Of a stretch of DNA of 64,000 bases, positions 1 through 64,000 are shown piece after piece; positions within the stretch are counted from its first letter, which is position 1; each line of letters begins with the position of its first letter. A program made the position numbers and the translations under genes. A model generated the notes under the pieces. The model was not told the DNA's origin. It was given only the letters and a program-made list of their open reading frames with translations, and did not search any database. This DNA comes from Oscillospiraceae bacterium (lineage in GTDB: Bacteria > Bacillota > Clostridia > Oscillospirales > Ruminococcaceae), in NCBI GenBank assembly GCA_022835495.1, contig BQOK01000001.1:124001-188000 (forward strand), given 5' to 3'.

Positions 1-1072
1 GGGTGTTCTCCTCGTTCAGGGTGAGGCGCAGCGAACCGTGAGCCACCTCGTGGGGGCGGCCGATGGCCAGCAGCACATGGCTGGGGTCCAGCGAGCCGGA
101 GGTGCAGGCGGAGCCGGAGCTGGCCGCGATGCCTTTTTCGTCCAGCAGAAGCAGCAGGCTCTCGCCCTCGATGCCCTCGAAACAGAAGTTCACGTTGCCG
201 GGCAGCCGGGGGCTGGCCGCGCCGTTCAGGGCCGCGTGGGGAACCCGGGAAAGGCCCTGGATGAGCCGGTCGCGCAGGCCGGCCACATAAGCGGCATTTT
301 GCTCCAGGCAGCGGCAGGCCTCGGTGAGGGCGGCGGCCATGCCCGCAACACCGGGCAGATTTTCGGTGCCAGCGCGCTTGCCGCGCTCCTGCGCGCCGCC
401 CTCGATAAAGCTGGAAAGGGGCACGCCCCGCCGCACGTACAGCGCGCCGACCCCCTTGGGGCCGTGGAACTTGTGGGCGGAAAAGGAAAGCATATCCACG
501 TTCAGGGCCTTCACGTCAATGGGAAGGTGACCCACCGCCTGCACCGCGTCGGTGTGGAAAAGCACCCCGGCGGCGCGGCAGATGGCCGCCAGCTCGGCGA
601 TGGGCTGGATGGTGCCGATCTCGTTGTTGGCGAACATGACGCTGACCAGCGCGGTGTCCGGCCGGAGGGCGGCCTGCAGCTCGGCGGGGCGGACAAGGCC
701 GTCCTCGTGCACGTCCAGGAGAGTGACCTCGAAGCCCTCGGCCTCCAGGGCGCGCAGGGTGTGCAGGATGGCGTGATGCTCGAATTTGGTGGAAATAAGA
801 TGCTTTTTGCCCTTGCGCGCCCCGGCCCGCGCCGCGCTGCGCAGGGCCTGGTTGTCGGCCTCGCTGCCGCCGGAGGTGAAGATCAGCTCGCCCGGCTGGG
901 CGTTCAGGCAGCCGGCGATCTGGGCGCGGGCCTGGCTGAGGGCTTCTTCGGCCTGCTGGCCGAAGGTATACAGGCTGGAGGGGTTGCCCCAGGTCGTTTC
1001 CATGGCGGCCATCATGGCCCGGCGGGCTGCCTCGCTGACGCGGGTGGTGGCTGCATTATCCGCATAGATCAT
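1..1072 (-). CDS. iscS: Cysteine desulfurase (NifS/IscS family), 3' end outside window
   Basis: A PLP-dependent enzyme that removes sulfur from L-cysteine as a persulfide for Fe-S cluster and tRNA thiolation pathways; cytosolic. About 357 residues are visible. The N-terminus (MIYADNAATT) is typical, the PLP lysine sits in SFSAHK (K201), the preceding His is in KFEHHAIL, and the persulfide cysteine is in SSGSACTSG (C323). The ATG at 1072 follows GGGAGTT. A near-ideal promoter and Rrf2-type operators lie just upstream, and an IscR-like gene lies 3.9 kb away on the same strand. Naming iscS rather than nifS rests on that context; the scaffold gene expected downstream is beyond the edge. Confidence 0.95.
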   Translation of the reverse strand, partial: MIYADNAATTRVSEAARRAMMAAMETTWGNPSSLYTFGQQAEEALSQARAQIAGCLNAQPGELIFTSGGSEADNQALRSAARAGARKGKKHLISTKFEHHAILHTLRALEAEGFEVTLLDVHEDGLVRPAELQAALRPDTALVSVMFANNEIGTIQPIAELAAICRAAGVLFHTDAVQAVGHLPIDVKALNVDMLSFSAHKFHGPKGVGALYVRRGVPLSSFIEGGAQERGKRAGTENLPGVAGMAAALTEACRCLEQNAAYVAGLRDRLIQGLSRVPHAALNGAASPRLPGNVNFCFEGIEGESLLLLLDEKGIAASSGSACTSGSLDPSHVLLAIGRPHEVAHGSLRLTLNEENT

Positions 1073-1092
1073 ATGTGAACTCCCTTTCCTCT

Positions 1093-1165
1093 TGATAAAC
1101 CTAGTTGCATGGTGGGTTTATGGCTTTATTATATGCGTATAAACCTATCTTGTCAATAGGAATAT
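1093..1165 (-). promoter_or_regulatory. iscS promoter with two Rrf2/IscR-type dyads
   Basis: On the minus strand a consensus promoter is visible: TTGACA (1156-1151), a 17-base spacer and TATAAT (1133-1128). A dyad ATTCCTAT-N7-ATAGGTTT overlaps the -35 box. A second dyad, ATAAACC-N13-GGTTTAT (about 1096-1120), lies between the -10 and the ATG. The same second dyad with identical spacing occurs at the iscR promoter (5393-5419). Regulation by the nearby Rrf2 protein is inference. Confidence 0.75.
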
Positions 1166-1254
1166 TTCTTAAAAAGAAAAGACCAAAAGACAATGACATA
1201 ATGCAACTGTCCCCTGGCCTAGAAATAGGAATATGTTTAAAACAAAAGTTGCTT

Positions 1255-1500
1255 TTATAAATGCAGATTTGCAAAGAACTCGTCGAAAGAGTTTACTTGA
1301 TAAAGCTGTTTTAATGCCAATAGTACGCTGATTCGTATACTATAGCGCCCCTGTTCCATCTTAGCCAAAATGTCTGGGCTAATCGGCAGGCCCATAACTT
1401 CTAGTTTTGCAGAAGCCTCCTTTTGGGTAAGATGAGCATTTTTGCGAAGTTGTTTTAAATTTTCACCGATAGAGATATCTTGCTTCAATCCCTCAGACAT
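1255..1500 (-). CDS. XRE-family helix-turn-helix regulator, 81 aa
   Basis: A small DNA-binding protein consisting almost only of an XRE/Cro helix-turn-helix: NLKQLRKNAHLTQKEASAKL at about residues 13-32, then a recognition region ending in EQGRY. The start at 1500 has GGAGGC upstream; a longer frame to 1584 exists but lacks a ribosome site. It is transcribed divergently from the small gene at 1605, and the 104-base gap holds two copies of a GGATAAATAYATCC operator-like dyad. Low GC compared with the flanking isc genes suggests acquired DNA. Confidence 0.8.
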   Translation of the reverse strand: MSEGLKQDISIGENLKQLRKNAHLTQKEASAKLEVMGLPISPDILAKMEQGRYSIRISVLLALKQLYQVNSFDEFFANLHL

Positions 1501-1522
1501 AATAGCCTCCAACAAAAGTTTT

Positions 1523-1586
1523 GGATAAATATATCCTGCTATTGATTTTACATTAGCAAACCTGATAGAATTGGATAAATACATCC
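1523..1586. promoter_or_regulatory. Twin operator-like dyads between divergent genes
   Basis: GGATAAATATATCC (1523-1536) and GGATAAATACATCC (1573-1586) are 14-base imperfect palindromes with GGAT/ATCC arms, spaced 50 bases start to start. Each lies close to one of the two divergent start codons, the arrangement expected for an autoregulatory XRE repressor. Confidence 0.6.
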
Positions 1587-1604
1587 AGTTTGGAGGAAAA
1601 TAAT

Positions 1605-1901
1605 ATGAAAGACAAAGAAAAACAAGAAATTAATGAGCTCGGAACAGAAATTGACGCGCTCCCGCGGGAAAAGAAACGGGCGGTGGTTTGGATCATCAAG
1701 AATTTTGACCTTGCGGTGGAGATGTGCGGGAACAGCTCGTTTTCAGACGAGGAGATCCAGCGGCGCAAGGAAGAGGCGGCAGAAAAGGAAGATCATCTGG
1801 GGCGGGCGCTTCTGTGCCTGTGCCAGGCGCTGAGGAAGGAAGGGGAACGGGAGCGCCGCGCCGGGAAAGATGCAGCGGAGGCGCCGAAAGAGCGGGTGTA
1901 A
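1605..1901 (+). CDS. Small charged hypothetical protein, 98 aa
   Basis: I do not recognise a family. The protein (MKDKEKQEINELGTEI...) is strongly charged, with a Lys/Glu-rich N-terminus, a short hydrophobic helix (AVVWIIKNFDLAVEM, about residues 28-42) and a long Lys/Arg/Glu helix to the C-terminus, probably coiled coil. The ATG at 1605 follows TGGAGG at good spacing; an upstream TTG at 1590 lies inside that ribosome site and is rejected. It is divergent from the XRE gene and probably under the same operators. Confidence 0.6.
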   Translation: MKDKEKQEINELGTEIDALPREKKRAVVWIIKNFDLAVEMCGNSSFSDEEIQRRKEEAAEKEDHLGRALLCLCQALRKEGERERRAGKDAAEAPKERV

Positions 1902-1946
1902 GTGCGGGCCCGGCAATAAAAAAGCCCGCGCAAATGGCAGGTGCTC

Positions 1947-1981
1947 GTAAAACAGTTCACATAAAAATTTAACTGTTTTAC
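1947..1981. repeat. Perfect 11-bp inverted repeat
   Basis: GTAAAACAGTT (1947-1957) and AACTGTTTTAC (1971-1981) form a perfect stem with a 13-base loop. It is not followed by a T-run, so it is more likely an operator or processing structure than a terminator. It lies in the 301-base gap before the ATPase gene. Confidence 0.5.
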
Positions 1982-2015
1982 GGCATCTGGCAGACGGGGT
2001 TGGCTTAACAAAAGT

Positions 2016-2057
2016 AAGCGATACTTGGTTTGATAACCGGGTGTCGCTTCTTTTTTT
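2016..2057 (+). terminator. Probable intrinsic terminator
   Basis: AAGCGATAC ... GTGTCGCTT form an imperfect stem (with an inner GGTT/AACC pairing) immediately followed by TTCTTTTTTT. It would end transcription of the small gene at 1605. Confidence 0.6.
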
Positions 2058-2202
2058 ATCCGTAAAAGCACCCAATGAAAAAGCAGTTGTCACAAAACCG
2101 CCTTATTCAGCGTAAAAAGTGTAATTAATTTTCTAAAAATCGCTGTAATTTTTGTAATTGTATGATATAATGTATTCGTATTATGATGACGGAGGTGCGT
2201 AT

Positions 2203-3513
2203 ATGTACCGAATTGCTATTGAGAAACTACTAAAATGGAAAGAAAGTAAGCGCCGCAAGCCGCTAATCATTGAAGGAGCACGCCAAGTTGGCAAGACCTG
2301 GCTGATGAAAGAGTTCGGCAGACAAGCGTATGCTAATACTGTTTACATTAACTTTGACTCTAATTCCAGAATGGCAGAGTTGTTTGCATCCGATTTGGAT
2401 ACAGACCGTCTGATTATGGGATTGGAGTTGTATGCAGGCCGCAAAATTGACCATAACAATACTTTGCTGATTTTTGATGAAGTGCAGGAAGTTCCGAGAG
2501 CATTGACAGCGCTCAAATACTTTTATGAAAATGCACCCCAGTATCACATCGTCTGTGCAGGCTCTCTGCTCGGTATCGCATTACACGAGGGCACTTCCTT
2601 CCCTGTTGGCAAGGTGGATTTCTTAAAGCTCTATCCGCTTTCTTTCAGAGAGTTTTTGATGGCAACGGATAAGGAGCGTTTTACGGAGCTTCTTGATAAA
2701 CAGGATTATCAGATGATTGCAAGCTTTAGGCAAACATACATTGACGCCTTGAAGCACTATTACTTTGTTGGTGGTATGCCCGAAGCAGTACAGAGCTTTG
2801 CAGAGAATAAAGATTTCAATGAGGTCCGTGACATTCAGAAGCGAATCTTAGCTGCTTATGAGCAGGATTTTTCAAAACACGCTCCCAATGAGATTGTTCC
2901 TAAAATCCGTATGTTGTGGAACAGCATCCCATCTCAGCTTGCAAAAGAAAACAAGAAATTCATTTACGGCCTTGTTCGTGAAGGTGCTCGTGCAAAAGAG
3001 TATGAGACGGCAATTATGTGGCTTTCCGATTGCGGACTTGTCCACAAGGTCAGTCGAGTAAATGCGGCGGGTATTCCTTTGAAGGCTTACGAGGACTTAA
3101 AAGCCTTCAAGCTGTTTGTGGTAGATGTAGGGTTGCTTGGCTGTATGGCAGGGCTGCGTCAGCGTACATTGCTTGACGGAAATGACCTTTTCGTAGAGTT
3201 CAAGGGGGCATTAACAGAACAATATGTTTGCCAGCAGCTTAAAACCATCGAGGATTTAGGCGTTTACTATTATACCAACGACAGAGGTTCCTGCGAGGTC
3301 GATTTTGTTGTGGATACAGGCGAGCTGATTATTCCGGTTGAGGTAAAAGCGGAAGTTAATCTCAGAGCTAAGAGCCTAAAAACTTATCAAGAGAAGTTTT
3401 CACCCGAGGTATCTGTTCGTACTTCGATGACCGATTATAAGAAGGAAGAATGGCTCATAAATCTTCCGCTGTATGCGATTGAACAGATTACAAGCATTAA
3501 GGAGGAACGGTAA
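2203..3513 (+). CDS. AAA-type ATPase with C-terminal DUF4143 domain, 436 aa
   Basis: Member of the ATPase family with an N-terminal P-loop domain (AAA_14) and a C-terminal DUF4143 domain, common in anaerobes and archaea; function unsettled. Walker A is GARQVGKT (about residues 25-32) and Walker B is LLIFDEVQE (about 87-95). The C-terminal part has a restriction-endonuclease-like strand pattern, CEVDFVVDTGELIIPVEVKAE in two pieces, with D and E-x-K spaced like a PD-(D/E)XK site. The ATG at 2203 follows GGAGGT. The next gene starts directly after its stop codon, so the two are almost certainly co-transcribed and translationally coupled. Confidence 0.9.
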   Translation: MYRIAIEKLLKWKESKRRKPLIIEGARQVGKTWLMKEFGRQAYANTVYINFDSNSRMAELFASDLDTDRLIMGLELYAGRKIDHNNTLLIFDEVQEVPRALTALKYFYENAPQYHIVCAGSLLGIALHEGTSFPVGKVDFLKLYPLSFREFLMATDKERFTELLDKQDYQMIASFRQTYIDALKHYYFVGGMPEAVQSFAENKDFNEVRDIQKRILAAYEQDFSKHAPNEIVPKIRMLWNSIPSQLAKENKKFIYGLVREGARAKEYETAIMWLSDCGLVHKVSRVNAAGIPLKAYEDLKAFKLFVVDVGLLGCMAGLRQRTLLDGNDLFVEFKGALTEQYVCQQLKTIEDLGVYYYTNDRGSCEVDFVVDTGELIIPVEVKAEVNLRAKSLKTYQEKFSPEVSVRTSMTDYKKEEWLINLPLYAIEQITSIKEER

Positions 3514-4410
3514 ATGGCTGACATTAAATTGTTCAATATAAGCGGCGAAGTCAAAGAGTATCAAAGCGGAACAGTAACGCTCGAAAAAGAACTTCAAACT
3601 GTTATTGAAGCCAATATGGAGGCTTTCTTTGGCGTTACTTTCCTCGCTTCAGAGTATCGCACCACGGACGGCGGACGCATGGATAGTATCGGTATTGATG
3701 AAAATCATTGCCCTGTCATTTTTGAATACAAGCGGTCTATGAAAGAAAATGTTATTAACCAAGGATTGTTCTACTTGAACTGGCTGCTTGACCACAAGGA
3801 CAGTTTCAAGGTTCTTGTTATTGAAAAACTTGGGCTAAAAGCCGCTGACAATATCGACTGGACTATGCCTCGTGTCATCTGCATAGCAGGCGATTTTACA
3901 AAATATGACGAGTCTGCTATAAAGCAGATGAACCGAAATATCAGCTTGATTCGTTATAAAAAATTTGACAATGATCTGCTCATGTTTGAGCATACAAACG
4001 AAAATGTTGCTACTGCAATCCCCGAAAATACCACTATTAGCAACAAGCCAAAGGCTACAGATAAAACATTTGAGGAACAAATGGCAAGTGCTGATAAAGA
4101 GATCAAAACACTTTATGAAGATTTATCTAACTACATCTTAAGTCTTGGAGATGACATCAGCGAAACCCACCTGAAGTTATATGTCGCATTTAAGAAAATC
4201 CGTAATATCGTTACGGTAGTAGCACTAAAAAAGAAACTGATTATAAATCTCCCCATTGATGTGACAACGGTAACTTTCGAAGAAGGATTTTCTCGTGATG
4301 TTACCAACATTGGACATTGGGGCTGTGGAGCAGTAGAAGTTCATCTAAAAAACAGAGCTGACTTTGAAAAGGCTAAAGTGTTGATTGATAGAGCATATAA
4401 CGAGAATTGA
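3514..4410 (+). CDS. DUF5655-type protein with PD-(D/E)XK-like N-terminal domain, 298 aa
   Basis: The N-terminal half has a nuclease-like core: GGRMDSIGID (about residues 50-59) followed by CPVIFEYKR (about 64-72), matching the D...E-x-K pattern of PD-(D/E)XK enzymes. The C-terminal half (about 185-298) matches my memory of DUF5655, a domain often attached to restriction-like proteins. The ATG abuts the TAA of the upstream ATPase gene with GGAGG inside its last codons. Low GC and the restriction-gene debris downstream suggest a transferred, possibly defence-related pair. Catalytic activity is inference. Confidence 0.75.
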   Translation: MADIKLFNISGEVKEYQSGTVTLEKELQTVIEANMEAFFGVTFLASEYRTTDGGRMDSIGIDENHCPVIFEYKRSMKENVINQGLFYLNWLLDHKDSFKVLVIEKLGLKAADNIDWTMPRVICIAGDFTKYDESAIKQMNRNISLIRYKKFDNDLLMFEHTNENVATAIPENTTISNKPKATDKTFEEQMASADKEIKTLYEDLSNYILSLGDDISETHLKLYVAFKKIRNIVTVVALKKKLIINLPIDVTTVTFEEGFSRDVTNIGHWGCGAVEVHLKNRADFEKAKVLIDRAYNEN

Positions 4411-4421
4411 GGAGAACGAAA

Positions 4422-4813
4422 ATGGCTGATATTAGAAAAGATTAAGAAAGTTTGGTTAGGAAATCAATCTGACTACATACAACCTTTGCCGCATCAATAT
4501 GTTCCTGCACGATATTGACCATGATGAGTTTGACATCGCCCACAAGGATACATTGCTTTCTCCTCAGCATTGGGATGACGAACCGTTTGAGGTTATCGTT
4601 TCCAATCCTCCCTGCTCCATCAAATGGGAGGGCGATGACAACTATGTGGGCATCGAAGAAATCGACCCGTGTATGCTGCGAGAGCGGATAAAGGCGATCT
4701 ACGGGGAAGCGCCCGACAAGTCAAGCGGGAAACGCAGACAGGAAATCCACATCCAGTACGATGGCATCGGTTTTATCCCTTTGGACGAGCTTGCACAAAA
4801 GGAAACGGCGTGA
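4422..4813 (+). pseudogene. Decayed chimera: hsdM fragment joined to serine-recombinase C-terminus
   Basis: A frame beginning ATG at 4422 (good ribosome site) reads MADIRKGLRKFG, then a TAG at 4458-4460, then [19 protein letters not shown] and [19 protein letters not shown]. This is the type I methyltransferase HsdM core including its NPP(Y/F) motif region (here NPPC). The TAG is one base from the CAG expected in a GQEIN motif. Without a frame break the sequence continues into [28 protein letters not shown], the typical C-terminus of transposon serine recombinases. The gene cannot make either enzyme. It marks a deletion scar left by earlier mobile DNA. Confidence 0.75.
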
Positions 4814-4928
4814 CCGAAGCCCCGCCGTCCCTTGAAAACACTTGGTTTTCTGAGTTTTTTCAAACAACTGTTCTACGAAGCCCCGCGCAAAAGCGCGGGC
4901 AAAGCGTTGGGGTGATGGAATTGGGGCC

Positions 4929-5345
4929 TTATACCGGAACGGAACCGTTTGCCAGGTCCGCCAGGGTGATGGAGGCAAAATAGCCCTGGATGAGCTCGTC
5001 CAGGCCGGCCCACATGGCGCGGGTGGGGCACTGTGCGGCGCGCCGGCAGGGAGGCGCGCCCTTTTCCATGCAGGAAACCGGGGCCAGGGTTTTTTCGGTG
5101 AGCTCCAGGATGGAGCCCGCGGTGTACTGGGCGGGGTCGCGGGTGAGCCGGTAGCCGCCGCCCTTGCCCCGCAGCCCGGACACAAGCCCGGCCTTGGCCA
5201 GCGCGGAAACGATGGCCTCGAGGTATTTCATGGAGATACCCTGCCGCAGCGCGATCTCTTTTAAAGGAACATACTGGCCCGGCGGCTGCTGGGCCAGGTC
5301 GATCATGACCCGCAGCGCGTAGCGGCCCTTGGTGGAAACGATCAT
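4929..5345 (-). CDS. iscR: Rrf2-family regulator, IscR-like, 138 aa
   Basis: A winged-helix regulator (MIVSTKGRYALRVMIDLA at the N-terminus) that normally senses Fe-S status or cysteine supply. Three cysteines in CMEKGAPPCRRAAQC (about residues 91-105) match the cluster ligands of IscR, arguing against CymR, which lacks them. The ATG at 5345 follows GAAGGGGG; the longer frame to 5453 would translate the promoter. Its promoter carries the same dyad as iscS. Normally iscR and iscS are adjacent; here acquired genes lie between them. Confidence 0.88.
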   Translation of the reverse strand: MIVSTKGRYALRVMIDLAQQPPGQYVPLKEIALRQGISMKYLEAIVSALAKAGLVSGLRGKGGGYRLTRDPAQYTAGSILELTEKTLAPVSCMEKGAPPCRRAAQCPTRAMWAGLDELIQGYFASITLADLANGSVPV

Positions 5346-5392
5346 GCAGCCTGCCCCCTTCCCTTTTCCGCAGCGGCCCGGCGGGCCGCCTG

Positions 5393-5429
5393 ATAAACCT
5401 ATTATGCCACAGGGTTTATAGGAATTCAA
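5393..5429 (-). promoter_or_regulatory. iscR promoter overlapped by ATAAACC-N13-GGTTTAT operator
   Basis: On the minus strand TTGAAT (5429-5424), 17 bases and CATAAT (5406-5401) form a plausible promoter. The dyad ATAAACC...GGTTTAT (5393-5419) covers the -10 and spacer. The arm sequence and 13-base spacing are identical to the iscS site, pointing to autoregulation by the Rrf2 protein. Confidence 0.7.
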
Positions 5430-5448
5430 GCGGGATATGGTTTTTGCA

Positions 5449-5484
5449 CCCAAAAGGGGCCCTCCGAAGAGGGCCCCTTTTGGG
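5449..5484 (-). terminator. Strong intrinsic hairpin after the thioredoxin reductase gene
   Basis: Arms CCCAAAAGGGGCCCTC and GAGGGCCCCTTTTGGG pair perfectly around a 4-base loop. On the minus strand it follows the reductase gene and precedes the iscR promoter, insulating iscR. Confidence 0.8.
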
Positions 5485-5527
5485 TTTGAGAGAATGGGAA
5501 ACTGAAAAAATCAGTTGGGTTGGCATT

Positions 5528-6754
5528 TCAGCGCTCGGTAAGGGCTTCCAGGCTTTCGAGGGTGATACCGCCGGTAAGTGAGCCCGCGGCCTTGCCCTCT
5601 TTGATGTAGACGGCGGCGGGGATATCGGCCACGCCCAGGCGGCGGGCAATGCCCTCGCTTTTGTACACGTCCACCCGGTTTACCCGCACCTCGGGGTGCT
5701 TTTCTTCGAACTGCTCCACCAGGGGCAGCAGCTCCCGGCTGGCGGGCACCACCGCGTTGTAGATGTACACAAGGCCCGGGGCTGCGGCGTCCATGATCTG
5801 GGTGTTGAACTGGTTTGTTTCGGCGATGTATTTTTCGGCGGTGTAGCCGGCAATGGCGCCGTCGCCCACGGCGGTAGCCACCTGCTTGAGCCACTTATCG
5901 CGCACGTCGCCCGCGGCGTACACGCCGGGGACGTTGGTTTCCATGCGCTCGTTGGTGATCACGTAGCCGGGCTTGTTCAGTTCGACCTTGCCCTGGAAGA
6001 TCTCGGTGTTGGGCACATAACCGATGAACAAAAAGCAGGTGTCCACAGGCACATCCAGAATTTCGCCGGTCTTGGTGTTTTTCAGGGCCACACTGTGCAG
6101 GTGCTGGTCGTCGCCCCGGAATTCGTGCGGCAGGGTGTTCCACAAAAACTCCATCTTGGGATTTTCCATGGCCTCGGCCTTGGCGATCTCGTTGCAGTCC
6201 ATCTTGCCCTCGTCGTGCATCACACTGACGATGACCTTGGAGGCGAACTTGGTGAGGAACATGCCCTCCTCGATGGCGGCGTCGCCCGAGCCGATGACCA
6301 TAACAGTTTTGCCGGTGTTGGCGGCGGCGTCGCAGGTGGCGCAGAAGGAGATGCCCTTGTCGAACAGGTATTTGTCCTCGCCGGGGGCGCCGGTGAGGCG
6401 GTTTTTGCCGCCGGAGGCAATGATCACGGCCTTGCACTCGTAGTTGGTGCGGAAGGTCTCGACCACCTTGGTCTCGCCCTCCAGCTGCACGGCGCGCACA
6501 TCGGTGAGTTTGAACTTGACGCCGAAGCTCTTGGCCTGCTTGTGGAACAGCTCCATCAGGCCCAGGCCGGTGCTGCCCTCGGGGAAGCCGGGGTAATTGG
6601 CGATCTCGTTGGTGTAGGTGGCAAGGCCGCCCACCAGGGCCTTTTCGATGACCAGGGTGTTCAGGCGGGCGCGGCCGCAGTAGATGGCCGCGGTGAGGCC
6701 GGCGGCGCCGCCGCCGATGATGACCACGTCGTATTGTTCAACTTTTTTTTCCAT
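5528..6754 (-). CDS. trxB: Thioredoxin reductase-like flavoprotein fused to a CXXC-less thioredoxin-like domain, 408 aa
   Basis: FAD/NAD(P)H-dependent disulfide reductase. The FAD site GGGAAG is at 14-19, the redox pair CATC at 138-141 and the pyridine-nucleotide site GSGDAA at 155-160. The reductase part ends near residue 315. About 90 further residues (from APGLVYIYNAVVPAS) look like a thioredoxin fold, but the usual CXXC site is replaced by VVPA, so it cannot act as a dithiol carrier. The partner is therefore probably another protein. The position downstream of YeeE/TusA sulfur genes suggests a role in reducing persulfide or thiosulfate-derived sulfur; this is inference. GAGGG precedes the ATG. 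Confidence 0.85.
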   Translation of the reverse strand: MEKKVEQYDVVIIGGGAAGLTAAIYCGRARLNTLVIEKALVGGLATYTNEIANYPGFPEGSTGLGLMELFHKQAKSFGVKFKLTDVRAVQLEGETKVVETFRTNYECKAVIIASGGKNRLTGAPGEDKYLFDKGISFCATCDAAANTGKTVMVIGSGDAAIEEGMFLTKFASKVIVSVMHDEGKMDCNEIAKAEAMENPKMEFLWNTLPHEFRGDDQHLHSVALKNTKTGEILDVPVDTCFLFIGYVPNTEIFQGKVELNKPGYVITNERMETNVPGVYAAGDVRDKWLKQVATAVGDGAIAGYTAEKYIAETNQFNTQIMDAAAPGLVYIYNAVVPASRELLPLVEQFEEKHPEVRVNRVDVYKSEGIARRLGVADIPAAVYIKEGKAAGSLTGGITLESLEALTER

Positions 6755-6807
6755 TGTGTTTGTTCCCTCTGTATGTATGATGGTTTGTCAAAAAATTATT
6801 AAACGCA

Positions 6808-6840
6808 CAAGAAAAGAGGCCCTGAACCTGCCAGAGCCCC
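6808..6840 (-). terminator. Intrinsic terminator between YeeE-small and reductase genes
   Basis: On the minus strand GGGGCTCTG pairs with CAGGGCCTC (two G-U pairs, 7-base loop), followed by TTTTCTT. It probably gives partial termination before the reductase gene. Confidence 0.7.
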
Positions 6841-6852
6841 TTTTTGCCGCTG

Positions 6853-7401
6853 TTACATGAAATATTTCGCCAGCAGTTTGGAGCCGATGAAGGCGCCCAC
6901 AAACAAGAAGATGGCAAAGACCCAGCCGGAAACCGACAGCGAGGCAATGCTGCTGTACAGTGCGCCGATGTTGCAGCCGCCGGCAAGCCGGGCGCCGTAG
7001 CCCATCAGCAGGCCGCCCAGGATGGCCGCGACCACCTGGCGGAGGGACTTGATCTTTTTAAATTTCCACTGCGAGGCCAAAAGGGCCGCCAGCAGCGCGC
7101 CGACGATGATGCCCACGTCCAGCCAGGAGCCGGTGTGGTTCAAAAAACCTGCGTTCAAAGTGCTCTGCGCGCCTGTGGAGGAGAAGTAATACCACTTATC
7201 CACGCTGCCGCCCACCAGGCGGTACAGCCAGGCGCCCCAGTTCGCAAACGTGCCGGACACACCCCAGGGGTTGCCGGAAACAGCGAACAGGGCAATTTGG
7301 AAAACGGACAGAAGCACAGCGCCAGTTACATAGGTGAAAGGATTTTTGAAGATCTTTTTGTAAGTAGGGTTCTTTGCGATCTTTTCCCAAAAAGCTTTCA
7401 T
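6853..7401 (-). CDS. YeeE/YedE-family membrane protein, small half, 182 aa
   Basis: An integral membrane protein of the YeeE/YedE (DUF395) family, whose characterised member TsuA takes up thiosulfate. Length is half that of a full transporter. The conserved cysteine lies in ARLAGGCNIGALYSS (about residues 137-151), and four to five hydrophobic helices are visible. The other half is encoded upstream with a TusA-like gene between them, so the two halves probably assemble. The ribosome site (AAAGGCGGG) is modest. A selenium-related YedE role is possible in this family, but no selenium genes are nearby. Confidence 0.85.
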   Translation of the reverse strand: MKAFWEKIAKNPTYKKIFKNPFTYVTGAVLLSVFQIALFAVSGNPWGVSGTFANWGAWLYRLVGGSVDKWYYFSSTGAQSTLNAGFLNHTGSWLDVGIIVGALLAALLASQWKFKKIKSLRQVVAAILGGLLMGYGARLAGGCNIGALYSSIASLSVSGWVFAIFLFVGAFIGSKLLAKYFM

Positions 7402-7461
7402 TGTAACTTTGCACCCGCCTTTCTTTTCACAATTTTGTTGGTCTGCGATAAAATATTTTTC

Positions 7462-7492
7462 TAAAAAGCCGCCCGGCGCCGCGCCGGGCGGC
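7462..7492 (-). terminator. Intrinsic terminator after tusA-like gene
   Basis: On the minus strand GCCGCCCGGC and GCCGGGCGGC form a perfect 10-bp stem followed by TTTTT. It sits between the TusA-like gene and the small YeeE gene, so the cluster is punctuated rather than one uniform operon. Confidence 0.85.
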
Positions 7493-7530
7493 TGGAGGTC
7501 GGCGCGTTCAGCAAGGGGGCGGAAAAGACC

Positions 7531-7758
7531 TTATTTGGTCTTTTCGATCACAACTTCCCACTCGCCGTCGTCAACTTCTTCCACTTCCACGTTGTAACCC
7601 TGGTTGCGGGCCCACTCGGGGATGTTCTTCATGGCGCAGCTGTGGTCGATGTTTACGATCAGAACATCGCCCACACCCAGCTTCTCGATTTCTTTCTGGG
7701 TCTTCATCAGGGGTACAGGGCAAGCCTCGCCCAGGCAATCCAAAGAAAATTCAGCCAT
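7531..7758 (-). CDS. tusA: TusA-like sulfur carrier protein, 75 aa
   Basis: Small cytosolic sulfur-relay protein. The persulfide-carrying cysteine is in the signature EACPVPLMKT (C13, with CPxP). Length is normal for TusA/SirA/YeeD proteins. It sits between two YeeE/YedE halves, the same partnership as YeeE with the TusA-like YeeD (TsuA-TsuB) in thiosulfate uptake. AGGAGG precedes the ATG. It probably accepts sulfur from the membrane pore and passes it on, perhaps to the cysteine desulfurase system at the window start. Confidence 0.92.
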   Translation of the reverse strand: MAEFSLDCLGEACPVPLMKTQKEIEKLGVGDVLIVNIDHSCAMKNIPEWARNQGYNVEVEEVDDGEWEVVIEKTK

Positions 7759-7815
7759 TGTAAAGTCCTCCTAAAATAAATTGATTTGTGAAAAAGAGAA
7801 ATTGCGGATGCAAAA

Positions 7816-8559
7816 TCACTCGTCGTCGGTGATGCCCATGCGCTTTTTTTCGTACTTTTCGGCGGCGAAGTACAGCGCGGCAATGAGCAGCAGCTGCACC
7901 ACGATGGAGCCGAACCAGCCGAATACGTCGGGCAGGAAGATGCGGGGTGCGCCCGCGATGAAATTCACGGTCCACCAGCCCATGTGGCTGGCGCCGATCA
8001 GGGAACCAATCACGAAAAACAAAAGGCTGAGCATCTGCATGCCGAAGCCCTCGCCCACCCGCATCAGGGTGCCGGACGCACAGCCGCCGGCAATGACCAT
8101 GCCGATGCCGAACATTACCCCGCCCACCACGGTGGCCAGGCTGATGGGCATGACGTAGCTTTGGCCGGGGATGGAGCCGGTGGTCAAAAAGCTGCCGTAC
8201 TTGATGGCCCAGAAGCCGATGCTGGTGATGGCAAAGGCAATGAGCACGGCGCGGGTGACCGAGGTGGAGCCGGTGATGCAGGGGTCACGCAAAGACGCGG
8301 TGAAGCAAAAACGCGACTTTTGCAGGATAAACCCGAAGCAGCAGCCGAAGACCCAGAACAGAGCCAGGCTGGAAGATAAGAACGTGTTGAGCAGAACGGC
8401 AACGACCACGATCAGCACAAACACCAGAACGCCGATGGGCAGCTGGTTCTTCTTTTTTTTGCGGGCTCGCCCGCCTGCCGCAGAAGAACGCCGGATGGAC
8501 GAAGTGGAGCCGGCTGCCGGCGCAGCGGTGGCACCGGAAGTGGGATTCGTGTCAGGCAT
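7816..8559 (-). CDS. YeeE/YedE-family membrane protein, large half, 247 aa
   Basis: First gene of the minus-strand sulfur cluster. About 40 N-terminal residues are low-complexity and basic (RARKKKK), followed by about six membrane helices. Two conserved cysteine motifs are visible: KSRFCFTASLRDP near 85-97 and AGGCASGTLMR near 157-167. The ATG at 8559 has GAGGAGGT at ideal spacing; the upstream in-frame GTG lies inside that site. It is divergent from a LysR-type gene, which likely controls it through the dyad at 8659. A thiosulfate or related sulfur-anion pore is the best guess. Confidence 0.85.
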   Translation of the reverse strand: MPDTNPTSGATAAPAAGSTSSIRRSSAAGGRARKKKKNQLPIGVLVFVLIVVVAVLLNTFLSSSLALFWVFGCCFGFILQKSRFCFTASLRDPCITGSTSVTRAVLIAFAITSIGFWAIKYGSFLTTGSIPGQSYVMPISLATVVGGVMFGIGMVIAGGCASGTLMRVGEGFGMQMLSLLFFVIGSLIGASHMGWWTVNFIAGAPRIFLPDVFGWFGSIVVQLLLIAALYFAAEKYEKKRMGITDDE

Positions 8560-8658
8560 ATTCTGCACCTCCTCATAGATTTTGGATGTTTGCGGTTTAC
8601 TACAAAGACCATTATAGCATGCTGTTAATTTTTTGATTATCGAATGCGATTATGTTGC

Positions 8659-8673
8659 ATAACAAATTGTTAT
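8659..8673. promoter_or_regulatory. Operator-like dyad between yeeE-type gene and lysR-type gene
   Basis: ATAACAA-A-TTGTTAT is a perfect 7-bp inverted repeat with a single central base, in the 274-base divergent gap. Its place upstream of both genes suits a LysR-type autoregulator. Confidence 0.55.
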
Positions 8674-8705
8674 AACGTTTTGGCTATGACAGCCGCCCTG
8701 GATTG

Positions 8706-8733
8706 TTGCAAATTTAACAGAAAACTGTATAAT
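8706..8733 (+). promoter_or_regulatory. Promoter of the lysR-type gene
   Basis: TTGCAA (8706-8711), 16 bases and TATAAT (8728-8733). On the opposite strand TATAAT (8616-8611) with a weak -35 may serve the yeeE cluster. Confidence 0.55.
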
Positions 8734-8833
8734 GGATAGGTCGAAACCCGCAGTTCGGCGCGAAACCGCCCCGGCAGGGGCGCAGCAAGCGCAGCGGGCC
8801 TTATAATGAAACACAATGGGAGGGGTCACGGCC

Positions 8834-9733
8834 ATGCAGCTGGAACACATTATGCTTTTTTCCAAAATCGCCGAGGAAAAGAGCATTTCACGGGTGGCGC
8901 AGGCGAGCCACATCTCCCAGCCGGCGCTGAGCCAGCAGATGCAGCGCCTGGAAGAAGAGGTGGGGCAAAAGCTGTTCGAGCGCTCCAACCGGGGCATTGA
9001 ACTGACCGAGGCAGGGCAGGTGATGCAGCGGTACGCGGCCCAGTTCATCCATATTTACGACAATTTCCGGGAGGATATGAACAACCTTTCCACCCGCACC
9101 GGCACCTTTCGGGTGGCGGCCACGCCGGTGGCGGCAAACTACGCGCTGCCCTGCAGCCTGTTTAAGGTGAATTACAAGTTCCCCTCGTACAATTTCAGCC
9201 TGGTTGGCGCGCCCTCCAGCGAGGTGATCCACAAGGTGCAGGCGGGCGAGGCGGACATGGGGTTCATTGTGGACAAAACCGAAGCCCCGGGGCTTTTCTG
9301 CACCGAGGCTTTTTCCGATAAGGTGTATCTTGTGGCCAACAGCTCTTACAATGTGCCCGAGACCATTGCGCTGGAAAGCCTGAAAAAGTATCCGCTGGTA
9401 CTGCTGAGCGAAACCTTCAGCTCGTACCGGCTGCTGCTGAAATACTTAAAAGCACGCGGGCACGATATCTCCCAGTACCGGGTGCTGTATCACCTGGATT
9501 CCACCGAAAGCGTGAAGAGCAGCGTGATCAACCAGTTCGGCATGGCGTTTTTGCCCTACATGGCCATTAAAAAGGAGATCTACCAAAAGCAGCTGAAGGT
9601 GGTGCAGGTGCAGGACTTTGATTTGAATTACGATGTGTACAGCATCTACCGCAGCAAGGAGGACGTGGGCAACGACGGGGTGTACGCCATTATCAAGTAC
9701 TTTGAGAATACGGTGAAGCGCAGCATTTGCTAG
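8834..9733 (+). CDS. LysR-family transcriptional regulator, 299 aa
   Basis: N-terminal LysR helix-turn-helix (MQLEHIMLFSKIAEEKSISRVAQASHISQPALSQQMQRLEEEVG region, residues 1-45) and a C-terminal effector-binding domain of normal length. The ATG at 8834 follows GGGAGGGG; an upstream ATG at 8816 lies before that site. It is transcribed away from the yeeE cluster and faces a second tusA-like gene, so it is a good candidate for a sulfur-source regulator like CysB or CysL, although the ligand cannot be told. Its stop codon overlaps the stop of the facing gene within CTAG. Confidence 0.92.
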   Translation: MQLEHIMLFSKIAEEKSISRVAQASHISQPALSQQMQRLEEEVGQKLFERSNRGIELTEAGQVMQRYAAQFIHIYDNFREDMNNLSTRTGTFRVAATPVAANYALPCSLFKVNYKFPSYNFSLVGAPSSEVIHKVQAGEADMGFIVDKTEAPGLFCTEAFSDKVYLVANSSYNVPETIALESLKKYPLVLLSETFSSYRLLLKYLKARGHDISQYRVLYHLDSTESVKSSVINQFGMAFLPYMAIKKEIYQKQLKVVQVQDFDLNYDVYSIYRSKEDVGNDGVYAIIKYFENTVKRSIC

Positions 9734-9948
9734 GGCTTTGTGATTTCCAGCTCCCAAATGCCGGGCATGGGCTCCACCACCCGGCAGAGCAGCCTTTTTT
9801 GGCGGCAATAGTTCTGCACAGATTCGCAGGTGCAGCTGTGGTCGGTGACCAGGCGCACACTGTCGCCGCTGTTTTGTAAATCATCGCACTGCTGAAGCTT
9901 CATCAGGGGCACCGGGCACATGTCGCCCAGGCAGTTCATCTCTTTCAT
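9730..9948 (-). CDS. Second TusA-like protein, cysteine-rich, 72 aa
   Basis: MKEMNCLGDMCPVPLMKLQQ carries the TusA signature cysteine (C11 in CPVP). Unlike the first copy it has several further cysteines (DHSCTCESVQNYC and LLCR), which suggests metal binding or multi-site persulfide chemistry. GGAGGT precedes the ATG. It converges with the LysR gene, the two stops sharing CTAG at 9730-9733. The downstream ATP-grasp gene runs away from it on the other strand. Confidence 0.85.
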   Translation of the reverse strand: MKEMNCLGDMCPVPLMKLQQCDDLQNSGDSVRLVTDHSCTCESVQNYCRQKRLLCRVVEPMPGIWELEITKP

Positions 9949-10030
9949 GGCGGGGACCTCCGTTTTTTCTTTTGATTATACACGCTTTTTGGCCCGGCGC
10001 ATAGCGGGGGCAAAAAAGGAAGGCGGCAAC

Positions 10031-11281
10031 ATGAAAACGGTATTGCTTTTGGGCGGCGGCGGATGCCAGAAAAACGGCGCCGCCAAGGCCCGTGAAAAGG
10101 GCCTTAACGTGGTGGTGGCGGATTACCTGCCCGACCCGCCGGCCGCCCGCCTGGCCGCCGCGCATGTGCGGGCCAGCAGCTTTGATACCGCCGCCTGCCT
10201 GGCGGCGGCCAGGGAGCACAGGGTGGACGGGGTGTTCACCCTGGGCACCGACCAGCCGGTGCTGACCGCCGCCGCGGTGAGCGAGGCGCTGGGCCTGGCC
10301 TGCCCCATCACGCCGCGCACCGCCCTGGCGGTGACCAACAAGCGGGTGATGAAGGGGGTCTTTCGCGCCGCGGGCATCCCCACGGTGAGGTGGAAGCTGG
10401 TGAGCGCGGCCACCGGGCCCGAGGAGCTGCGGGGGCTGAGGCCCCCCCTGGTGATCAAACCCCTGGACAGCCAGGGCCAGCGGGGGATTTTTAAGGTGCA
10501 AAGCGCCGGCGGGGCGCTGGAAAAGCTGCCGGAAACGCTGCGCTGGAGCAGGGAGAAGGAGGCGCTGGTGGAGGAATTTTACCCCAGCGACGAGGTGACC
10601 GTTTCCGCCTGGGTGGAACAGGGGCGCGCCACCCTGCTGACGGTGACCGACCGGCTGCTGTACGATGACCCGGTGCACATCGGGGTCTGCACCGGGCACC
10701 GCTTCCCCTCGGTACACATGGGCCGCGCCGCCGAGCTGGACGGGCTGTGCCAACGCATCTGCACGGCGTTCGGCATTGAGGCGGGCCCGCTGTACGTGCA
10801 GGTGCTGGTGGGGGCCGAGGGCATTCTGGTGAACGAGGTTGCCTGCCGGGTGGGGGGCGCGTTTGAGGATGTGACCATCCCCTATCTCACGGGGTTCGAC
10901 ATTCTGGGCGCGGTGATCGACCAGTGCCTGGGCCGCCCGGTGGACACCGCGCCCCTGCGGGGGTTCGACTGCACCGGCGTTCAAAAAGAGGCGGCGGTTC
11001 CGCTGCTGTTCTGCCGCCCTGGCTTTTTGGCCGGGCAAACCCCGCTGGAAGAACTGAAACGCCTGCCGGGGGTTTTGGAGGCGGGCTACAATTACCGCCC
11101 CGGCGACCGGCTGGAGGCGGTGGAAAACGCCACCGCCCGGTATGGCTGGGCCGTGGTGGCCGGGCCGGCGGGCACGGTGCGCGGGCGGTTGGCTGCCTTT
11201 TACAGGGCGCTGTATGCCCGGGATGAAGCGGGGCGGGAGCTGGTGCAGCGAACGGACGTTTTTGCCGGCGCGGCGCTGTAA
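10031..11281 (+). CDS. ATP-grasp family ligase-like protein, 416 aa
   Basis: N-terminal Rossmann-like preATP domain (MKTVLLLGGGGCQKNGAAKA), then an ATP-grasp fold: PPLVIKPLDSQGQRGI resembles the nucleotide-binding strand and lysine, EEFYPSDEVTVSAWV the hinge, and GILVNEVACRVGG the metal-binding region with E and R. The family (carbamoyl-phosphate synthase/biotin-carboxylase-like ligases) joins a carboxylate to an amine or thiol through acyl phosphate. The start at 10031 has AAGGAAGG upstream. It lies 64 bases before the SsuA-like lipoprotein gene on the same strand, so it is probably in that operon. The substrate is unknown; a sulfur-containing compound is a guess from context. Confidence 0.75.
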   Translation: MKTVLLLGGGGCQKNGAAKAREKGLNVVVADYLPDPPAARLAAAHVRASSFDTAACLAAAREHRVDGVFTLGTDQPVLTAAAVSEALGLACPITPRTALAVTNKRVMKGVFRAAGIPTVRWKLVSAATGPEELRGLRPPLVIKPLDSQGQRGIFKVQSAGGALEKLPETLRWSREKEALVEEFYPSDEVTVSAWVEQGRATLLTVTDRLLYDDPVHIGVCTGHRFPSVHMGRAAELDGLCQRICTAFGIEAGPLYVQVLVGAEGILVNEVACRVGGAFEDVTIPYLTGFDILGAVIDQCLGRPVDTAPLRGFDCTGVQKEAAVPLLFCRPGFLAGQTPLEELKRLPGVLEAGYNYRPGDRLEAVENATARYGWAVVAGPAGTVRGRLAAFYRALYARDEAGRELVQRTDVFAGAAL

Positions 11282-11345
11282 AGCGCGGCCCCCTGGCCCT
11301 GCGCACCGCCGATGCGCGGAAGTTTTAAACGGGAGAGGAACATAC

Positions 11346-12314
11346 ATGTTGAAAACCAAATGGAAAAGCCGCCTGGCGGCGCTGGCCCTGGCGTGTGTGC
11401 CCGCGCTGGCCCTGGCGGGCTGCGGCGCAGGGCAAAAGACCACCCTGAACATTGCCCAGCAATTCGGGGTGGCCTACGCGCCGCTGGAGATCATGAAGGC
11501 AAACGGCATTCTGGACAAGTACCTGCCTGCGGGGGTAACCGCGAACTGGCAGCAGTTCGGCGGCCCCACAGCCATTCGGGAAGCCATGCTGGCCGGTGAT
11601 GTGGATTTTGGCTTTATGGGCGTGGCCCCGGTGATTGTGGGAGCCGCGGGCGGCATGGAGTGGCGGTACGCCACCGGCATTTCCCGCAACCAGGTGGCCA
11701 TTACCACCACAAAGCCGGAGGTAAAGCGCCTGGCGGACTTTTTGCCCACCGACCGGATCGCGGTGATCTCGCCCGCCTGCACCCAGCACGTGCTGCTTTG
11801 CATGGCGGCGCGGCAGGAGCTGGGCGACGGCCGCGCACTGGACAACCAGCTGGTGGCCATGAGCCTGCCGGACGCGGCCAATGCGCTGATCAGCGGCACC
11901 GAGATCGTGGGGGATGTATCGACCCCGCCCTACCTGCAAAAAGAACTGGAAAACGGCGCGCATATCCTGTACGAGGGCACCGAGCTGATGGGCGGGCCGT
12001 TCACCATGATCAGCGGCGTGGCGATGGAGCGGTTTTATAAGGATTATCCCGCGCTGTATGAGGCGTTTTTGAGCGCTTTGCAGGAGAGCGTGGACTATAT
12101 CAACGACCACATAGACGAGGCTGCGGCCCAGCTGGCCCCGGTGTACGGCATCACCGAGCAGGAGCTGAAAGAGCAGATGGACTACAACGGCTGCATTTAC
12201 AATACCGAACTGCTGGGGGTGGAGAAGTTTGCCCAGGCCATGTATGAGATGGGCTTTGTGGATAAACAGCTCACCATGGAGGAGCTGGCTTTTCCCAATG
12301 TGAAATACCAGTAA
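11346..12314 (+). CDS. ABC transporter substrate-binding lipoprotein (SsuA/TauA/NMT1-like), 322 aa
   Basis: Signal peptide with lipobox LALAGC (C26). The mature domain fits the NMT1/SsuA family used for sulfonates, taurine, nitrate or pyrimidine precursors: TLNIAQQFGVAYAPLEIMKANGIL near the N-terminus, GGPTAIREAMLAGDVDFGFMG, and STPPYLQKEL later. ATG with GGGAGAGG upstream. Followed by permease and ATPase genes at 20- and 14-base gaps, a complete importer. The sulfur-rich neighbourhood favours a sulfonate-type ligand, but the family is too broad to be certain. Confidence 0.88.
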   Translation: MLKTKWKSRLAALALACVPALALAGCGAGQKTTLNIAQQFGVAYAPLEIMKANGILDKYLPAGVTANWQQFGGPTAIREAMLAGDVDFGFMGVAPVIVGAAGGMEWRYATGISRNQVAITTTKPEVKRLADFLPTDRIAVISPACTQHVLLCMAARQELGDGRALDNQLVAMSLPDAANALISGTEIVGDVSTPPYLQKELENGAHILYEGTELMGGPFTMISGVAMERFYKDYPALYEAFLSALQESVDYINDHIDEAAAQLAPVYGITEQELKEQMDYNGCIYNTELLGVEKFAQAMYEMGFVDKQLTMEELAFPNVKYQ

Positions 12315-12334
12315 CGGCAGACAGGAGGCGCCCA

Positions 12335-13129
12335 TTGAAGTTTGTGGAGATGCTGAAAAAGAACAAGGGCGGCGCCCGCCTGTTTTGGGCGGCCGCGCTG
12401 CTGGCGGCGTGGGAGCTTGGGGTAAAGGCGCTGAAGCCCTCGCCCATGCTGTTTCCCAGTGTGGAGCAGGTGGCCGTTACCCTGTGGCGGGGCCTGGTGC
12501 AGGGGGATCTTGCCTGGCAGGCCGCCTACAGCGTGTGGATCATTTTGGAGGGGCTGGTGATCGGGGGCGCGCTGGCCTTCCTTTTGGCGCTGGCCAGCGT
12601 GCGCTGGCCCGTGGCCGCCAGCTTTGTGGATACCGTTACCGCCATTGCCCACCCCCTGCCCGGCCTTGCGCTGCTGCCCCTGCTGATTATGTGGTTCGGG
12701 GTGGGCAGCGGGGCGGTGCTGGCCATCATTGTGCACTCGGTGCTGTGGCCGTTGCTGCTGAACCTGACGGCGGGCTTTCGGGCCACCCCGGCCATCTACC
12801 TGGAGCTGGCAAGGAACTACGGCCTTTCCTCCGCCGCCATCACCTGGGAAATACGGGTAAAGAGCGCGCTTTCCTACATTATCAGCGGGCTGAAAATCGG
12901 CTGGGCGCGGGCCTGGCGCAGCCTGATCAGCGCCGAGATGGTGTTCGGCGCGGTGGGCGCAAAGGGGGGCGTGGGCTGGTACATTTTGACCCAGCGCACC
13001 TTTATGAATACGGCCGGCCTGTTTGCAGGCATTGTGGTGGTGGTGGCGATCGGCGTGCTGGTGGAGGATGTGCTGTTTGCCCAGCTGGAAAAGCGCACGA
13101 TTAAAAAATGGGGCATGGCCCAGCCGTGA
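12335..13129 (+). CDS. ABC transporter permease (SsuC/TauC-like), 264 aa
   Basis: Six hydrophobic helices and the EAA-type loop ELARNYGLSSAAITWEIRVKSAL (about residues 153-175) that contacts the ATPase. The start is TTG at 12335, placed by AGGAGG at 12323. Family length is usual (about 250-270 residues). It follows the lipoprotein gene and precedes the ATPase gene, completing one importer per membrane dimer. Confidence 0.92.
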   Translation: MKFVEMLKKNKGGARLFWAAALLAAWELGVKALKPSPMLFPSVEQVAVTLWRGLVQGDLAWQAAYSVWIILEGLVIGGALAFLLALASVRWPVAASFVDTVTAIAHPLPGLALLPLLIMWFGVGSGAVLAIIVHSVLWPLLLNLTAGFRATPAIYLELARNYGLSSAAITWEIRVKSALSYIISGLKIGWARAWRSLISAEMVFGAVGAKGGVGWYILTQRTFMNTAGLFAGIVVVVAIGVLVEDVLFAQLEKRTIKKWGMAQP

Positions 13130-13143
13130 AGGAGGAGTGCGCA

Positions 13144-13866
13144 ATGCTGCAGATCGAACAGGTGGACATGGCGTTCCCCGCCCCCGGCGGCGCGCCCACA
13201 GCGGTGCTGCGGGAATGCAGCCTGCAGGTGGCGAATGGGGAATTTGTGGCGGTGCTGGGCCGCTCGGGCGGGGGCAAAAGCACCCTGCTGCGCATTGTGG
13301 GGGGCTTTTTGCAGCCCACCGCGGGCAGGGTGCTGCTGGACGGCGTGCCGGTGACCGGCCCCGGCCCGGAGCGCACGATGGTGTTCCAGAATTTTGACCA
13401 GCTGCTGCCCTGGTACACCCTGCGGGGCAACATTGAGTGGGCCCTGCGCCGCACCGGCGCCGAGCCGGACCGAAAAAAGGCCGCGCTGCGGGCAAAGGAA
13501 ATGCTGGCGAAAACCGGGCTTTCCGGATTTGAGGACCGGTGGCCGCACACCCTATCCGGCGGGCAGAAGCAGAGGGGGGCCCTGGCCCGCGCCCTGGCGC
13601 TGCGCCCCCGGGTGCTGCTGATGGACGAGCCGTTTTCCAGCCTGGATTACCTCACCCGCGGCGAGGCCCAGGCGACCCTGGAAAAGCTGTGCGCCGAGTA
13701 CCGCCCCACCGTGCTGTTCGTGACCCACGACATCGGCGAGGCGGTGCGCCTGGCGGACCGGATCGCCGTGCTGGACGAGGGGCTGCACCGCTTTACTGAG
13801 ATTTTGCCCTGCGACCACAGCGAGGCGCTGCGCGCGCGGCTGGAAGGGCTGCTGGCAAAAGGGTAA
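13144..13866 (+). CDS. ABC transporter ATP-binding protein (SsuB/TauB-like), 240 aa
   Basis: Complete nucleotide-binding domain: Walker A GRSGGGKST (about 40-48), Q-loop VFQNFDQLLPW, signature LSGGQKQR, Walker B VLLMDEPFSSLD and switch His in VTHD. The ATG at 13144 follows GGAGGAG. It powers the importer encoded by the two preceding genes and is the last gene of the run, ending before a bidirectional terminator. Confidence 0.95.
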   Translation: MLQIEQVDMAFPAPGGAPTAVLRECSLQVANGEFVAVLGRSGGGKSTLLRIVGGFLQPTAGRVLLDGVPVTGPGPERTMVFQNFDQLLPWYTLRGNIEWALRRTGAEPDRKKAALRAKEMLAKTGLSGFEDRWPHTLSGGQKQRGALARALALRPRVLLMDEPFSSLDYLTRGEAQATLEKLCAEYRPTVLFVTHDIGEAVRLADRIAVLDEGLHRFTEILPCDHSEALRARLEGLLAKG

Positions 13867-13920
13867 GCGCCGCCTGCCCCGCAGGAGCAGGGTTTTTAAT
13901 ATATTTGCTGCGAAACAAAA

Positions 13921-13952
13921 AAGCCCGGGCCTGGTTGCAGGCCCGGGCTTTT
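13921..13952. terminator. Bidirectional intrinsic terminator
   Basis: AAGCCCGGGCCTG and CAGGCCCGGGCTT pair perfectly with A-run before and T-run after, serving both the ABC operon (+) and the converging glycosyltransferase-like gene (-). Confidence 0.9.
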
Positions 13953-13980
13953 GCGCAAATAAAAGGTGTGAGGCAAGCGT

Positions 13981-15558
13981 TCAATTTACCCGGTACACGG
14001 TGACCCGGCCCCACTCGCCCCTGCCCTGCTCGGCCTGGATGCGCACTGCGTACCAGGGATCGAAAAAGCTGCCCACGGGGGTGCACTGCCCGGCGCAGAA
14101 GGCCTTGAGTTGGGGATAGAAATCGTCCGGCACGCCGTACAGGGCGTTGTAGGCGGGGCGGCTTTGCCAGATGAGATCCAGTTCATCGTAATACAAAATA
14201 TATTCGATGTTGTTCTTTTGGATGTAGCCGGCCACACTCAGGCCGTGTTCGGCCAGGTAGGGCAGGTTGCGGTAGTCGAAAAACACGCCGTTTTCAAAAT
14301 AGAACTCGGCGTTCAGATTGCCCAGCACCCGGCTGCCGGGCTGCACGTACTGGCCGATCCGGGCCAGATAATCGGCGTAGCGCACATTCAGCCAGGGGGC
14401 GATCTGCCACACCGAGAGCGCCAGCATCAGCCCGGCCAGGGCAAAGGGGGCGAGCCGCGCGGCCCATTCGCCAAAGAGCCTGCAGCAGAACAGCACCAGC
14501 AGCCAGCCGGGCAAAAAGAAAAATACGATGTTGGTCTGGCTGTAGCGCCCAATCAGCACCATGCCGCACAAAAGCCCCCCGGCCCCGGCCAGGAGGCTCA
14601 GGGCCTGGGCTGCCGGGCGGGGCTGCTCCCTGTGCATCACCAGTGCAAAAAAGCCCGCCAGCACGGCCGCCAGGCAGAACAGCACCAGCTGGACCCGGAT
14701 GTTGGGCAGGTAGTAGGTGCCGCTGAACTGGTTCCACAGCCGGCTGAAATAGCCCCCCAGCTGACCCAGCTTGCTTGTGACCGGGACCAGCAGATCGAAT
14801 TCGCCCTGCCCATACATCATGTAATGCACCGGGAACTGGGGGTCGAGCCAGAAGCAGAAGGCAACCACCGCCCCGGCCAGCGCGCCGGTGAGGGCCACAT
14901 AGAGGGCCAGCTGCTTCAGGCTGGCCTGCCGGAAGGCCCAGCGCACCAAAAGCGCCCCCCCGCACAGGCAGGCCGCCAGAAAACTGTTGGGGTGGAACCA
15001 GACCGCCGCCCCGGTGAACACCGCCAGCAGCAGGATATGCCCTGTGGAGAGCGGGCCCTCGCGGCAGAGGATTGCAAGGCAGGCCGCCATGAACAGGAGA
15101 ATAAAAATTTCCTGCCGGGCCATGTGGGCCGCGTTGATGAACTGTACGTCCAGCGAGAGCGCGGCCACGGCGCCCAAAGCGGCCAGCCCGCTGCCGGTGA
15201 GCCGCCGCGCAGCCACAAAAAAGAGGGCCAGCACCGCGCAGCCCGCCAGCAGGCTGAGCACCCGCACGGAAAAAACATTGTAGCCGCCCAGGCGGATGGC
15301 AAGAATCTGAAGGCCATGAAAGGCCATTTTGATGCCGTGGGGCCAGCGGGGCTTGAGATCAAAAAAGGTTTCGGTTACAGCGGGGCTGCCGCTCTGCCAG
15401 ATGTTGCGGGCAAGGCCCGCGAGCCACGCTTCGTCGCTGTGCACAAAGGGGAAGCGGGTGAGAAAGCCCAGGTTCACAGCGCCCCAGGCCAGGATATAAG
15501 CGCCGGTTATAACCGGCCACAGCCAGGCGGGCGGTTTGGGGCGATGCGCTGCCGGCAC
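13981..15558 (-). CDS. GT-C/ArnT-like membrane glycosyltransferase-like protein, 525 aa
   Basis: A polytopic membrane protein with about 10-12 helices. After the first helix it has FPFVHSDEAWLAGLARNIW, the acidic loop typical of lipid-linked-sugar transferases (GT39/PMT, ArnT), and a C-terminal soluble stretch of about 120 residues. The start is set at GTG 15558, behind AAAGGAGGG. The longer frame to 15636 would place the TATAAT box (15612-15607) inside the gene. It is unrelated in function to the flanking sulfur genes. Substrate unknown. Confidence 0.75.
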   Translation of the reverse strand: MPAAHRPKPPAWLWPVITGAYILAWGAVNLGFLTRFPFVHSDEAWLAGLARNIWQSGSPAVTETFFDLKPRWPHGIKMAFHGLQILAIRLGGYNVFSVRVLSLLAGCAVLALFFVAARRLTGSGLAALGAVAALSLDVQFINAAHMARQEIFILLFMAACLAILCREGPLSTGHILLLAVFTGAAVWFHPNSFLAACLCGGALLVRWAFRQASLKQLALYVALTGALAGAVVAFCFWLDPQFPVHYMMYGQGEFDLLVPVTSKLGQLGGYFSRLWNQFSGTYYLPNIRVQLVLFCLAAVLAGFFALVMHREQPRPAAQALSLLAGAGGLLCGMVLIGRYSQTNIVFFFLPGWLLVLFCCRLFGEWAARLAPFALAGLMLALSVWQIAPWLNVRYADYLARIGQYVQPGSRVLGNLNAEFYFENGVFFDYRNLPYLAEHGLSVAGYIQKNNIEYILYYDELDLIWQSRPAYNALYGVPDDFYPQLKAFCAGQCTPVGSFFDPWYAVRIQAEQGRGEWGRVTVYRVN

Positions 15559-15606
15559 GGCGGCCCCCTCCTTTCTACAGCCTTTACGGGGTTGTTTCTG
15601 CGGCAA

Positions 15607-15635
15607 ATTATAGCATTTTTGCGGCGACTTTGCCA
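15607..15635 (-). promoter_or_regulatory. Candidate promoter for the GT-C gene
   Basis: TATAAT at 15612-15607 with TGGCAA 17 bases upstream (15635-15630). It lies 49 bases before the GTG start. On the other strand a TATAAT at 15680-15685 may serve the rhodanese genes; its -35 is unclear. Between 15690 and 15842 I see only short hairpins and no recognised riboswitch. Confidence 0.45.
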
Positions 15636-15842
15636 CAACAGAAGGGTGTTAATTTTTTATCTACTATCCAATAAATGTATATAATATAACAAAGTCTTAT
15701 GGCGCAAAGGGGGGCGGCCATAGTATGATTAAAAACGGAATTGCCCCGCGCAAAAGAAGTGAAGCACTTTTGTGCCGGCAAGCTTGAAAAGGTTTACTAC
15801 ACTATCCCCGAAACCCAACAAGAAAGTTTAAGGAGGTTTCTC

Positions 15843-16766
15843 ATGCGTCTGGTTTCCAAAAGCGGCATTGCCAGGCTGCTGGCACTGGTGCTTGTACTTA
15901 CCATGGGCGCGTCCCTGTTCACCGGCTGCGGCGAAAAATTCGAGCAGACCGACACGCTGATCATCGACGCGAAAGACCTGCAGGGCTATGTGGGCCAGGC
16001 AGGCGTGGTGATCGTGGATACCCGCAGCGAGGAGGATTACGCCGCCGGCCATGTGCAGGGCGCCGTGAACGTGCCAAACAGCGAGATCGTGATCAACGTT
16101 CCTGTGGACAATATGCTCACTTCCGCGAAAAAGTTTACCAAGGTCATGCAGGCCGCCGGCATCTCGGACGATACCCTGGTGGTGGCGTATGACAGCAACA
16201 AAATGACCGCCTCGCGGCTGGCCTGGAGCCTGTTTATGTACGGCCACCAGAATGTGAAGGTGGTGTCCGGCGGGATCGACGCCATTGGCGCCGCCGGCCT
16301 TGCCATGAGCACCGAAACCCCGGCCGTGACCCCCGGCAGCTTTACCGCCGCCAAGGACGAGAAGTGGCTCGCCACCAAGGAGGACGTGCTGGCCCAGGTG
16401 AACGATCCCCAGGACAATGTGGTTCTGCTGGATGTGCGCAGCGACGAGGAGTACTACGAGGAGGGCAAGGTGCCCGGCTCGGTGATGATGAACTACCTGA
16501 CCAATTTCTACGATGTGGACGGCACCTTTAAAAACACGCAGACCACCCAGATCAACTACATCGAGGCGGGCATCACCCCGGATAAGGAGATCATTATTTA
16601 CTGCAAAACCTCGATGCGCGCCGCGCCCGTGTTTGTGCGCCTGTACGATGCGGGGTACCGAAACCTGAAGATTTACGACGGCGCCTGGAGCGAGTGGTCC
16701 ACCACCGGCAGCCCCATTGAGATGGCCGCCGGCGCCGCCGCGCCCACCAATAAGGACGCGTCCTGA
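15843..16766 (+). CDS. Thiosulfate sulfurtransferase-type lipoprotein, two rhodanese domains, 307 aa
   Basis: Signal peptide with lipobox LFTGC (C29), so anchored outside the membrane. Two rhodanese folds in the SseA/TST layout: the N-terminal domain (about 40-155) carries D117 where a catalytic cysteine would be (VVAYDSN), so it is inactive as is usual. The C-terminal domain (about 175-290) has the active loop IIYCKTSMR with C254. GGAGG precedes the ATG at 15843. Expected to transfer sulfane sulfur from thiosulfate or similar donors at the cell surface. It is followed at 81 bases by a second rhodanese lipoprotein gene. Confidence 0.92.
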   Translation: MRLVSKSGIARLLALVLVLTMGASLFTGCGEKFEQTDTLIIDAKDLQGYVGQAGVVIVDTRSEEDYAAGHVQGAVNVPNSEIVINVPVDNMLTSAKKFTKVMQAAGISDDTLVVAYDSNKMTASRLAWSLFMYGHQNVKVVSGGIDAIGAAGLAMSTETPAVTPGSFTAAKDEKWLATKEDVLAQVNDPQDNVVLLDVRSDEEYYEEGKVPGSVMMNYLTNFYDVDGTFKNTQTTQINYIEAGITPDKEIIIYCKTSMRAAPVFVRLYDAGYRNLKIYDGAWSEWSTTGSPIEMAAGAAAPTNKDAS

Positions 16767-16847
16767 CCGGGCGTTTCAGAAAAATGGAGCGGCCCTGAAA
16801 CAGAGGGGCAGCTCCGCGCACTACAAACAGAGAGGGAGTAAAAACAC

Positions 16848-17804
16848 ATGAAAAAGATCCTTGCACTGGTTATGGCTGCCGCCATGGCCCTGAGCCTGGC
16901 CGCCTGCGGAGGCGCCGCCAGCAGCGCCCCCGCCAGCCAGCCCGCTTCGCAGCCTGCATCCCAGGCTGCCAGCCAGCCCGACAGCGTGCCGGCTGCCGAC
17001 ACGGTGAAGGAAGCCGCCATGGGCTATTTTGCCAACTGGCCCGAAGACGGCCACATGATCGGCGTTGCCGACCTGTTCGCCAAGATGGACGCCGGCGAGG
17101 AGATGCTGATCCTGGACGTGCGCCAGCCCGACGCCTATGCCGAGGGCCACCTGAAGGGCGCCGTAAACGTTCCCTTTGGGCCCACCCTGGCCGAGAGCCT
17201 GAGCAAGATCCCCGACGACGTGCAGCTGTATGTGAACTGCTACACCGGCCAGACCTCCTCGCAGACCGTGGCCCTGCTGAACATGGCGGGCAAATACGCC
17301 ACCAACATCCAGAAGGGCTGGAACAACGGTATTTCCAAGGAAGAGGGCTACGAGAGCTACACGGAAACCACCGCGAACGAGCTGAGCGGCGACGAGTACG
17401 AGGTGGACCCCGCCATGCAGGAGGCTGTGACCAAGTATTTTGCCGACATGGAGTCCAGCAGCTACAAGTATTTCAACTTCCCCGCCGACCAGCTGAAAGA
17501 GCTGGTGGAGGCCGAGAGCGAGGACTATACCATCCTGTCCATCCGGCAGGCCAAGGATTTTGAGGCCGGCCACATTGCGGGCGCCATCAACGTGCCGTTC
17601 GGCGCCAACATGCAGGAGGGCCTGACCGCCATCGACACCGCGAAACCCGTGATCATCTACTGCTACACCGGCCAGACTGCTTCCCAGACCCTGGCGGTGA
17701 TGCGGCTGCTGGGCTACGAGGCCTACAACCTGTCCGGCGGTATGGGCAGCGCCGAGAGCGAGTCCGGCTGGCTGGGCATCGGCGGCGAAGTGGTGACCGG
17801 CTGA
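16848..17804 (+). CDS. Tandem-rhodanese lipoprotein, both domains with catalytic cysteine, 318 aa
   Basis: Lipobox LAAC (C20), then a Ser/Ala/Pro/Gln linker (about 21-50) and two rhodanese domains. Both have the same active-site loop CYTGQT: C131 in the first and C272 in the second. The domains look like an internal duplication, unlike the inactive-plus-active layout of the preceding gene. Both cysteines are extracytoplasmic. The strong GAGGGAG ribosome site and downstream terminator suggest high expression. Likely role: binding or passing sulfane sulfur before uptake; inference from context. Confidence 0.9.
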   Translation: MKKILALVMAAAMALSLAACGGAASSAPASQPASQPASQAASQPDSVPAADTVKEAAMGYFANWPEDGHMIGVADLFAKMDAGEEMLILDVRQPDAYAEGHLKGAVNVPFGPTLAESLSKIPDDVQLYVNCYTGQTSSQTVALLNMAGKYATNIQKGWNNGISKEEGYESYTETTANELSGDEYEVDPAMQEAVTKYFADMESSSYKYFNFPADQLKELVEAESEDYTILSIRQAKDFEAGHIAGAINVPFGANMQEGLTAIDTAKPVIIYCYTGQTASQTLAVMRLLGYEAYNLSGGMGSAESESGWLGIGGEVVTG

Positions 17805-17850
17805 GCCCGGGCGCTGCGCCGTTACGCCTTTTAAAGGAACGCTGTGTTTT

Positions 17851-17881
17851 CCGCCCCCGGCCTTGCCGGGGGCGGATTTTT
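17851..17881 (+). terminator. Intrinsic terminator after rhodanese genes
   Basis: CCGCCCCCGG and CCGGGGGCGG pair around CCTTG, followed by ATTTTT. Confidence 0.88.
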
Positions 17882-17971
17882 GATTGACGCGGCGCGCCGA
17901 AACTGGTATAATAAATCACGTGCCGGCAGGCAGGGCGCACAAAGCGCGCGGCTTGGCCGGAAACGAAAGTT

Positions 17972-18063
17972 GGAGCAGTACTCAAGTGGTCGAAGAGGCG
18001 TGACTCGAAATCTCGTAGGGTGTTAACAGCACCGCCAGGGTTCAAATCCCTGCTGCTCCGCCA
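17972..18063 (+). tRNA. tRNA-Ser, anticodon CGA, with encoded CCA
   Basis: Acceptor arms GGAGCAG and CTGCTCC, D-arm CTC/GAG, anticodon loop CTCGAAA (anticodon CGA, reads UCG), a long variable arm (GGTG...CACC) typical of class II tRNAs, T-arm CAGGG-TTCAAAT-CCCTG, discriminator G and encoded CCA. The anticodon stem CGTGA/TCTCG carries one T-T mismatch at the middle pair. Confidence 0.92.
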
Positions 18064-18105
18064 AGAACCCCCCGCAAACAAACCGTTTGCGGGGGGTTCT
18101 GTTTT
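18064..18105 (+). terminator. Intrinsic terminator of the tRNA gene
   Basis: AGAACCCCCCGCAAAC pairs with GTTTGCGGGGGGTTCT, then GTTTT. It begins one base after the CCA end. Confidence 0.9.
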
Positions 18106-18145
18106 CTTAGATTACCCAAAGGACGGCAAGAGAAAGGAGAAAAAG

Positions 18146-18811
18146 ATGGCTTTGAACGCCTGGATGGAGAAATACAGAGCGGCGGTGGAGGCCGCGTTCG
18201 GAAGCCGGGTGGTGTGCCTGGGCCTGCAGGGCAGCCAGGCGCGGGGCGAAGCCACGCCCGAGAGCGACATCGACGCGGTGCTGGTGCTGGACCGGCTGGC
18301 CCCCGCCGACCTTGCGCGGTACCGCGAAGCGGTGTGCGGGCTACCCTGCCGTGAAAAGCTGTGCGGGTTTGTGGGAGGAAAAGAGGAGCTGCTGGGCTGG
18401 GAGCCGGGAGACCTGTTTGCCCTTTATTCAGATACGGTGCCCCTTGTGGGCGATCTGGAATTTTTGCGGCCGCTGGCGGGGCCTGATGCCGCCCGCTGCT
18501 GCGTGCGCAATGGGGCCTGCGCGATTTACCATGCCTGCGTGCACGATCTGCTGCACGAGCGCAGCCCGGAGCTGCTGGCAGGGCTGCAAAAGGCGGCCTT
18601 TTTTGCGCTGCGCGCCGCTTGGTACTGCCGCACCGGCCGGATCGTAAAGCAACGCCGCGAGCTGGCGCCGCTGCTGCCCCCGGCCCAGCGCGCGCTGCTG
18701 GAAGGGGACCCCGCCGACCTGGACGGGCTGGGCGGCCGGCTGCTGGAATGGGCAGGCCGGACCATCCGCACGGGGGAAGGGCTGGATCCGGATGCGGCGG
18801 GGCGGGCATAA
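18146..18811 (+). CDS. Nucleotidyltransferase-domain protein, 221 aa
   Basis: The N-terminal Pol-beta-type nucleotidyltransferase motif is clear: GSQARG (29-34) followed by the metal-binding pair D41 and D43 in ESDIDAVLVLD. The C-terminal half is helical and resembles the helper domain of aminoglycoside-type or HEPN-linked transferases. ATG at 18146 follows AAGGAG. The substrate cannot be inferred; no antitoxin-like partner is visible beside it. Confidence 0.8.
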   Translation: MALNAWMEKYRAAVEAAFGSRVVCLGLQGSQARGEATPESDIDAVLVLDRLAPADLARYREAVCGLPCREKLCGFVGGKEELLGWEPGDLFALYSDTVPLVGDLEFLRPLAGPDAARCCVRNGACAIYHACVHDLLHERSPELLAGLQKAAFFALRAAWYCRTGRIVKQRRELAPLLPPAQRALLEGDPADLDGLGGRLLEWAGRTIRTGEGLDPDAAGRA

Positions 18812-18851
18812 AACGGACGTTTGAAAAGGGAAAGCGGGCGCGCAGAGCGGG

Positions 18852-19064
18852 CTAGGGCTCACGCCCTGCCTGCTGCGCCTCCCACGCAGCCAGCAGGGGC
18901 GCGTATTCTTCGTACCGGTGGGGCCGCACCGGGCGCACCGGCGGGTCGGTGAAAAAGTACAGCACCAGCGCCTCGCCGATGCGGGGATAATGGGCGACGA
19001 ACTCGTACCCGGCCAGCTCCCCTGCCCGGATGCGCTGCTTGAGCCTGTTGTGATAGGGATACAT
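18852..19064 (-). CDS. Small hypothetical protein, 70 aa
   Basis: I do not recognise this protein (MYPYHNRLKQRIRAGELAGYEFVAHYPRIG...). It is soluble and contains a short hydrophobic segment, EALVLYFF, followed by a Pro/Arg-rich stretch. AAAGGAG precedes the ATG at good spacing and codon use matches the host, so it is probably real. It lies alone on the minus strand between the nucleotidyltransferase and Nudix genes. Confidence 0.6.
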   Translation of the reverse strand: MYPYHNRLKQRIRAGELAGYEFVAHYPRIGEALVLYFFTDPPVRPVRPHRYEEYAPLLAAWEAQQAGREP

Positions 19065-19214
19065 AAAAAGCTCCTTTCAAGAGATCGAAGGCTGCAAAGA
19101 GGGGCCGCTTGCTGAAAACAGCAAAGAGCGGTACAATGGAAAGCGGCGGCAGGCGTTTTTGGAACGAGGGCCGCCCCCGGAATTTAAACTGAAAGCAAAA
19201 AAGGAGGCGGCCCG

Positions 19215-19595
19215 ATGACCGAGGTGGTGGCGGCTGTGATCGAGCGGGAGGGCCGGGTTTTGATCTGCCAGCGGCCCGCCCACAAGGCCCGGGGCCTGCT
19301 GTGGGAGTTTGCGGGCGGCAAGGTGGAGCCGGGCGAAACCAAGGCCCAGGCGCTGGCGCGGGAATGCCGCGAGGAGCTGGGGATCACCGTGGAGCCGGGC
19401 GAGGTGTTTTTGAAAGTGACCCACGCCTACCCGGACCTGACCGTGCACCTGACCGTGCTGCGGGCCGGCCTTGCGGAGGGCGAGCCGCAGCTGCTGGAGC
19501 ACGCTGACCTGCGGTGGGTCACGGCCGCCGAACTGCCGGGCTTTGCCTTTTGCCCGGCGGACGGGGCGATCGTTCAAAAGCTGCGGCAGGGGTAA
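19215..19595 (+). CDS. mutT: Nudix hydrolase, MutT-like, 126 aa
   Basis: Hydrolyses nucleoside diphosphate derivatives; MutT-type members clean 8-oxo-dGTP from the pool. The Nudix box is complete: GGKVEPGETKAQALARECREELGI in two pieces at about residues 34-57 (G-x5-E-x7-REx2EE). Length and the opening VVAAVIEREGRVLICQRP fit MutT. AAGGAGG precedes the ATG. The phosphoesterase gene follows at a 76-base gap on the same strand. Confidence 0.88.
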   Translation: MTEVVAAVIEREGRVLICQRPAHKARGLLWEFAGGKVEPGETKAQALARECREELGITVEPGEVFLKVTHAYPDLTVHLTVLRAGLAEGEPQLLEHADLRWVTAAELPGFAFCPADGAIVQKLRQG

Positions 19596-19671
19596 CGCGC
19601 GGAAAGCACGCCTGCCGCCGCGAGCAGGCGGCTGCCCGCCCCAAAACGCGGCGGAAAACAAGGAGAAACAG

Positions 19672-20562
19672 ATGGAGATCGCGGTTTTATCGGATATCCA
19701 CGGCAACCACATTGCCCTGGAACGCTGCCTGGGCTACGCCCTTGCCCGGGGCGCCGACACCTTTTTTATCCTGGGGGACAATGTGGGCGAGCTGGCGTAC
19801 CCACAAAAAACGCTGGACGCGCTTTACGGGCTGAAAGCCCGCCACGATTGTTATTTTGTGCAGGGAAACCGGGAACAGTACTTTTTGGAGTATCGCGAGC
19901 GGGGCGCGGCCGGCTGGCAGAGCGGGAATTCCCTGACCGGCACCCTGTGGTATGTGGACCGGGCGCTGCGCCGGAGGGACCTGGAGTTTTTTGCCGCGAT
20001 GCCGCCCGCGCGGCAGATGGAATTTTGCGGGCTGCCGCCCGTGACCCTGTGCCACGGCTCGCCGGAAAAGGTGAACGGCAAGCTGCTGGCCGGGGACGCG
20101 GAGAGCCTGGAGGTGCTGGCGCGCAGCAAGACCCCCTTGGTTTTGTGCGGGCATACCCACGTGCAGGGCAGGATCGAGCACAGCGGGCGGACGGCGCTGA
20201 ACCCGGGCGCGGTGGGCGTGCCGCTTTTCAGCGGCGGCAAAGCGCAGTTTCTGCTGCTGCACGGCGGGGCAGGGCGGTGGGAAGAGGAGTTCGTGAGCCT
20301 GGAATACGATGTGGAGCGCGCCATTGAAGAGCTGTATGAAGAAAGATTGCAGGAGCATGCGCCCTGGTGGGCCGCCATTACGGTGAGCCTTTTGCGCGGC
20401 AAGGATGTGCCCCATGGAAGGGTGCTGGCAAGGGCGATGGAGCTTTGCCGCGGCGGGCAGGGCGGCTGCCGCTGGCCGGAGGTGCCTGAGGAGTATATGG
20501 AACGCGCCGTGACCGAGCTTATAGGCGCAAAGGAGGGCAAAAAGGCCCGGCAAAAAAGCTGA
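19672..20562 (+). CDS. Metallophosphoesterase (YfcE/MJ0936-like), 296 aa
   Basis: Calcineurin-like phosphoesterase. Metal-binding motifs appear in order: LSDIHGN (about 6-12), LGDNVGE (about 34-40), QGNRE (about 60-64), CHGSPEK and GHTHVQ (about 162-167). The tail after about residue 205 is longer than in minimal YfcE proteins and helical. AAGGAG precedes the ATG. The natural substrate is unknown. A strong terminator follows. Confidence 0.85.
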   Translation: MEIAVLSDIHGNHIALERCLGYALARGADTFFILGDNVGELAYPQKTLDALYGLKARHDCYFVQGNREQYFLEYRERGAAGWQSGNSLTGTLWYVDRALRRRDLEFFAAMPPARQMEFCGLPPVTLCHGSPEKVNGKLLAGDAESLEVLARSKTPLVLCGHTHVQGRIEHSGRTALNPGAVGVPLFSGGKAQFLLLHGGAGRWEEEFVSLEYDVERAIEELYEERLQEHAPWWAAITVSLLRGKDVPHGRVLARAMELCRGGQGGCRWPEVPEEYMERAVTELIGAKEGKKARQKS

Positions 20563-20581
20563 AAAAGACAAAATAAAAGTT

Positions 20582-20622
20582 CCCCCAAAGCGCAGATTTT
20601 TTGCGTTTTTGGGGGCTTTTTT
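20582..20622 (+). terminator. Intrinsic terminator
   Basis: CCCCCAAAGCGCA pairs with TGCGTTTTTGGGGG (loop GATTTTT), followed by CTTTTTT. Confidence 0.88.
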
Positions 20623-20970
20623 GTGCGCTTGCAAGAGGGGGATTTGCTGTGCGCCTCAAAACCCGTTTGTGGACGTTTTGTTCAATTTGATGCATAAAAA
20701 GGCAAAAATAGCCAGCCAATAGTGGATTATTGTCTAACTTTTGTGTACTTTTGTAACAATTTCCGTCGCTTTGACAAAAATTTAATGGGCGGAATAGGGC
20801 AAGCCTCCAAACTTTTTGAAAGCCCCTTGCGGCGGTTTTTTGAATATGATAAACTTTCGTCAATGAATTAGTTAATCCACTGGACAAACAAATTGAAGCC
20901 GGACAAGACAGACGCTTGGAGCGGCAAAAACAATTCACAACAGGCGGCCGGGGGCCGGGGAGGGAAAAGG
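20623..20970 (+). other. Intergenic region upstream of the ROK operon
   Basis: About 350 AT-rich bases with no gene. TTGACA at 20771-20776 could be a -35 box, but the hexamer 17 bases downstream (ATAGGG) is poor. TATGAT at 20845 lacks a matching -35. The operon promoter and any ROK operator probably lie here, but I cannot place them firmly. Confidence 0.35.
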
Positions 20971-22170
20971 ATGGAGCTGGTCAACCAACAAATGATCCGC
21001 GCGGGCAACCTGAAGCAGATCTATCATTTAATCGATCAGAACCTGAGCATTTCCCGGGCAAAGCTGGCCAAGATCACAAAGCTGAGCAAGACGACGGTCT
21101 CTTCCCTGGTGGACGAGCTGATCGCGGGGGGCTATGTGGTGGACTGCGGAACCGGCGACACCCCGGGCCAGGGCCGCAAGCCCAACATCCTGCATGTGAA
21201 CGGGAAGGAAAACCTGGTGGGGGTGATCAGCTGGCGGCGCGCGCGGCTGGACATTGCCCTGGTGCGGGCGGACAGCCAGGTGGTGCTGCGGGAGCAGGTG
21301 CCGCTGACCGAGGGCGAGGACGGGGTGGAAAAGATCCTGCGAGCCTTTTTTGAGATGGTGCTGCCGGCGGTGGGCCGCGCCCGCCTGATGGGGGTGTGCA
21401 TCGTGGTGCCCGGCATTGTGGACAGCGAGCAAAAGCGCATCCTTTCCACCGTGATCGGGGTGAGCATGCAGGACCCGGCGGTGGAGCGGCTGGCCGAGGG
21501 CCTGCGGGACTACCCGCTGTGTATTTTGAACGACACCGCGTGCTTTGCCTATGCGGAGAGCACCTTCACCCGGATCCAGGAACCGTTTTTTGCCTACATC
21601 AATGTGAGCAAGGGCGTGGGCGCCTGCCTGTTTGCAGAGGGAAAAATGCTGCGGGGCGCGGGGGCGATGGCCACCCAGTTCGGTCATTTTTCCATTGACC
21701 GGAGCGGGCCGGAATGCCCCTGCGGGAACCGGGGGTGCCTGGAGCGCATCGTGGGGGAAAACGCCCTGGCAGAGCGGGCCGCCGCCTGCGGCCTGGACAC
21801 CGAGCTGTGGGGCGGCCGGCGGCTTTTGTACAGCGATGTGGGCCGCCTTGCCCAGGGGGGCAACCCCTTTGCACGCCAGGTGATCCGGGAGCTGGCAAGG
21901 GATCTTGCCTATGGCATCAGCAACCTGATCAGCGTGTTCAACCCGGCGCTCATTATCATTGGAGGCACGGGGGTAAACCTGGGGCCGGCGTTTTTGAGCG
22001 ACATCCGCGCGGCGCTGGCCCACATGGGCTTTCAGGAGTTCGTGAGCCGCGTGGAGCTGCGGTACAGCCAGCTGGGGCTGGATTCGGAGCTGACCGGCGC
22101 GGCCCAGTATTTTATCGATCACCACTACGATTTTATGGGCCGGCAGCGCGGGCAGCTGTTCCTGCGGTGA
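20971..22170 (+). CDS. ROK-family transcriptional repressor, 399 aa
   Basis: N-terminal winged helix-turn-helix (ISRAKLAKITKLSKTTVSSLVDELI, about 27-51) followed by the ROK sugar-binding/kinase-like domain. The zinc-binding signature ECPCGNRGCLE is intact, with the preceding GH (GHFSI). This is the XylR/NagC architecture: sugar-responsive repressors. ATG at 20971 follows GGGAGGGAAAAGG. It heads a run of seven same-strand genes for import and conversion of a sugar-like compound and most likely controls it. Confidence 0.9.
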   Translation: MELVNQQMIRAGNLKQIYHLIDQNLSISRAKLAKITKLSKTTVSSLVDELIAGGYVVDCGTGDTPGQGRKPNILHVNGKENLVGVISWRRARLDIALVRADSQVVLREQVPLTEGEDGVEKILRAFFEMVLPAVGRARLMGVCIVVPGIVDSEQKRILSTVIGVSMQDPAVERLAEGLRDYPLCILNDTACFAYAESTFTRIQEPFFAYINVSKGVGACLFAEGKMLRGAGAMATQFGHFSIDRSGPECPCGNRGCLERIVGENALAERAAACGLDTELWGGRRLLYSDVGRLAQGGNPFARQVIRELARDLAYGISNLISVFNPALIIIGGTGVNLGPAFLSDIRAALAHMGFQEFVSRVELRYSQLGLDSELTGAAQYFIDHHYDFMGRQRGQLFLR

Positions 22171-22200
22171 AGCGCCCAGAGCGGAAAGGCGGTATGAAAG

Positions 22201-23016
22201 ATGGAAAAACGGATCGTTGGCGTGAATTCAAACTGCTACCACGGCTACACCATTGAACAGGCGCTGGACAGCATTGCGGGGGCCGGCTTTCATTATGTGG
22301 AGCTGACCGCCACCAAGGGCTGGACCGAGCACGTGTTCCCGGATCAGAGCTTTGAGCGGCTGTGCGGGGTGAAGGACCGGATGGAGCGGCTGGGGCTTGT
22401 GCCCTTTTCCATGAGCGGCCACTGCAACCTGATGGACACCGCCCGCCTGCCGGACTTTGTGATGAACATGCGGCTGGCAAACTTTTTTGGGTGCGATTAC
22501 ATTGTTTCCTCCATCGGCGAGGCGCACCTTGCAGACCAGGCCACCGCGGGCAATGAGCTGCTGGCGGAGAACATCCGCGGGCTTGTGCCGAGCCTGGAAA
22601 AATACGGCCTGACCCTGGTGCTGGAGCTGCACGGCGAGCATGCCACGGGCAGCGTGATGAAAGAGATCGTGCGGCTGGTGGGCAGCGAGCGGGTAAAGAT
22701 CAACTACGACACCGCCAACTGCGTTTTTTACGGCGGCGTGGACGCCGCGGAGGATGTGGACACCTGCATGGCCGACATCGCCTACCTGCACCTGAAGGAC
22801 AAGGCGGGGGCGCGCAGCGCCTGGGACTTCCCCGCCCTGGGCCAGGGCTATGTGGACTTTGAGACCATTTTTAAAAAGCTGGAGGCCGCGCAGAACAACG
22901 CGCCGTTCAGCGTGGAGATCGAGTTCACCCAGGCCGGGCCGAAAGACCTGGCCGAGATCGACGCCGCGGTGCGCGCCTCGGCCGAATACCTTACGGCCCA
23001 CGGCTTTGCGCTGTGA
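22201..23016 (+). CDS. TIM-barrel sugar isomerase/epimerase, 271 aa
   Basis: AP-endonuclease family 2/xylose-isomerase-like barrel. The usual metal ligands are visible: E in LVLELHGEH, D in INYDTANC, H in YLHLKDK, and E in FSVEIEFTQ near the C-terminus. Such enzymes include IolE/IolI, D-tagatose 3-epimerase and hydroxypyruvate isomerase; sequence alone does not decide. It lies 30 bases after the ROK gene with a GGCGG ribosome site. A second, clearly different member closes the operon. Confidence 0.85.
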   Translation: MEKRIVGVNSNCYHGYTIEQALDSIAGAGFHYVELTATKGWTEHVFPDQSFERLCGVKDRMERLGLVPFSMSGHCNLMDTARLPDFVMNMRLANFFGCDYIVSSIGEAHLADQATAGNELLAENIRGLVPSLEKYGLTLVLELHGEHATGSVMKEIVRLVGSERVKINYDTANCVFYGGVDAAEDVDTCMADIAYLHLKDKAGARSAWDFPALGQGYVDFETIFKKLEAAQNNAPFSVEIEFTQAGPKDLAEIDAAVRASAEYLTAHGFAL

Positions 23017-23109
23017 GGCCCGGCCCGCACGGCGGGCCGCCGAATGCTTTGCTTCCGGCGCGGGGGCACGCCCCGCGCAGAAGATACACTTTTTAGGAGG
23101 GAAACACCA

Positions 23110-24156
23110 ATGAAAAAGATCCTTGCACTGGCCATGGCTGCCGCCCTGGCGCTGAGCCTGGCCGCCTGCGGCGGCGGAGCTTCGTCCGCCCCCGCGTCCA
23201 CCCCGGCCTCCCAGCCCGCGTCCGCCCCGGCATCCGCGCCGGACAGCACGCCGGCCTCGGACCTGACCTTCGGCTATATCGCCTACGATATGTCGGACAT
23301 CTGGAACGAGTATTCCGCCCGCGCCTTTGAGTACGCGGCCGAGCAGAACGGCGTGAAGACCGTTGTGCTGGACTCCAAGAACAGCCTGGAAGAATCCATC
23401 ACCGCCATGGAATCCCTGATCCAGCAGGGTGTGGACGGCATCTCGATCTTCCCCATCTCCACCGAGCAGGGCGCCCAGCTGGTCAAGATGGCCAACGAGG
23501 CCGGCATCCCTGTGACCGTTGAGAACTTTGCCATGGACGGCCTGGACGACCCGGGCGACTACATTGCCTCTGTGGCTTGCGAGTACGACAAGATCGGCGA
23601 GGCCGCCATCAAGTGGATCGCGGAGCAGAAAGAGGGCGCCAAGATCTTCTTCTGCGCCGGCCAGGAGGGCGCCGGTGTGTACGAGAAGTATCAGGAGGGC
23701 GTGGACCGCGCTCTGGCCGAGCTGGGCGACAAGGTGGAGATCGTTTCCACCCTGCACGCCGACTGGCTGACCGACAAAGCCTACAACGTGACCACCGACC
23801 TGATCAGCTCGGGCACCGAGTTTGACTACATCTTTGCCAACAACGACATGATGGCCCAGGGCTGCTACCAGGCCCTGAAGGACGCCGGCAAAGAGGCGCC
23901 CATCGTTTCCACCGGCGGTTCCCCGGACGGATACCAGATGCTGGAGGACGGCGTTGAGGCCGCCAACATGACCGCTCCCGTGTCCATCCAGGGCGTGAAG
24001 ACCTTCCTGAACCTGTACAACAAGGTCGCGCTGGGCCAGGACCCCGCCGAGAAGTTCACCGCGCTGCCGGTTATCCCCGTGTCGGCTGACGACACCAGCA
24101 GCTACATTGCCTGGGACAACTACGCCGCTGCTTACGACTACCTGAGCAAGAACTGA
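23110..24156 (+). CDS. Sugar ABC transporter substrate-binding lipoprotein (RbsB-like), 348 aa
   Basis: Lipobox LAAC (C20), Ser/Ala/Pro linker to about residue 52, then a periplasmic-binding-protein type I domain: FGYIAYDMSDIWNEYSARAFEYAAEQNGVKT, ESLIQQGVDGISIFP and FANNDMMAQGCYQALKDAG are characteristic of ribose/xylose/inositol binders. Delivers substrate to the ATPase and permease encoded next. The 222-base structured gap after it may raise its mRNA level over the rest. AGGAGGG precedes the ATG. Confidence 0.92.
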   Translation: MKKILALAMAAALALSLAACGGGASSAPASTPASQPASAPASAPDSTPASDLTFGYIAYDMSDIWNEYSARAFEYAAEQNGVKTVVLDSKNSLEESITAMESLIQQGVDGISIFPISTEQGAQLVKMANEAGIPVTVENFAMDGLDDPGDYIASVACEYDKIGEAAIKWIAEQKEGAKIFFCAGQEGAGVYEKYQEGVDRALAELGDKVEIVSTLHADWLTDKAYNVTTDLISSGTEFDYIFANNDMMAQGCYQALKDAGKEAPIVSTGGSPDGYQMLEDGVEAANMTAPVSIQGVKTFLNLYNKVALGQDPAEKFTALPVIPVSADDTSSYIAWDNYAAAYDYLSKN

Positions 24157-24379
24157 GCACTTGAACAGCTGAACGCATTTTTGTGACCCGCCGGCCGGCC
24201 GCGGCAAGGGGGAAAGGGCCCTTTGCCCGCCTCTGCGCCGGGCTGCCGGCGGGGTTTTATTGCGGCGGACAGCGGCGCGCCAAAGCCGCGGCTGCCGCCG
24301 AAAAACACCTGTGCCGCACCCGTTAAAGCGGGCGGCGCGGCAAACGAATACCGATTGGACGGGGAAGGTGAGAGCAGCC
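24157..24379 (+). other. Structured intergenic region inside the sugar operon
   Basis: No gene. GC-rich stems are visible, including CGGCGG-containing arms around 24265-24302 and GCCGC...GCGGC around 24312-24340. They lack a good T-run, so mRNA stabilisation or processing is likelier than full termination. A longer upstream frame for the ATPase crosses this region but lacks a ribosome site. Confidence 0.4.
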
Positions 24380-25906
24380 ATGACGATGGACTATGGGAAC
24401 CAGCGGCCGGTGATCTCGATGCGGGACATCACCAAGGAGTTCTCCGGCGTGTGGGCGCTGTCCGGCATCACGTTCGACGTTTATGCCGGCGAGGTGCACT
24501 GCCTCGTGGGCGAGAACGGCGCCGGAAAATCCACTTTGATGAAGGTGCTGTCGGGCGCGTATACGCCCACGGCGGGCGCCATTCAGGTGGACGACAAGGT
24601 TTATGAGAAACTGGATCCCAATCTCTCGAAGGAGCTGGGGATCAACATTGTGTACCAGGAAAACGACCTGGTGCCCAGCATGGATGTGGTGGAAAACATT
24701 TATGTGGGCAGTGAAAAAACAAAGGGGTTCGGCCTGATCGACCGAAAAGCGATGGCGGCCGAGACCCAAAAGCAGATGGATGAGCTGGGCATTAGCCTGC
24801 CGCTGGGCACCAGGATCGAGAATCTCTCGGTGTCGGACCAGCAGTTCGTAAAAATACTGAAGGCGCTTTCGGTGCAGCCCAGGGTGCTGATTATGGACGA
24901 GCCCACCTCCATGTTCAATGTGGAGGACGCGGCCAAGGTGCTGGAACTGACCAAGAGGATCACGGAAAAGGGCATCGGCATCATTTATATCTCGCACTTT
25001 TTGAACGAGGTGGTGCAGATCGCCGACCGCATTACCGTCATCCGCGACGGCGCGGTGGTCCGTACATATACAAATGAAAACCGCGACACCCCCATTACCA
25101 CCATCACCCAGGACATGGTGGGCCGGCCGGTGGACATGTTTTACGACAAGGAGCGGCACCCTGTGGGCGAGGTGATGCTGGAGGTGAAGGACCTGCAGCT
25201 GACCAAGGACAGCCCGAAGATCAGCTTTTCGGTGCGCCGGGGCGAGATCGTGGGCTTTTCGGGCATGGTGGGTTCGGGCCGCACCGAGATGGTGCGCGCA
25301 CTGGTGGGCGCGGACCCCTGCCACGCAAAGCAGGTGCTGGTGAACGGCAGGGAGGTGCAGATCAAAAGCCCGGCCGACAGCATCCGGGCGGGGTTTGCCT
25401 TTATCACCGAGGACCGGCAGAAGCTGGGGCTGATCCTGCACGCGAGCGTGGTGGAGAACGCCACCATTCTGGGGCTGCGGGAAAAGATAAAGGGCTTTTT
25501 TGTGAACGTGAAAAAGTTCCCGCCCCTGATCGAGCCGCTGGTGCACAAGCTGCGCATCAAGACCCCCAGCGTGTGGACCGAGGCGGTGTACCTTTCGGGC
25601 GGCAACCAGCAAAAGGTGGTGCTGGCCAAATGGCTGTACGCCGAACAGGAGATTTACATTTTTGACGAGCCCACCCGCGGCATCGACGTGAACGCCAAGG
25701 CGGAGTTTTACAAGCAGATGAGCGAGCTGACAAAACAGGGCAAGTGCATCCTTATGATCAGCTCGGACATGCCGGAGTTGATCAGCATGAGCGACCGGGT
25801 GCTGGTGGTGCGGGACGGCGCCATCGACTGTGAGCTGACCGGAGAGCAGATCAATGAGCAGGAGATCATCAAACAAGCGTTAGGAGTGAAGAAAAATGGC
25901 AGATAA
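24380..25906 (+). CDS. Sugar ABC transporter ATP-binding protein (RbsA/MglA-like), 508 aa
   Basis: Two fused nucleotide-binding domains. The N-terminal half has Walker A GENGAGKST and Walker B VLIMDEPTSM. The C-terminal half has the degenerate P-loop GMVGSGRTEM and LSGGNQQKV, both normal for the ribose-type family. In the N-half the LSGGQ motif reads LSVSDQQF. ATG at 24380 follows GGAAGGTGAGAG. The gene overlaps the permease start by 11 bases, so coupling is expected. Confidence 0.93.
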   Translation: MTMDYGNQRPVISMRDITKEFSGVWALSGITFDVYAGEVHCLVGENGAGKSTLMKVLSGAYTPTAGAIQVDDKVYEKLDPNLSKELGINIVYQENDLVPSMDVVENIYVGSEKTKGFGLIDRKAMAAETQKQMDELGISLPLGTRIENLSVSDQQFVKILKALSVQPRVLIMDEPTSMFNVEDAAKVLELTKRITEKGIGIIYISHFLNEVVQIADRITVIRDGAVVRTYTNENRDTPITTITQDMVGRPVDMFYDKERHPVGEVMLEVKDLQLTKDSPKISFSVRRGEIVGFSGMVGSGRTEMVRALVGADPCHAKQVLVNGREVQIKSPADSIRAGFAFITEDRQKLGLILHASVVENATILGLREKIKGFFVNVKKFPPLIEPLVHKLRIKTPSVWTEAVYLSGGNQQKVVLAKWLYAEQEIYIFDEPTRGIDVNAKAEFYKQMSELTKQGKCILMISSDMPELISMSDRVLVVRDGAIDCELTGEQINEQEIIKQALGVKKNGR

Positions 25907-26852
25907 GAAGCCTTCCCTGGCAAAAAAGCTGCTGCGGGACCAGCGCACGCTGCTTGCCATCGTGATCGTGGCCATTGTGGTCATCGTTTCGTTCATCAAC
26001 CCCAAGTTCATCGGGATCGGCAACATCATCACCATCTTCCAGCAGATCAGCGTGCTGGGCATTTTGACCATGGCCATGAGCATGCTGCTGATCTCGGGCG
26101 GGATCGACCTTTCCATCGGCAACATCATGGTGCTGAGCGCCGTGGTGATGTATGTGGCGCTGGATAACGGCATGCCCACGGCGGTGGCTGTGCTGGGCGG
26201 GCTGCTGACCGGCGCCGCCTGCGGGCTGCTGAACGGCGCGATCATTGCCAAGAGCAAGTGCATCCCGCTGGTGATCACCCTGGGCTCCAGCAAGGTGTTC
26301 TACGGCATTGCGCTCACCATCTCGGGCGGACGGATCATGAACTTCGGCGGCGTGTTCAACGGGCTGAAGACCAAGATCTTCGGGCTGTTCCCGGTGATGC
26401 TTCTGGTGCTGCTGGCCATGACCCTGCTGGCTTTCTGCATGATGAACTACACCAAGTTCGGCCGGCGGGTGGTGGCCCTGGGCGGCAACGAGAAGAACGC
26501 CTTTCTCTCGGGAATCAATGTGACGCGGTACAAAATGGCGGTGTATGCCATTTCGGGCGTGTTCTGCGCCATTGCCAGCATCATCTTTGTGGCCCGCATC
26601 GACTCGGTCACCTCCAACGCGGGCACCAACTACGAGACCAACGCACTGGCGGCCGCCATCATTGGCGGCGTGACCTTTGACGGCGGCAAGGGCACCATCG
26701 GGGGCGCCTTTTTGGGCTGCCTGCTGATGGGCGTGATCAGCAACGCCATGAACATTCTGGGTGTGGACAACAACGTGCAGACCATTGTGACCGGCGTGAT
26801 CATTGTTGCGGCGGTGGTGCTGAGCAACCTGAACAACCTGAAAAAGAAATAA
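25896..26852 (+). CDS. Sugar ABC transporter permease (RbsC-like), 318 aa
   Basis: Eight to ten membrane helices of the BPD_transp_2 family; ISGGIDLSIGN (about residues 68-78) is the family hallmark, and AAAIIGGVTFDGGKGTIGGAFLG near the C-terminus is also typical. It starts inside the end of the ATPase gene, with TTAGGAG upstream. Together with the lipoprotein and ATPase it forms a full importer for a pentose, hexose or polyol. Confidence 0.93.
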   Translation: MADKKPSLAKKLLRDQRTLLAIVIVAIVVIVSFINPKFIGIGNIITIFQQISVLGILTMAMSMLLISGGIDLSIGNIMVLSAVVMYVALDNGMPTAVAVLGGLLTGAACGLLNGAIIAKSKCIPLVITLGSSKVFYGIALTISGGRIMNFGGVFNGLKTKIFGLFPVMLLVLLAMTLLAFCMMNYTKFGRRVVALGGNEKNAFLSGINVTRYKMAVYAISGVFCAIASIIFVARIDSVTSNAGTNYETNALAAAIIGGVTFDGGKGTIGGAFLGCLLMGVISNAMNILGVDNNVQTIVTGVIIVAAVVLSNLNNLKKK

Positions 26853-26875
26853 GCGCCCGAAAAGGAGTGGAACGT

Positions 26876-27877
26876 TTGGTACGAGTAGCGATCATCGGGG
26901 CGGGATTTATGGGCAGGACCCATCTCGCCGCCTATAAGACCATGGACAACGCACAGGTCACCGCCGTGTGCGATCTGAACGAGGAACAGGGCCGGGCGCT
27001 TGCGGCCGAGGCCGGCTGCGCCTGGTACGGGGACGGCGGGGCCATGCTGGCCGAAGCCGGGGTGGATGTGGTGGACATCTGCCTGCCCACCTTTTTGCAC
27101 GAGCAGTATGCGCTGCTGGCCGCCGCCCATAAAAAACACATCCTGTGCGAAAAGCCGGTCACGCTGGACCTTGCGTCCTTTGACCGGATGGCGGGCGCCG
27201 CCGAACAGGCGGGGGTCCAGTTTGCGGTGGGCCAGGCCATCCGCTTTTGGCCCGAGTATGTAAAGGCAAAGGAGCTGTACGACGCGGGCGCGTTCGGCAG
27301 GGTGAAATATGCCCGGGCCAGCCGCCTTTCGGTGCACCCGGCCTGGAGCGAGTGGTACCGCCGCCCGGAAAACAGCGGCGGCGGCCTGTTCGACCTGCAC
27401 CTGCACGATGTGGACTACCTGTGCTGCTTGTTCGGCCGGGTAAAGACCGTGTATGCGGTGGGCCAGAAAAACGACGTGGGCTGCTGGAACCATGTGGCGT
27501 CGTCGCTGAGTTTTGAAAACGGGGTGAAGGCGGTGGCCGAGGGCGTGATCGAGATGCCCCAGGGCTTCCCCTTTACCATGGAGCTGACCATTGCGGGCGA
27601 AGAGCAGGGCATGAACTACCGCATGCGGGCGGGCCGCAACCTGGAGGACGTGGCCAGCGCCGTGCGGGAGAGCTGGCTGTACGGCGTGGGCGAGGAGGCG
27701 CAGCCCATCGAGATCGACCCCTACGACGCCTACACCGCCGAGCTGACGTATTTTGTGAACTGCATCGACGCGGGCCGGCCCATCACCGCCATCACGCCCG
27801 CCGAGGCGCGGCATGTGCTGCGGGTGATCCTGAGCATCCAGCAGTCGCTGGAGACGGGGCGGCCGGTGGAACTGTAA
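26876..27877 (+). CDS. Gfo/Idh/MocA-family oxidoreductase, 333 aa
   Basis: NAD(P)-dependent dehydrogenase. The Rossmann motif VRVAIIGAGFMGRTH opens the protein and the family catalytic motif EKPVTLD lies near residue 95. The start is taken as TTG at 26876 with AAGGAG eight bases upstream; GTG at 26867 overlaps that site. Members oxidise inositol, sugars or sugar acids. Between the importer and the last epimerase, it likely performs one redox step on the imported compound. Confidence 0.88.
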   Translation: MVRVAIIGAGFMGRTHLAAYKTMDNAQVTAVCDLNEEQGRALAAEAGCAWYGDGGAMLAEAGVDVVDICLPTFLHEQYALLAAAHKKHILCEKPVTLDLASFDRMAGAAEQAGVQFAVGQAIRFWPEYVKAKELYDAGAFGRVKYARASRLSVHPAWSEWYRRPENSGGGLFDLHLHDVDYLCCLFGRVKTVYAVGQKNDVGCWNHVASSLSFENGVKAVAEGVIEMPQGFPFTMELTIAGEEQGMNYRMRAGRNLEDVASAVRESWLYGVGEEAQPIEIDPYDAYTAELTYFVNCIDAGRPITAITPAEARHVLRVILSIQQSLETGRPVEL

Positions 27878-27932
27878 AAAGAGCCGCAGCAAAACACAAG
27901 CGGATGGAAACGCAGAAAAGGAGGGCGCTTGC

Positions 27933-28790
27933 ATGAAACAGGGGATCAGCCTGTTTTCCTTTGCGGAGGATGTGAATCTGAAATGGGCGTTTGAGCATGC
28001 CAAAAAGGCCGGGTACGACGGGGTGGAGCCGGTGCTGGGCGAGCACGGCTACCTGACCCCGGCCACCCCGGAGCGGGAGATCCTGGCCATGCGCCGCATG
28101 GCCGGGGAGATGGGCCTTGCCATTCCCAGCGTGGGGGTGTGGAGCCTGTGGGAGCACAACCTTGTGTCTGACAGCGAGGCCACAAGGCGGAAGGCCTTTT
28201 CGATTGTGCAAAAGCAGATCGAGGCCGCGCACCTGCTGGGGGCCGACACCATTCTGGTGGTGCCGGGCTATGTGGGGTGCGAGTTTGCATCAAAGCCGGA
28301 AAAAATCCGCTACGACACAGCCTACCAGCGCAGCCAGGAAGCCCTGGCGCGCCTGGCACCCGAGGCGGCGGCCGCAAAGGTGGCCATTGGCATTGAGAAC
28401 GTTTGGAACCGCTTTTTGCTCTCGCCGCTGGAAACCGCGCGCTTTCTGGACGAGATCGGTTCGCCCTGGGTGGGCATGTACCTGGACGTGGGCAACACGG
28501 TGTACATCGGCTACCCGGAGCAGTGGGTGGAGATTTTAGGAAAACGCATCAAGAAGCTGCACATGTGCGATTACCGGTTTGACCAGGCGGGCGTGGGCGC
28601 CTTTGTGGACCTGTTTGCCGGAGACGTGGATTTTCAGGCGGTGGCAAAGGCGGTGGCCGCCATCGGCTACGACGACTACATCACCCTGGAAATGCTGCCC
28701 AATTACAAGAGCTGCCCCGAGCTGAGCCTGTATTCCAACAAGCACGGCATGGACCGCATTGCGCGGCTGATCGCAGAGGCCAGAGGGTGA
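27933..28790 (+). CDS. TIM-barrel sugar isomerase/epimerase, second copy, 285 aa
   Basis: Same superfamily as the protein at 22201 but only distantly alike. Metal ligands are suggested by E in AIGIENVWN, D in MYLDVGN, H in KLHMCDYR and E in ITLEML. It resembles hexulose-6-phosphate 3-epimerase/IolE-type proteins. AAAGGAGGG precedes the ATG. It is the last gene before a strong terminator. Having two epimerases and one dehydrogenase suggests an oxidise-epimerise route. Confidence 0.85.
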   Translation: MKQGISLFSFAEDVNLKWAFEHAKKAGYDGVEPVLGEHGYLTPATPEREILAMRRMAGEMGLAIPSVGVWSLWEHNLVSDSEATRRKAFSIVQKQIEAAHLLGADTILVVPGYVGCEFASKPEKIRYDTAYQRSQEALARLAPEAAAAKVAIGIENVWNRFLLSPLETARFLDEIGSPWVGMYLDVGNTVYIGYPEQWVEILGKRIKKLHMCDYRFDQAGVGAFVDLFAGDVDFQAVAKAVAAIGYDDYITLEMLPNYKSCPELSLYSNKHGMDRIARLIAEARG

Positions 28791-28910
28791 GGGTGCTCTC
28801 TCTACAACGAAGATTTGTGGAAAAATGCGGCCCTGCCCCTTTTTAATTTCGACCGACCGGGTGACTATTAAAGGTGTACCCGGGCAGGCTGCACAATGTG
28901 AAGAAAAGAA

Positions 28911-28956
28911 GACTCCCCCACTCCGGCGAGAAGGCCGGGGTGGGGGAGCCTTTTTT
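28911..28956. terminator. Strong intrinsic terminator
   Basis: GACTCCCCCACTCCGGC pairs with GCCGGGGTGGGGGAGCC region, followed by TTTTTT on the plus strand. It ends the ROK operon and may also serve the converging pyrophosphatase gene. Confidence 0.88.
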
Positions 28957-28977
28957 CATTCGAAAAGGTAGGCGCCG

Positions 28978-31089
28978 TTACAGCAGGTGCACCGCCACGA
29001 TCAGGCCCGCGAACACGATGGAAACCATGCTGGTGAGCTTGATGAGGATGTTGATGGAGGGGCCGGAGGTGTCTTTAAAGGGATCGCCCACGGTGTCGCC
29101 CACCACGGCGGCCTTGTGGCAGTCGCTGCCCTTGCCGCCGTGCTTGCCGCCCTCGATGTACTTTTTGGCGTTGTCCCACGCGCCGCCGGAGTTCGCCATC
29201 ATGACGGCCAGAACAAAGCCGGTAACAGTGGTGCCGGCCAGCAGGCCCGCCACACCGTTCACGCCCAGCAGCAGGCCCACCAGAATGGGCACGATCACCG
29301 CGATGAGGGCAGGGGCCAGCATGAGCTTTTGCGCGCTGCGGGTGCACATGTCCACACAGGCGGCGTAGTCCGGCTCGGCTTTGCCCTCCATCAGGCCCAC
29401 GATGCTCTTGAACTGGCGGCGGACCTCCACCACAATGCTTTGGGCGGCCTTGCCCACCGCGTCCATGGTGAGGGCCGCGAACAGGAAGGGCAGCATGCCG
29501 CCGATGAACAGGCCGATCAGGGTGGTGGGGTTGGTGATGGAGAGGTCCAGCACCATATCGGGCCGGATTTGGTGCACCTTGTCGATGTAGCTGGCGATCA
29601 GGGCCAGCGCGGTGAGCGCCGCCGAGCCGATGGCAAAGCCCTTGCCGGTGGCCGCCGTGGTGTTGCCCAGGGAATCCAGCGCGTCGGTGCGCTGGCGGAC
29701 CTCGGCGGGCATGTGGGTCATCTCGGCAATGCCGCCCGCGTTATCGGCAATGGGGCCGTAAGCGTCGGTGGCGAGGGTGATGCCAAGGGTGCTCAGCATG
29801 CCCACGGCGGAAACGCCCACGCCGTACAGGCCCATGTTGAAATCGGCCGAGCCGCCCGCGCAGAAGTAGCTCACGAGAACCGAAATGCCCACGATCACCA
29901 CAGGAGCCACGGTGGACAGCATGCCCAGCGACAGGCCGCTGATGATCACGGTGGCGCTGCCGGTCTCGCTGGAGGAGGCCAGCTTCTGGGTGGGTTTATA
30001 GGTATCGGAGGTGTAATATTCGGTGATGGCACCGATGGCCACGCCTGCCACCAGGCCGCTGATCACGGCGATGAACACGCCGGTGGCGTGCTCGGCGGGG
30101 AGCAGGGCGTGCACCGCAAACCAGGCGCACACCGCGATCAGCGCGCTGCTGATGTAGGTGCCGGTGCGCAGGGCGGTGAGCAGGTTTTTCTGGCTGGCGC
30201 CCTCTTTGGTCTTTACGAAGAAGGAGCCCGCAATGCTGCAGACCACACCCAGCGCCGCCAGCAGCATGGGCACGCCCACGCCGTTGATGCCAAAGCCCGC
30301 GGCCACGGCCAGCGCGCTGGTGGAAACGATGGAGCCCACGTAGGACTCGTACAGGTCGGCGCCCATGCCGGCCACGTCGCCCACGTTATCGCCCACATTG
30401 TCGGCGATGACGGCGGGGTTGCGGGGGTCGTCTTCGGGGATGCCGGCCTCCACCTTGCCCACCAGGTCGGCGCCCACATCGGCCGCTTTGGTGAAGATGC
30501 CGCCGCCCACGCGGGCGAACAGCGCCATGCTGGAAGCGCCCATGCCGAAGGTAAGCATGTTGCTGGTGATGTTCTGGATCAGAAGATCGGCGGTGGCCAC
30601 AGGGGCCACTGTGGTGTACCAGAACTTGAGGAAAAAGTACCAGATGGAAAGGTCCAGAAGGCCCAGGCCCACCACGGTGAAGCCCATGACGCTGCCCGCG
30701 GAAAACGCCACCCGCAGGCCCTTGTTCAGGCTGTTCTGGGCGGCGTTGGCGGTGCGGCAGTTGGCCATAGTGGCCGTTTTCATGCCGATGAAGCCGGACA
30801 GGCCGCTGAAAAAGCCGCCTGTGATAAAGGCAAACGGGGTGAAAAAGCTTAAAAAGCCCGCGGCAGCCATGGCCAGCAGCACGCAGAACACCACCGCAAA
30901 GAAGATGCCCACGCCCTTATACTGGCGTTTTAAGTAAGCGGTGGCGCCGTTGCTCACAGCACCCGAGATCTTTGCCATTTCCGGGGTGCCCACGGGCTGC
31001 TTTTTGACCCGCGCGAACATCACGGCCGCAAAGACCAGCGCGATCACAGAACCCAGCGCCACAAAATACATTGCATACATTGCGTTCAT
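28978..31089 (-). CDS. hppA: Membrane-bound ion-translocating pyrophosphatase, 703 aa
   Basis: Couples hydrolysis of PPi to pumping of Na+ or H+. About 16 membrane helices. The substrate-binding loop contains VGKVEAGIPEDDPRNP and DNVGDNVGD, and the C-terminal acidic motif is VGDTVGDPFKDTSGPS. The K+-dependence position reads NTTAATGKGFAIGS: alanine rather than lysine, so K+-dependent by the family rule, a class containing many Na+ pumps. AGGAGGG precedes the ATG. The single gene stands alone. Confidence 0.95.
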   Translation of the reverse strand: MNAMYAMYFVALGSVIALVFAAVMFARVKKQPVGTPEMAKISGAVSNGATAYLKRQYKGVGIFFAVVFCVLLAMAAAGFLSFFTPFAFITGGFFSGLSGFIGMKTATMANCRTANAAQNSLNKGLRVAFSAGSVMGFTVVGLGLLDLSIWYFFLKFWYTTVAPVATADLLIQNITSNMLTFGMGASSMALFARVGGGIFTKAADVGADLVGKVEAGIPEDDPRNPAVIADNVGDNVGDVAGMGADLYESYVGSIVSTSALAVAAGFGINGVGVPMLLAALGVVCSIAGSFFVKTKEGASQKNLLTALRTGTYISSALIAVCAWFAVHALLPAEHATGVFIAVISGLVAGVAIGAITEYYTSDTYKPTQKLASSSETGSATVIISGLSLGMLSTVAPVVIVGISVLVSYFCAGGSADFNMGLYGVGVSAVGMLSTLGITLATDAYGPIADNAGGIAEMTHMPAEVRQRTDALDSLGNTTAATGKGFAIGSAALTALALIASYIDKVHQIRPDMVLDLSITNPTTLIGLFIGGMLPFLFAALTMDAVGKAAQSIVVEVRRQFKSIVGLMEGKAEPDYAACVDMCTRSAQKLMLAPALIAVIVPILVGLLLGVNGVAGLLAGTTVTGFVLAVMMANSGGAWDNAKKYIEGGKHGGKGSDCHKAAVVGDTVGDPFKDTSGPSINILIKLTSMVSIVFAGLIVAVHLL

Positions 31090-31127
31090 TCGAATTGTTC
31101 CCTCCTTCTAAATACCAAGAGGAAGCA

Positions 31128-31182
31128 AAGCCCGGCGCAGGGCCGCGAAACGGCAGCGCCGCCCTGCGCATCGGGCTTTTTT
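31128..31182. other. Terminator-like hairpin in the hppA 5' region
   Basis: AAGCCCG-GCGCAGGGC and GCCCTGCGC-ATCGGGCTT pair over about 17 positions, followed on the plus strand by TTTTTT. No plus-strand gene ends here. On the minus strand it lies in the leader of hppA. The 327-base gap otherwise holds the promoter region of the patatin gene, with TATGAT at 31350 and a TATGG-ATA-CCATA dyad. Confidence 0.5.
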
Positions 31183-31416
31183 CCTCATCGTAATTTTCAT
31201 TATAGACCCGCCGCATGCCAACGGCAAGAGGATTTGTAAAATTGTGTGCATTGTTTGTATAATCGGCTGGATTTTGTTCCAAAATGCTGAAATTTTCCAT
31301 CAATCCGTGGAAATTCAGAAACTTTTAACACCCCAGCCACGGGTTGTGCTATGATATGGATACCATAATATAGTATAGTAAAGTGCAAAATCAGAACCAA
31401 AAAGGGGGCGGAATTC

Positions 31417-32568
31417 ATGACAAAAGGCCTTGTGCTGGCGGGCGGCGGCGCCCGGGGAAGCTATCAGGTGGGGGTGTATAAGGCGCTGCGGGAGCTGGGA
31501 TGGAACCCCGGCGTGATCACGGGAACCTCGGTGGGCTGCCTGAACGGCGCGCTGTTTGCCCTGGACCAGTGGGAGCTGGCGCGGGATATGTGGCTGACCA
31601 TTGACGACGGCCAGGTGATGCTGCGCCCGGAAAACGGCACCGGCACCGAGCTGACCGCCTTTTTGGAAAACGTGGTGAAAAACGGCGGCATGGACGTGAC
31701 CCCGCTGGAGCAGACCGTCTGCCGCGCGGTGGACGAGGCCGCCCTGCGCGCCGCCCCGGTGCGCTACGGGCTGGTGACCGTGAATAAGCGCACCCTGCGC
31801 CCCCTGGAGCTGCCGCTGGAGGAGATCCCGGAGGGGAGGCTGGTGGATTATATGCTTGCCTCGGCAGCCTGTTTCCCCGCGTTCCGGCCCCGGGCCATCG
31901 ACGGGGAGGAGTTCATTGACGGCGGCTATGCAGACAATATGCCCTTAGGGCTTGCGGCCCGCATGGGCGCGGAAGAACTGCTGGCGGTGGATGTGGACGG
32001 GGTGGGCATCACCCGCCCGAACCTGACCGGGCTGCCCACCACCTACGTGCGCAGCCACTGGGAGCTGGGCAGCATTCTGGTGTTTCAGCCGGAAACGGCA
32101 AAGCGCAACATGGCCCTGGGCTACCAGGACTGCCACCGCGCCTTCGGCAAGGTGCTGGGGGCCGCCTACGCCCTGCGGGCGGGCGAGGAAAAGGCGCTGG
32201 CCGTGGGGTTTGCCCGGCCCTATGCGCGGCTGCTGAGGGACGCCATTTCGCGCAACCCCGCGCTGGCGCTGGCCGAGGGGGCGGCGGTGCTGCCCATGGA
32301 GGGGCTGCAGGCGGCGGGGGCGGAAAAGGCCCTTGCCCCGCTGGAACGCGCCTGCGAGCTGGCGGGGGTGGACCCGGTGGGAGTGTACACGGCCCGGGAG
32401 CTGTTCGGGGCGTTTTTGGAGGCCTCGGACCCGGCGGGGGCCGAGCGCTTTGCGCCCCTGCTGCGCGAGGACGCCGGGCTGTGCCTGAAGGAGACGGCGC
32501 TGGCCGCCGCAGCGCCCGGGGAGTTTTTGCAGGCCCTGGTGCGCGCCGCCCTGTTGGCCGCAGAGTAA
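31417..32568 (+). CDS. Patatin-like phospholipase, 383 aa
   Basis: Lipid acyl hydrolase with a Ser-Asp dyad. Oxyanion loop GGGARG (9-14), nucleophile in GTSVG (S38), and catalytic Asp in DGG (D168). The patatin domain fills the first 220 residues; the remaining 160 are helical and unassigned. No signal peptide, so cytosolic or membrane-associated. AAGGGGGCGG precedes the ATG. An Enzyme I-like gene follows at 72 bases. Confidence 0.9.
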   Translation: MTKGLVLAGGGARGSYQVGVYKALRELGWNPGVITGTSVGCLNGALFALDQWELARDMWLTIDDGQVMLRPENGTGTELTAFLENVVKNGGMDVTPLEQTVCRAVDEAALRAAPVRYGLVTVNKRTLRPLELPLEEIPEGRLVDYMLASAACFPAFRPRAIDGEEFIDGGYADNMPLGLAARMGAEELLAVDVDGVGITRPNLTGLPTTYVRSHWELGSILVFQPETAKRNMALGYQDCHRAFGKVLGAAYALRAGEEKALAVGFARPYARLLRDAISRNPALALAEGAAVLPMEGLQAAGAEKALAPLERACELAGVDPVGVYTARELFGAFLEASDPAGAERFAPLLREDAGLCLKETALAAAAPGEFLQALVRAALLAAE

Positions 32569-32640
32569 AGAAAAAGGTCTTTGCAGACCGCTTGCCGCAT
32601 ACATTGAAGGACGGACTGAAAGGCGGGTGGAAGAGAAAAC

Positions 32641-34269
32641 ATGCAGGTCTATAAAGGGGTGAGCGCTTCGCCCGGGCTGGTGATGGGGCCGATCTACCGG
32701 ATCCACCACAGCGGGGCCGGGCTGGGGCGCATCGTGGAGCTGCCGGTGCGGGAGCAGGCCCTGTTCGACGCGGCGGTGGTGCTGGCGAAGGACGAGCTTC
32801 GGCAGCTGGAAGAGGCTGCCGAGGGCGAGGACAGGGACATCATCCTGTTTCAGCGCGTGATGCTGGACGACCCTGCGCTGAACAGGGAGGTGCAGGAATA
32901 CATCGCCGCCGGCGCGGGCAGCGCCGCCGCCATGGAGCGGGCCGCCGCCATCTGCGCCAGGCGCATTGAATCGGTGGACGACGAGTACATACGCCAGCGC
33001 TCGGCCGACGTGCTGGACGCCTGCCGCCGGGTGGTGAACATCCTGGACGGAAGGCCCCGCACCCCGGTGCAGCTGGAGATGCCCAGCATCCTTGCGGGGG
33101 AGCGCATCTTCCCCAGTGACATTGTGTCGGTGGGGCGGGGTATGATCCTGGGGATCGCGGCGGCGGAGGGCAGCGTGCAGAGCCACGCCGCCATCATTGC
33201 CCGGACCATGGGCATCCCCGCGGTGGCCCAGCTGGGCCCGGCCTTTTTGAACGAGGCGCCCCTGACCCGGGGCATCCTAGACGCGGACAACGGCCGCCTG
33301 GTGGTGGACCCGGACCGGGAGGCGGTGCGGGCGGCCCAGCGGCGGATCGTGAGCGGCGGCATTTTGAAAAAGCGCATGGGCGTTTTGAAGAGCCAGCCCT
33401 GCGTGACGCTGGATGGGACCATCCTTTCGCTGCGGGCCAACTGCTCCTGCCCGGAGGACATTGAGATCGCCATGGAGGCCGGGGCCGAGGGGGTGGGCCT
33501 GCTGCGCAGCGAGTTTATGATCGCGGACGGGCGCATCCCCGGCGAGGAAGAGCAGTACTATTTTTACATCAGCTGTTTGCAGGCCGCGGGCGGCAAGCCG
33601 GTGACGGTGCGGACCTTTGACATCGGCTCGGACAAAACCGTGCGCGGGGTGAGCGAGCCCGCCCTGAACCCGGCGCTGGGGATGCGGGGCATCCGGATGA
33701 GCCTGGCGCGGCCCCAGATGTTTTTGGATCAGGTCTGCGCGCTGCTGCGTGCCGCGGCCAAGGGGCCCCTGCAGGTGATGTTCCCCATGATCACCTGCGC
33801 CGAGGACTGGCGGCTGACCATGGAGCTGGTGGACCGGGCCAAGGCCCAGCTGCGCCAGAGGGGCGTGCCCTTTCAGGAGGACACGGTGTTCGGCAGCATG
33901 ATCGAGGTGCCCAGCGCGGCGCTTTTGGCCCCCGAGCTGGCGGCCCAGGGATGCGGGTTTTTCAGCATCGGCACCAACGACCTGACCCAGTACACCTATG
34001 CGGCGGACCGGCTGGACGGGCGGTTTTCGGGATATTTTGCGGGCGAATCCACCGCGGTGCACCGGCTGATCGACCTGACGATCGCCGCGGCAAAGCAGGC
34101 GGGGCTGCCCGTGTGCGCCTGCGGGGTTTCGACCTCGGACCCGGGGCGGGCGGTGCGCTATGCCCGGCAGGGGGTGCGCATTTTGTCCATGGAGGCTTCC
34201 AGCATCCTGCCGGTGAAGGCCAAGCTGCTGGAGGCGGACCTGGCGGCGCCTGAGACCGCGCAGGGGTAG
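32641..34269 (+). CDS. Atypical PTS Enzyme I paralog, 542 aa
   Basis: Same domain order as Enzyme I. The phospho-histidine is retained in GSVQSHAAIIAR (H182) although the usual GGxTSH reads GSVQSH. The PEP-binding barrel is present: GAEGVGLLRSEF, VTVRTFDIGSDK and SIGTNDLTQYT. The C-terminal motif GMCGE(M/L)A reads VCACGVST, keeping the cysteine but losing the glutamate. A normal Enzyme I is encoded at 54931 beside HPr. This copy has no HPr or EII gene nearby, so it may phosphorylate a different partner. The ribosome site is modest (GTGGAAG). Confidence 0.85.
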   Translation: MQVYKGVSASPGLVMGPIYRIHHSGAGLGRIVELPVREQALFDAAVVLAKDELRQLEEAAEGEDRDIILFQRVMLDDPALNREVQEYIAAGAGSAAAMERAAAICARRIESVDDEYIRQRSADVLDACRRVVNILDGRPRTPVQLEMPSILAGERIFPSDIVSVGRGMILGIAAAEGSVQSHAAIIARTMGIPAVAQLGPAFLNEAPLTRGILDADNGRLVVDPDREAVRAAQRRIVSGGILKKRMGVLKSQPCVTLDGTILSLRANCSCPEDIEIAMEAGAEGVGLLRSEFMIADGRIPGEEEQYYFYISCLQAAGGKPVTVRTFDIGSDKTVRGVSEPALNPALGMRGIRMSLARPQMFLDQVCALLRAAAKGPLQVMFPMITCAEDWRLTMELVDRAKAQLRQRGVPFQEDTVFGSMIEVPSAALLAPELAAQGCGFFSIGTNDLTQYTYAADRLDGRFSGYFAGESTAVHRLIDLTIAAAKQAGLPVCACGVSTSDPGRAVRYARQGVRILSMEASSILPVKAKLLEADLAAPETAQG

Positions 34270-34286
34270 ACCGAAAGGAAAAAAGA

Positions 34287-34919
34287 ATGAAAATAGGCGT
34301 GATACAGGCCAGCTCGCAAAAGGAGAAAAACCGGCTTTTATATGAGTGCACAAAAAAGGCGGTGCAGGGCAAAGGCCATGAGGTGATCAATTTCGGGGTA
34401 CAGGCCGGGGACGGCGCGGAGTACAGCTATGTGCAGGCGGCCCTTTTGATCTGCCTGCTGCTGGAGAGCAAAGCGGTGGACTTTGTGGTGACGGGCTGTT
34501 CCTCGGGCCAGGGCATGATGCTGGCCTGCAACAGCCTGCCCGGGGTGCTATGCGGGTACGCCCCCACCCCCGCCGACGCGTACCTGTTCGGGCGCATCAA
34601 CGGGGGAAATGCACTGTCGGTGCCGCTGGGGCTGAACTTTGGGTGGGCCGGGGAAATAAACCTGCAGTACACCCTGAACGCGCTGTTTGAAGAACCCTTT
34701 GGCATGGGCTACCCCCCGCAGGACGCTGGCAGGAAGCAGACGGACACCCGGCTGCTGAAAAGCATCAACCGCGCGGCCAAGCGGGAGCTGGCCGATGCGC
34801 TGGCCCGCCTGGACCCCGGATTTGTGGAAAGCTGCCTGCAGTGGGAAAGGGTGCGGGACTTTATTTTGCAGCACGGCCGCCGTTCCGGCCTGGCGGAATG
34901 GCTGGGCGGCTGCGGCTGA
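34287..34919 (+). CDS. RpiB/LacAB-family sugar-phosphate isomerase-like protein, 210 aa
   Basis: MKIGVIQASSQKEKNRLLYECTKKAV and VVTGCSSGQGMMLACN follow the RpiB fold and its active-site cysteine loop (normally GTGIGxxIAANK). The protein has about 60 more C-terminal residues than RpiB (usually near 150). It starts 17 bases after the Enzyme I-like gene with GAAAGG, so the two are coupled. It may act on a phosphosugar made through that paralog, but the substrate is unknown. Confidence 0.75.
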   Translation: MKIGVIQASSQKEKNRLLYECTKKAVQGKGHEVINFGVQAGDGAEYSYVQAALLICLLLESKAVDFVVTGCSSGQGMMLACNSLPGVLCGYAPTPADAYLFGRINGGNALSVPLGLNFGWAGEINLQYTLNALFEEPFGMGYPPQDAGRKQTDTRLLKSINRAAKRELADALARLDPGFVESCLQWERVRDFILQHGRRSGLAEWLGGCG

Positions 34920-34930
34920 CCGCCTGTTTT

Positions 34931-34959
34931 AAGGGGCGCCGGAAGATCCGGCGCCCCTT
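34931..34959. terminator. Intrinsic terminator
   Basis: AAGGGGCGCCGGA pairs perfectly with TCCGGCGCCCCTT; T-rich DNA lies on both sides, so it may serve both converging genes. Confidence 0.7.
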
Positions 34960-35071
34960 GGCTTTAAAAAAGAGATTCGCAAAATGCAGCGGCGGGGCAA
35001 GGGCGCAAAAAATTGGCGGCGCCGGGGGTTTTGCCCGCCAGGCCCCCCACGGGGGGCACCGGGGAAAGGGG

Positions 35072-36490
35072 CTATTCCGGCCGGCCTTCCAGTTGGGCCA
35101 AAGTGAGGTTTTGCAGGCGGTACACCGCCAGGGCATACACCGAAAAGCTCTGGTCCAGCGTGGCCAGATTGGTGCCCTCGTCCGGGCCGTGGCAGCTGCC
35201 CACACAGGACGGCTTTTCCTCATCTTCGGGAAGGCCCGGCCCAAAGCTGACCGCCCGCCTGAAACACCGGGCGTAGGTGCCGCCGCCCCAAGCATAGGCG
35301 GGCGCGCCGCTTCCGGTCACATCCCGGTAGGCTTTCATCAGGGTCTGGAGGACTTTGTCTTCCGGAGGGATATAAAAGGGGGCCGAGGCGCTGAGAAGGC
35401 GAAAATCGCCCCCCGCGCTTTTGGCCAGCGCAGACAGCGCGCTGGTTAGGCTGCCGCTGCTGGTCGCAGAGGGGTAGCGGATGTTCATGTTTTGGCGCGC
35501 CAGGCCGTTTTCCACCCGCAGGATCCCGCCCGCACAGGTGAGCGGCCCGAAGATATCGTCGCGGCAGGCAAGCCCCAGCCCTTCGCCGTAAAAAGAGCGG
35601 TGCAGCTTTTGCAGCAGCGCGAAGGCGGGCTGCTCGCCGGGGCTGAGCAGCCCGTTTTGCAGCAGAAAGTCCAACAGGAGCCCGGCTGCGCTGACGCCGC
35701 GCTCCGGCATGGCGCAGTGGGCGCCGACGCCCCGCGCGGTGAGCCGGAAAAGCGGGCCCTCGGCCCGGACGGAAAGGTCTGCCGGCAAAAGCAGGGTGGG
35801 ATCCCACTCCCGCAGCCAGCACACGGCCTGCTCCGGGATCATGTTACTGGCATCGCCCGACTGGAGCCGCTGCACCTTCCCGGCGGGCATCGGCAGGGTC
35901 CATTCCCCCTCGAACAGCCCCTTTTCGCCGCTGCAGACCGGGAACAGAGCGTCGGAGGACAGACAGAACGCCGGCTGGGGCTGCGCCGCGAGATACGGCC
36001 CCACATCCCGCATGCCTGTTTCTTCGGCGCAGCCCATCAGGGTGCGCAGGGTATAGCGCAGCGGCACGCCGCTCTCGCGCAGAAACTTTGCCAGATACAT
36101 GCAGTACACCAGCGCGCCCTTGTCGTCGTCGGTGCCGCGGCCGATCAGCCATTGGCCCCGCCGCTCCATGCAAAACGGGTCAAAGTGCCAGCCCTCGCCC
36201 GCGGGGACCACGTCCAGGTGGGTGATGGTGGCGATGTGCTCTTTCTGCCGGCCGGGCAGGTCGAACCAGCCCATATATCCCTGGTGGTGGTGCGGCTCAA
36301 AGCCCATGCGCCGGGCAATGGCCAGGGCGGCGTCCAGCGCTTGGCGGGGGCCGGGGCCGAAGGGCGCCCCGGGCGCCGGCGGCCCTGCCACGCTGGGAAT
36401 CGCCACCAGCGCGGCGAGGTCCTGAAGGATGGCCTCTTTGTTTTCCTGCAAAAACGCCTGGGCCCGGCGCAGCAATTCCTGTTCCTGCAT
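35072..36490 (-). CDS. M20-family metallopeptidase (PepV/Xaa-His dipeptidase-like), 472 aa
   Basis: Di-zinc peptidase. Metal-binding motifs: THLDVVPAG (His and catalytic Asp), GTDDDKG, CAEETG (catalytic Glu pair) and CHGPDEG near the C-terminus. Length and an inserted lid domain fit the PepV group of dipeptidases. The start is taken as the second in-frame ATG (36490), six bases from AAAGGG; the ATG at 36496 is too close. It follows the MmgE/PrpD gene by 73 bases on the same strand and may belong to that operon. Confidence 0.85.
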   Translation of the reverse strand: MQEQELLRRAQAFLQENKEAILQDLAALVAIPSVAGPPAPGAPFGPGPRQALDAALAIARRMGFEPHHHQGYMGWFDLPGRQKEHIATITHLDVVPAGEGWHFDPFCMERRGQWLIGRGTDDDKGALVYCMYLAKFLRESGVPLRYTLRTLMGCAEETGMRDVGPYLAAQPQPAFCLSSDALFPVCSGEKGLFEGEWTLPMPAGKVQRLQSGDASNMIPEQAVCWLREWDPTLLLPADLSVRAEGPLFRLTARGVGAHCAMPERGVSAAGLLLDFLLQNGLLSPGEQPAFALLQKLHRSFYGEGLGLACRDDIFGPLTCAGGILRVENGLARQNMNIRYPSATSSGSLTSALSALAKSAGGDFRLLSASAPFYIPPEDKVLQTLMKAYRDVTGSGAPAYAWGGGTYARCFRRAVSFGPGLPEDEEKPSCVGSCHGPDEGTNLATLDQSFSVYALAVYRLQNLTLAQLEGRPE

Positions 36491-36563
36491 ATGCATCCCT
36501 TTCGATCAATGGCAGCGCGGCCGCCCCGGAGGCCCGGGGCGGCCGCGCTGTGAAATGGCTTTT

Positions 36564-37946
36564 TTACCGGCCGGACAGCAGCGCGGTGAGCTCGTTCAGG
36601 TCGGTACAGGCTTCCAGATGGGCCACGCCCGCGGCAAACGCTTCGGCGTTTTCCCGGCCGATGAAATCGGCGGCGCGCGCCACGAAGAATTCCTGTTCTT
36701 CCCGCAGCGTGAAGTTGTTGCGGGGGTGGCCCTTGGGGCAGCGCAGGGTTTCGCGGAAGGTGCGCCCATCCTTGCAGGCCACCTCCACGGTGGTTTCGGG
36801 GAAGGTGCCCTGCCAGAACACCTCGAACATGTGCAGGCGGTTGGCCTGCGGGCCAAAATACTCCACAATCCCGGACAGTTCGCACAGCTCTTTGCTGGAG
36901 CGGCTCTCGAGGCTGTACCAATCTTCCGAGGGCTTTTTGCCGCTCAGGTAGCAGGCGAAGCAGTGGGGCAGGCTGTATTCCGCCTGGATGAGGCCCATGG
37001 GCAGCGGGTTTTCGGCGCTGATGATGTCGATGATGGGGGAAACCCGGACCTTTTCAATGTCGGCCAGGGTGAGTTTTTCCCGGGTGCAGATGTTGTGCAG
37101 GCCGTCCAGAGGGGCCTGCACCCATACGTTGGCAGGCCAGTGCTTGAGCAGGGTTTCGTTGATGTAGAAGGTCTTGCCAAGATCCTTGTCCAGCCAATCC
37201 CAATCGCACTTGTTGGAGACGTACAGCCAGTAGCCGGTGTCGCCCTCCAGGCCGTCGTAATAATACTCGAAGCCCTGTTTTGTGATCTCGGCGCTCTCGG
37301 CGCCGCTTCTGCCCGCGATGCCGTGGGCGTAGTGGTAAATGTCGCCGTCGCCGTCCTTTCCCATGAGGGTGGGCGCCTGATATGCGGCCAGCGAGATGCA
37401 GGCCGCCATCTGCGCGGCGTCGAGCCCCAAGAGCTTGCCCGCCGCCACCGCCGAGGCGAACACCTGCCAGTTGACCAGCCCCCAGCCCCGGCCCTGGGCC
37501 AGGTAGCTGTCGAATTCCGGCTGCACTGCCATGGCGATGCGCTGGTATACCTCGTAGGCGGCCACGATCGCCGTGATCACATCCCGGCCTGCCGCGTGGG
37601 TCTGCTCGCCGTAGGCAAAGGATGCGGGGATCGCGCCGGCCGAGGCGTGACCGGTCCAGGTGCAGTCTTCCCAGTCCAGCACGTCCGACGCGGCGCCGTT
37701 GGCGTACACCGCGTCCGCAGCGGCCACACGCACGCTCGGCGCCCCCCAAAGGGTGGCCTGGGCACAGCTGCCCCGGCTGGCGGCCAGCGCGGCGGCGTTG
37801 GCCGTGGGGCTCATTTTGGTGCTGGCGATGCTCACGCCGATGGTGTGCAGAATGATTTTTTTGGCCTGTTCCACGGCGTCGGCGGGCAGGTCCTCGTAGT
37901 TCAGCTGCGCCGCGTATTGGCCCAAGATCCTGGTGTATTCTTTCAT
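36564..37946 (-). CDS. MmgE/PrpD-family protein, 460 aa
   Basis: The family includes 2-methylcitrate dehydratase, cis-aconitate decarboxylase and iminodisuccinate epimerase. The helical core with NGAASDVLDWEDCTWTGHASAG (about residues 82-103) is the family active-site region, with the D and H present. The C-terminal mixed domain is complete. AGGAGGT precedes the ATG. No prpB or prpC genes are nearby, so a methylcitrate role is unsupported. Placed after an MFS gene under a LacI operator, it probably acts on an imported carboxylic acid. Confidence 0.85.
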   Translation of the reverse strand: MKEYTRILGQYAAQLNYEDLPADAVEQAKKIILHTIGVSIASTKMSPTANAAALAASRGSCAQATLWGAPSVRVAAADAVYANGAASDVLDWEDCTWTGHASAGAIPASFAYGEQTHAAGRDVITAIVAAYEVYQRIAMAVQPEFDSYLAQGRGWGLVNWQVFASAVAAGKLLGLDAAQMAACISLAAYQAPTLMGKDGDGDIYHYAHGIAGRSGAESAEITKQGFEYYYDGLEGDTGYWLYVSNKCDWDWLDKDLGKTFYINETLLKHWPANVWVQAPLDGLHNICTREKLTLADIEKVRVSPIIDIISAENPLPMGLIQAEYSLPHCFACYLSGKKPSEDWYSLESRSSKELCELSGIVEYFGPQANRLHMFEVFWQGTFPETTVEVACKDGRTFRETLRCPKGHPRNNFTLREEQEFFVARAADFIGRENAEAFAAGVAHLEACTDLNELTALLSGR

Positions 37947-38134
37947 CTCGTACCTCCTGAAAATTATGGTTTGATTTATTTATTAAAAACTCAGTTTAAA
38001 GCACCCGCGCCGCACCCTTTGCGGGGCAGCCGGCCTGTATGTGAAAAACGGCGCTCAGCACCCCTGTTTTTATAAACCTGCCGGCATGGCGGTGGGGCGC
38101 GGCCCCGAGAGCCATGCCTTTGCAGGGATGCGGC
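37947..38134 (-). other. Intergenic repeat-like region
   Basis: No gene. The stretch AAAGCACCC...CCTTTGCGGGGCAGCCGG around 37995-38035 resembles AAAGCACCC...CCTTTTGCGGGGCACCCGG at 39655-39692, suggesting a dispersed intergenic repeat. No clear terminator. Confidence 0.4.
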
Positions 38135-39433
38135 TCAGGAAGCCTTGGCGGGCTCCACATAGCCCTGGAAGCCGGGGCGGGTTTCCACCCACAGCGGGTG
38201 CTTTTTGCTGGTGGCCACCACGCCCAGGATGAGCAGGATGACCGACAGACCGCCGAAAATGGCGAACACGGTATTGTAGGAGCCCACCTTGTCGTAGGTA
38301 AAGTTGAGCAGCGGGAAGCCCAGGGTACTGCCGATGGTGCGGAAAACAACGGAATAGCTCATGAATTTGGAGTATTCTTTAAAGCCGAATACGTCACGCA
38401 TGAACACCGGCAGCACCGTGAACAGAATGATGCCCACGCCCATTGCCAGGCCGATCACAGGGCCCAGGAAGCTGCGTTCCGGTGTGATGACCAGCAGAGA
38501 GGCGATGGCAAGCAGGTAGCCGCCCACGCACAGCGTTGTGCCGACCCGCACGCCCCAGCGATCCATTGCCCAGCCCAGCGGCAGCAAAAACACCACGGAC
38601 CCAATGCTGAACAGGCCCACCACATCGCCCGAGAACACCGTGTCGAAGCCGACCTTGCTCAGGTGCGCCGGTACGGCGTACACCACCGGGTACACGATCA
38701 GGCCGGTGATAAAGGTCCAGAGGTACGCGCAATACAGCTTGGGCGAGCGCAGCGAGGTTTTGAACCGTGCGCCGGGCAGGGTGGCGGGGTCCGGCTTTGC
38801 TTCGGTTTCGCCCTCCTTGTGCTCCACCCCCCAGGGGGTAAGATTCTTTGCGGACGGGTGATCCCGGATGACCAGGAACACCAGCACGGTCACGGCCAGG
38901 ATCAGCCACATGGTATAGAGCATTGCCGTGCGCCAGCCGGAGCTCTCGATCCAGGAGGCGACCATCTTGGAGGTAAAGAAGGCGCAGAGGTTGCTGAAGG
39001 TGAACATGGCGCTGATGATGGTGGCGCCTTTGCGGGCGAACCAGTTGTTGACAATGTTGCCCACGCTGACCTGGCTGAACAGCGGCCAGATAAACCCGGA
39101 AACCGCCGACGCCAGAAAGATCATGGGCAGATTGCCGGAAACGGCGTAGAGCAGCGCCGCCAGGGCGCCGGCAAACGCGCCGGCGGTGATGATGTAGCGG
39201 ATCTTAAACCTGCGCTCGATGCGGACATACAAAAAGTATAACACGCCGGACACGATCTCGTTAAAGGACTGCGTGAGGGAATAAGCGCCGTGGGAGATGC
39301 CCAGTTCCTCGGTGATGGGCACCATATAAAGACCGAACGCGTTGCTGAACAGGAACACAGCTGGCAGCGCGATGGCGTACACGATGACCACTAAAAACGC
39401 ATAGTGGAATTTCCGGTTTGAAGTTTGTTTCAT
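38135..39433 (-). CDS. MFS transporter, oxalate/formate-antiporter-like (OFA), 432 aa
   Basis: Twelve membrane helices with a central cytoplasmic loop near residues 190-225. FSNAFGLYMVPITEELGISHGAYSL resembles the OFA monocarboxylate group, and LPLGWAMDRWGVRVG is the MFS loop motif of the second half. The ATG at 39433 has GAGGAGG; the upstream TTG lies inside that site. A LacI operator sits 40 bases before the start. The MmgE/PrpD gene follows, suggesting a carboxylate substrate. Confidence 0.88.
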   Translation of the reverse strand: MKQTSNRKFHYAFLVVIVYAIALPAVFLFSNAFGLYMVPITEELGISHGAYSLTQSFNEIVSGVLYFLYVRIERRFKIRYIITAGAFAGALAALLYAVSGNLPMIFLASAVSGFIWPLFSQVSVGNIVNNWFARKGATIISAMFTFSNLCAFFTSKMVASWIESSGWRTAMLYTMWLILAVTVLVFLVIRDHPSAKNLTPWGVEHKEGETEAKPDPATLPGARFKTSLRSPKLYCAYLWTFITGLIVYPVVYAVPAHLSKVGFDTVFSGDVVGLFSIGSVVFLLPLGWAMDRWGVRVGTTLCVGGYLLAIASLLVITPERSFLGPVIGLAMGVGIILFTVLPVFMRDVFGFKEYSKFMSYSVVFRTIGSTLGFPLLNFTYDKVGSYNTVFAIFGGLSVILLILGVVATSKKHPLWVETRPGFQGYVEPAKAS

Positions 39434-39472
39434 GAATGGCCTCCTCAAAAAAATAATTTTTGTTTTGAAAAA

Positions 39473-39484
39473 GGGAACGTTCCC
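39473..39484. promoter_or_regulatory. LacI-type operator GGGAACGTTCCC before the MFS gene
   Basis: Perfect 12-base palindrome with central CG, the LacI/GalR operator form, identical to sites at 41244 and 42350. Confidence 0.85.
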
Positions 39485-39494
39485 AATTTACTAT

Positions 39495-39645
39495 AAAAAA
39501 TATACGCCCAGAGGCCGTATATTTTTTATTGCTCCGCAATAAAAAACTTATCTTGAGGGCCCTGTCCCTCGCCGCTTGCGCGGCAACCGGGGCAGATGGC
39601 CGAAAAAATAGCCTGCGGCTATTTTTTATTGCTCTGTAATAAAAG
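39495..39645. repeat. Twin hairpins with a repeated 3' flank
   Basis: Hairpin one: AAAAAATATACG / CGTATATTTTTT (39495-39527). Hairpin two: AAAAAATAGCC / GGCTATTTTTT (39603-39627). Each is followed by ATTGCTCYGYAATAAAA, so a unit of about 25 bases recurs 100 bases apart. Either may terminate the symporter gene on the minus strand. Confidence 0.65.
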
Positions 39646-39730
39646 CTTGATCCCAAAGCACCCCTGCCCCGCCTTTTGCGGGGCACCCGGTATGGAGGTG
39701 CAAAAAACAGCCTTTGCTTCGCTGCGGAAG

Positions 39731-41212
39731 TCAGCTTTTTTGCGTGCTTTTCACGCGGCGGAATTTTTCCTGGAAATAATAGGTGGCCTCGATCTCCTGC
39801 CGGGTGGGGGCTTTGCCAAACCGCTGGCCGATCAGGCAGCCGGCCAGGCAGCAGGGCAGCCCGATCCAGATGGCGTCGAGCCCCCAGGGGCGCCCCAGGA
39901 GGGTCCAAAGAAGGGCGGCGGCCCCGCCGCAAACAATGCCCGCCATGGCGCCCTCGGTGTTCATTCGTTTGGAGAACCAGGCGAACAGGTAAGGGATCAC
40001 CAGCGCGGCCGCGCAGATGGACATCACCACGTCCATCAGTTCCATGATGCCCTGGAACCAGAGGGACAGCCCGATGCTGAAAACCGTGCACAGGGCAATG
40101 CCCAGGCGGCTCAGGGCGATGTCCTTTTGATCGCCGATCACCCGACCCTTCGAGACAAGGTAGGTTTGAATGACGTTTTTGGAGATGATCATGCCGCCGG
40201 CGAACAGGGTGGAGGACGCGCAGGACATGATGGTGGAGAGGACCCCGTACAGCAGCAGCAGCCCCACCACGGGACCGGCCTTCATCATGAGCTCGTAAAA
40301 CACCATATTGGGTTCCACGCCGGGACCCAGCAGCACTTTTGCGGCCACACCGATGTAGCAGGGAACCAGCAGGATGGGCAGAACCAAAAAGGTGCCGAGG
40401 TACAGGCCTTTTTTTGCCGAGGCGTCGTTTTTGGCGGAGGCCACACGCTGCAGATCGTCCTGATTGCCAACAATGACCAAAAGGCCCATGGTGATGCAGT
40501 AATAAACAAGTTCTTTCACCCAGCCAAACCCCTGGAACAGGGAGAGCGCCTGCGGTTGGCCGGCCGCCTGATAGAAATCGGCCACCGGCTGCCAGCCGCC
40601 CAGCGAATACAGCACGAAGCCCAGCATTAAAAACGGGCAGAGGGTCTGGAACACCGACTGGATGAAGTTGGTGACCATCACGCTTAAAAAGCCCGAGATG
40701 GAGGTATAGAACAGAATGATGGCCGCCGATACCAGCACCCCCTGAACGTGGGACCAGCCCAGCACGGTTGTGAGCAAAAAGGCCATTGCGTTGAACTGCA
40801 GGCCCATCATCATGCAATATTTCAGGGCAAAGCCGATGCCCACCAGATACTGGATGGCGCCGTTGTAACCCGGGAAGCGCTTTTGATAAAACTCTGCGAT
40901 GGTGAACAGCTTGAGTGAGCGCAGGCGGCTGACGAAAAAGAAGATCCAGGGCAGGGTGACAAGGTACAGGCTCGCATAGCTCCACCAGCTCACCACGCCC
41001 CCCATATAGCTGCCGGCGCAAAGCCCGATGAGCCCTGCGCTGCCCACCCACGCGCCAATGCTGACCGCCGCGATCACTGCGGAGCCGAACCGGTTTGCCG
41101 CCAGGCCGAAATCGTTGATGGATTTTGTGGCCTGCCTGCGCAAAACGACGCCGATCACGATCATGGCCGCCATATACACCGCCATGGCGGCGACACAAAA
41201 GGTTGTACTCAT
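39731..41212 (-). CDS. Sodium:solute symporter family protein, 493 aa
   Basis: Thirteen or so membrane helices of the SSS family, as in PanF, PutP and sugar symporters. The N-terminus with RRQATKSINDFGLAANRFG and the segment FTIAEFYQKRFPGYNG are family hallmarks. GAGGAGG precedes the ATG. A GGGAACGTTCCC operator lies 32 bases upstream and the regulator gene is next door. The substrate is unknown but probably shared with or related to that of the MFS transporter. Confidence 0.9.
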   Translation of the reverse strand: MSTTFCVAAMAVYMAAMIVIGVVLRRQATKSINDFGLAANRFGSAVIAAVSIGAWVGSAGLIGLCAGSYMGGVVSWWSYASLYLVTLPWIFFFVSRLRSLKLFTIAEFYQKRFPGYNGAIQYLVGIGFALKYCMMMGLQFNAMAFLLTTVLGWSHVQGVLVSAAIILFYTSISGFLSVMVTNFIQSVFQTLCPFLMLGFVLYSLGGWQPVADFYQAAGQPQALSLFQGFGWVKELVYYCITMGLLVIVGNQDDLQRVASAKNDASAKKGLYLGTFLVLPILLVPCYIGVAAKVLLGPGVEPNMVFYELMMKAGPVVGLLLLYGVLSTIMSCASSTLFAGGMIISKNVIQTYLVSKGRVIGDQKDIALSRLGIALCTVFSIGLSLWFQGIMELMDVVMSICAAALVIPYLFAWFSKRMNTEGAMAGIVCGGAAALLWTLLGRPWGLDAIWIGLPCCLAGCLIGQRFGKAPTRQEIEATYYFQEKFRRVKSTQKS

Positions 41213-41243
41213 GCCTGCTGCCTCCTCAGCTTTTCCATTTTAA

Positions 41244-41255
41244 GGGAACGTTCCC
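41244..41255. promoter_or_regulatory. LacI-type operator GGGAACGTTCCC before the symporter gene
   Basis: Second perfect copy of the 12-base palindrome, between the symporter gene and the LacI gene. Confidence 0.85.
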
Positions 41256-41296
41256 ATTTTTGGGCGCAATTCTCTTTTTTCATTTTTTTGCGCCGG

Positions 41297-42319
41297 TCAG
41301 GCGGGGCCCGGCCCCACCGACCTGCGCATTTCCATGGAGTAAGACATCATGATATCGCGGTATTCCAGCTCGCTGTTCCCGATCACCTCCAGCATCAGCT
41401 TTGTGATGAGCACGCCGTACTCGTAATCCGACACGAACGCCGAGGTGAGAAAATGTTCCTCTGTTTCGTCGCGCTGAATGGTCACAAGGGAAAAGTCCTG
41501 GGGGCAGCGCAGGCCCTTTTCCTGAAAGTAAAAACGCACCGCCTGGGCGCAGGTCATTTCGTCGGCAAAGACAGCGGTGTATTTGCCCTTTACAAAATAC
41601 TTGTACAGGGCCTCGAGATACTCGGCGGTGGGGCTTCCGTCGGCGGGGGCGGGGTAAAAATCGGACGTGTTGTAGGCGCAGCCCATTTGAAAGCAGGTAT
41701 TCTCCCAGGCGCGCATCCGGGCCTTGCGGAATTGTTCGTCCCGCGGCTGAAAGCCGACGATCGTGAGCACGCGCTTGTGCCGGTTCATTACAAGAAGCCG
41801 GTAAAGGTCGCTGCTGTAATTATAGTTGCCATGGTATACCCGAAAACCCCGGCTGGCCTGCAGGCGTTCGCCCCCGTAGACCACATTTCGGAACTGATTG
41901 GCCGCCTGCTGCACCTCGGGAAGGTCGTCCCACCCAAGGGTGATGAGCCCCTGGATGCGCTGCTGGCGCAGATACCGCACATATTTGGGAACATAGCCGG
42001 GCAGGTCCTGGGCCATGAGGTCGTGCACGATCATGAGATCGCAGTCGTTTTCGCTTAAAGTATCCAGGATGCCGGCCACACGCCGGGAAATGGTGGGGTT
42101 GACAAACATCCCCTTGCCCAGGGACAGAATGCCCACCACCGTGTGGTGCACGCCGCGCAGGCCCCTGGCCATATAGTTGGGGTAATACCCCATTTCCTGC
42201 ATGGTGCGCTCCACCAGCTCCCGGGTCCTGGGGCTCACCGAGCCCCCATTGAGTACGCGGGAGATCGTGCTTTTGGAAACGCCGGAGCGTTTGGCGATAT
42301 CCAGAATGGACAGTTCCAT
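41297..42319 (-). CDS. LacI-family transcriptional regulator, 340 aa
   Basis: N-terminal LacI headpiece (SILDIAKRSGVSKSTISRVLNGG, residues 3-25) and a C-terminal periplasmic-binding-protein-like effector domain. The ATG at 42319 follows GAGGTG; the longer frame would run through its own operator. Three identical operators precede this gene, the symporter and the MFS gene, so it is very probably autoregulated and controls both transporters. The effector is unknown. Confidence 0.93.
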   Translation of the reverse strand: MELSILDIAKRSGVSKSTISRVLNGGSVSPRTRELVERTMQEMGYYPNYMARGLRGVHHTVVGILSLGKGMFVNPTISRRVAGILDTLSENDCDLMIVHDLMAQDLPGYVPKYVRYLRQQRIQGLITLGWDDLPEVQQAANQFRNVVYGGERLQASRGFRVYHGNYNYSSDLYRLLVMNRHKRVLTIVGFQPRDEQFRKARMRAWENTCFQMGCAYNTSDFYPAPADGSPTAEYLEALYKYFVKGKYTAVFADEMTCAQAVRFYFQEKGLRCPQDFSLVTIQRDETEEHFLTSAFVSDYEYGVLITKLMLEVIGNSELEYRDIMMSYSMEMRRSVGPGPA

Positions 42320-42349
42320 AAAGCACCTCTTCTTTCTGCCGCAAATATA

Positions 42350-42361
42350 GGGAACGTTCCC
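42350..42361. promoter_or_regulatory. LacI-type operator GGGAACGTTCCC before lacI-type gene
   Basis: Third perfect copy, 31 bases upstream of the regulator ATG; indicates autoregulation. Confidence 0.85.
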
Positions 42362-42507
42362 AAAAACATTATAGCCAGCCTTTCGGTCAACGTCAAGAGG
42401 CTGCAAAAAAATTTCCTTTTTGACCAAACATTATGAGCTTTTTTTGAACAGTTTCCCGTATGTGCATCCCGATATCCCCCGCAGGCCCGCTTCACGGAAA
42501 AAAACGC

Positions 42508-42556
42508 ACAAAAAAGCGCCTTTGAATTTGGCCTAAAAGCCATTTTCAAAGGCGCT
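42508..42556 (-). terminator. Intrinsic terminator of the small Cys-rich gene
   Basis: On the minus strand AGCGCCTTTGAA and TTCAAAGGCGCT form a perfect 12-bp stem followed by TTTTT, about 100 bases after the 36-residue gene. Confidence 0.75.
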
Positions 42557-42652
42557 CTTACATGGGGAGCGGTCAGCATATCGAATGATACGCGCTGAAC
42601 AGAAAGAAGCGACTTTACCAGAAGCGGATCTCGGTGAGATAAAGAAGGCGGT

Positions 42653-42763
42653 TTAAACCTTTCCGATCGACCGGATGCACTCGGCACAGACCGCGTTTTC
42701 GCCCTGCACCCGCAGGCTTTCGGCGGAGCCGCACAGGGCGCACTGCGGCGTTTCCTTTTCCAT
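42653..42763 (-). CDS. Small CXXC-rich protein or gene remnant, 36 aa
   Basis: MEKETPQCALCG and AVCAECIRSIGKV give two CxxC knuckles, a zinc-ribbon pattern. In frame upstream of the ATG the reading frame continues back to about 42848 (YRVAVRLTLEGRRVV before the ATG) and looks coding, but no start with a ribosome site is seen. It is either a complete small zinc protein or the 3' end of a truncated gene. A good terminator follows. Confidence 0.5.
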   Translation of the reverse strand: MEKETPQCALCGSAESLRVQGENAVCAECIRSIGKV

Positions 42764-42912
42764 CACCACACGCCGGCCCTCGAGCGTCAGCCGCACCGCA
42801 ACACGGTAAGAGCACTGTCTTGCCCCATGTTGTCTAATGTGAGAAAAAGGGTATTTAGTTCAGCAAGTCTTTTTGTGTCAAAATCACAACTTCCTTTTTG
42901 AAAGGGAAATAC

Positions 42913-43248
42913 TTGGCCAATCGGATCAAAGACATACGGGAAGCGCTCAAGCTGTCGCAGCGGGAATTTGGGGAAAAGCTGGGCGTGAGCCGTGATGTAA
43001 TCAGCAATCTGGAATATGACCGTGTGCAGCCCAAGGAGCTTCTTCTTCGGCATATCTGTGAATTGTACGGGGTCAACCAGAATTGGTTGGGAACCGGTGA
43101 GGGAGAAATGTTTTACCGCGATCCGGCGCAGACGGAAAAGCTGGATGAGGCGATTGGCATTTTTAAAACTCTGCGCCCCGAATTTCAGGATTACGCGCTG
43201 GAGCAATTGCGTAGATTGGCCGAGCTTCAGGAAAAGAAAACAGATTGA
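42913..43248 (+). CDS. XRE-family helix-turn-helix regulator, 111 aa
   Basis: Cro/C1-type DNA-binding domain: NRIKDIREALKLSQREFGEKLGVSRDVISNLE at residues 3-34, then a helical tail. The start is TTG at 42913 with GAAAGGGA at good spacing; the TTG at 42898 lies within the ribosome site. A TTGTG-N7-CACAA dyad at 42873-42889 just upstream may be its operator. It sits directly beside the IS200 insertion. Confidence 0.8.
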   Translation: MANRIKDIREALKLSQREFGEKLGVSRDVISNLEYDRVQPKELLLRHICELYGVNQNWLGTGEGEMFYRDPAQTEKLDEAIGIFKTLRPEFQDYALEQLRRLAELQEKKTD

Positions 43249-43505
43249 TTTTCTTGGGATTTACGATACCAATAAAGAATAATGCCCCCCTCACAATGAA
43301 AGGTGGGGGCCGGCACAAAATAGCTTACAATAAAAAAATGAGACGGACTTCCCAACGGGAGGCCGCCTTATTGTCGTGCAAAACCACACGTTAGACGTGT
43401 GGTACAAAAGAGCTTAAGCGATGAAGAAGAAATAAAAACTCCTTTTGCTATAATGAAACTGCGGTCTGCCAACTGCAGTAAGAAAGCAAAAGGAGGACAT
43501 TCAGA

Positions 43506-43544
43506 ATGAGCCTGAATGACATAAATAGTTTATCCCATACAAAA
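43506..43544 (+). pseudogene. tnpA: 5' fragment of IS200 tnpA (codons 1-13)
   Basis: ATG with AAAGGAGG upstream, reading MSLNDINSLSHTK, the standard opening of IS200 transposases (normally SLSHTKWNCKYH). The frame is then broken by the inserted element; the remainder resumes at 50153. Confidence 0.85.
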
Positions 43545-43547
43545 GTA

Positions 43548-43567
43548 CAGTTTACAAGGGACTACAC
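43548..43567 (+). repeat. Left terminal inverted repeat of the mobilizable element
   Basis: CAGTTTACAAGG then GACTACAC; matches the complement of 50126-50145 at 19 of 20 positions. Confidence 0.8.
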
Positions 43568-43600
43568 AGGGTAGGTATCTGACGGGAGGGGTTCCGCCCG

Positions 43601-45112
43601 TCAGATTTTCCATGTGATATTCAAGCTGTCGCTTGTGGCGGCTATGGTGGTAATCATCAAGTCCACCACCCGCCGTTTGTCGTCAAAGGATACATTCTCC
43701 CAAGTGTCGAGGTAGCCGGAAATCTGGCTGACCTGTTCCGGGCTGATGGCTTCCACCGTTAGTTCCGCTATCCTCGCCAGAAGTTCCTGCTTGCGTCCGT
43801 CCAGTTCTGCTATCTTCACATTCACATAGGAGAGCAGCACATTGTTTGCGCTCGTCAGACTGTCCACCAGTTTTTCAATCTCGCCGTCCACATGGGCAAG
43901 TTCCACTTGCAGGGCGGCAATTTTCGGGTTTGCCTTTGCCGCTTTCTTTCTGCCTGTCAGCGTCTTGTAGCTTGCCAGTTTCTTTACCATCTGCTGATAA
44001 ACAACCGTTTCCAGTTCCGAAGTGATGATTTTCCCGCACCCGGCACAGCTTTTATTGTCCAGCCGTTTTGTGCAGCGGAGATATTGCTTTCCCACAGGAT
44101 TGTTAATGCTCATAAGGGCATACCCGCAGTTTCCGCACTTGATTTTTCCCGCCAGCCATGTATGGGTGGCTTTCCGGGCAGACTGGATTTTCATGTTGTT
44201 CATCAGCTTCTTGCGGCAGGTCAGCCAGATGTCGGAGGGGACAATGCCCTCATGGGGAGCCAGCACCAGCATTTGGTCTTTCAAGTCGTTCTTTTTGCTG
44301 GGCTTCACATCCCGCCCTTGATACAGATAGCAGCCATTCATGCCGGTAAAATCGGCAGCGTCATTGACAATGATTGTCCCTTGACTTTTGAAAAATTCGT
44401 ACACATCAAGGTCTGCCTGCACATAGACAGGATTGCGTAACATCTGCGCCAGCGTGGGGCGTATTAGTTCCTTGCCGTTGAATAAAATTCCCTGTTCGGC
44501 AAAGTACCGGGTAATATCCCCGTAGGAGGTTGTGGGCTGGGCGTACATCTCGAACATCAGCCGGATATTTGCCGCTTCGTCTGGGTTTACCACCAGCTTC
44601 TTTGTGTTGATACCGTCCATCTTGATTGGCTCTGTATGGAAGCCGTAAGGGGCTTTCCCGCCCATCTTGAAGCCTCGCTGGCTACGGGAATAGTAAGCGT
44701 CCGTTACCCGCTTCTGTATGGTTTCTCTCTCAAGCTGGGCGAACACGATACAGATATTCAGCATCGCCCGCCCCATCGGGGTGGAAGTATCAAACTTTTC
44801 CGTAGAGGACACAAACTCTACATTGTACTGCTGGAACAGCTCCATCATGTTGGCAAAGTCCAGAATGGAACGGCTGATACGGTCGAGCTTGTAAACCACG
44901 ACTTTTGCAATCAAGCCCCGCTTGATGTCCCGCACCAGTTCTTGAAACTTCGGACGGTCTGTGTTCTTGCCGCTGTACCCCTTGTCTGTGTATTCCTTGC
45001 AGTTACCGCCTTTCAACTCGTATTTGCAAAATTCAATCTGGCTTTCAATGGAAATGCTGTCCTTTTTGTCCACCGATTGTCTTGCATAGATTGCGTCTAT
45101 TCGATTATTCAT
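43601..45112 (-). CDS. Large serine recombinase, 503 aa
   Basis: Integrates and excises the element. Resolvase domain with nucleophile S13 in YARQSVDKK and the helix KVVVYKLDRISRS; recombinase domain with GGKAPYGF; zinc ribbon CGNCG...C...CAGCG; and a coiled-coil stretch near 370-430. The layout is that of transposon recombinases such as TndX/TnpX. AAGGAG precedes the ATG. The gene lies 33 bases inside the left end, reading toward that end, as usual for this class. Confidence 0.95.
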   Translation of the reverse strand: MNNRIDAIYARQSVDKKDSISIESQIEFCKYELKGGNCKEYTDKGYSGKNTDRPKFQELVRDIKRGLIAKVVVYKLDRISRSILDFANMMELFQQYNVEFVSSTEKFDTSTPMGRAMLNICIVFAQLERETIQKRVTDAYYSRSQRGFKMGGKAPYGFHTEPIKMDGINTKKLVVNPDEAANIRLMFEMYAQPTTSYGDITRYFAEQGILFNGKELIRPTLAQMLRNPVYVQADLDVYEFFKSQGTIIVNDAADFTGMNGCYLYQGRDVKPSKKNDLKDQMLVLAPHEGIVPSDIWLTCRKKLMNNMKIQSARKATHTWLAGKIKCGNCGYALMSINNPVGKQYLRCTKRLDNKSCAGCGKIITSELETVVYQQMVKKLASYKTLTGRKKAAKANPKIAALQVELAHVDGEIEKLVDSLTSANNVLLSYVNVKIAELDGRKQELLARIAELTVEAISPEQVSQISGYLDTWENVSFDDKRRVVDLMITTIAATSDSLNITWKI

Positions 45113-45206
45113 ATTGTCGCTCCTTTTCTTAAAAAAGAAACGGAGCTGCTGACAGCCTTATTATACCGCCAGCAGCCCCGCAAATCAACGATGGCTTTGG
45201 AAAACC

Positions 45207-45422
45207 TTATGCCCCGGCTTCCTCACTCTGCCGTTTGTCGGCATACTTGCGGAACACCTCATAAAGCTGCTGTTCCAGCTCTCGGCGTTTTGCCGCTTCC
45301 TGCTCCGGCGTGAACACCGGGGAGAGGTTTTCCAGCGTGATTTCCCTGCCTTGAAAAGTCACGACTTCCGTTTCCTTTTTGTATCTGATAGTGGTACTTA
45401 TAAAATCACCTTTCCTTTCCAT
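45207..45422 (-). CDS. Small mobile-element protein, 71 aa
   Basis: MERKGDFISTTIRYKKETEVVTFQ followed by a Glu/Lys/Arg-rich helix (TPEQEAAKRRELEQQLYEVFRKYADK). Short proteins of this kind often sit between the recombinase and mobilization genes in clostridial elements; no function known to me. Its start overlaps the end of the relaxase gene by 17 bases, implying coupled translation. Confidence 0.65.
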   Translation of the reverse strand: MERKGDFISTTIRYKKETEVVTFQGREITLENLSPVFTPEQEAAKRRELEQQLYEVFRKYADKRQSEEAGA

Positions 45423-46350
45423 GCTGCCGCTTCTGCCGTTTCAGTTCCGCCAGTATATCCGGCGGGATACGGTCAACCAGCCGCTGTAAATTGTCCAGTT
45501 CGCTTTTCAGCTTTGCCCGTTCCATCGTATCTTTCATCTTGCCTTTTTCACTGGCTTTTGCCCTTGCTTCCAGCTTTTCGTTTTCCGCTAACAGGTCATT
45601 GATTGTGACCTTGTATTTTTTGAGCTGGCCGGAGAAGTTCTCCATCTGCGGAAACCACTTTTTCAGCAGGGAGAGGGCTTCCTCTTTCTTCTTTCCGGCG
45701 TTGAACGGGGTAATATCGTCCAGCGTGGCTTCAATGGCTCTTGCCTGTTTGGAGAGATTGACCGCCTGCTTGAACAGACGGGTGGGGATATGCTTCCTGC
45801 CTGTCTTGCTGGCACTTTCCCCACGCTCCAAGTCGGGATATTTCTCCACCATATAAGCGTGAAAATCGTCCTGCCATTTTGTGAGGTTGGCTCTGTTCCC
45901 GATAATCTCCTTTGCACACAAGCGGTTGTCCTCTGTCAGAGGGACAAAGACCAAATGCAGGTGGGGTGTTTTCTCGTCCATGTGTACCACGGCTGACACG
46001 ATATTTTCCCTGCCTACCCGCCCGATGAGGAAGTCTGCCGCCCTCTGGAAAAACGCTTGTATCTCCTTTGGCGACTTCTTCTTAAAAAACTCTGGGCTGG
46101 CGGTAATGAGCGTATCGACAAACCGGGTGCTGTCTTTCCTTGTACGGCAACCGACCTGTTCGATACGGTTTTGAATAAAATGATAGTACCTGCCCTCCGG
46201 CTTGACGATATGGAAGTTGTATTTGCTCCGGCTGGTGTCAATGTCGGGGTTGCTGGCGTATTGCTCTTTCTGCCGTTCGTGATGGGCTTCCAGCGGCTTT
46301 GCCGGGTTGCCCTTGTGTTTCTCAAACCGCAAAATTGCGTGTTGTGCCAT
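45406..46350 (-). CDS. mobV: Mob/Pre-family relaxase (MobV type), 314 aa
   Basis: Plasmid-recombination/mobilization enzyme that nicks at oriT to start transfer. N-terminal MAQHAILRFEKHKG and the metal-binding motif HMDEKTPHLH (H123, H130, H132) are diagnostic; residues 195-310 are helical with coiled-coil. The HxDExTPHxH pattern distinguishes it from MobA/MobQ. Short for the family (often 400 or more), so the C-terminal part is reduced. It lies between the RepA-like gene and the small protein gene. Confidence 0.92.
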   Translation of the reverse strand: MAQHAILRFEKHKGNPAKPLEAHHERQKEQYASNPDIDTSRSKYNFHIVKPEGRYYHFIQNRIEQVGCRTRKDSTRFVDTLITASPEFFKKKSPKEIQAFFQRAADFLIGRVGRENIVSAVVHMDEKTPHLHLVFVPLTEDNRLCAKEIIGNRANLTKWQDDFHAYMVEKYPDLERGESASKTGRKHIPTRLFKQAVNLSKQARAIEATLDDITPFNAGKKKEEALSLLKKWFPQMENFSGQLKKYKVTINDLLAENEKLEARAKASEKGKMKDTMERAKLKSELDNLQRLVDRIPPDILAELKRQKRQHGKER

Positions 46351-46533
46351 TCTGCTCCTTTCCCCATTCCGTTCCTTTCCGGGACTTTTCCACAGGAAAA
46401 TCCCGCAGAAAATATCTCGGATAGGAAGGGAATGGATAGAATATAAATCAATATTTTTATCTCTGTATTTCTATATACCGTCCGATTTTCGTACTTCAAG
46501 AGGATTGATTATCGTACTTGTGGGGTGCGGTTT
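46351..46533. other. Gap between relaxase and RepA-like genes
   Basis: No gene. TCGTACTT occurs at 46489-46496 and 46512-46519 as direct repeats 23 bases apart, AT-rich DNA preceding. Possible protein-binding or nic region; not assignable. Confidence 0.35.
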
Positions 46534-46929
46534 TCAGTCCTCCGGCGTTCCATAACCGGATTTCTTGAAGTCGGTGTTTGGAACCGCTTCGTAGGATTTT
46601 GGGTAAATACGGTTGGGTTTTCCACAGCCCTGCTTCTGGATTTCCACCAGTCCGGCGTATTGCAGCTCCCGCAGGGTGTTGACCGCTTTCTGCCGTCCGC
46701 AGTGGAGTAGCTCTACCACCTCGTTGATGGGATAGTAGAGGTAAATGCGCCCGTATTCATCTGCCCAGCCGTTTTTCCGGGACAGGTCTGTTCGGCGCAG
46801 GATAAAGGCATACAGTACCTTTGCTTCGTTGGACAGGGGTTTGAATGTGGGGGCTTCAAAGAGAAAATTCGGGAGCCGGGTGAAGCTGACCGATTTCTCC
46901 GGTTGATGAATATAAATCGTGTTTGTCAT
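46534..46929 (-). CDS. repA: Replication initiator RepA, N-terminal domain protein, 131 aa
   Basis: KSVSFTRLPNFLFEAPTFKPLSNEAKVLYAFILRRTDLS matches the RepA N-terminal winged-helix domain (RepA_N family) of Gram-positive plasmids and elements. Only this domain is present; plasmid initiators are usually more than twice as long. No clear ribosome site precedes the ATG at 46929. Inverted repeats flank its upstream region and could be its binding sites. It may support transient replication after excision. Confidence 0.82.
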   Translation of the reverse strand: MTNTIYIHQPEKSVSFTRLPNFLFEAPTFKPLSNEAKVLYAFILRRTDLSRKNGWADEYGRIYLYYPINEVVELLHCGRQKAVNTLRELQYAGLVEIQKQGCGKPNRIYPKSYEAVPNTDFKKSGYGTPED

Positions 46930-46938
46930 AGTGTGTTT

Positions 46939-47053
46939 TGTGGACAGTTAGAAGCCCGTTTTCCGGGGCGGGCGATACTTTATACCACCTGCCCCGTTTT
47001 GGGGCTTGCAAAGCCTGATAAATCAAGGCTTTTTTCACTCCTAACTGTCCACA
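46939..47053. repeat. Inverted repeat pair upstream of repA
   Basis: TGTGGACAGTTAG (46939-46951) and CTAACTGTCCACA (47041-47053) are exact complements, 13 bases each and 89 bases apart, enclosing a GCCCC-AAAA-CGGGGC hairpin (about 46994-47008). Candidate RepA-binding or origin sites. Confidence 0.6.
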
Positions 47054-47454
47054 GCAGACCTCCTTTTCCGTTCACTTTCTGTTTTCTGCCGCCTGTGAAC
47101 TCTGGCGGCACAGCCGGGGCAGTATTTTGCCCGGTTGGATTTGGGGACGAACACTCTGCCGCAGACCGCACAGCGTTTCAAGTCTTTATCCCGGAAAATC
47201 TCCGCTTCCAGCGTCCCGTCCAGCGGCAAAACCGCCCAGCGGAACCACTTACAGCAGACCGAGAAAGAAACCGTCTGCGGGCAGGTGCAGGTGTCCCCAT
47301 CGTCAAGGACAATGCAGTTGCCGTCCTCACAGCAACAGCACTCCCGGCGGATCAGGGCGTTTGCCTGTTTCCTCTGTGCCGGTGTCATGCGGTAAAGGGA
47401 ACTGTCCTGCTTGCGCTCTATGGGCGGCAGTCGTTTATATGGGTTCTCTCTCAT
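47041..47454 (-). CDS. Cysteine-rich VLP-domain protein, 137 aa
   Basis: RRECCCCEDGNCIVLDDGDTCTCPQ followed by VCCKWFRWAVLP is the Cys_rich_VLP signature found in clostridial integrative elements. A second zinc-ribbon pattern, CAVCG...YCPGC, follows at about residues 94-116, and the tail is basic. Presumably a DNA-binding accessory protein of the mobilization or replication module. A GGAGG ribosome site is visible before the ATG at 47454. Confidence 0.85.
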   Translation of the reverse strand: MRENPYKRLPPIERKQDSSLYRMTPAQRKQANALIRRECCCCEDGNCIVLDDGDTCTCPQTVSFSVCCKWFRWAVLPLDGTLEAEIFRDKDLKRCAVCGRVFVPKSNRAKYCPGCAARVHRRQKTESERKRRSAVDS

Positions 47455-47834
47455 GTGTTTCCTCCATTTTGCTTTCCGTTGCCGCTCTCCCCGAAAAGGC
47501 TTCCTGCCCCATTTCTGCGGCGTGTTCCGGCGTTGGCACGCTCCCCACAGCTTCGGGACAAGTTGTCCCGAAGTGACCTCTGGGCAAAGTGTCCAGAAGT
47601 TGGCTCCTTGCGGTGCTTCCCCTGCCGGGGTATTCCTTTTCGGACGGTCATTTGGTTTTCAAGGTGCAGCTCATCGATGAACTATCCTAAGTCTACACCT
47701 AAATGACCGCCCGTCCCGTATATCCGAAAGGTAGGAAATCCGCCAAAAAAACTGCCTATTTCCATGCTCTCGGAATTGTGATACAATAAAAATGACGGAA
47801 CAGGAAATCGAAATTTGAAAGGAGAATTGTGATT
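47455..47834. other. 380-base gap with a 21-base palindrome
   Basis: A 66-codon minus-strand frame (47451-47651) ends inside the start of the Cys-rich gene but has no ribosome site and biased composition; not called. A perfect palindrome lies at 47552-47572. Toward 47780 a promoter-like TTGTGATACAAT region precedes the plus-strand genes. Confidence 0.5.
47552..47572. promoter_or_regulatory. Perfect palindrome with GGGACA/TGTCCC arms
   Basis: Arms TTCGGGACAA and TTGTCCCGAA around a single G. The related dyad TGGGACA-CTT-TGTCCCA occurs at 49795-49811 near the other end of the plus-strand genes. Likely binding sites of an element-encoded regulator, perhaps the XRE protein at 48320. Confidence 0.6.
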
Positions 47835-48278
47835 ATGATAGAGTTGGGTACATTCAAAAAAATATTGGAAGAAAATGAAGAACGTTTTCCATTACTAACG
47901 CTCGATGAATTTTTCAATGGAAATACAGAAGAGGACTCCATTGCTCCGAACCAATGGGAATTTGGGCGACCGACTCTTTCTGAAATATGGGATATGCTAC
48001 AAAAGATTGAGTTAATGCCTAACATAGCGTGGGTGCGTGTTGCTCTGCACGATGATACAGAAATCGTAGAAAACAATGGGGCAGAAGAATTAGTTCTTGC
48101 AGGAGATTCAATCGTGATTTGCACAACCATTTTGCCTACGGAATTAGAAAAATTAGTAAATTGCGAATGGCTATGCTCTGACGGAGTAATTACAATAAAG
48201 GCATCTGAATTAAATATTTATTCGTGTGTACCACCAATTCCAGAAAACTTTAATTGTTTGGAAATCGTGTGGGACTAA
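47835..48278 (+). CDS. Unknown acidic protein, 147 aa
   Basis: Not recognised. The protein is acidic (MIELGTFKKILEENEERFPLLTLDEFF..., many Glu/Asp) with alternating hydrophobic strands late in the sequence, similar in style to immunity-type proteins. ATG at 47835 follows GGAGAATTGTGATT; the GTG at 47829 is too close. It precedes the XRE gene by 41 bases on the same strand. GC is very low, even below the rest of the element, suggesting a separately acquired cargo gene. Confidence 0.65.
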   Translation: MIELGTFKKILEENEERFPLLTLDEFFNGNTEEDSIAPNQWEFGRPTLSEIWDMLQKIELMPNIAWVRVALHDDTEIVENNGAEELVLAGDSIVICTTILPTELEKLVNCEWLCSDGVITIKASELNIYSCVPPIPENFNCLEIVWD

Positions 48279-48319
48279 TCTACAACTTTCAGTTTATCAA
48301 GCAGACAAGGAGGGAGAGC

Positions 48320-49120
48320 ATGGAACTTTCCATACAAGAACGATTGAAAGACCTGCGTGTGGAGCGTGGGCTGACGCTGGAACAGCTTGCGGAGGAAACT
48401 CACCTTTCCAAATCTGCTTTAGGCAGTTATGAGGGAGACAATCTCAAAGACATCAGCCACCATGCCCTTATCCAGCTGGCGAAGTTTTACGACGTGACCG
48501 TTGATTACCTGCTGGGACGCTCTAAAACAAAAAATCACCCAAACGCCGATCTTGCAGACCTGCGCTTGAGTGATGATATGATTGAACTATTGAAAAGTGG
48601 GCGGGTGGATACTTCCCTCTTGTGTGAGCTGGCGGTACACCCGGATTTCCCCCGGCTCATGGCTGACCTTGAAATCTATGTGAACGGAACGGCAGTCAAG
48701 CAGATACAGAGCGCAAATGCCATTGTGGATATTATGAGCGCAACGATTATGAAGCAGCACAATCCCGGCCTGACTGACCCGCAGTTACGGCAGCTTGTCA
48801 CCGCCCATATTGACGATGACAGCTTTTGCCGCTATGTGATACAGCAGGACATAAACAAGATAGCCCTCGACCTGCGGGAAACACATAAGGACGATTTTTT
48901 CAGCGTCCCGGAGGATAACCCACTGGAAGATTTTTTGCAGACCGCCGAGGAAACCGCCAAAGAGGGTAGCGACCCGGAGCAAGCGTCGCTGGCGTTTATC
49001 TGCAAGCGGCTCAAGCTGAACTACGGGAAGCTGTCGGAAGAAGAAAGAAAGTGGCTGAAAAGGATTGCGCAGAAGTCGGACTTGCTGAAAAATCCGAACC
49101 CACAGCGGGGGAGAAAATAA
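48320..49120 (+). CDS. XRE-family regulator with long C-terminal domain, 266 aa
   Basis: N-terminal helix-turn-helix (IQERLKDLRVERGLTLEQLAEETHLSKSALGSYE, about 5-38) ending in DVTVDYLLGRS, the typical linker. About 195 further residues are helical and probably oligomerise or sense a signal. AAGGAGGG precedes the ATG at 48320. Such proteins with this C-terminal part are frequent in clostridial integrative elements and probably control excision or transfer genes. Confidence 0.88.
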   Translation: MELSIQERLKDLRVERGLTLEQLAEETHLSKSALGSYEGDNLKDISHHALIQLAKFYDVTVDYLLGRSKTKNHPNADLADLRLSDDMIELLKSGRVDTSLLCELAVHPDFPRLMADLEIYVNGTAVKQIQSANAIVDIMSATIMKQHNPGLTDPQLRQLVTAHIDDDSFCRYVIQQDINKIALDLRETHKDDFFSVPEDNPLEDFLQTAEETAKEGSDPEQASLAFICKRLKLNYGKLSEEERKWLKRIAQKSDLLKNPNPQRGRK

Positions 49121-49158
49121 GAGAGCGATAAACAAGAAATCTGAAAGGAGTTATCAAT

Positions 49159-49572
49159 ATGAGTTATGATTTGATGGTTTTTGAGAGAACAAAAGCACCT
49201 ACCACAAAAAAAGAGTTTATGGCATGGTATGAAAAGCAAATGGAATGGGAGGAAGAACATGATTACCAAACGATTAGTGTTTCTTCTCCGGCTTTACAAA
49301 ACTGGTTTATGGAAATGAAAGAAAAATTCCCGCCCATGAATGGGGAATATGCACCGAATGACGATGCTCTTGATGACGATGAAAATTTGGAGTTGCATAT
49401 GGTTGATTACAGTATTGGGTATAATGTAATTTACGCTGCGTTTTCTTGGTCGGTGGCAGACGAGGCGTATGAACTTATGCGTAGTTTAGCTCAAAAACAC
49501 AAGGTTGGATTTTTTGATGTGAGTGGAGATGATGGCGATATTATTTTGCCAGATGGAATTATGATAAAATAA
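49159..49572 (+). CDS. Unknown acidic protein, 137 aa
   Basis: Not recognised. It opens MSYDLMVFERTKAPTTKKEFMAWYEKQ and has a central acidic stretch (PNDDALDDDENLE). Proteins opening MSYDLMVF recur near toxin-immunity loci in my memory, but no toxin is encoded here. GAAAGGAG precedes the ATG. Low GC matches the 147-residue gene upstream of the XRE gene, so the pair may be cargo. Confidence 0.65.
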   Translation: MSYDLMVFERTKAPTTKKEFMAWYEKQMEWEEEHDYQTISVSSPALQNWFMEMKEKFPPMNGEYAPNDDALDDDENLELHMVDYSIGYNVIYAAFSWSVADEAYELMRSLAQKHKVGFFDVSGDDGDIILPDGIMIK

Positions 49573-50125
49573 TATGATACATACCTATTCCCATTCTCAC
49601 TTACCGGGAAAATAGCAAAGCCAGCCGAGCCAGTCAACGGTCAAGATGAACGGCGCACAAATGCGCCGCCGTTGACAGTATCGCCCGTCTTTGCTGATGG
49701 GCAATCAAGGCGGGAAAGCCCTAAAATGGCTTCCCGCCCATTTCAATTTTGAGAGAAAAATCCGTCTGTTTTTTCGTAAGTGTGGCTATCCGTCTGGGAC
49801 ACTTTGTCCCATAGTTCGGCGTAGGACGAGGGACGGGGGCATTCATATACGCCCTGTCTGCTGATGAAACCAGCCCTGCGCTTGTGGCTCCACGCCACGC
49901 AATCACAGCCCCGTTTTCCTGCCGCTTCAAATGCCATTGCCCTCCCCGGCGGCAACGGTATTTTCACGGCAACGCCGACAGAGCGTATAACACACTACAC
50001 TTTGCAAGCAAAGTCGTGTGCCAAAGGGGGAACCCCTTTGGAAACCCCAGACAACAAACGGCGGTATGCTGCCCTTTCCGGGAGCATACCGCCGTTTGTT
50101 GTCAGCAGCCCGTTTCACAGTCTGC
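49573..50125. other. Structured non-coding right end of the element, possible oriT
   Basis: No gene in about 550 bases. Hairpins: CACACTACACTTTGC / GCAAAGTCGTGTG (49991-50020), CCAAAGGGG / CCCCTTTGG (50021-50041), and a perfect 21-bp stem (50050-50070 with 50083-50103) around a 12-base loop. The TGGGACA dyad is at 49795-49811. The first hairpin resembles transfer-origin hairpins of related elements, but I cannot place a nick site. Confidence 0.5.
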
Positions 50126-50145
50126 GTGTAGTTCCTTGTAAACTG
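50126..50145 (-). repeat. Right terminal inverted repeat of the mobilizable element
   Basis: On the minus strand CAGTTTACAAGG then AACTACAC; one mismatch to the left end at 43548-43567. Confidence 0.8.
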
Positions 50146-50152
50146 ACCTAAA

Positions 50153-50575
50153 TGGAATTGCAAATACCATATAGTATTTGCTCCGAAATATCGCAGGAAA
50201 GTATTCTATGGAGAAAAGCGAGCAGCAATCGGCAAGATTCTGCGACAATTATGTGAGTGGAAGAGCGTAAAAATCATAGAGGCAGAAGTATGCCCGGACC
50301 ATGTGCACATGCTGGTGGAAATTCCACCGAAAATGTCGGTGTCAAGCTTCATGGGATACTTGAAAGGGAAGAGCAGCACAATGCTGTATGAGCAATTCGG
50401 CGAATTGAAATACAAGTATCGGAGCAGAGAGTTCTGGTGCAAAGGATACTACGTGGATACAACGGGGAAAAACACGAGCCGAATTGCAGAGTACATCAGG
50501 AACCAACTAAAAGAAGATGAGATGGGCGAGCAGCTCACGATGAGTGAGTACGGCCCGTTTACGGGCGGCAAGTAA
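50153..50575 (+). pseudogene. tnpA: 3' fragment of IS200 tnpA (codons 14-153)
   Basis: Reads WNCKYHIVFAPKYRRKVFYG..., then the HUH motif DHVHMLVEIP and the catalytic tyrosine in IAEYIRNQ. Joined to the fragment at 43506 it makes a 153-residue Y1 transposase of normal length with no other lesion. It lacks a start here, so it is inactive while the element is present. Confidence 0.88.
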
Positions 50576-50812
50576 CAGTCCCCGCGCGGCTGGCAGACCG
50601 TACTTACGCGTTTGACGCGTGAGCGAGGAACAAAGGGCTTTGCCCGCATCTGAAATACCACGCGTTTTACGCGTGGATGTTTATTTTTTTATTGCAAGCA
50701 GAAAGCAGCGTTTTTGCTGGAAGAAACCGGTCGATTTATGCGTGAGTTTGAACGATTTTGCGCATTACAAAAAACAAACTTTAAATTTGTGCATATTTTT
50801 GAATGAAAATGC

Positions 50813-50841
50813 TTGAATTTGATTATTTGACGTGCTATAGT
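50813..50841 (+). promoter_or_regulatory. Promoter of the fructose operon
   Basis: TTGAAT (50813-50818), exactly 17 bases, TATAGT (50836-50841), 31 bases before the DeoR-type start codon. The IS200 right end is about 135 bases upstream. Confidence 0.65.
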
Positions 50842-50871
50842 AGAGCCAGAACAGGAAAGGAAGTGGCGCGG

Positions 50872-51624
50872 ATGTTGGCGGAGGAACGGTTTGCGGTGAT
50901 TTTGGAGGTATTGCAGCGGCGGCGGGCGGCCACGGTGGCCGAATTGGCCGAGGCGCTGGAAACCTCGGAGTCCACCATCCGGCGCGACCTGATTATCCTG
51001 GCCGAACAGGGTAAACTAAACAAGGTGCACGGCGGGGCGACCGCCTGCGACACCGCGTTCGACGCGGGCGAGCCCGCCATGAGCGCAAAGGAACAGCTGA
51101 ACGTGGAGCAAAAGGACCGCATCGCCCGCTGCGCGGCCGCGCAGGTGCAGGCGGACGACGTGGTGTTCCTGGACGCGGGATCCACCACCCTGCGCATGCT
51201 GGAGTACCTGGAGCCCAGCGCCGCCACCTTTGTGACGAACGGCATCCTGCACGCCCAGCGGCTGGTGCAGAAGGGCATGAAGGCCTATGTGCTGGGCGGG
51301 CTGCTGAAGGTGGGCACCGAGGCCGTGGTGGGGGCCGCGGCCGTGCAGAGCCTTTGCGGCTACAACTTTACAAAGGCGTTCATCGGGATCAACGGGGTGG
51401 CGGTGGCCCAGGGCTACACCACCCCCGACCCGGAGGAGGCGCTGGTGAAGGCCACCGCCATGCGCCAGGCGTACATCAGCTACGTGCTGGCCGATTCCAG
51501 CAAGTTCGGCAGGGTCTCGGCGGCCACGGTGGCCCCGCTGGACCGGGCCTGCATCATCACCGACGCGCTGCCCGACAAGAGCTACGCAAAACACGCCATC
51601 ATAAAGGAGGCAGAACCCCTATGA
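50872..51624 (+). CDS. DeoR-family regulator of the fructose operon, 250 aa
   Basis: N-terminal DeoR helix-turn-helix (AATVAELAEALETSESTIRRDLIILAEQGKLNKVHGGA, about 20-58) and a DeoRC sensor domain with DAGSTT and the terminal ADSSKFG motif. Such regulators respond to phosphorylated sugars, here probably fructose 1-phosphate. ATG at 50872 has GGAAAGG upstream. Its stop overlaps the fruK start (ATGA), so the two are coupled. Confidence 0.92.
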   Translation: MLAEERFAVILEVLQRRRAATVAELAEALETSESTIRRDLIILAEQGKLNKVHGGATACDTAFDAGEPAMSAKEQLNVEQKDRIARCAAAQVQADDVVFLDAGSTTLRMLEYLEPSAATFVTNGILHAQRLVQKGMKAYVLGGLLKVGTEAVVGAAAVQSLCGYNFTKAFIGINGVAVAQGYTTPDPEEALVKATAMRQAYISYVLADSSKFGRVSAATVAPLDRACIITDALPDKSYAKHAIIKEAEPL

Positions 51625-52526
51625 TCTATACCGTCACCTTTAACCCGGCCCTGGACTACGTGGTGCGGCTGCCCGCGCTGGAGCTGGGGCTGGTGAACCG
51701 CACCGAGAGCGAGGAGGTGCAGCTGGGCGGCAAGGGCGTGAACGTATCCTGCGTGCTGCGCCAGCTGGGGCAGGAGAGCGTGGCCCTGGGCTTTGTGGCG
51801 GGTTTTACCGGCAAGGCCATTGAGGACGGGCTGGCCCGAAGGGGCGTGCGCACCGAGTTTATCCGCCTGCCGGGAGGCTTGAGCCGCATCAACGTGAAGA
51901 TCAAGGCGGCGGCAGAGACCGAGATCAACGGCCTGGGCCCGGCCATGGACGGCGCGGCGCTGGAAGCGCTGTGCAAAAAGCTGGACGGCCTGCAGGAGGG
52001 AGACGTGCTGGTGCTGGCGGGGAGCATCCCCCGCAGCCTGCCCGGCGATACCTATGAGAAGATCCTGGCGCGCCTGGAGAAAAAACAGGTGCTGTGCGTG
52101 GTGGACGCCACCCGCGAGCTGCTGGTGAACGTGCTGAAGTACCGGCCGTTTTTGATCAAGCCCAACGACCACGAGCTGGGCGAGATCTTTGGGCGGACCC
52201 TTTCGGGCGACGGGGAGGTGCGCCAGTGCGCGGAGGAATTGCAGCGGCGGGGCGCCCGCAACGTGCTGGTGAGCATGGCGGGCCGGGGCGCGCTGCTGCT
52301 GGACGAGCTGGGCGGGGTGCACCGGGTGGAGGCCCACCGGGGCAGCGTGAAAAACTCGGTGGGAGCCGGGGATTCCATGGTGGCGGGCTTTTTGGCCGGC
52401 TATTTGACCACCCGGGACTACGCCTATGCCCTGCGGCTGGGCTCGGCCTGCGGCAGCGCCACCGCCTTTTCCGACGGGCTGGCCACCCGGGCCGAGATCG
52501 AAGCCCTGATGGGCGAGGATGTGTGA
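51621..52526 (+). CDS. fruK: 1-Phosphofructokinase, 301 aa
   Basis: Converts fructose 1-phosphate to fructose 1,6-bisphosphate. PfkB-family kinase: TVTFNPALDYVV opens the protein, GGKGVNVS is the N-terminal substrate motif, and NSVGAGDSMVAGF carries the anion hole and catalytic Asp. AAGGAGG precedes the ATG. Standing between the regulator and the EIIABC gene, its role in the fructose PTS pathway is secure. Confidence 0.95.
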   Translation: MIYTVTFNPALDYVVRLPALELGLVNRTESEEVQLGGKGVNVSCVLRQLGQESVALGFVAGFTGKAIEDGLARRGVRTEFIRLPGGLSRINVKIKAAAETEINGLGPAMDGAALEALCKKLDGLQEGDVLVLAGSIPRSLPGDTYEKILARLEKKQVLCVVDATRELLVNVLKYRPFLIKPNDHELGEIFGRTLSGDGEVRQCAEELQRRGARNVLVSMAGRGALLLDELGGVHRVEAHRGSVKNSVGAGDSMVAGFLAGYLTTRDYAYALRLGSACGSATAFSDGLATRAEIEALMGEDV

Positions 52527-52582
52527 GCCAAAGCATACGCTTTTGTTTTTATATGTAACAGAGAGAGGAAGGGACCAAAACC

Positions 52583-54562
52583 ATGCGCATTACCGATCTG
52601 CTGAACCCCCAAAGCGTCCGGCTGGGCGCGGCGGCAGCCGACAAAGCCGCCGCCATCGACACACTGATCGCCCTGCAGGAAAAGGGCGGCCATCTGGCCG
52701 ACAAGGCCGCCTACAGGGAGGCGATCCTTGCCCGCGAGGGGCAGGGCAGCACCGCCATTGAGGCGGGCATCGCCGTGCCCCACGCAAAGAGCGAGGCGGT
52801 GAAGACCCCCGGCCTGGCGGCCATGACCCTGGCCGAAGGGGTGGACTACGGCGCGGCCGACAAGCAGCCGAGCGATCTGTTTTTCATGATTGCGGCCCCG
52901 CTGGACGGCAACCTGCACCTGGAGATCCTGAGCCGCCTGATGGTGCTGCTGATGGACCCCGGGTTTGCCGCAAAGCTGCGGGGGGCAAAGACCCCGGAGG
53001 CGTTCCTGGCGGCCATTGACGAGGCCGAGGCCGCAAAATACGGCGAGGAGTGCCTGCCCAAGGTGCAGCCGGCCAAGGCGGCGGCCCCGGCCCCCGCCGC
53101 CGCACAGGCGCAGGGCTACAGGATCCTGGCGGTCACCGCCTGCCCCACGGGCATCGCCCACACCTACATGGCCGCCGAGGCGCTGGAAAAGGCCGGCAAG
53201 GAGCTGGGCCTGCCTGTAAAGGCCGAGACCAACGGCTCGGGCGGCGCCAAAAATGTGCTGACGGCCGACGAGATTGCGGCGGCAGACGGCATTATCGTGG
53301 CCGCGGACAAGAACGTGGACACCGCGCGCTTCCACGGCAAGCCGGTGCTGTTCGTGCCGGTGAGCGACGGCATTCACAAGCCGGCCGAGCTGATCAAACA
53401 GATCGAGAGCGGCGCGGTGCCGGTGTACCGCAGCGAGGGCGGGCCCGCGGCGGGCGCGGCCCCGGTGAAGGAGAGCGCGGGGCGCCAGGTGTACAAACAC
53501 CTGATGAACGGCGTATCCCACATGCTGCCCTTTGTGATCGGCGGCGGCATCCTGATCGCCCTGGCGTTTTTGCTGGACACCTTTGACCCCAGCAACGCCG
53601 CAAACTTTGGCATGGGCACCCCGGTGGCGGCGTTCTTTAAGACCATCGGCGGCGTGGCCTTCAACTTCATGCTGCCCATCCTGGCGGGCTATATTGCCAT
53701 GAGCATTGCCGACCGGCCGGGTCTGGTGGTGGGCTTTGTGGGCGGCAGCATGGCTGCGGCGGGCACCAGCTTTGCCACCATCGCCGGCACGGCGGACCCG
53801 GTGGCCTCGGGCTTTTTGGGCGCGCTGCTGGCGGGCTTTGTGGGCGGCTACTTTATGCTGGGGCTGGAAAAGCTGTGCGACAAGCTGCCCAGGAGCCTGG
53901 AGGGCATCAAGCCCATTTTGATCTACCCGGTGGTGGGCGTGCTGTTCATGGGCCTGTTCATGTGCATTGTGGGCCCGGTGGTGGGTGCGCTGAACGTGGG
54001 GCTGATGAACCTGCTGGCCGGCCTTGGCGGCACCAGCAAGGTGCTGCTGGGCGCTGTGCTGGGCGGCATGATGAGCATCGACATGGGCGGCCCCTTCAAC
54101 AAGGCGGCCTATGTGACCGGCACCGGCGCCATTGCCACCGCCCTGGCGGCGGGCGCTGCGCAGGGCGCGATTGAGTACCAGATGATGGCCAGCGTGATGG
54201 TGGGCGGCATGGTGCCCCCCATTGCCATTGCCCTGTGCACCACCTTCTTCAAGAAAAAATTCACCGCGGACGAGCGCAAATCCGGCATCGTGAACTATAT
54301 CATGGGCCTGTGCTTCATCAGCGAGGGCGCGATCCCCTTTGCAGCCGCCGATCCCCTGCGGGTCATTCCCAGCTGCGTGGTGGGCAGCGCGGTGGCGGGC
54401 GCGCTTTCCATGGTGTTCGGCTGCGGCCTGATGGCCCCCCACGGCGGCATCTTTGTGTTCCCGGTGGTCACCAACGTGCTGGGCTATATCATCAGCCTGG
54501 CGGTGGGCAGCGCAGTGGGCATGGCCCTGCTGGCGGTGCTAAAAAAGAACAAGGAAGCCTGA
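52583..54562 (+). CDS. fruA: Fructose-specific PTS EIIABC protein, 659 aa
   Basis: Imports fructose and phosphorylates it at C1. EIIA (1-150) with phospho-His in AVPHAKS (H67); an Ala/Pro linker (164-177); EIIB (178-280) with phospho-Cys in TACPTGIAHT (C187); EIIC membrane domain from about 310 with GGGILIALAF and the late FISEGAIPFAAADP motif. All three parts are complete, in A-B-C order. Receives phosphate from HPr, encoded next. Confidence 0.95.
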   Translation: MRITDLLNPQSVRLGAAAADKAAAIDTLIALQEKGGHLADKAAYREAILAREGQGSTAIEAGIAVPHAKSEAVKTPGLAAMTLAEGVDYGAADKQPSDLFFMIAAPLDGNLHLEILSRLMVLLMDPGFAAKLRGAKTPEAFLAAIDEAEAAKYGEECLPKVQPAKAAAPAPAAAQAQGYRILAVTACPTGIAHTYMAAEALEKAGKELGLPVKAETNGSGGAKNVLTADEIAAADGIIVAADKNVDTARFHGKPVLFVPVSDGIHKPAELIKQIESGAVPVYRSEGGPAAGAAPVKESAGRQVYKHLMNGVSHMLPFVIGGGILIALAFLLDTFDPSNAANFGMGTPVAAFFKTIGGVAFNFMLPILAGYIAMSIADRPGLVVGFVGGSMAAAGTSFATIAGTADPVASGFLGALLAGFVGGYFMLGLEKLCDKLPRSLEGIKPILIYPVVGVLFMGLFMCIVGPVVGALNVGLMNLLAGLGGTSKVLLGAVLGGMMSIDMGGPFNKAAYVTGTGAIATALAAGAAQGAIEYQMMASVMVGGMVPPIAIALCTTFFKKKFTADERKSGIVNYIMGLCFISEGAIPFAAADPLRVIPSCVVGSAVAGALSMVFGCGLMAPHGGIFVFPVVTNVLGYIISLAVGSAVGMALLAVLKKNKEA

Positions 54563-54623
54563 GCTTAAAACAGAACGGCGGGGCCGCGCCGGCCCCGCCC
54601 CCAAAAGAACGGAGGAAAAACCA

Positions 54624-54887
54624 ATGGTGAGCAAGGAAACCAAGATCGTGAACCCCATGGGCATGCATATGCGCCCGGCGGGCATGTTTGCCCAGGCAAT
54701 GATGAAGTATGATTCAGATGTGACGCTGGTGTTTGGGGACAAGGAGGTCAACGCCAAGAGCATCATGAACCTGATGGCCGCCTGCATCAAGTGCGGCAGC
54801 GAGCTGGAGGTGCGGTGCAGCGGCCCGGACGAGGAGGCCGCGCTGGCCGAGGCGATCCGGCTGATCGAGAGCGGCCTGGGCGAGTGA
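54624..54887 (+). CDS. ptsH: Phosphocarrier protein HPr, 87 aa
   Basis: Carries phosphate from Enzyme I to EIIA. His15 is in GMHMRPAG and the regulatory Ser46 in NAKSIMNLM, so HPr kinase control typical of Firmicutes is possible. ACGGAGG precedes the ATG. It lies between EIIABC and Enzyme I genes; both general PTS proteins being within the fructose operon suggests fructose induction of the general system. Confidence 0.96.
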   Translation: MVSKETKIVNPMGMHMRPAGMFAQAMMKYDSDVTLVFGDKEVNAKSIMNLMAACIKCGSELEVRCSGPDEEAALAEAIRLIESGLGE

Positions 54888-54930
54888 CAAGCCGGCGCGG
54901 CGCGCCGGGAGAGAAAGGGGCGGGGCAGCA

Positions 54931-56637
54931 ATGCTGAAAGGAACGGGCGTTTCGGCCGGGGTGGGCCTGGGAAAGGCGCTGGTGCTGAAGGAACAGGAAT
55001 TGGACTGGTCCGGCGTGAGGTTTGCCGGCGAAACAGCGGAAAAGCAGCGCCTGGCGGCCGCGGCGGCTGCGGTGAGCGCCAAGCTGGATGCCATGGCCGC
55101 GGCCATGGCCGGGCAGGTGGGCGCCCATGCGGCCGAGATCCTGGCGGGGCAGAGCATGATGCTGGCCGACCCCTTTATGCAGGGCCAGATGGAGGAGAAG
55201 ATCGCCGGGGGCGCCACCGCCGAGGCGGCGGTGGACGAGGTGTGCCAGAGCTTTATGCAGATGTTCGGCGCCATGGAGGACGAGCTGATGCGGCAGCGGG
55301 CCACCGACATCGGCGACCTGCGCGCGCGGCTGCTCAAGACCCTGCTGGGCATTGAGGAGGCGGACCTGGCAAACGCCCCGGCGGGCAGCGTGCTGGTGGC
55401 CCGGGACTTTACCCCCAGTATGACCGTGGGCATCCGGCGGGAGAACGTGGCGGGCATTATCACCGAGGTGGGCGGCACTACCAGCCATTCGGCCATTCTG
55501 GCCCGGGCGCTGGAGATCCCGGCGGTGCTGGGCGTGCCTGGGGCGCTGGCGGCCATTGCCACCGGCCAGGCCATTGCGCTGGACGGCGAGCGGGGCCACG
55601 TGTATGTGGAGCCGGACGAGCGCACCCGCAAGGACTACGAGGCCCGCAAAGCCGAATTTGAAGCCCAGCGCCAGCTGTTGAAGGAGTACATGGAGAAGCC
55701 CACCGTGACCGCGGAGGGCCGGCCGGTGGCGCTGTATGCCAACATCGGCAGCCCCAAGGACGCCGAGGCGGCGCTGGAAAAGGGCGCCGAGGGCGTGGGG
55801 CTGTTCCGCACTGAATTTTTGTTTATGGACCGGGCCGAGCTGCCCACCGAGGAGGAGCAGCTGGCCGCCTACCGGCAGGTGGCGGCGCTGTTCGCGGGGA
55901 AAGAGGTGGTGATCCGCACCCTGGACGTGGGGGGCGACAAGGCCATCCCCTACCTGCACATGGAGCGGGAGGAAAACCCGTTTTTGGGGCACCGGGCCAT
56001 CCGCTACTGCCTGGATGAGCCGGAGACCTACCTGGTGCAGCTGCGCGCGCTGCTGCGGGCCGGGGCGGACCACAAGAACATCAAAATCATGCTGCCCCTG
56101 GTGACCGGCGTGGAGGAGCTGCGGGCGGCCAAGGCCCTGCTGGAGCAGGCCAAGCAGCAGCTGGCGGCCGAGGGCCTGCCCTATGACGCCGCCCAGGTGG
56201 GTGTGATGATCGAAACCCCCGCCGCCGCCCTGGCGGCGGATATCCTGGCGGGCGAGGCGGCGTTTTTCAGCATCGGAACCAACGACCTGACCCAGTACAC
56301 CCTGGCGGTGGACCGGGGCAACCCGGCAGTGGCAAAGCTGTACACCCCGTTCCACCCGGCGGTGCTGCGCAGCATCCGGGGCGTGATTGAGGCGGGCCGG
56401 GCCGCGCACATTCCGGTGGGAATGTGCGGCGAGGCCGCCGCCGACCCGGCGCTGATCCCGCTGCTGCTGGCCTGGGGATTGGATGAATTCAGCGTGAGCC
56501 CCAGCGCGGTGCTTGCCACCCGGCGCATCATCAGCCTGTGGAGCACAGCGGACGCGGCCTTTGCCGCAGGCGAGGCCATGAAGCTTTCGGCCACCGAGAG
56601 CATTGTGGGGTGCCTGGAATCGCTGAAAAAGAGGTGA
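54931..56637 (+). CDS. ptsI: PTS Enzyme I, 568 aa
   Basis: PEP-protein phosphotransferase, first step of all PTS uptake. The phospho-His motif GGTTSHSAILAR is canonical (H186), the PEP site has EGVGLFRTEF and VIRTLDVGGDK, and the catalytic cysteine lies in GMCGEAA. All positions altered in the paralog at 32641 are normal here. GAGAAAGGGG precedes the ATG. Last gene of the fructose operon. Confidence 0.96.
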   Translation: MLKGTGVSAGVGLGKALVLKEQELDWSGVRFAGETAEKQRLAAAAAAVSAKLDAMAAAMAGQVGAHAAEILAGQSMMLADPFMQGQMEEKIAGGATAEAAVDEVCQSFMQMFGAMEDELMRQRATDIGDLRARLLKTLLGIEEADLANAPAGSVLVARDFTPSMTVGIRRENVAGIITEVGGTTSHSAILARALEIPAVLGVPGALAAIATGQAIALDGERGHVYVEPDERTRKDYEARKAEFEAQRQLLKEYMEKPTVTAEGRPVALYANIGSPKDAEAALEKGAEGVGLFRTEFLFMDRAELPTEEEQLAAYRQVAALFAGKEVVIRTLDVGGDKAIPYLHMEREENPFLGHRAIRYCLDEPETYLVQLRALLRAGADHKNIKIMLPLVTGVEELRAAKALLEQAKQQLAAEGLPYDAAQVGVMIETPAAALAADILAGEAAFFSIGTNDLTQYTLAVDRGNPAVAKLYTPFHPAVLRSIRGVIEAGRAAHIPVGMCGEAAADPALIPLLLAWGLDEFSVSPSAVLATRRIISLWSTADAAFAAGEAMKLSATESIVGCLESLKKR

Positions 56638-56645
56638 AACGGCCG

Positions 56646-56687
56646 CTTTTTCTGCGCGGCGCAGAGGATTTGCGGTGAAAAACAGAG
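56646..56687 (+). repeat. 42-bp direct repeat, copy 1
   Basis: Identical to 60923-60964. It starts CTTTTTCTGCGCGGCGCAGA (containing the palindrome TCTGCGC-G-GCGCAGA) and ends GTGAAAAACAGAG. It begins nine bases after the ptsI stop codon. Each copy runs into a terminator hairpin. Confidence 0.95.
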
Positions 56688-56688
56688 A

Positions 56689-56730
56689 GGGCTGTTGCAG
56701 ATGTATTTACATCCGCAACAGCCCATTTTT
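56689..56730 (+). terminator. Intrinsic terminator of the fructose operon
   Basis: GGGCTGTTGCAGATGTA pairs with TACATCCGCAACAGCCC (one mismatch), followed by ATTTTT. Confidence 0.9.
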
Positions 56731-56803
56731 CTGCCTTTTAAAGGTTTGATAGGGGCGCATCTGCCGCCGCCCTTTTTTCTCATTGCCCGCCGGACGAAGC
56801 CGG

Positions 56804-58675
56804 TTAGGGGGCTGGCAGTGTATAAACAGTGGCGTTGATGTAGGCGGTGAGGATGCCGAAGATCACCGGGCCCAGGTAGAGATTGCTGGTGGAGTTATAG
56901 ATTTTGCGGTTGATGATGGTACCGGAGATTCCCATGAGGATCATATAGGAGAGCATCATATAAGCTTTCCAGTTCCCAAATGGCCCGAAGCCCTGCCCGC
57001 TGACAGCCATATTTGTATAATACACGGCGACAACGACTACCGTTCCCAGCACATTGCAGAGCACACAGATCAGGGTGTTGAGCCATTCGGGCATGTTTTT
57101 GAAGCGGTTGCAGCCGTTCATGATAAGGGAGTTGATGCACCAATAGAGGATAAAGAACGGCGCATAGCAAAGGGCGATGCGCAGATGCGACCATTGGATG
57201 GTGCCCAGGGTCAGATCCACCACGCGGAAGTCCACCTTAAAGAAGTAATCGGCGAACCATACCACACTGCGGCAAAGGAGTACCACGCATATGCCCATCA
57301 AAATTGTGCGGCCTGCGTTGGGCACGCTGATCTTCACATGATAATCTGACAGCGTGGCCCCGTTCTTTTTATGGATGAGGAAGAAGAACAGGAAAAACAT
57401 AGCCAGCAGGAACAGCGCACTGAACAACAGCCAGACAACATTGTTGTTGGCCACACCGAATACAAACACGCCGCTTGTGCCGCCCTGCCCGGTGAGGGAG
57501 AATATCTTGCTGGTCTGCTGCATCAGGATTGGTGACATGATGGGGGGCAAAAAACCGCCAATAAGGGAGGCCGCCACAAAGATAATCCAGTCTCGGGAGC
57601 TTTTGAGGCTGGAAGTGGGTTCTCCCACGGGATTTCTGAGAGCAGCGAACATCGGCAGATTCAGCAGGAGAATGGCCAGAGGAACCGTCATTGCAAGGAT
57701 GGCCAGGAAGCCCAGCGCGGAGAACAACAAAAGACCAATATAATTCTGATTTGCAGGGTCGATGGGATTGGGGGCCTGCGCCGCCTGCATAAAAAAGCTC
57801 ACGGTGTCGCGGATAAACATCGGGCTGATGATCCCCAAGGCATGCGTGGCATCCGAGGGGTTGTAAACAACGCGGGCGTTGTTTTCGGCAAAGCTGCCGT
57901 ACGCATGACCAATCTCCACCTTAACGCTGGGATCTGCCATATCCGTTTCGGAGAAGGTGCCGGGAACGCCCAGATTGATGAATTCCTTCATCTCGGCCTT
58001 TACGCTGAGATCACCGGGCCAATACCCCTCTACGGGCTGAAAACCGATGCGGGAATAGGGGTCGTAAAGGCCCGCCCCGAAGCCGACATTGACACCGGTG
58101 ACGGCATCCGCGAAGGAAGAGGGGGGCGGTGCCAGAACAAGCGCGGCACAGAATTTGCGAACAAAGTTATCGGGGTCGTTGCGCTGAAGCTCACCATATT
58201 CATTCAGAACCACGACCGTATTGTTGCCGCCCTTTGAATACCCGCCGATGGCGATGCTTTCCTTATCAATATAGTCCAGATTATCATAGACGTAGTCGAT
58301 AAGCTCGCTGAAGCCGAAGGTGGTGGAATTGCCGACGGCTTCATCCGAATGGCCGGCAGAAAGCAGGTCGGGCACAAATACCGCATAGCCGCGGCGTGAC
58401 AATTCGTGTGCTACCGAACGCCAAATCTCCGCCGTATTGTCGTTGCCGGGACTGTAGATTACCGCGGGAACAGGGTTCTCCACGGAAGCACCCACGGGCC
58501 GGTATTCCAGGAAACGCACTGCATTGCCCTGGGGCGTGATAAATTTTAAATCTTTGACCTGGACATTGCCGCCGTCCGTCAGCATCTGATGTGTGCCGAC
58601 CATACTGACAAAGCACAACGCCAGACTAATGAGCAGTGCTGCCAGGCACTTGCCGTTCAGGGATGCTTTTTTCAT
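56804..58675 (-). CDS. Alpha/beta-hydrolase fused to a multi-helix membrane domain, 623 aa
   Basis: A signal-anchor helix (about 10-27) leads to an alpha/beta-hydrolase domain predicted outside the membrane: nucleophile S147 in IGGYSKGG, an HG-like oxyanion region YSPGNDN, and a candidate His in PSDATHALG near 278. From about residue 310 there are eight or so membrane helices. I know no characterised protein with this fusion. GGAGAACGGAAGG precedes the ATG. It diverges from a LacI gene and a LacI-type operator lies upstream. Confidence 0.75.
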   Translation of the reverse strand: MKKASLNGKCLAALLISLALCFVSMVGTHQMLTDGGNVQVKDLKFITPQGNAVRFLEYRPVGASVENPVPAVIYSPGNDNTAEIWRSVAHELSRRGYAVFVPDLLSAGHSDEAVGNSTTFGFSELIDYVYDNLDYIDKESIAIGGYSKGGNNTVVVLNEYGELQRNDPDNFVRKFCAALVLAPPPSSFADAVTGVNVGFGAGLYDPYSRIGFQPVEGYWPGDLSVKAEMKEFINLGVPGTFSETDMADPSVKVEIGHAYGSFAENNARVVYNPSDATHALGIISPMFIRDTVSFFMQAAQAPNPIDPANQNYIGLLLFSALGFLAILAMTVPLAILLLNLPMFAALRNPVGEPTSSLKSSRDWIIFVAASLIGGFLPPIMSPILMQQTSKIFSLTGQGGTSGVFVFGVANNNVVWLLFSALFLLAMFFLFFFLIHKKNGATLSDYHVKISVPNAGRTILMGICVVLLCRSVVWFADYFFKVDFRVVDLTLGTIQWSHLRIALCYAPFFILYWCINSLIMNGCNRFKNMPEWLNTLICVLCNVLGTVVVVAVYYTNMAVSGQGFGPFGNWKAYMMLSYMILMGISGTIINRKIYNSTSNLYLGPVIFGILTAYINATVYTLPAP

Positions 58676-58780
58676 ATCCTTCCGTTCTCCTTTTCACATA
58701 TAATGGTGGATAAGCTGCGCAGCCGAACCATAGAGCACACAAAACGAAACTCCTGCTGTTTACCGCGGAAACCAATAAAA

Positions 58781-58794
58781 TTTAAACGTTCAAA
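58781..58794. promoter_or_regulatory. LacI-type operator upstream of the hydrolase gene
   Basis: TTTAAACGTTCAAA with central CG; similar to TTTAAACGTTTATA at 58947. A half-site TTTTGAACG occurs at 58856. It lies in the 297-base divergent gap. Confidence 0.6.
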
Positions 58795-58946
58795 TTACTT
58801 GTATTGTACTTTGGCCTCACATATATGTCAATTTGCGCTTTCGTTTTACTTCGCTTTTGAACGTATTGCACAAAAACAGCTTTCCGGTTTGGGAGGCTTC
58901 CCTGTTGACACCGCGGATTTTTTTGATAATCTTAATATATAGAGCA

Positions 58947-58960
58947 TTTAAACGTTTATA
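58947..58960. promoter_or_regulatory. LacI-type operator before the lacI-type gene
   Basis: TTTAAACGTTTATA, 12 bases before the ATG at 58973 and close to the ribosome site, so binding would block its own transcription. Confidence 0.6.
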
Positions 58961-58972
58961 TGGAGTGAAACC

Positions 58973-59926
58973 ATGAGCTCAAAAATAACGGATGTGGCGC
59001 GTATGGCCGGTGTGTCCATCGCAACGGTCTCGAATGTGATCAATGAGACGCGCCCCGTGCGCCCTGAAACGCAGCAGCGGGTGATGGCCGCCATTGAGGC
59101 ACTGCAATACATACCCGACAGTACCGCCCGGCACTTTAAGGCGGGGCGAAGAAGCTCTATCGGGTTCATCGTGCCGGATATCCGCAATGCCTTTTTTTCT
59201 ACGCTGATCAATTCCATCGAGGAAGTGCTGGAATGCAGCGGCTATGACCTTGTGATTGCCAACACCCACGAGAGCATCGAGCGGGAGACCGAAAGGCTGC
59301 TGCGGCTTTGTTCGGGGACTGTGGATGCGCTCATCATTGCAAGCTGCTTTGAGTACTATACAGAGCTTATCTCCCATATCCCCGCCAACTTCCCCTTTGT
59401 TTTGATCGACCGCCTGCCTGTTAACAGCCAATGCGACACCATACGGGCCGACTCTTACGCGGCCATCCTGGAGAGCATCGATTATCTTGTGGCACACGGC
59501 CACAAAAAGATTGGGATGCTGGCTTGGCAGGAAAGTTTGAGCACAACAAGGGAGCGCGTGGCAGCTTACCGGCACGCCGCGGCGAAATACGGCTTTGAGG
59601 AGCTAATCCGATATGTGGACATCGACAGCGAAGTATCCTACGCCGCTGAATATCTGATTGCTGAAAGCTGCACCGCTCTGTTGATCGGGAACAGCAAGCT
59701 GTATATTGACCTTATGGGCTTTCTGAACACTGTGGAGGACCGCCCTGCTGTGGTCTGTTTTTGTGATTCTCCGGAATACAAGCATCTTTTCCGTGGGCTG
59801 CCCATGATCAAGCAGCCCACCCAGGAAATCGGACGCCTGGCCGGAAGAATGATTCTCGACCGGCTTCAGTTCCCGGACTCCCGCATAAAGGAGGCCATCC
59901 TGCACTGTGTTTTTCAGCGCCCTTAA
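58973..59926 (+). CDS. LacI-family transcriptional regulator, 317 aa
   Basis: LacI headpiece (KITDVARMAGVSIATVSNVIN, residues 4-24) with the hinge helix and an effector-binding domain; slightly short for the family (about 330). TGGAG precedes the ATG. Fructokinase follows at 23 bases, so a sugar, possibly fructose or a fructose-containing sugar, is the likely effector. It shares a divergent gap with the hydrolase-membrane protein. The gene lies inside the repeat-bounded block. Confidence 0.92.
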   Translation: MSSKITDVARMAGVSIATVSNVINETRPVRPETQQRVMAAIEALQYIPDSTARHFKAGRRSSIGFIVPDIRNAFFSTLINSIEEVLECSGYDLVIANTHESIERETERLLRLCSGTVDALIIASCFEYYTELISHIPANFPFVLIDRLPVNSQCDTIRADSYAAILESIDYLVAHGHKKIGMLAWQESLSTTRERVAAYRHAAAKYGFEELIRYVDIDSEVSYAAEYLIAESCTALLIGNSKLYIDLMGFLNTVEDRPAVVCFCDSPEYKHLFRGLPMIKQPTQEIGRLAGRMILDRLQFPDSRIKEAILHCVFQRP

Positions 59927-59949
59927 CGGCGCCAACGGAGGAAATGAAT

Positions 59950-60909
59950 ATGTATGATGTGACCGCTCTGGGCGAACTTTTGATTGATTTTGCATCCCGC
60001 TCCACCGACGCTGCCGGATATCCCACCATGGCCGCCAACCCCGGCGGCGCCCCCTGCAACTTGCTGGCCGCGCTCAGCACCTATGGGTGCAGTACCGCTT
60101 TTCTAGGCAAGGTGGGAGACGATGCCTTCGGGAAGCTTTTGCTGGGCACCCTTCAAAGGGTAGGCATCGAGACAGCCGGCGTTGTGGCGGATCCCTCGGT
60201 GTTCACCACGCTGGCTTTTGTCGCCTTTAACGCCGCTGGAGAACGTTCTTTCTTTTTTGCCCGCAAGCCCGGTGCCGATTCCCTCCTCCGCGTCAGCGAG
60301 CTGCGACTGGAGCTTATCGACGATTGCCGGGACTTTCACTTTGGTACCTTCAGCCTCACCTGTGGCCCGGCCCGCAGCGCCACCCGAAAGGCTGTGGAAC
60401 ATGCAAAGAGCCGAGGCAAATGGATCTCCTTCGACCCCAACCTGCGCCTTTCTTTGTGGCACAGCCCTGCGGAGGCCCGGCGCTGGATCCTGTGGGGCAC
60501 AAAGCAGGCCGACATCGTGAAGATCAGCGACGAGGAGACCTCTTTTCTGTGGGGGGACGTCTCCCCGAAAGAGGCAGCGCAAAAGCTGCACACCGCGGGG
60601 GTGTCGGTCGTATTCGTGACGCTTGGGCCCAAAGGCTGCTATTACAGCGGCAACGGCTTTGACGGCAGCGTAGCGCCGCCGGAAAATATCCGGCCGGTGG
60701 ACACCACCGGCGCTGGAGATATCTTCGGAGGCAGCGCCTTGAGCCGCCTGCTGAAAACAGGCAAGGCGCTCGACGCCCTGACGAATGACGACCTGGAGGG
60801 AGCCGCGCGGTTCGCCTGCTGCGCCGCCTCTCTGTCTACCCAGACGCTGGGCGGCATTTCCAGCGTGCCGCCCGAGGGTGCGGTGCGCCGTCTCATGGAG
60901 CAGTGCTGA
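59950..60909 (+). CDS. Fructokinase-like PfkB-family sugar kinase, 319 aa
   Basis: PfkB fold: GELLIDF opening, NPGGAPCNLLAAL substrate loop, DPNLRLSLW, and the catalytic DTTGAGDIFGGS near residue 255. The combination resembles fructokinases (ScrK-like). The ATG at 59950 has GGAGG at eight bases; the ATG at 59944 is only two bases from it. Phosphorylating free fructose would complement the PTS route next door, where fructose enters as the 1-phosphate. Confidence 0.88.
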   Translation: MYDVTALGELLIDFASRSTDAAGYPTMAANPGGAPCNLLAALSTYGCSTAFLGKVGDDAFGKLLLGTLQRVGIETAGVVADPSVFTTLAFVAFNAAGERSFFFARKPGADSLLRVSELRLELIDDCRDFHFGTFSLTCGPARSATRKAVEHAKSRGKWISFDPNLRLSLWHSPAEARRWILWGTKQADIVKISDEETSFLWGDVSPKEAAQKLHTAGVSVVFVTLGPKGCYYSGNGFDGSVAPPENIRPVDTTGAGDIFGGSALSRLLKTGKALDALTNDDLEGAARFACCAASLSTQTLGGISSVPPEGAVRRLMEQC

Positions 60910-60922
60910 GGACATGCGCCCT

Positions 60923-60964
60923 CTTTTTCTGCGCGGCGCAGAGGATTTGCGGTGAAAAACAGAG
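60923..60964 (+). repeat. 42-bp direct repeat, copy 2
   Basis: Exact copy of 56646-56687, starting 14 bases after the fructokinase stop. Confidence 0.95.
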
Positions 60965-60993
60965 GGCCCCCGGACACATTGTCCGGGGGCCCT
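60963..60993 (+). terminator. Intrinsic terminator after fructokinase
   Basis: AGGGCCCCCGGAC and GTCCGGGGGCCCT form a perfect 13-bp stem; the following CTGCTTTA is a weak T-run. Confidence 0.75.
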
Positions 60994-61036
60994 GCTTTAT
61001 GGGGAGAAACAGGGGAAGGCCTGGAGGAAAGAGGAC

Positions 61037-61177
61037 TTAATACCAATGATCGATTTTCCGCTCGATCAGATGGGGGAGAACGCCCAGGGTCACCAGCCAA
61101 TATCCCGCGGCCAGAGCGATGAGGGGAGCGTCGCTCAGCCCTACACGTTCAAAAATGGGCGCGGAAGCGAATAACAA
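61037..61177 (-). pseudogene. C-terminal remnant of a membrane protein
   Basis: A minus-strand frame reads LLFASAPIFERVGLSD then APLIALAAGYWLVTLGVLP and HLIERKIDHWY before a TAA at 61037. It has one clear membrane helix and host-like codons but no ribosome site and a stop just upstream of the possible TTG start. It looks like the end of a larger membrane protein, lost from its 5' part. The family is unknown. Confidence 0.45.
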
Positions 61178-61312
61178 CGTATTGCGTGCATTTCACTACA
61201 TTTAAATTAAAATAATATCGCAAATGAATTGCATAATTCTTCGCTGTGTGTTATTCTTGGGATGGAAATCAATAAAAATGCCAGGTTCGTGAGGGGAAAA
61301 AGGAGCCGGATT

Positions 61313-62032
61313 ATGAAAATCGCCATCTGCGAGGACAACGAAAAGGACCGGGAATTGCTGCTGGAGCAGCTTCATAAGGCCATGACAGATCACGGCGTAG
61401 ACGCGGACGTGGAACTGTTCGGGACGGCCGAGGAGCTTTTGAAGGCGGCGGGCAGGACCTTTTACTCCATTTTTTTCTTTGACATTCTGCTCCCCGGGAT
61501 ATCCGGCCTGGACGCGGCCCTCAAGCTTCGGCGCCAAGGGAACTATTCCCCCATGATTTTTACCACGGTTACCCGCGACTATCTGGCCCAGAGCTACAGT
61601 GTGTGGGCGGCGCACTACCTGGTGAAACCCATCGCGGACAGGGACGTGGACGAGGCCTTGGCCCGTGCGCTGAAGGTGCTGGCGGGAGACCAGAAAACGC
61701 TGGAGGTTATGGTGAACCGGCACATAGAATATATCCCCTATGCGGACATCTACTATATCTCGGGCAACAACCGCAACTGCGTAATCCACACCCACACCGG
61801 GACCTACAACCCCTATGAGAGCATTCAGGGGATGTTCGGGAACTTGGGTGACAGGCGGTTTTACCACATCAGCCGGAGCTATATCATCAACCTGGATCAT
61901 GTGCTGGCTGTGCAGAAAGGCAAGGTGGCCATGCGGGACGACACACTGCTGCCCATCCGGCGGGGAACGGCGGAAGAAGTGCGCCGGGCCTGGGAGGATC
62001 GGCGGTTTGAAGTGGTGAACGGGAGGGAGTGA
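61313..62032 (+). CDS. LytTR-type response regulator (AgrA-like), 239 aa
   Basis: Receiver domain with acidic pair E7/D8, phospho-acceptor D57 in FFFDILLPG and K105 in LVKPI; C-terminal LytTR DNA-binding domain (about 130-235) with HISRSYIINLDHV. ATG at 61313 follows GGAGCCGG. The histidine kinase gene begins two bases after its stop codon, so the pair is an operon. AgrA/AgrC-type pairs often sense peptides, but no peptide precursor gene is visible here. Confidence 0.92.
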   Translation: MKIAICEDNEKDRELLLEQLHKAMTDHGVDADVELFGTAEELLKAAGRTFYSIFFFDILLPGISGLDAALKLRRQGNYSPMIFTTVTRDYLAQSYSVWAAHYLVKPIADRDVDEALARALKVLAGDQKTLEVMVNRHIEYIPYADIYYISGNNRNCVIHTHTGTYNPYESIQGMFGNLGDRRFYHISRSYIINLDHVLAVQKGKVAMRDDTLLPIRRGTAEEVRRAWEDRRFEVVNGRE

Positions 62033-62033
62033 C

Positions 62034-63335
62034 ATGGACAGCCCCCTGCTCTACGGCGCGGCCCTGCTGCTGAGCGACACGCCCTGGTATCTTATGGCCT
62101 GCGTGCCCTTTGCAGATCAGGCGCGGCTCAAAAAAGGCACCATTTTTTTGTTGGGCCTTGGTGCGGGCCTGGCCAAGGCGATTTCCGGCGCGCTGCTGGT
62201 GGTGTTTCTGCCGGAAACCTGGCGGGACTGGAACCTGGTCCATTATGTGGCGCATACCTTGCTGCTGCTGGTCTTTTATCAACTGGCTTTTGGGGTGAAG
62301 CCGGCCAAGCTGGTCTACACGCTGCTGCTGCTCCAGGCCATCTCCACCACCGTGAATTTTTCCGCCGGCGCAGCGGTCGCCCCGTTTTATCCCGGGACCC
62401 GGATCAGCCTTGCCTACACGCCCGCCTACGGGGCGGCCATCGCCCTGGGCAACGCGCTCGTATACCCCTTCGTGTGGCGCTTTTTTAAGGGCAGGCTCAG
62501 AGCGGCTTTCGCGGAGCTGCCGGCAAAAAGCATCTGGCTTTTGTGCCTGCCGCCGGCGCTGTTCTATTTTCTCAGCCAGATCTTTGTGGTGAATGTGCAG
62601 AGGGCCGGGCTTTCCACGGCCAGCGTTTCGGCGCTGACGCTGCTCATTCTGGCCACCGGCCTCATCACCTATTATGTCAACCTGCGCACTGTTCTGGATA
62701 ACGCCCGGCATGTACGGCAGGAGAGCGAGCTGGAAACCCGGCTGGCCCTTCAGGCGCAGAACTTTGAGAACCTGACCCAGGGGATCGAAACCGCCCGGGC
62801 TGCCCGGCACGATCTGCGCCATCACCTGGCCGCCGTTCGGGATTTTGCGGCGCGGGACGACAAGGCGGGGCTGCTGCGCTATCTGGATGAGTATACGGCC
62901 GGCCTGCCCCATGAAGGCCCCGACTGGTGCGAGAACCGGGCGGTAAACGCCCTGCTCAAGCACTATCTGGCCCAAGCGGCGGGGAGAGGGGTCCGGCTGG
63001 ATGTGAAGCTGGATCTGCCTGTGGGAGCCGGAGTGCCGGATACGGATCTGTGCGTGATCTTTGGCAACATCTTTGAGAACGCGGCCCGAAGTGCGGCAGC
63101 CGGGGGCGAAGGGGCTTACCTGCGCGCCCGGTGTGAGACCGGGGAGAACGACATTGTGCTCACGGTGGAGAACAGCACCGGAGCAGCCCCCCACGGAGAG
63201 GGGCTGGGGCTGCGCAGCGTGGAGGCTGCCGCCCAAAAGCACGGCGGAACAACCCGCTTTGAGGAAGCCCCCGGCGTTTATTTGAGCCGGGTGCTTGTGC
63301 GGAAAGGCCTTTTTTCCGGGGGGAAGGGAAGATAG
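62034..63335 (+). CDS. GHKL sensor histidine kinase (AgrC-like), 433 aa
   Basis: N-terminal membrane sensor with about six helices (1-220), a short coiled coil, the phospho-acceptor region ARHDLRHHLAAV (H259), and a GHKL ATPase domain with N-box IFGNIFENA and a G-box HGEGLGLRS. This is the layout of AgrC and related HPK10 kinases. It partners the LytTR regulator just upstream. The signal is unknown. Confidence 0.9.
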   Translation: MDSPLLYGAALLLSDTPWYLMACVPFADQARLKKGTIFLLGLGAGLAKAISGALLVVFLPETWRDWNLVHYVAHTLLLLVFYQLAFGVKPAKLVYTLLLLQAISTTVNFSAGAAVAPFYPGTRISLAYTPAYGAAIALGNALVYPFVWRFFKGRLRAAFAELPAKSIWLLCLPPALFYFLSQIFVVNVQRAGLSTASVSALTLLILATGLITYYVNLRTVLDNARHVRQESELETRLALQAQNFENLTQGIETARAARHDLRHHLAAVRDFAARDDKAGLLRYLDEYTAGLPHEGPDWCENRAVNALLKHYLAQAAGRGVRLDVKLDLPVGAGVPDTDLCVIFGNIFENAARSAAAGGEGAYLRARCETGENDIVLTVENSTGAAPHGEGLGLRSVEAAAQKHGGTTRFEEAPGVYLSRVLVRKGLFSGGKGR

Positions 63336-63432
63336 GAGCGAGCGCGGAAAAAGGGGGCGCATTTTCGCGCCGGCCCCAGGCGCTTTGAAACGGACAAGCT
63401 GAACAGCGGCGGTACAGCGGAAAGGGCGGGTC

Positions 63433-64000
63433 ATGCATATGGAAGAACTTGACGTGCTGAGAGCGGAGAACGACCATCTTCGCCGTTTGGCACAGCAGGA
63501 CTCCCTGACGGGGCTTCTGAACCGCGGCGCCATGGAGGCCCGGGTCGCCGCGCTGCTGCAGGAGAACACCCCCGGCGTTCTGCTGATGATTGATGTGGAC
63601 AACTTTAAGACCATCAACGACAAATATGGCCATTTGATGGGGGACAAGGCCCTGCGGGAACTGGCCTGCCTGCTGGGGTATTATTTCGGCAGGGGCAATA
63701 TGATCGGCCGTATGGGAGGGGACGAGTTCGCTGTGTTTCTGACGGGCTGCCACACAAAGCAGCAGATCAGGGAGCAGGCGGCGCGGCTCAATGCAAGAAT
63801 TGCCCAGGAGGGGAAAGCGCTGGGCATCGAAACCGGGTTTCATGTTACCATAGGCGCGGAGTTTGCCCGCGCAGCCGACACGTTTGCGCATCTGTATGAG
63901 CGGGCGGACAGCGCAATGCGCGCCGAAAAACAAGGGCGAACGATGGCGGTCCAGTTCTATGATGCCTCTGCCAAACGGCAGGCACCGAACCGGACGACTC
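63433..64000 (+). CDS. GGDEF-domain protein, cut by the window end
   Basis: A frame from ATG 63433 stays open to the window end (189 residues visible). A short helical lead (MHMEELDVLRAENDHLRRLA) is followed by QDSLTGLLNRGAME and MIDVDNFKTINDKYGHLMGD, then the intact active site GGDEF (95-99). This is a diguanylate cyclase domain making cyclic-di-GMP. No RxxD inhibition site is seen five residues before GGDEF. No membrane helix is present at the N-terminus. The ATG at 63439 is an alternative start. Confidence 0.88.
   Translation, partial: MHMEELDVLRAENDHLRRLAQQDSLTGLLNRGAMEARVAALLQENTPGVLLMIDVDNFKTINDKYGHLMGDKALRELACLLGYYFGRGNMIGRMGGDEFAVFLTGCHTKQQIREQAARLNARIAQEGKALGIETGFHVTIGAEFARAADTFAHLYERADSAMRAEKQGRTMAVQFYDASAKRQAPNRTT

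Follow-up and report, generated by a model that had tools for sequence, protein, structure and literature searches.

An ordinary Enzyme I (EI) phosphorylates HPr from PEP, and HPr~P can phosphorylate EI backwards. DhaM of dihydroxyacetone kinase contains an EI-like part fed by HPr, an earlier case of an EI-derived phosphohistidine domain that lacks a PEP site of its own. In the numbering that we take to apply, the PEP/Mg residues of the Escherichia coli enzyme are R332, R358, E431, N454, D455, R465, and C502. One account gives H189 and R296 as active-site residues of E. coli EI (PMC7385036), and another also gives H189 and describes the free enzyme as taking up an open state that matters for the transfer of phosphoryl groups with HPr (PMC5537066). 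EI-Ntr (PtsP) and EI-R are EIs found in genomes without PTS transporters and are thought to be regulatory (PMC2405797). Among RpiB-family proteins, the DHU isomerase DhuI has been described from Streptococcus agalactiae, and a dhuD reductase gene beside dhuI is usual, not universal (PMC12838403). Among patatins, CapV and CapE of CBASS, which have been solved with cyclic nucleotides, show that members of this fold can be switched by a signal.

The window analyzed here is a stretch of 64,000 nucleotides (G000:C1:124001-188000) from a genome of 3.76 Mb in 2 contigs. It encodes a patatin-like lipase, an EI paralog, and an RpiB-like protein in a row and, further downstream, a fructose-PTS operon with a second EI (Table 1). 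With near certainty, the conserved unit at this locus is the two-gene patatin-EI pair, which recurs in a group of related bacteria.

Table 1. Features of the window discussed in the text, in positions of the window
Feature	Position	Strand	Basis
Membrane pyrophosphatase, divergent; left synteny marker common to the closest genera	28978..31089	-	PF03030, 901 bits
Patatin-like lipase, 383 aa, first gene of the conserved pair	31417..32568	+	PF01734, 99.3 bits (cut-off 27.7)
EI paralog, 542 aa, second gene of the conserved pair	32641..34269	+	ORF, Pfam, TIGR01417, clade tree
H182 codon of the EI paralog, predicted phosphohistidine, aligned with E. coli H189	33184..33186	+	Kept in 60/60 clade members
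Segment of ~16.5 kb separating the EI paralog from the fru operon	34270..50802		Synteny in 9 loci; Pfam
RpiB-like protein, 210 aa, DhuI/PRK09273 family; local neighbor outside the conserved unit	34287..34919	+	NF006753, 4u8e
Fructose-PTS operon DeoR-FruK-FruA-HPr-EI	50803-56637	+	Pfam and ORF reading
DeoR-type regulator of the fructose-PTS operon	50803..51624	+	PF00455 and PF08220
FruK-like kinase	51621..52526	+	Sequence and operon position, synteny; MIYTV start codon picked by eye
FruA, fructose EII (EIIA and EIIC domains)	52583..54562	+	PF02378 and PF00359, G000:C1:176598-178385
HPr of the fructose operon	54624..54887	+	PF00381, 103.4 bits
Ordinary EI with GGTTSH and CGE	54931..56637	+	PF02896, 369 bits

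The original prediction of a second EI that retains H182 is borne out. The protein contains all three EI Pfam domains in order (PF05524, PF00391, and PF02896) and clears the NCBIfam EI model TIGR01417 narrowly, at 344 bits against a cut-off of 341.7; its closest solved structures are the EIs 2wqd and 2hro, which we take to be staphylococcal. It resembles PtsI in its three-domain order, its phosphohistidine, and its predicted PEP/Mg site, which is intact: of the nine predicted catalytic residues, aligned to E. coli EI positions, H182, R289, R324, R349, E422, N446, D447, R457, and C494 are all present. It differs from PtsI in belonging to a separate clade, in lacking the CGE glutamate, in its pairing with a patatin, and in the altered PEP half of several relatives. 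The motif changes described previously read as claimed, with GSVQSH for GGxTSH in the histidine loop and CGV for CGE in the cysteine loop, where V496 replaces the glutamate, but the first of them is weak, GGxTSH being absent from 10 of the 15 comparison EIs (those labeled L206-L215_canon) and so not a strict rule. The CGE glutamate is kept in all 15 comparison EIs and in 24 of the 59 other clade members, and it is missing also from several members that are the only EI found in their genomes (L126, L169, and L166); we regard it as a usual EI feature and do not treat it as defining. PtsP has an N-terminal GAF domain, for which the paralog, with EI domains starting at residue 5, has no room, and the paralog scores below the PtsP model NF008283 (267.2 bits against a cut-off of 583); its lipase partner further sets it apart from EI-Ntr and EI-R. 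Unlike DhaM, it is a full-length EI in which no fused EIIA-man or HPr was found, and it falls far below the DhaM model NF008478 (89.7 bits against 520).

Using a cut-off of E 1e-100, we found the EI paralog in 60 of 396 genomes of the family, from 17 of its 126 genera, and matches at about 1e-87 to 1e-97 (such as those in g62, G014, and G380) were counted outside the clade. An even draw of 394 genomes from the order gave 10 genomes with a match at E 1e-90: six carry a clade member and all belong to the family, and the other four, matched less strongly at 1e-91 to 1e-97, were counted outside. A tree was built without the nine test columns by a quick method that flagged long branches. In it, a branch with SH-aLRT 100 separates all 60 paralogs from the 15 comparison EIs, of which five belong to fru operons and 10 come from nine other genomes; the sub-cut-off matches L206-L211 joined the comparison EIs, and G067 was left out of the tree. 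One in-frame TGA each is reported in the paralogs of G509 (L170) and G746 (L204).

The patatin of the trio lies upstream of the EI paralog on the same strand. It has the features of patatin-like phospholipases, namely the Pfam Patatin domain, GxSxG, the DG dyad, and the fold, and both GxSxG (G36, S38, and G40) and D168-G169-G170 are invariant in all 29 aligned sequences. The predicted structure (pLDDT 91.6) comprises a patatin fold at residues 1-246 and a helical C-terminal part. Residues 1-246 share their fold with PlpD (Z 27.3, rmsd 2.4, 219 aligned) and with CapV and CapE (Z about 22). The C-terminal helices (about residues 258-381) are barely covered by the listed structure matches, and such sparse coverage does not speak for a new fold. 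Unlike the CBASS lipases, the patatin of the pair has no cyclase or nucleotide signal known to us, and it scores 21.6 bits on the CBASS lipase model against a cut-off of 200.

By coordinates, 72 bases separate the patatin from the EI paralog in the window. A patatin lies directly upstream of EI on the same strand in 33 of the 60 clade loci, spread over 11 of the 17 genera, and the next most frequent neighbor families occur in 15 and 14 of the 60; neighbors were assigned by tblastn with cross-locus support, because the DNA is high in GC and longest-ORF calls favored antisense frames. Among the 32 loci other than that of the window, spacing ranges from −14 to 203 bases, and nine of them show the 4-base overlap typical of coupled translation. 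Family-wide, a close patatin (at least 300 bits, a line set after the scores were seen) is found in 35 of the 396 genomes. All but one of these 35 also have the EI paralog, and in 33 of the 34 the two genes are adjacent; in the remaining one, G612, the close patatin is on another contig, and the contig with EI breaks off 183 bases upstream of it. G226 (L296, genus g65) has a close patatin without an EI within the 14 kb around it. A further 67 of the 396 genomes have a patatin at E 1e-50, at 176 to 273 bits. No adjacent patatin was found in 27 of the 60 loci, six of which span less than 1.3 kb upstream; among these 27 genomes, only G612 and G685 (a weak match of 176 bits) have a patatin at E 1e-50, and the remaining 25 keep the EI paralog with no patatin found at that threshold in the family-wide search. 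Only six loci of g232 and one of g24 (L127, L174-L178, and L184) have, directly downstream of EI and in the same orientation, a gene whose product reads from its sequence as a member of DegV, a fatty-acid-binding family. Among the matches listed in a literature search of titles and abstract openings, with subscription journals mostly outside its coverage, the EI-patatin pair was not found; the match to all query words concerns olaquindox resistance.

The paralog had been described as occurring with no EII or HPr, which is not confirmed, since the window itself contains the fructose-PTS operon; in the closest genera this operon directly follows the EI paralog. Gene order there (g218 and g25, read in nine of 10 loci) is a divergent pyrophosphatase, patatin, EI-like, DeoR, FruK, and then FruA, HPr, and EI. 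FruK follows in all nine loci, DeoR in eight (L159 has no DeoR match), the pyrophosphatase is present in seven, the patatin in eight, and HPr and an ordinary EI in all nine. The source genome has an ordinary PTS, the fru operon of the window with its own EI and HPr. Three PF02896 proteins are encoded in that genome: besides the paralog and the ordinary EI there is one whose open frame spans 880 aa and which, from its size, is probably pyruvate phosphate dikinase. A PF00381 search detected two HPr proteins, at 178627 and 1456108 of C1; the first is the HPr of the fru operon, inside the window, and the second, which carries H15, is flanked by TrmD-like and UvrC-like genes in ORFs read by eye. 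On the far side of the pyrophosphatase, window positions 25896-28790 hold three consecutive genes that read as a ribose-type ABC permease (judged by eye), a Gfo/Idh oxidoreductase, and a TIM-barrel epimerase and that may form a sugar or inositol cluster.

The RpiB-like ORF described previously lies downstream on the same strand, and its family membership is confirmed: it passes NF006753/PRK09273 with 254.4 bits against a cut-off of 137, and its best PDB relative is 4u8e (gbs1892), matched over the full length at E 1.5e-52. We take gbs1892 to be the DhuI of S. agalactiae; DHU isomerase activity of the window protein is only predicted, and it differs from the described case in that no DhuD dehydrogenase is among the genes next to it, which are M20, PrpD, MFS, SSF, and LacI. 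The earlier proposal that the EI paralog phosphorylates or regulates this protein as a dedicated branch is favored by the gap of 17 bases that separates the two ORFs on the same strand. The pairing, however, was found in this genome only. An RpiB-like gene was not detected in any of the other 59 EI-clade loci, 56 of which include at least 700 bases downstream of EI (the other three span less), and the EI paralog, any other EI, and the patatin were all absent from the best 80 of the 206 DhuI-family loci found, 67 of which span at least 2 kb on both sides. The RpiB-like gene also starts the ~16.5-kb segment, which further contains M20 peptidase, PrpD, MFS, SSF, LacI, resolvase, Mob_Pre, and RepA_N genes. 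The closest genera have no such segment at this position, so an insertion or rearrangement in this lineage has probably placed the RpiB-like gene next to EI. On these three grounds the trio of EI, RpiB, and patatin was rejected, and an EI-RpiB branch is refuted as a conserved system; the proposed dedicated branch is now very improbable. It is nearly certain that no conserved RpiB link exists in the genomes searched. Conservation of gene order, proposed as the check, thus fails for RpiB and holds for the patatin. A wider cluster of the RpiB-like gene with M20, PrpD, MFS, SSF, and LacI was likewise rejected, none of these five genes occurring in the same best 80 of 206 DhuI loci. Window positions 42898-50802, mostly of lower GC (about 0.46-0.51 from 42 to 50 kb), carry helix-turn-helix regulators and serine recombinase, Mob_Pre, and RepA_N genes and are likely an integrated mobile element.

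Across the clade, the two halves of the EI paralog have fared differently. H182 is kept in all 60 members. Thirty-one members, the window protein among them, have all nine residues intact, and the other 29 are altered: all seven from g31, all seven from g214, all six from g25, all five from g65, all three from g264, and one of the four from g218, a pattern that needs at least five state changes on the EI tree. Of the altered proteins, 14 lost one residue, which may leave PEP use unabolished, and 15 lost two to seven. Retention, measured over columns invariant in the 15 other EIs with the nine excluded, is similar for the N half in intact and altered members (0.883 and 0.895) and falls for the C half from 0.875 to 0.685, being lower in each of the five altered genera (0.529 to 0.761). 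Mean identity within genera is clearly higher in the N half than in the C half in g214 (0.76 vs. 0.49) and modestly so in g31 (0.57 vs. 0.46), with little or no difference in g25, g65, and g264; a tendency to higher N-half identity is also seen in g9, g19, and g255, whose sites are intact. The 15 comparison EIs show the reverse, with 0.40 in the N half and 0.55 in the C half.

The paralog is the only EI found in 17 of the 60 genomes, judged by PF05524 at E 0.001 in draft genomes, nine of these 17 being under 90% complete. Its site is intact in all 17, compared with 14 of the 43 genomes with another EI, and all 29 altered proteins come from genomes with another EI; the association gives a Fisher p of 8e-7 on raw counts and is not significant once descent is allowed for, a descent-aware sign test yielding five independent pairs, of which about one agrees, none opposes, and the rest show no difference. 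HPr was found in 15 of the 17 (all except G023 and G598). None of the EII families PF02378, PF00359, and PF03610, the three searched, was detected in 15 of the 17, a likeness to genomes with EI-Ntr or EI-R, and this suggests that the paralog is used outside transport in these fifteen. G722 shows a marginal EIIC match (E 5.8e-4). In G503, which is 99% complete, the paralog is the sole EI beside one HPr and a fructose EII that has both EIIA and EIIC, an indication that it can do the work of a true EI. We considered HPr as a sign that the paralog works and rejected it: an HPr with H15 is present in all 14 only-EI genomes read but also in 15 of 15 genomes without an EI found, so its presence is uninformative on this point. 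In those 15 chosen genomes from the family or order (L251-L265), both H15 and the S46 region of HPr are kept intact.

We propose tentatively, giving the idea less than even weight, that the EI paralog is a PTS-phosphorylated regulator of a lipase, phosphorylated H182 controlling the partner patatin. In this proposal, the conserved unit is a two-gene operon, patatin followed by EI. H182 would be phosphorylated from PEP by the protein's own site in the window's species and backwards from HPr~P where that site has been lost, its phosphorylation state would control the patatin, and lipid turnover would follow the PEP/PTS state of the cell. Conservation of the N-terminal half, with the HPr-binding helices and the phosphohistidine, extends over the whole clade, and the predicted PEP site is kept wherever no other EI was found and altered in several lineages with one. 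A kept phosphate-carrying half beside a decaying PEP half hints at such a sugar-state switch on a lipase; against it stand the 27 loci without an adjacent patatin, the heavily decayed site of genus g31, where no adjacent patatin was found, and the intact site of the window protein. The most specific form of the proposal is a phosphohistidine relay: an EI-derived protein, which in some lineages has lost PEP binding and is fed backwards by HPr~P, would bind a patatin and gate it, so that the turnover of membrane or storage lipids would depend on the glycolytic PEP/PTS state. This form seems rather unlikely.

The main rival, which we rate level with the lipase-regulator proposal and likewise short of an even chance, is that the paralog is an ordinary working EI that phosphorylates HPr from PEP and whose adjoining patatin is co-transcribed for unrelated reasons. 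The nine intact residues make this possible for the window protein, and the genomes with no other EI found, most of them with HPr, argue for it more broadly, as do G503 and the position of the paralog beside the fructose-PTS operon in the closest genera. An ordinary EI would, however, leave the pairing with one patatin subfamily unexplained, as well as the lack of the three EII families in most only-EI genomes and the decay of the C half, with the N half spared, in several genera that have another EI. A redundant EI copy heading to loss, persisting through its operon position while the patatin holds the selected function, would account for the repeated alteration of the PEP site, the in-frame TGA codons, and the solitary patatin of G226. 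Drift should also strike the histidine and the HPr-binding half, yet H182 is kept in all 29 altered members and N-half retention is unchanged or higher; this, and the 27 loci that keep EI with no adjacent patatin found, makes redundancy improbable. What stands of the earlier interpretation is an EI subfamily that is distinct, possibly serves more than sugar transport, and has a patatin as its conserved partner; the trio and the EI-RpiB pair do not stand.

For the biology of these bacteria, the record is corrected in that the RpiB link is local and the patatin link real. If the lipase-regulator proposal is true, a PTS output would act on a lipase, and the EI-HPr pair would have a job in genomes where the searches detected no PTS transporter. 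The clade would also provide natural material, with PEP sites ranging from intact to decayed, for asking what an EI does without PEP use.
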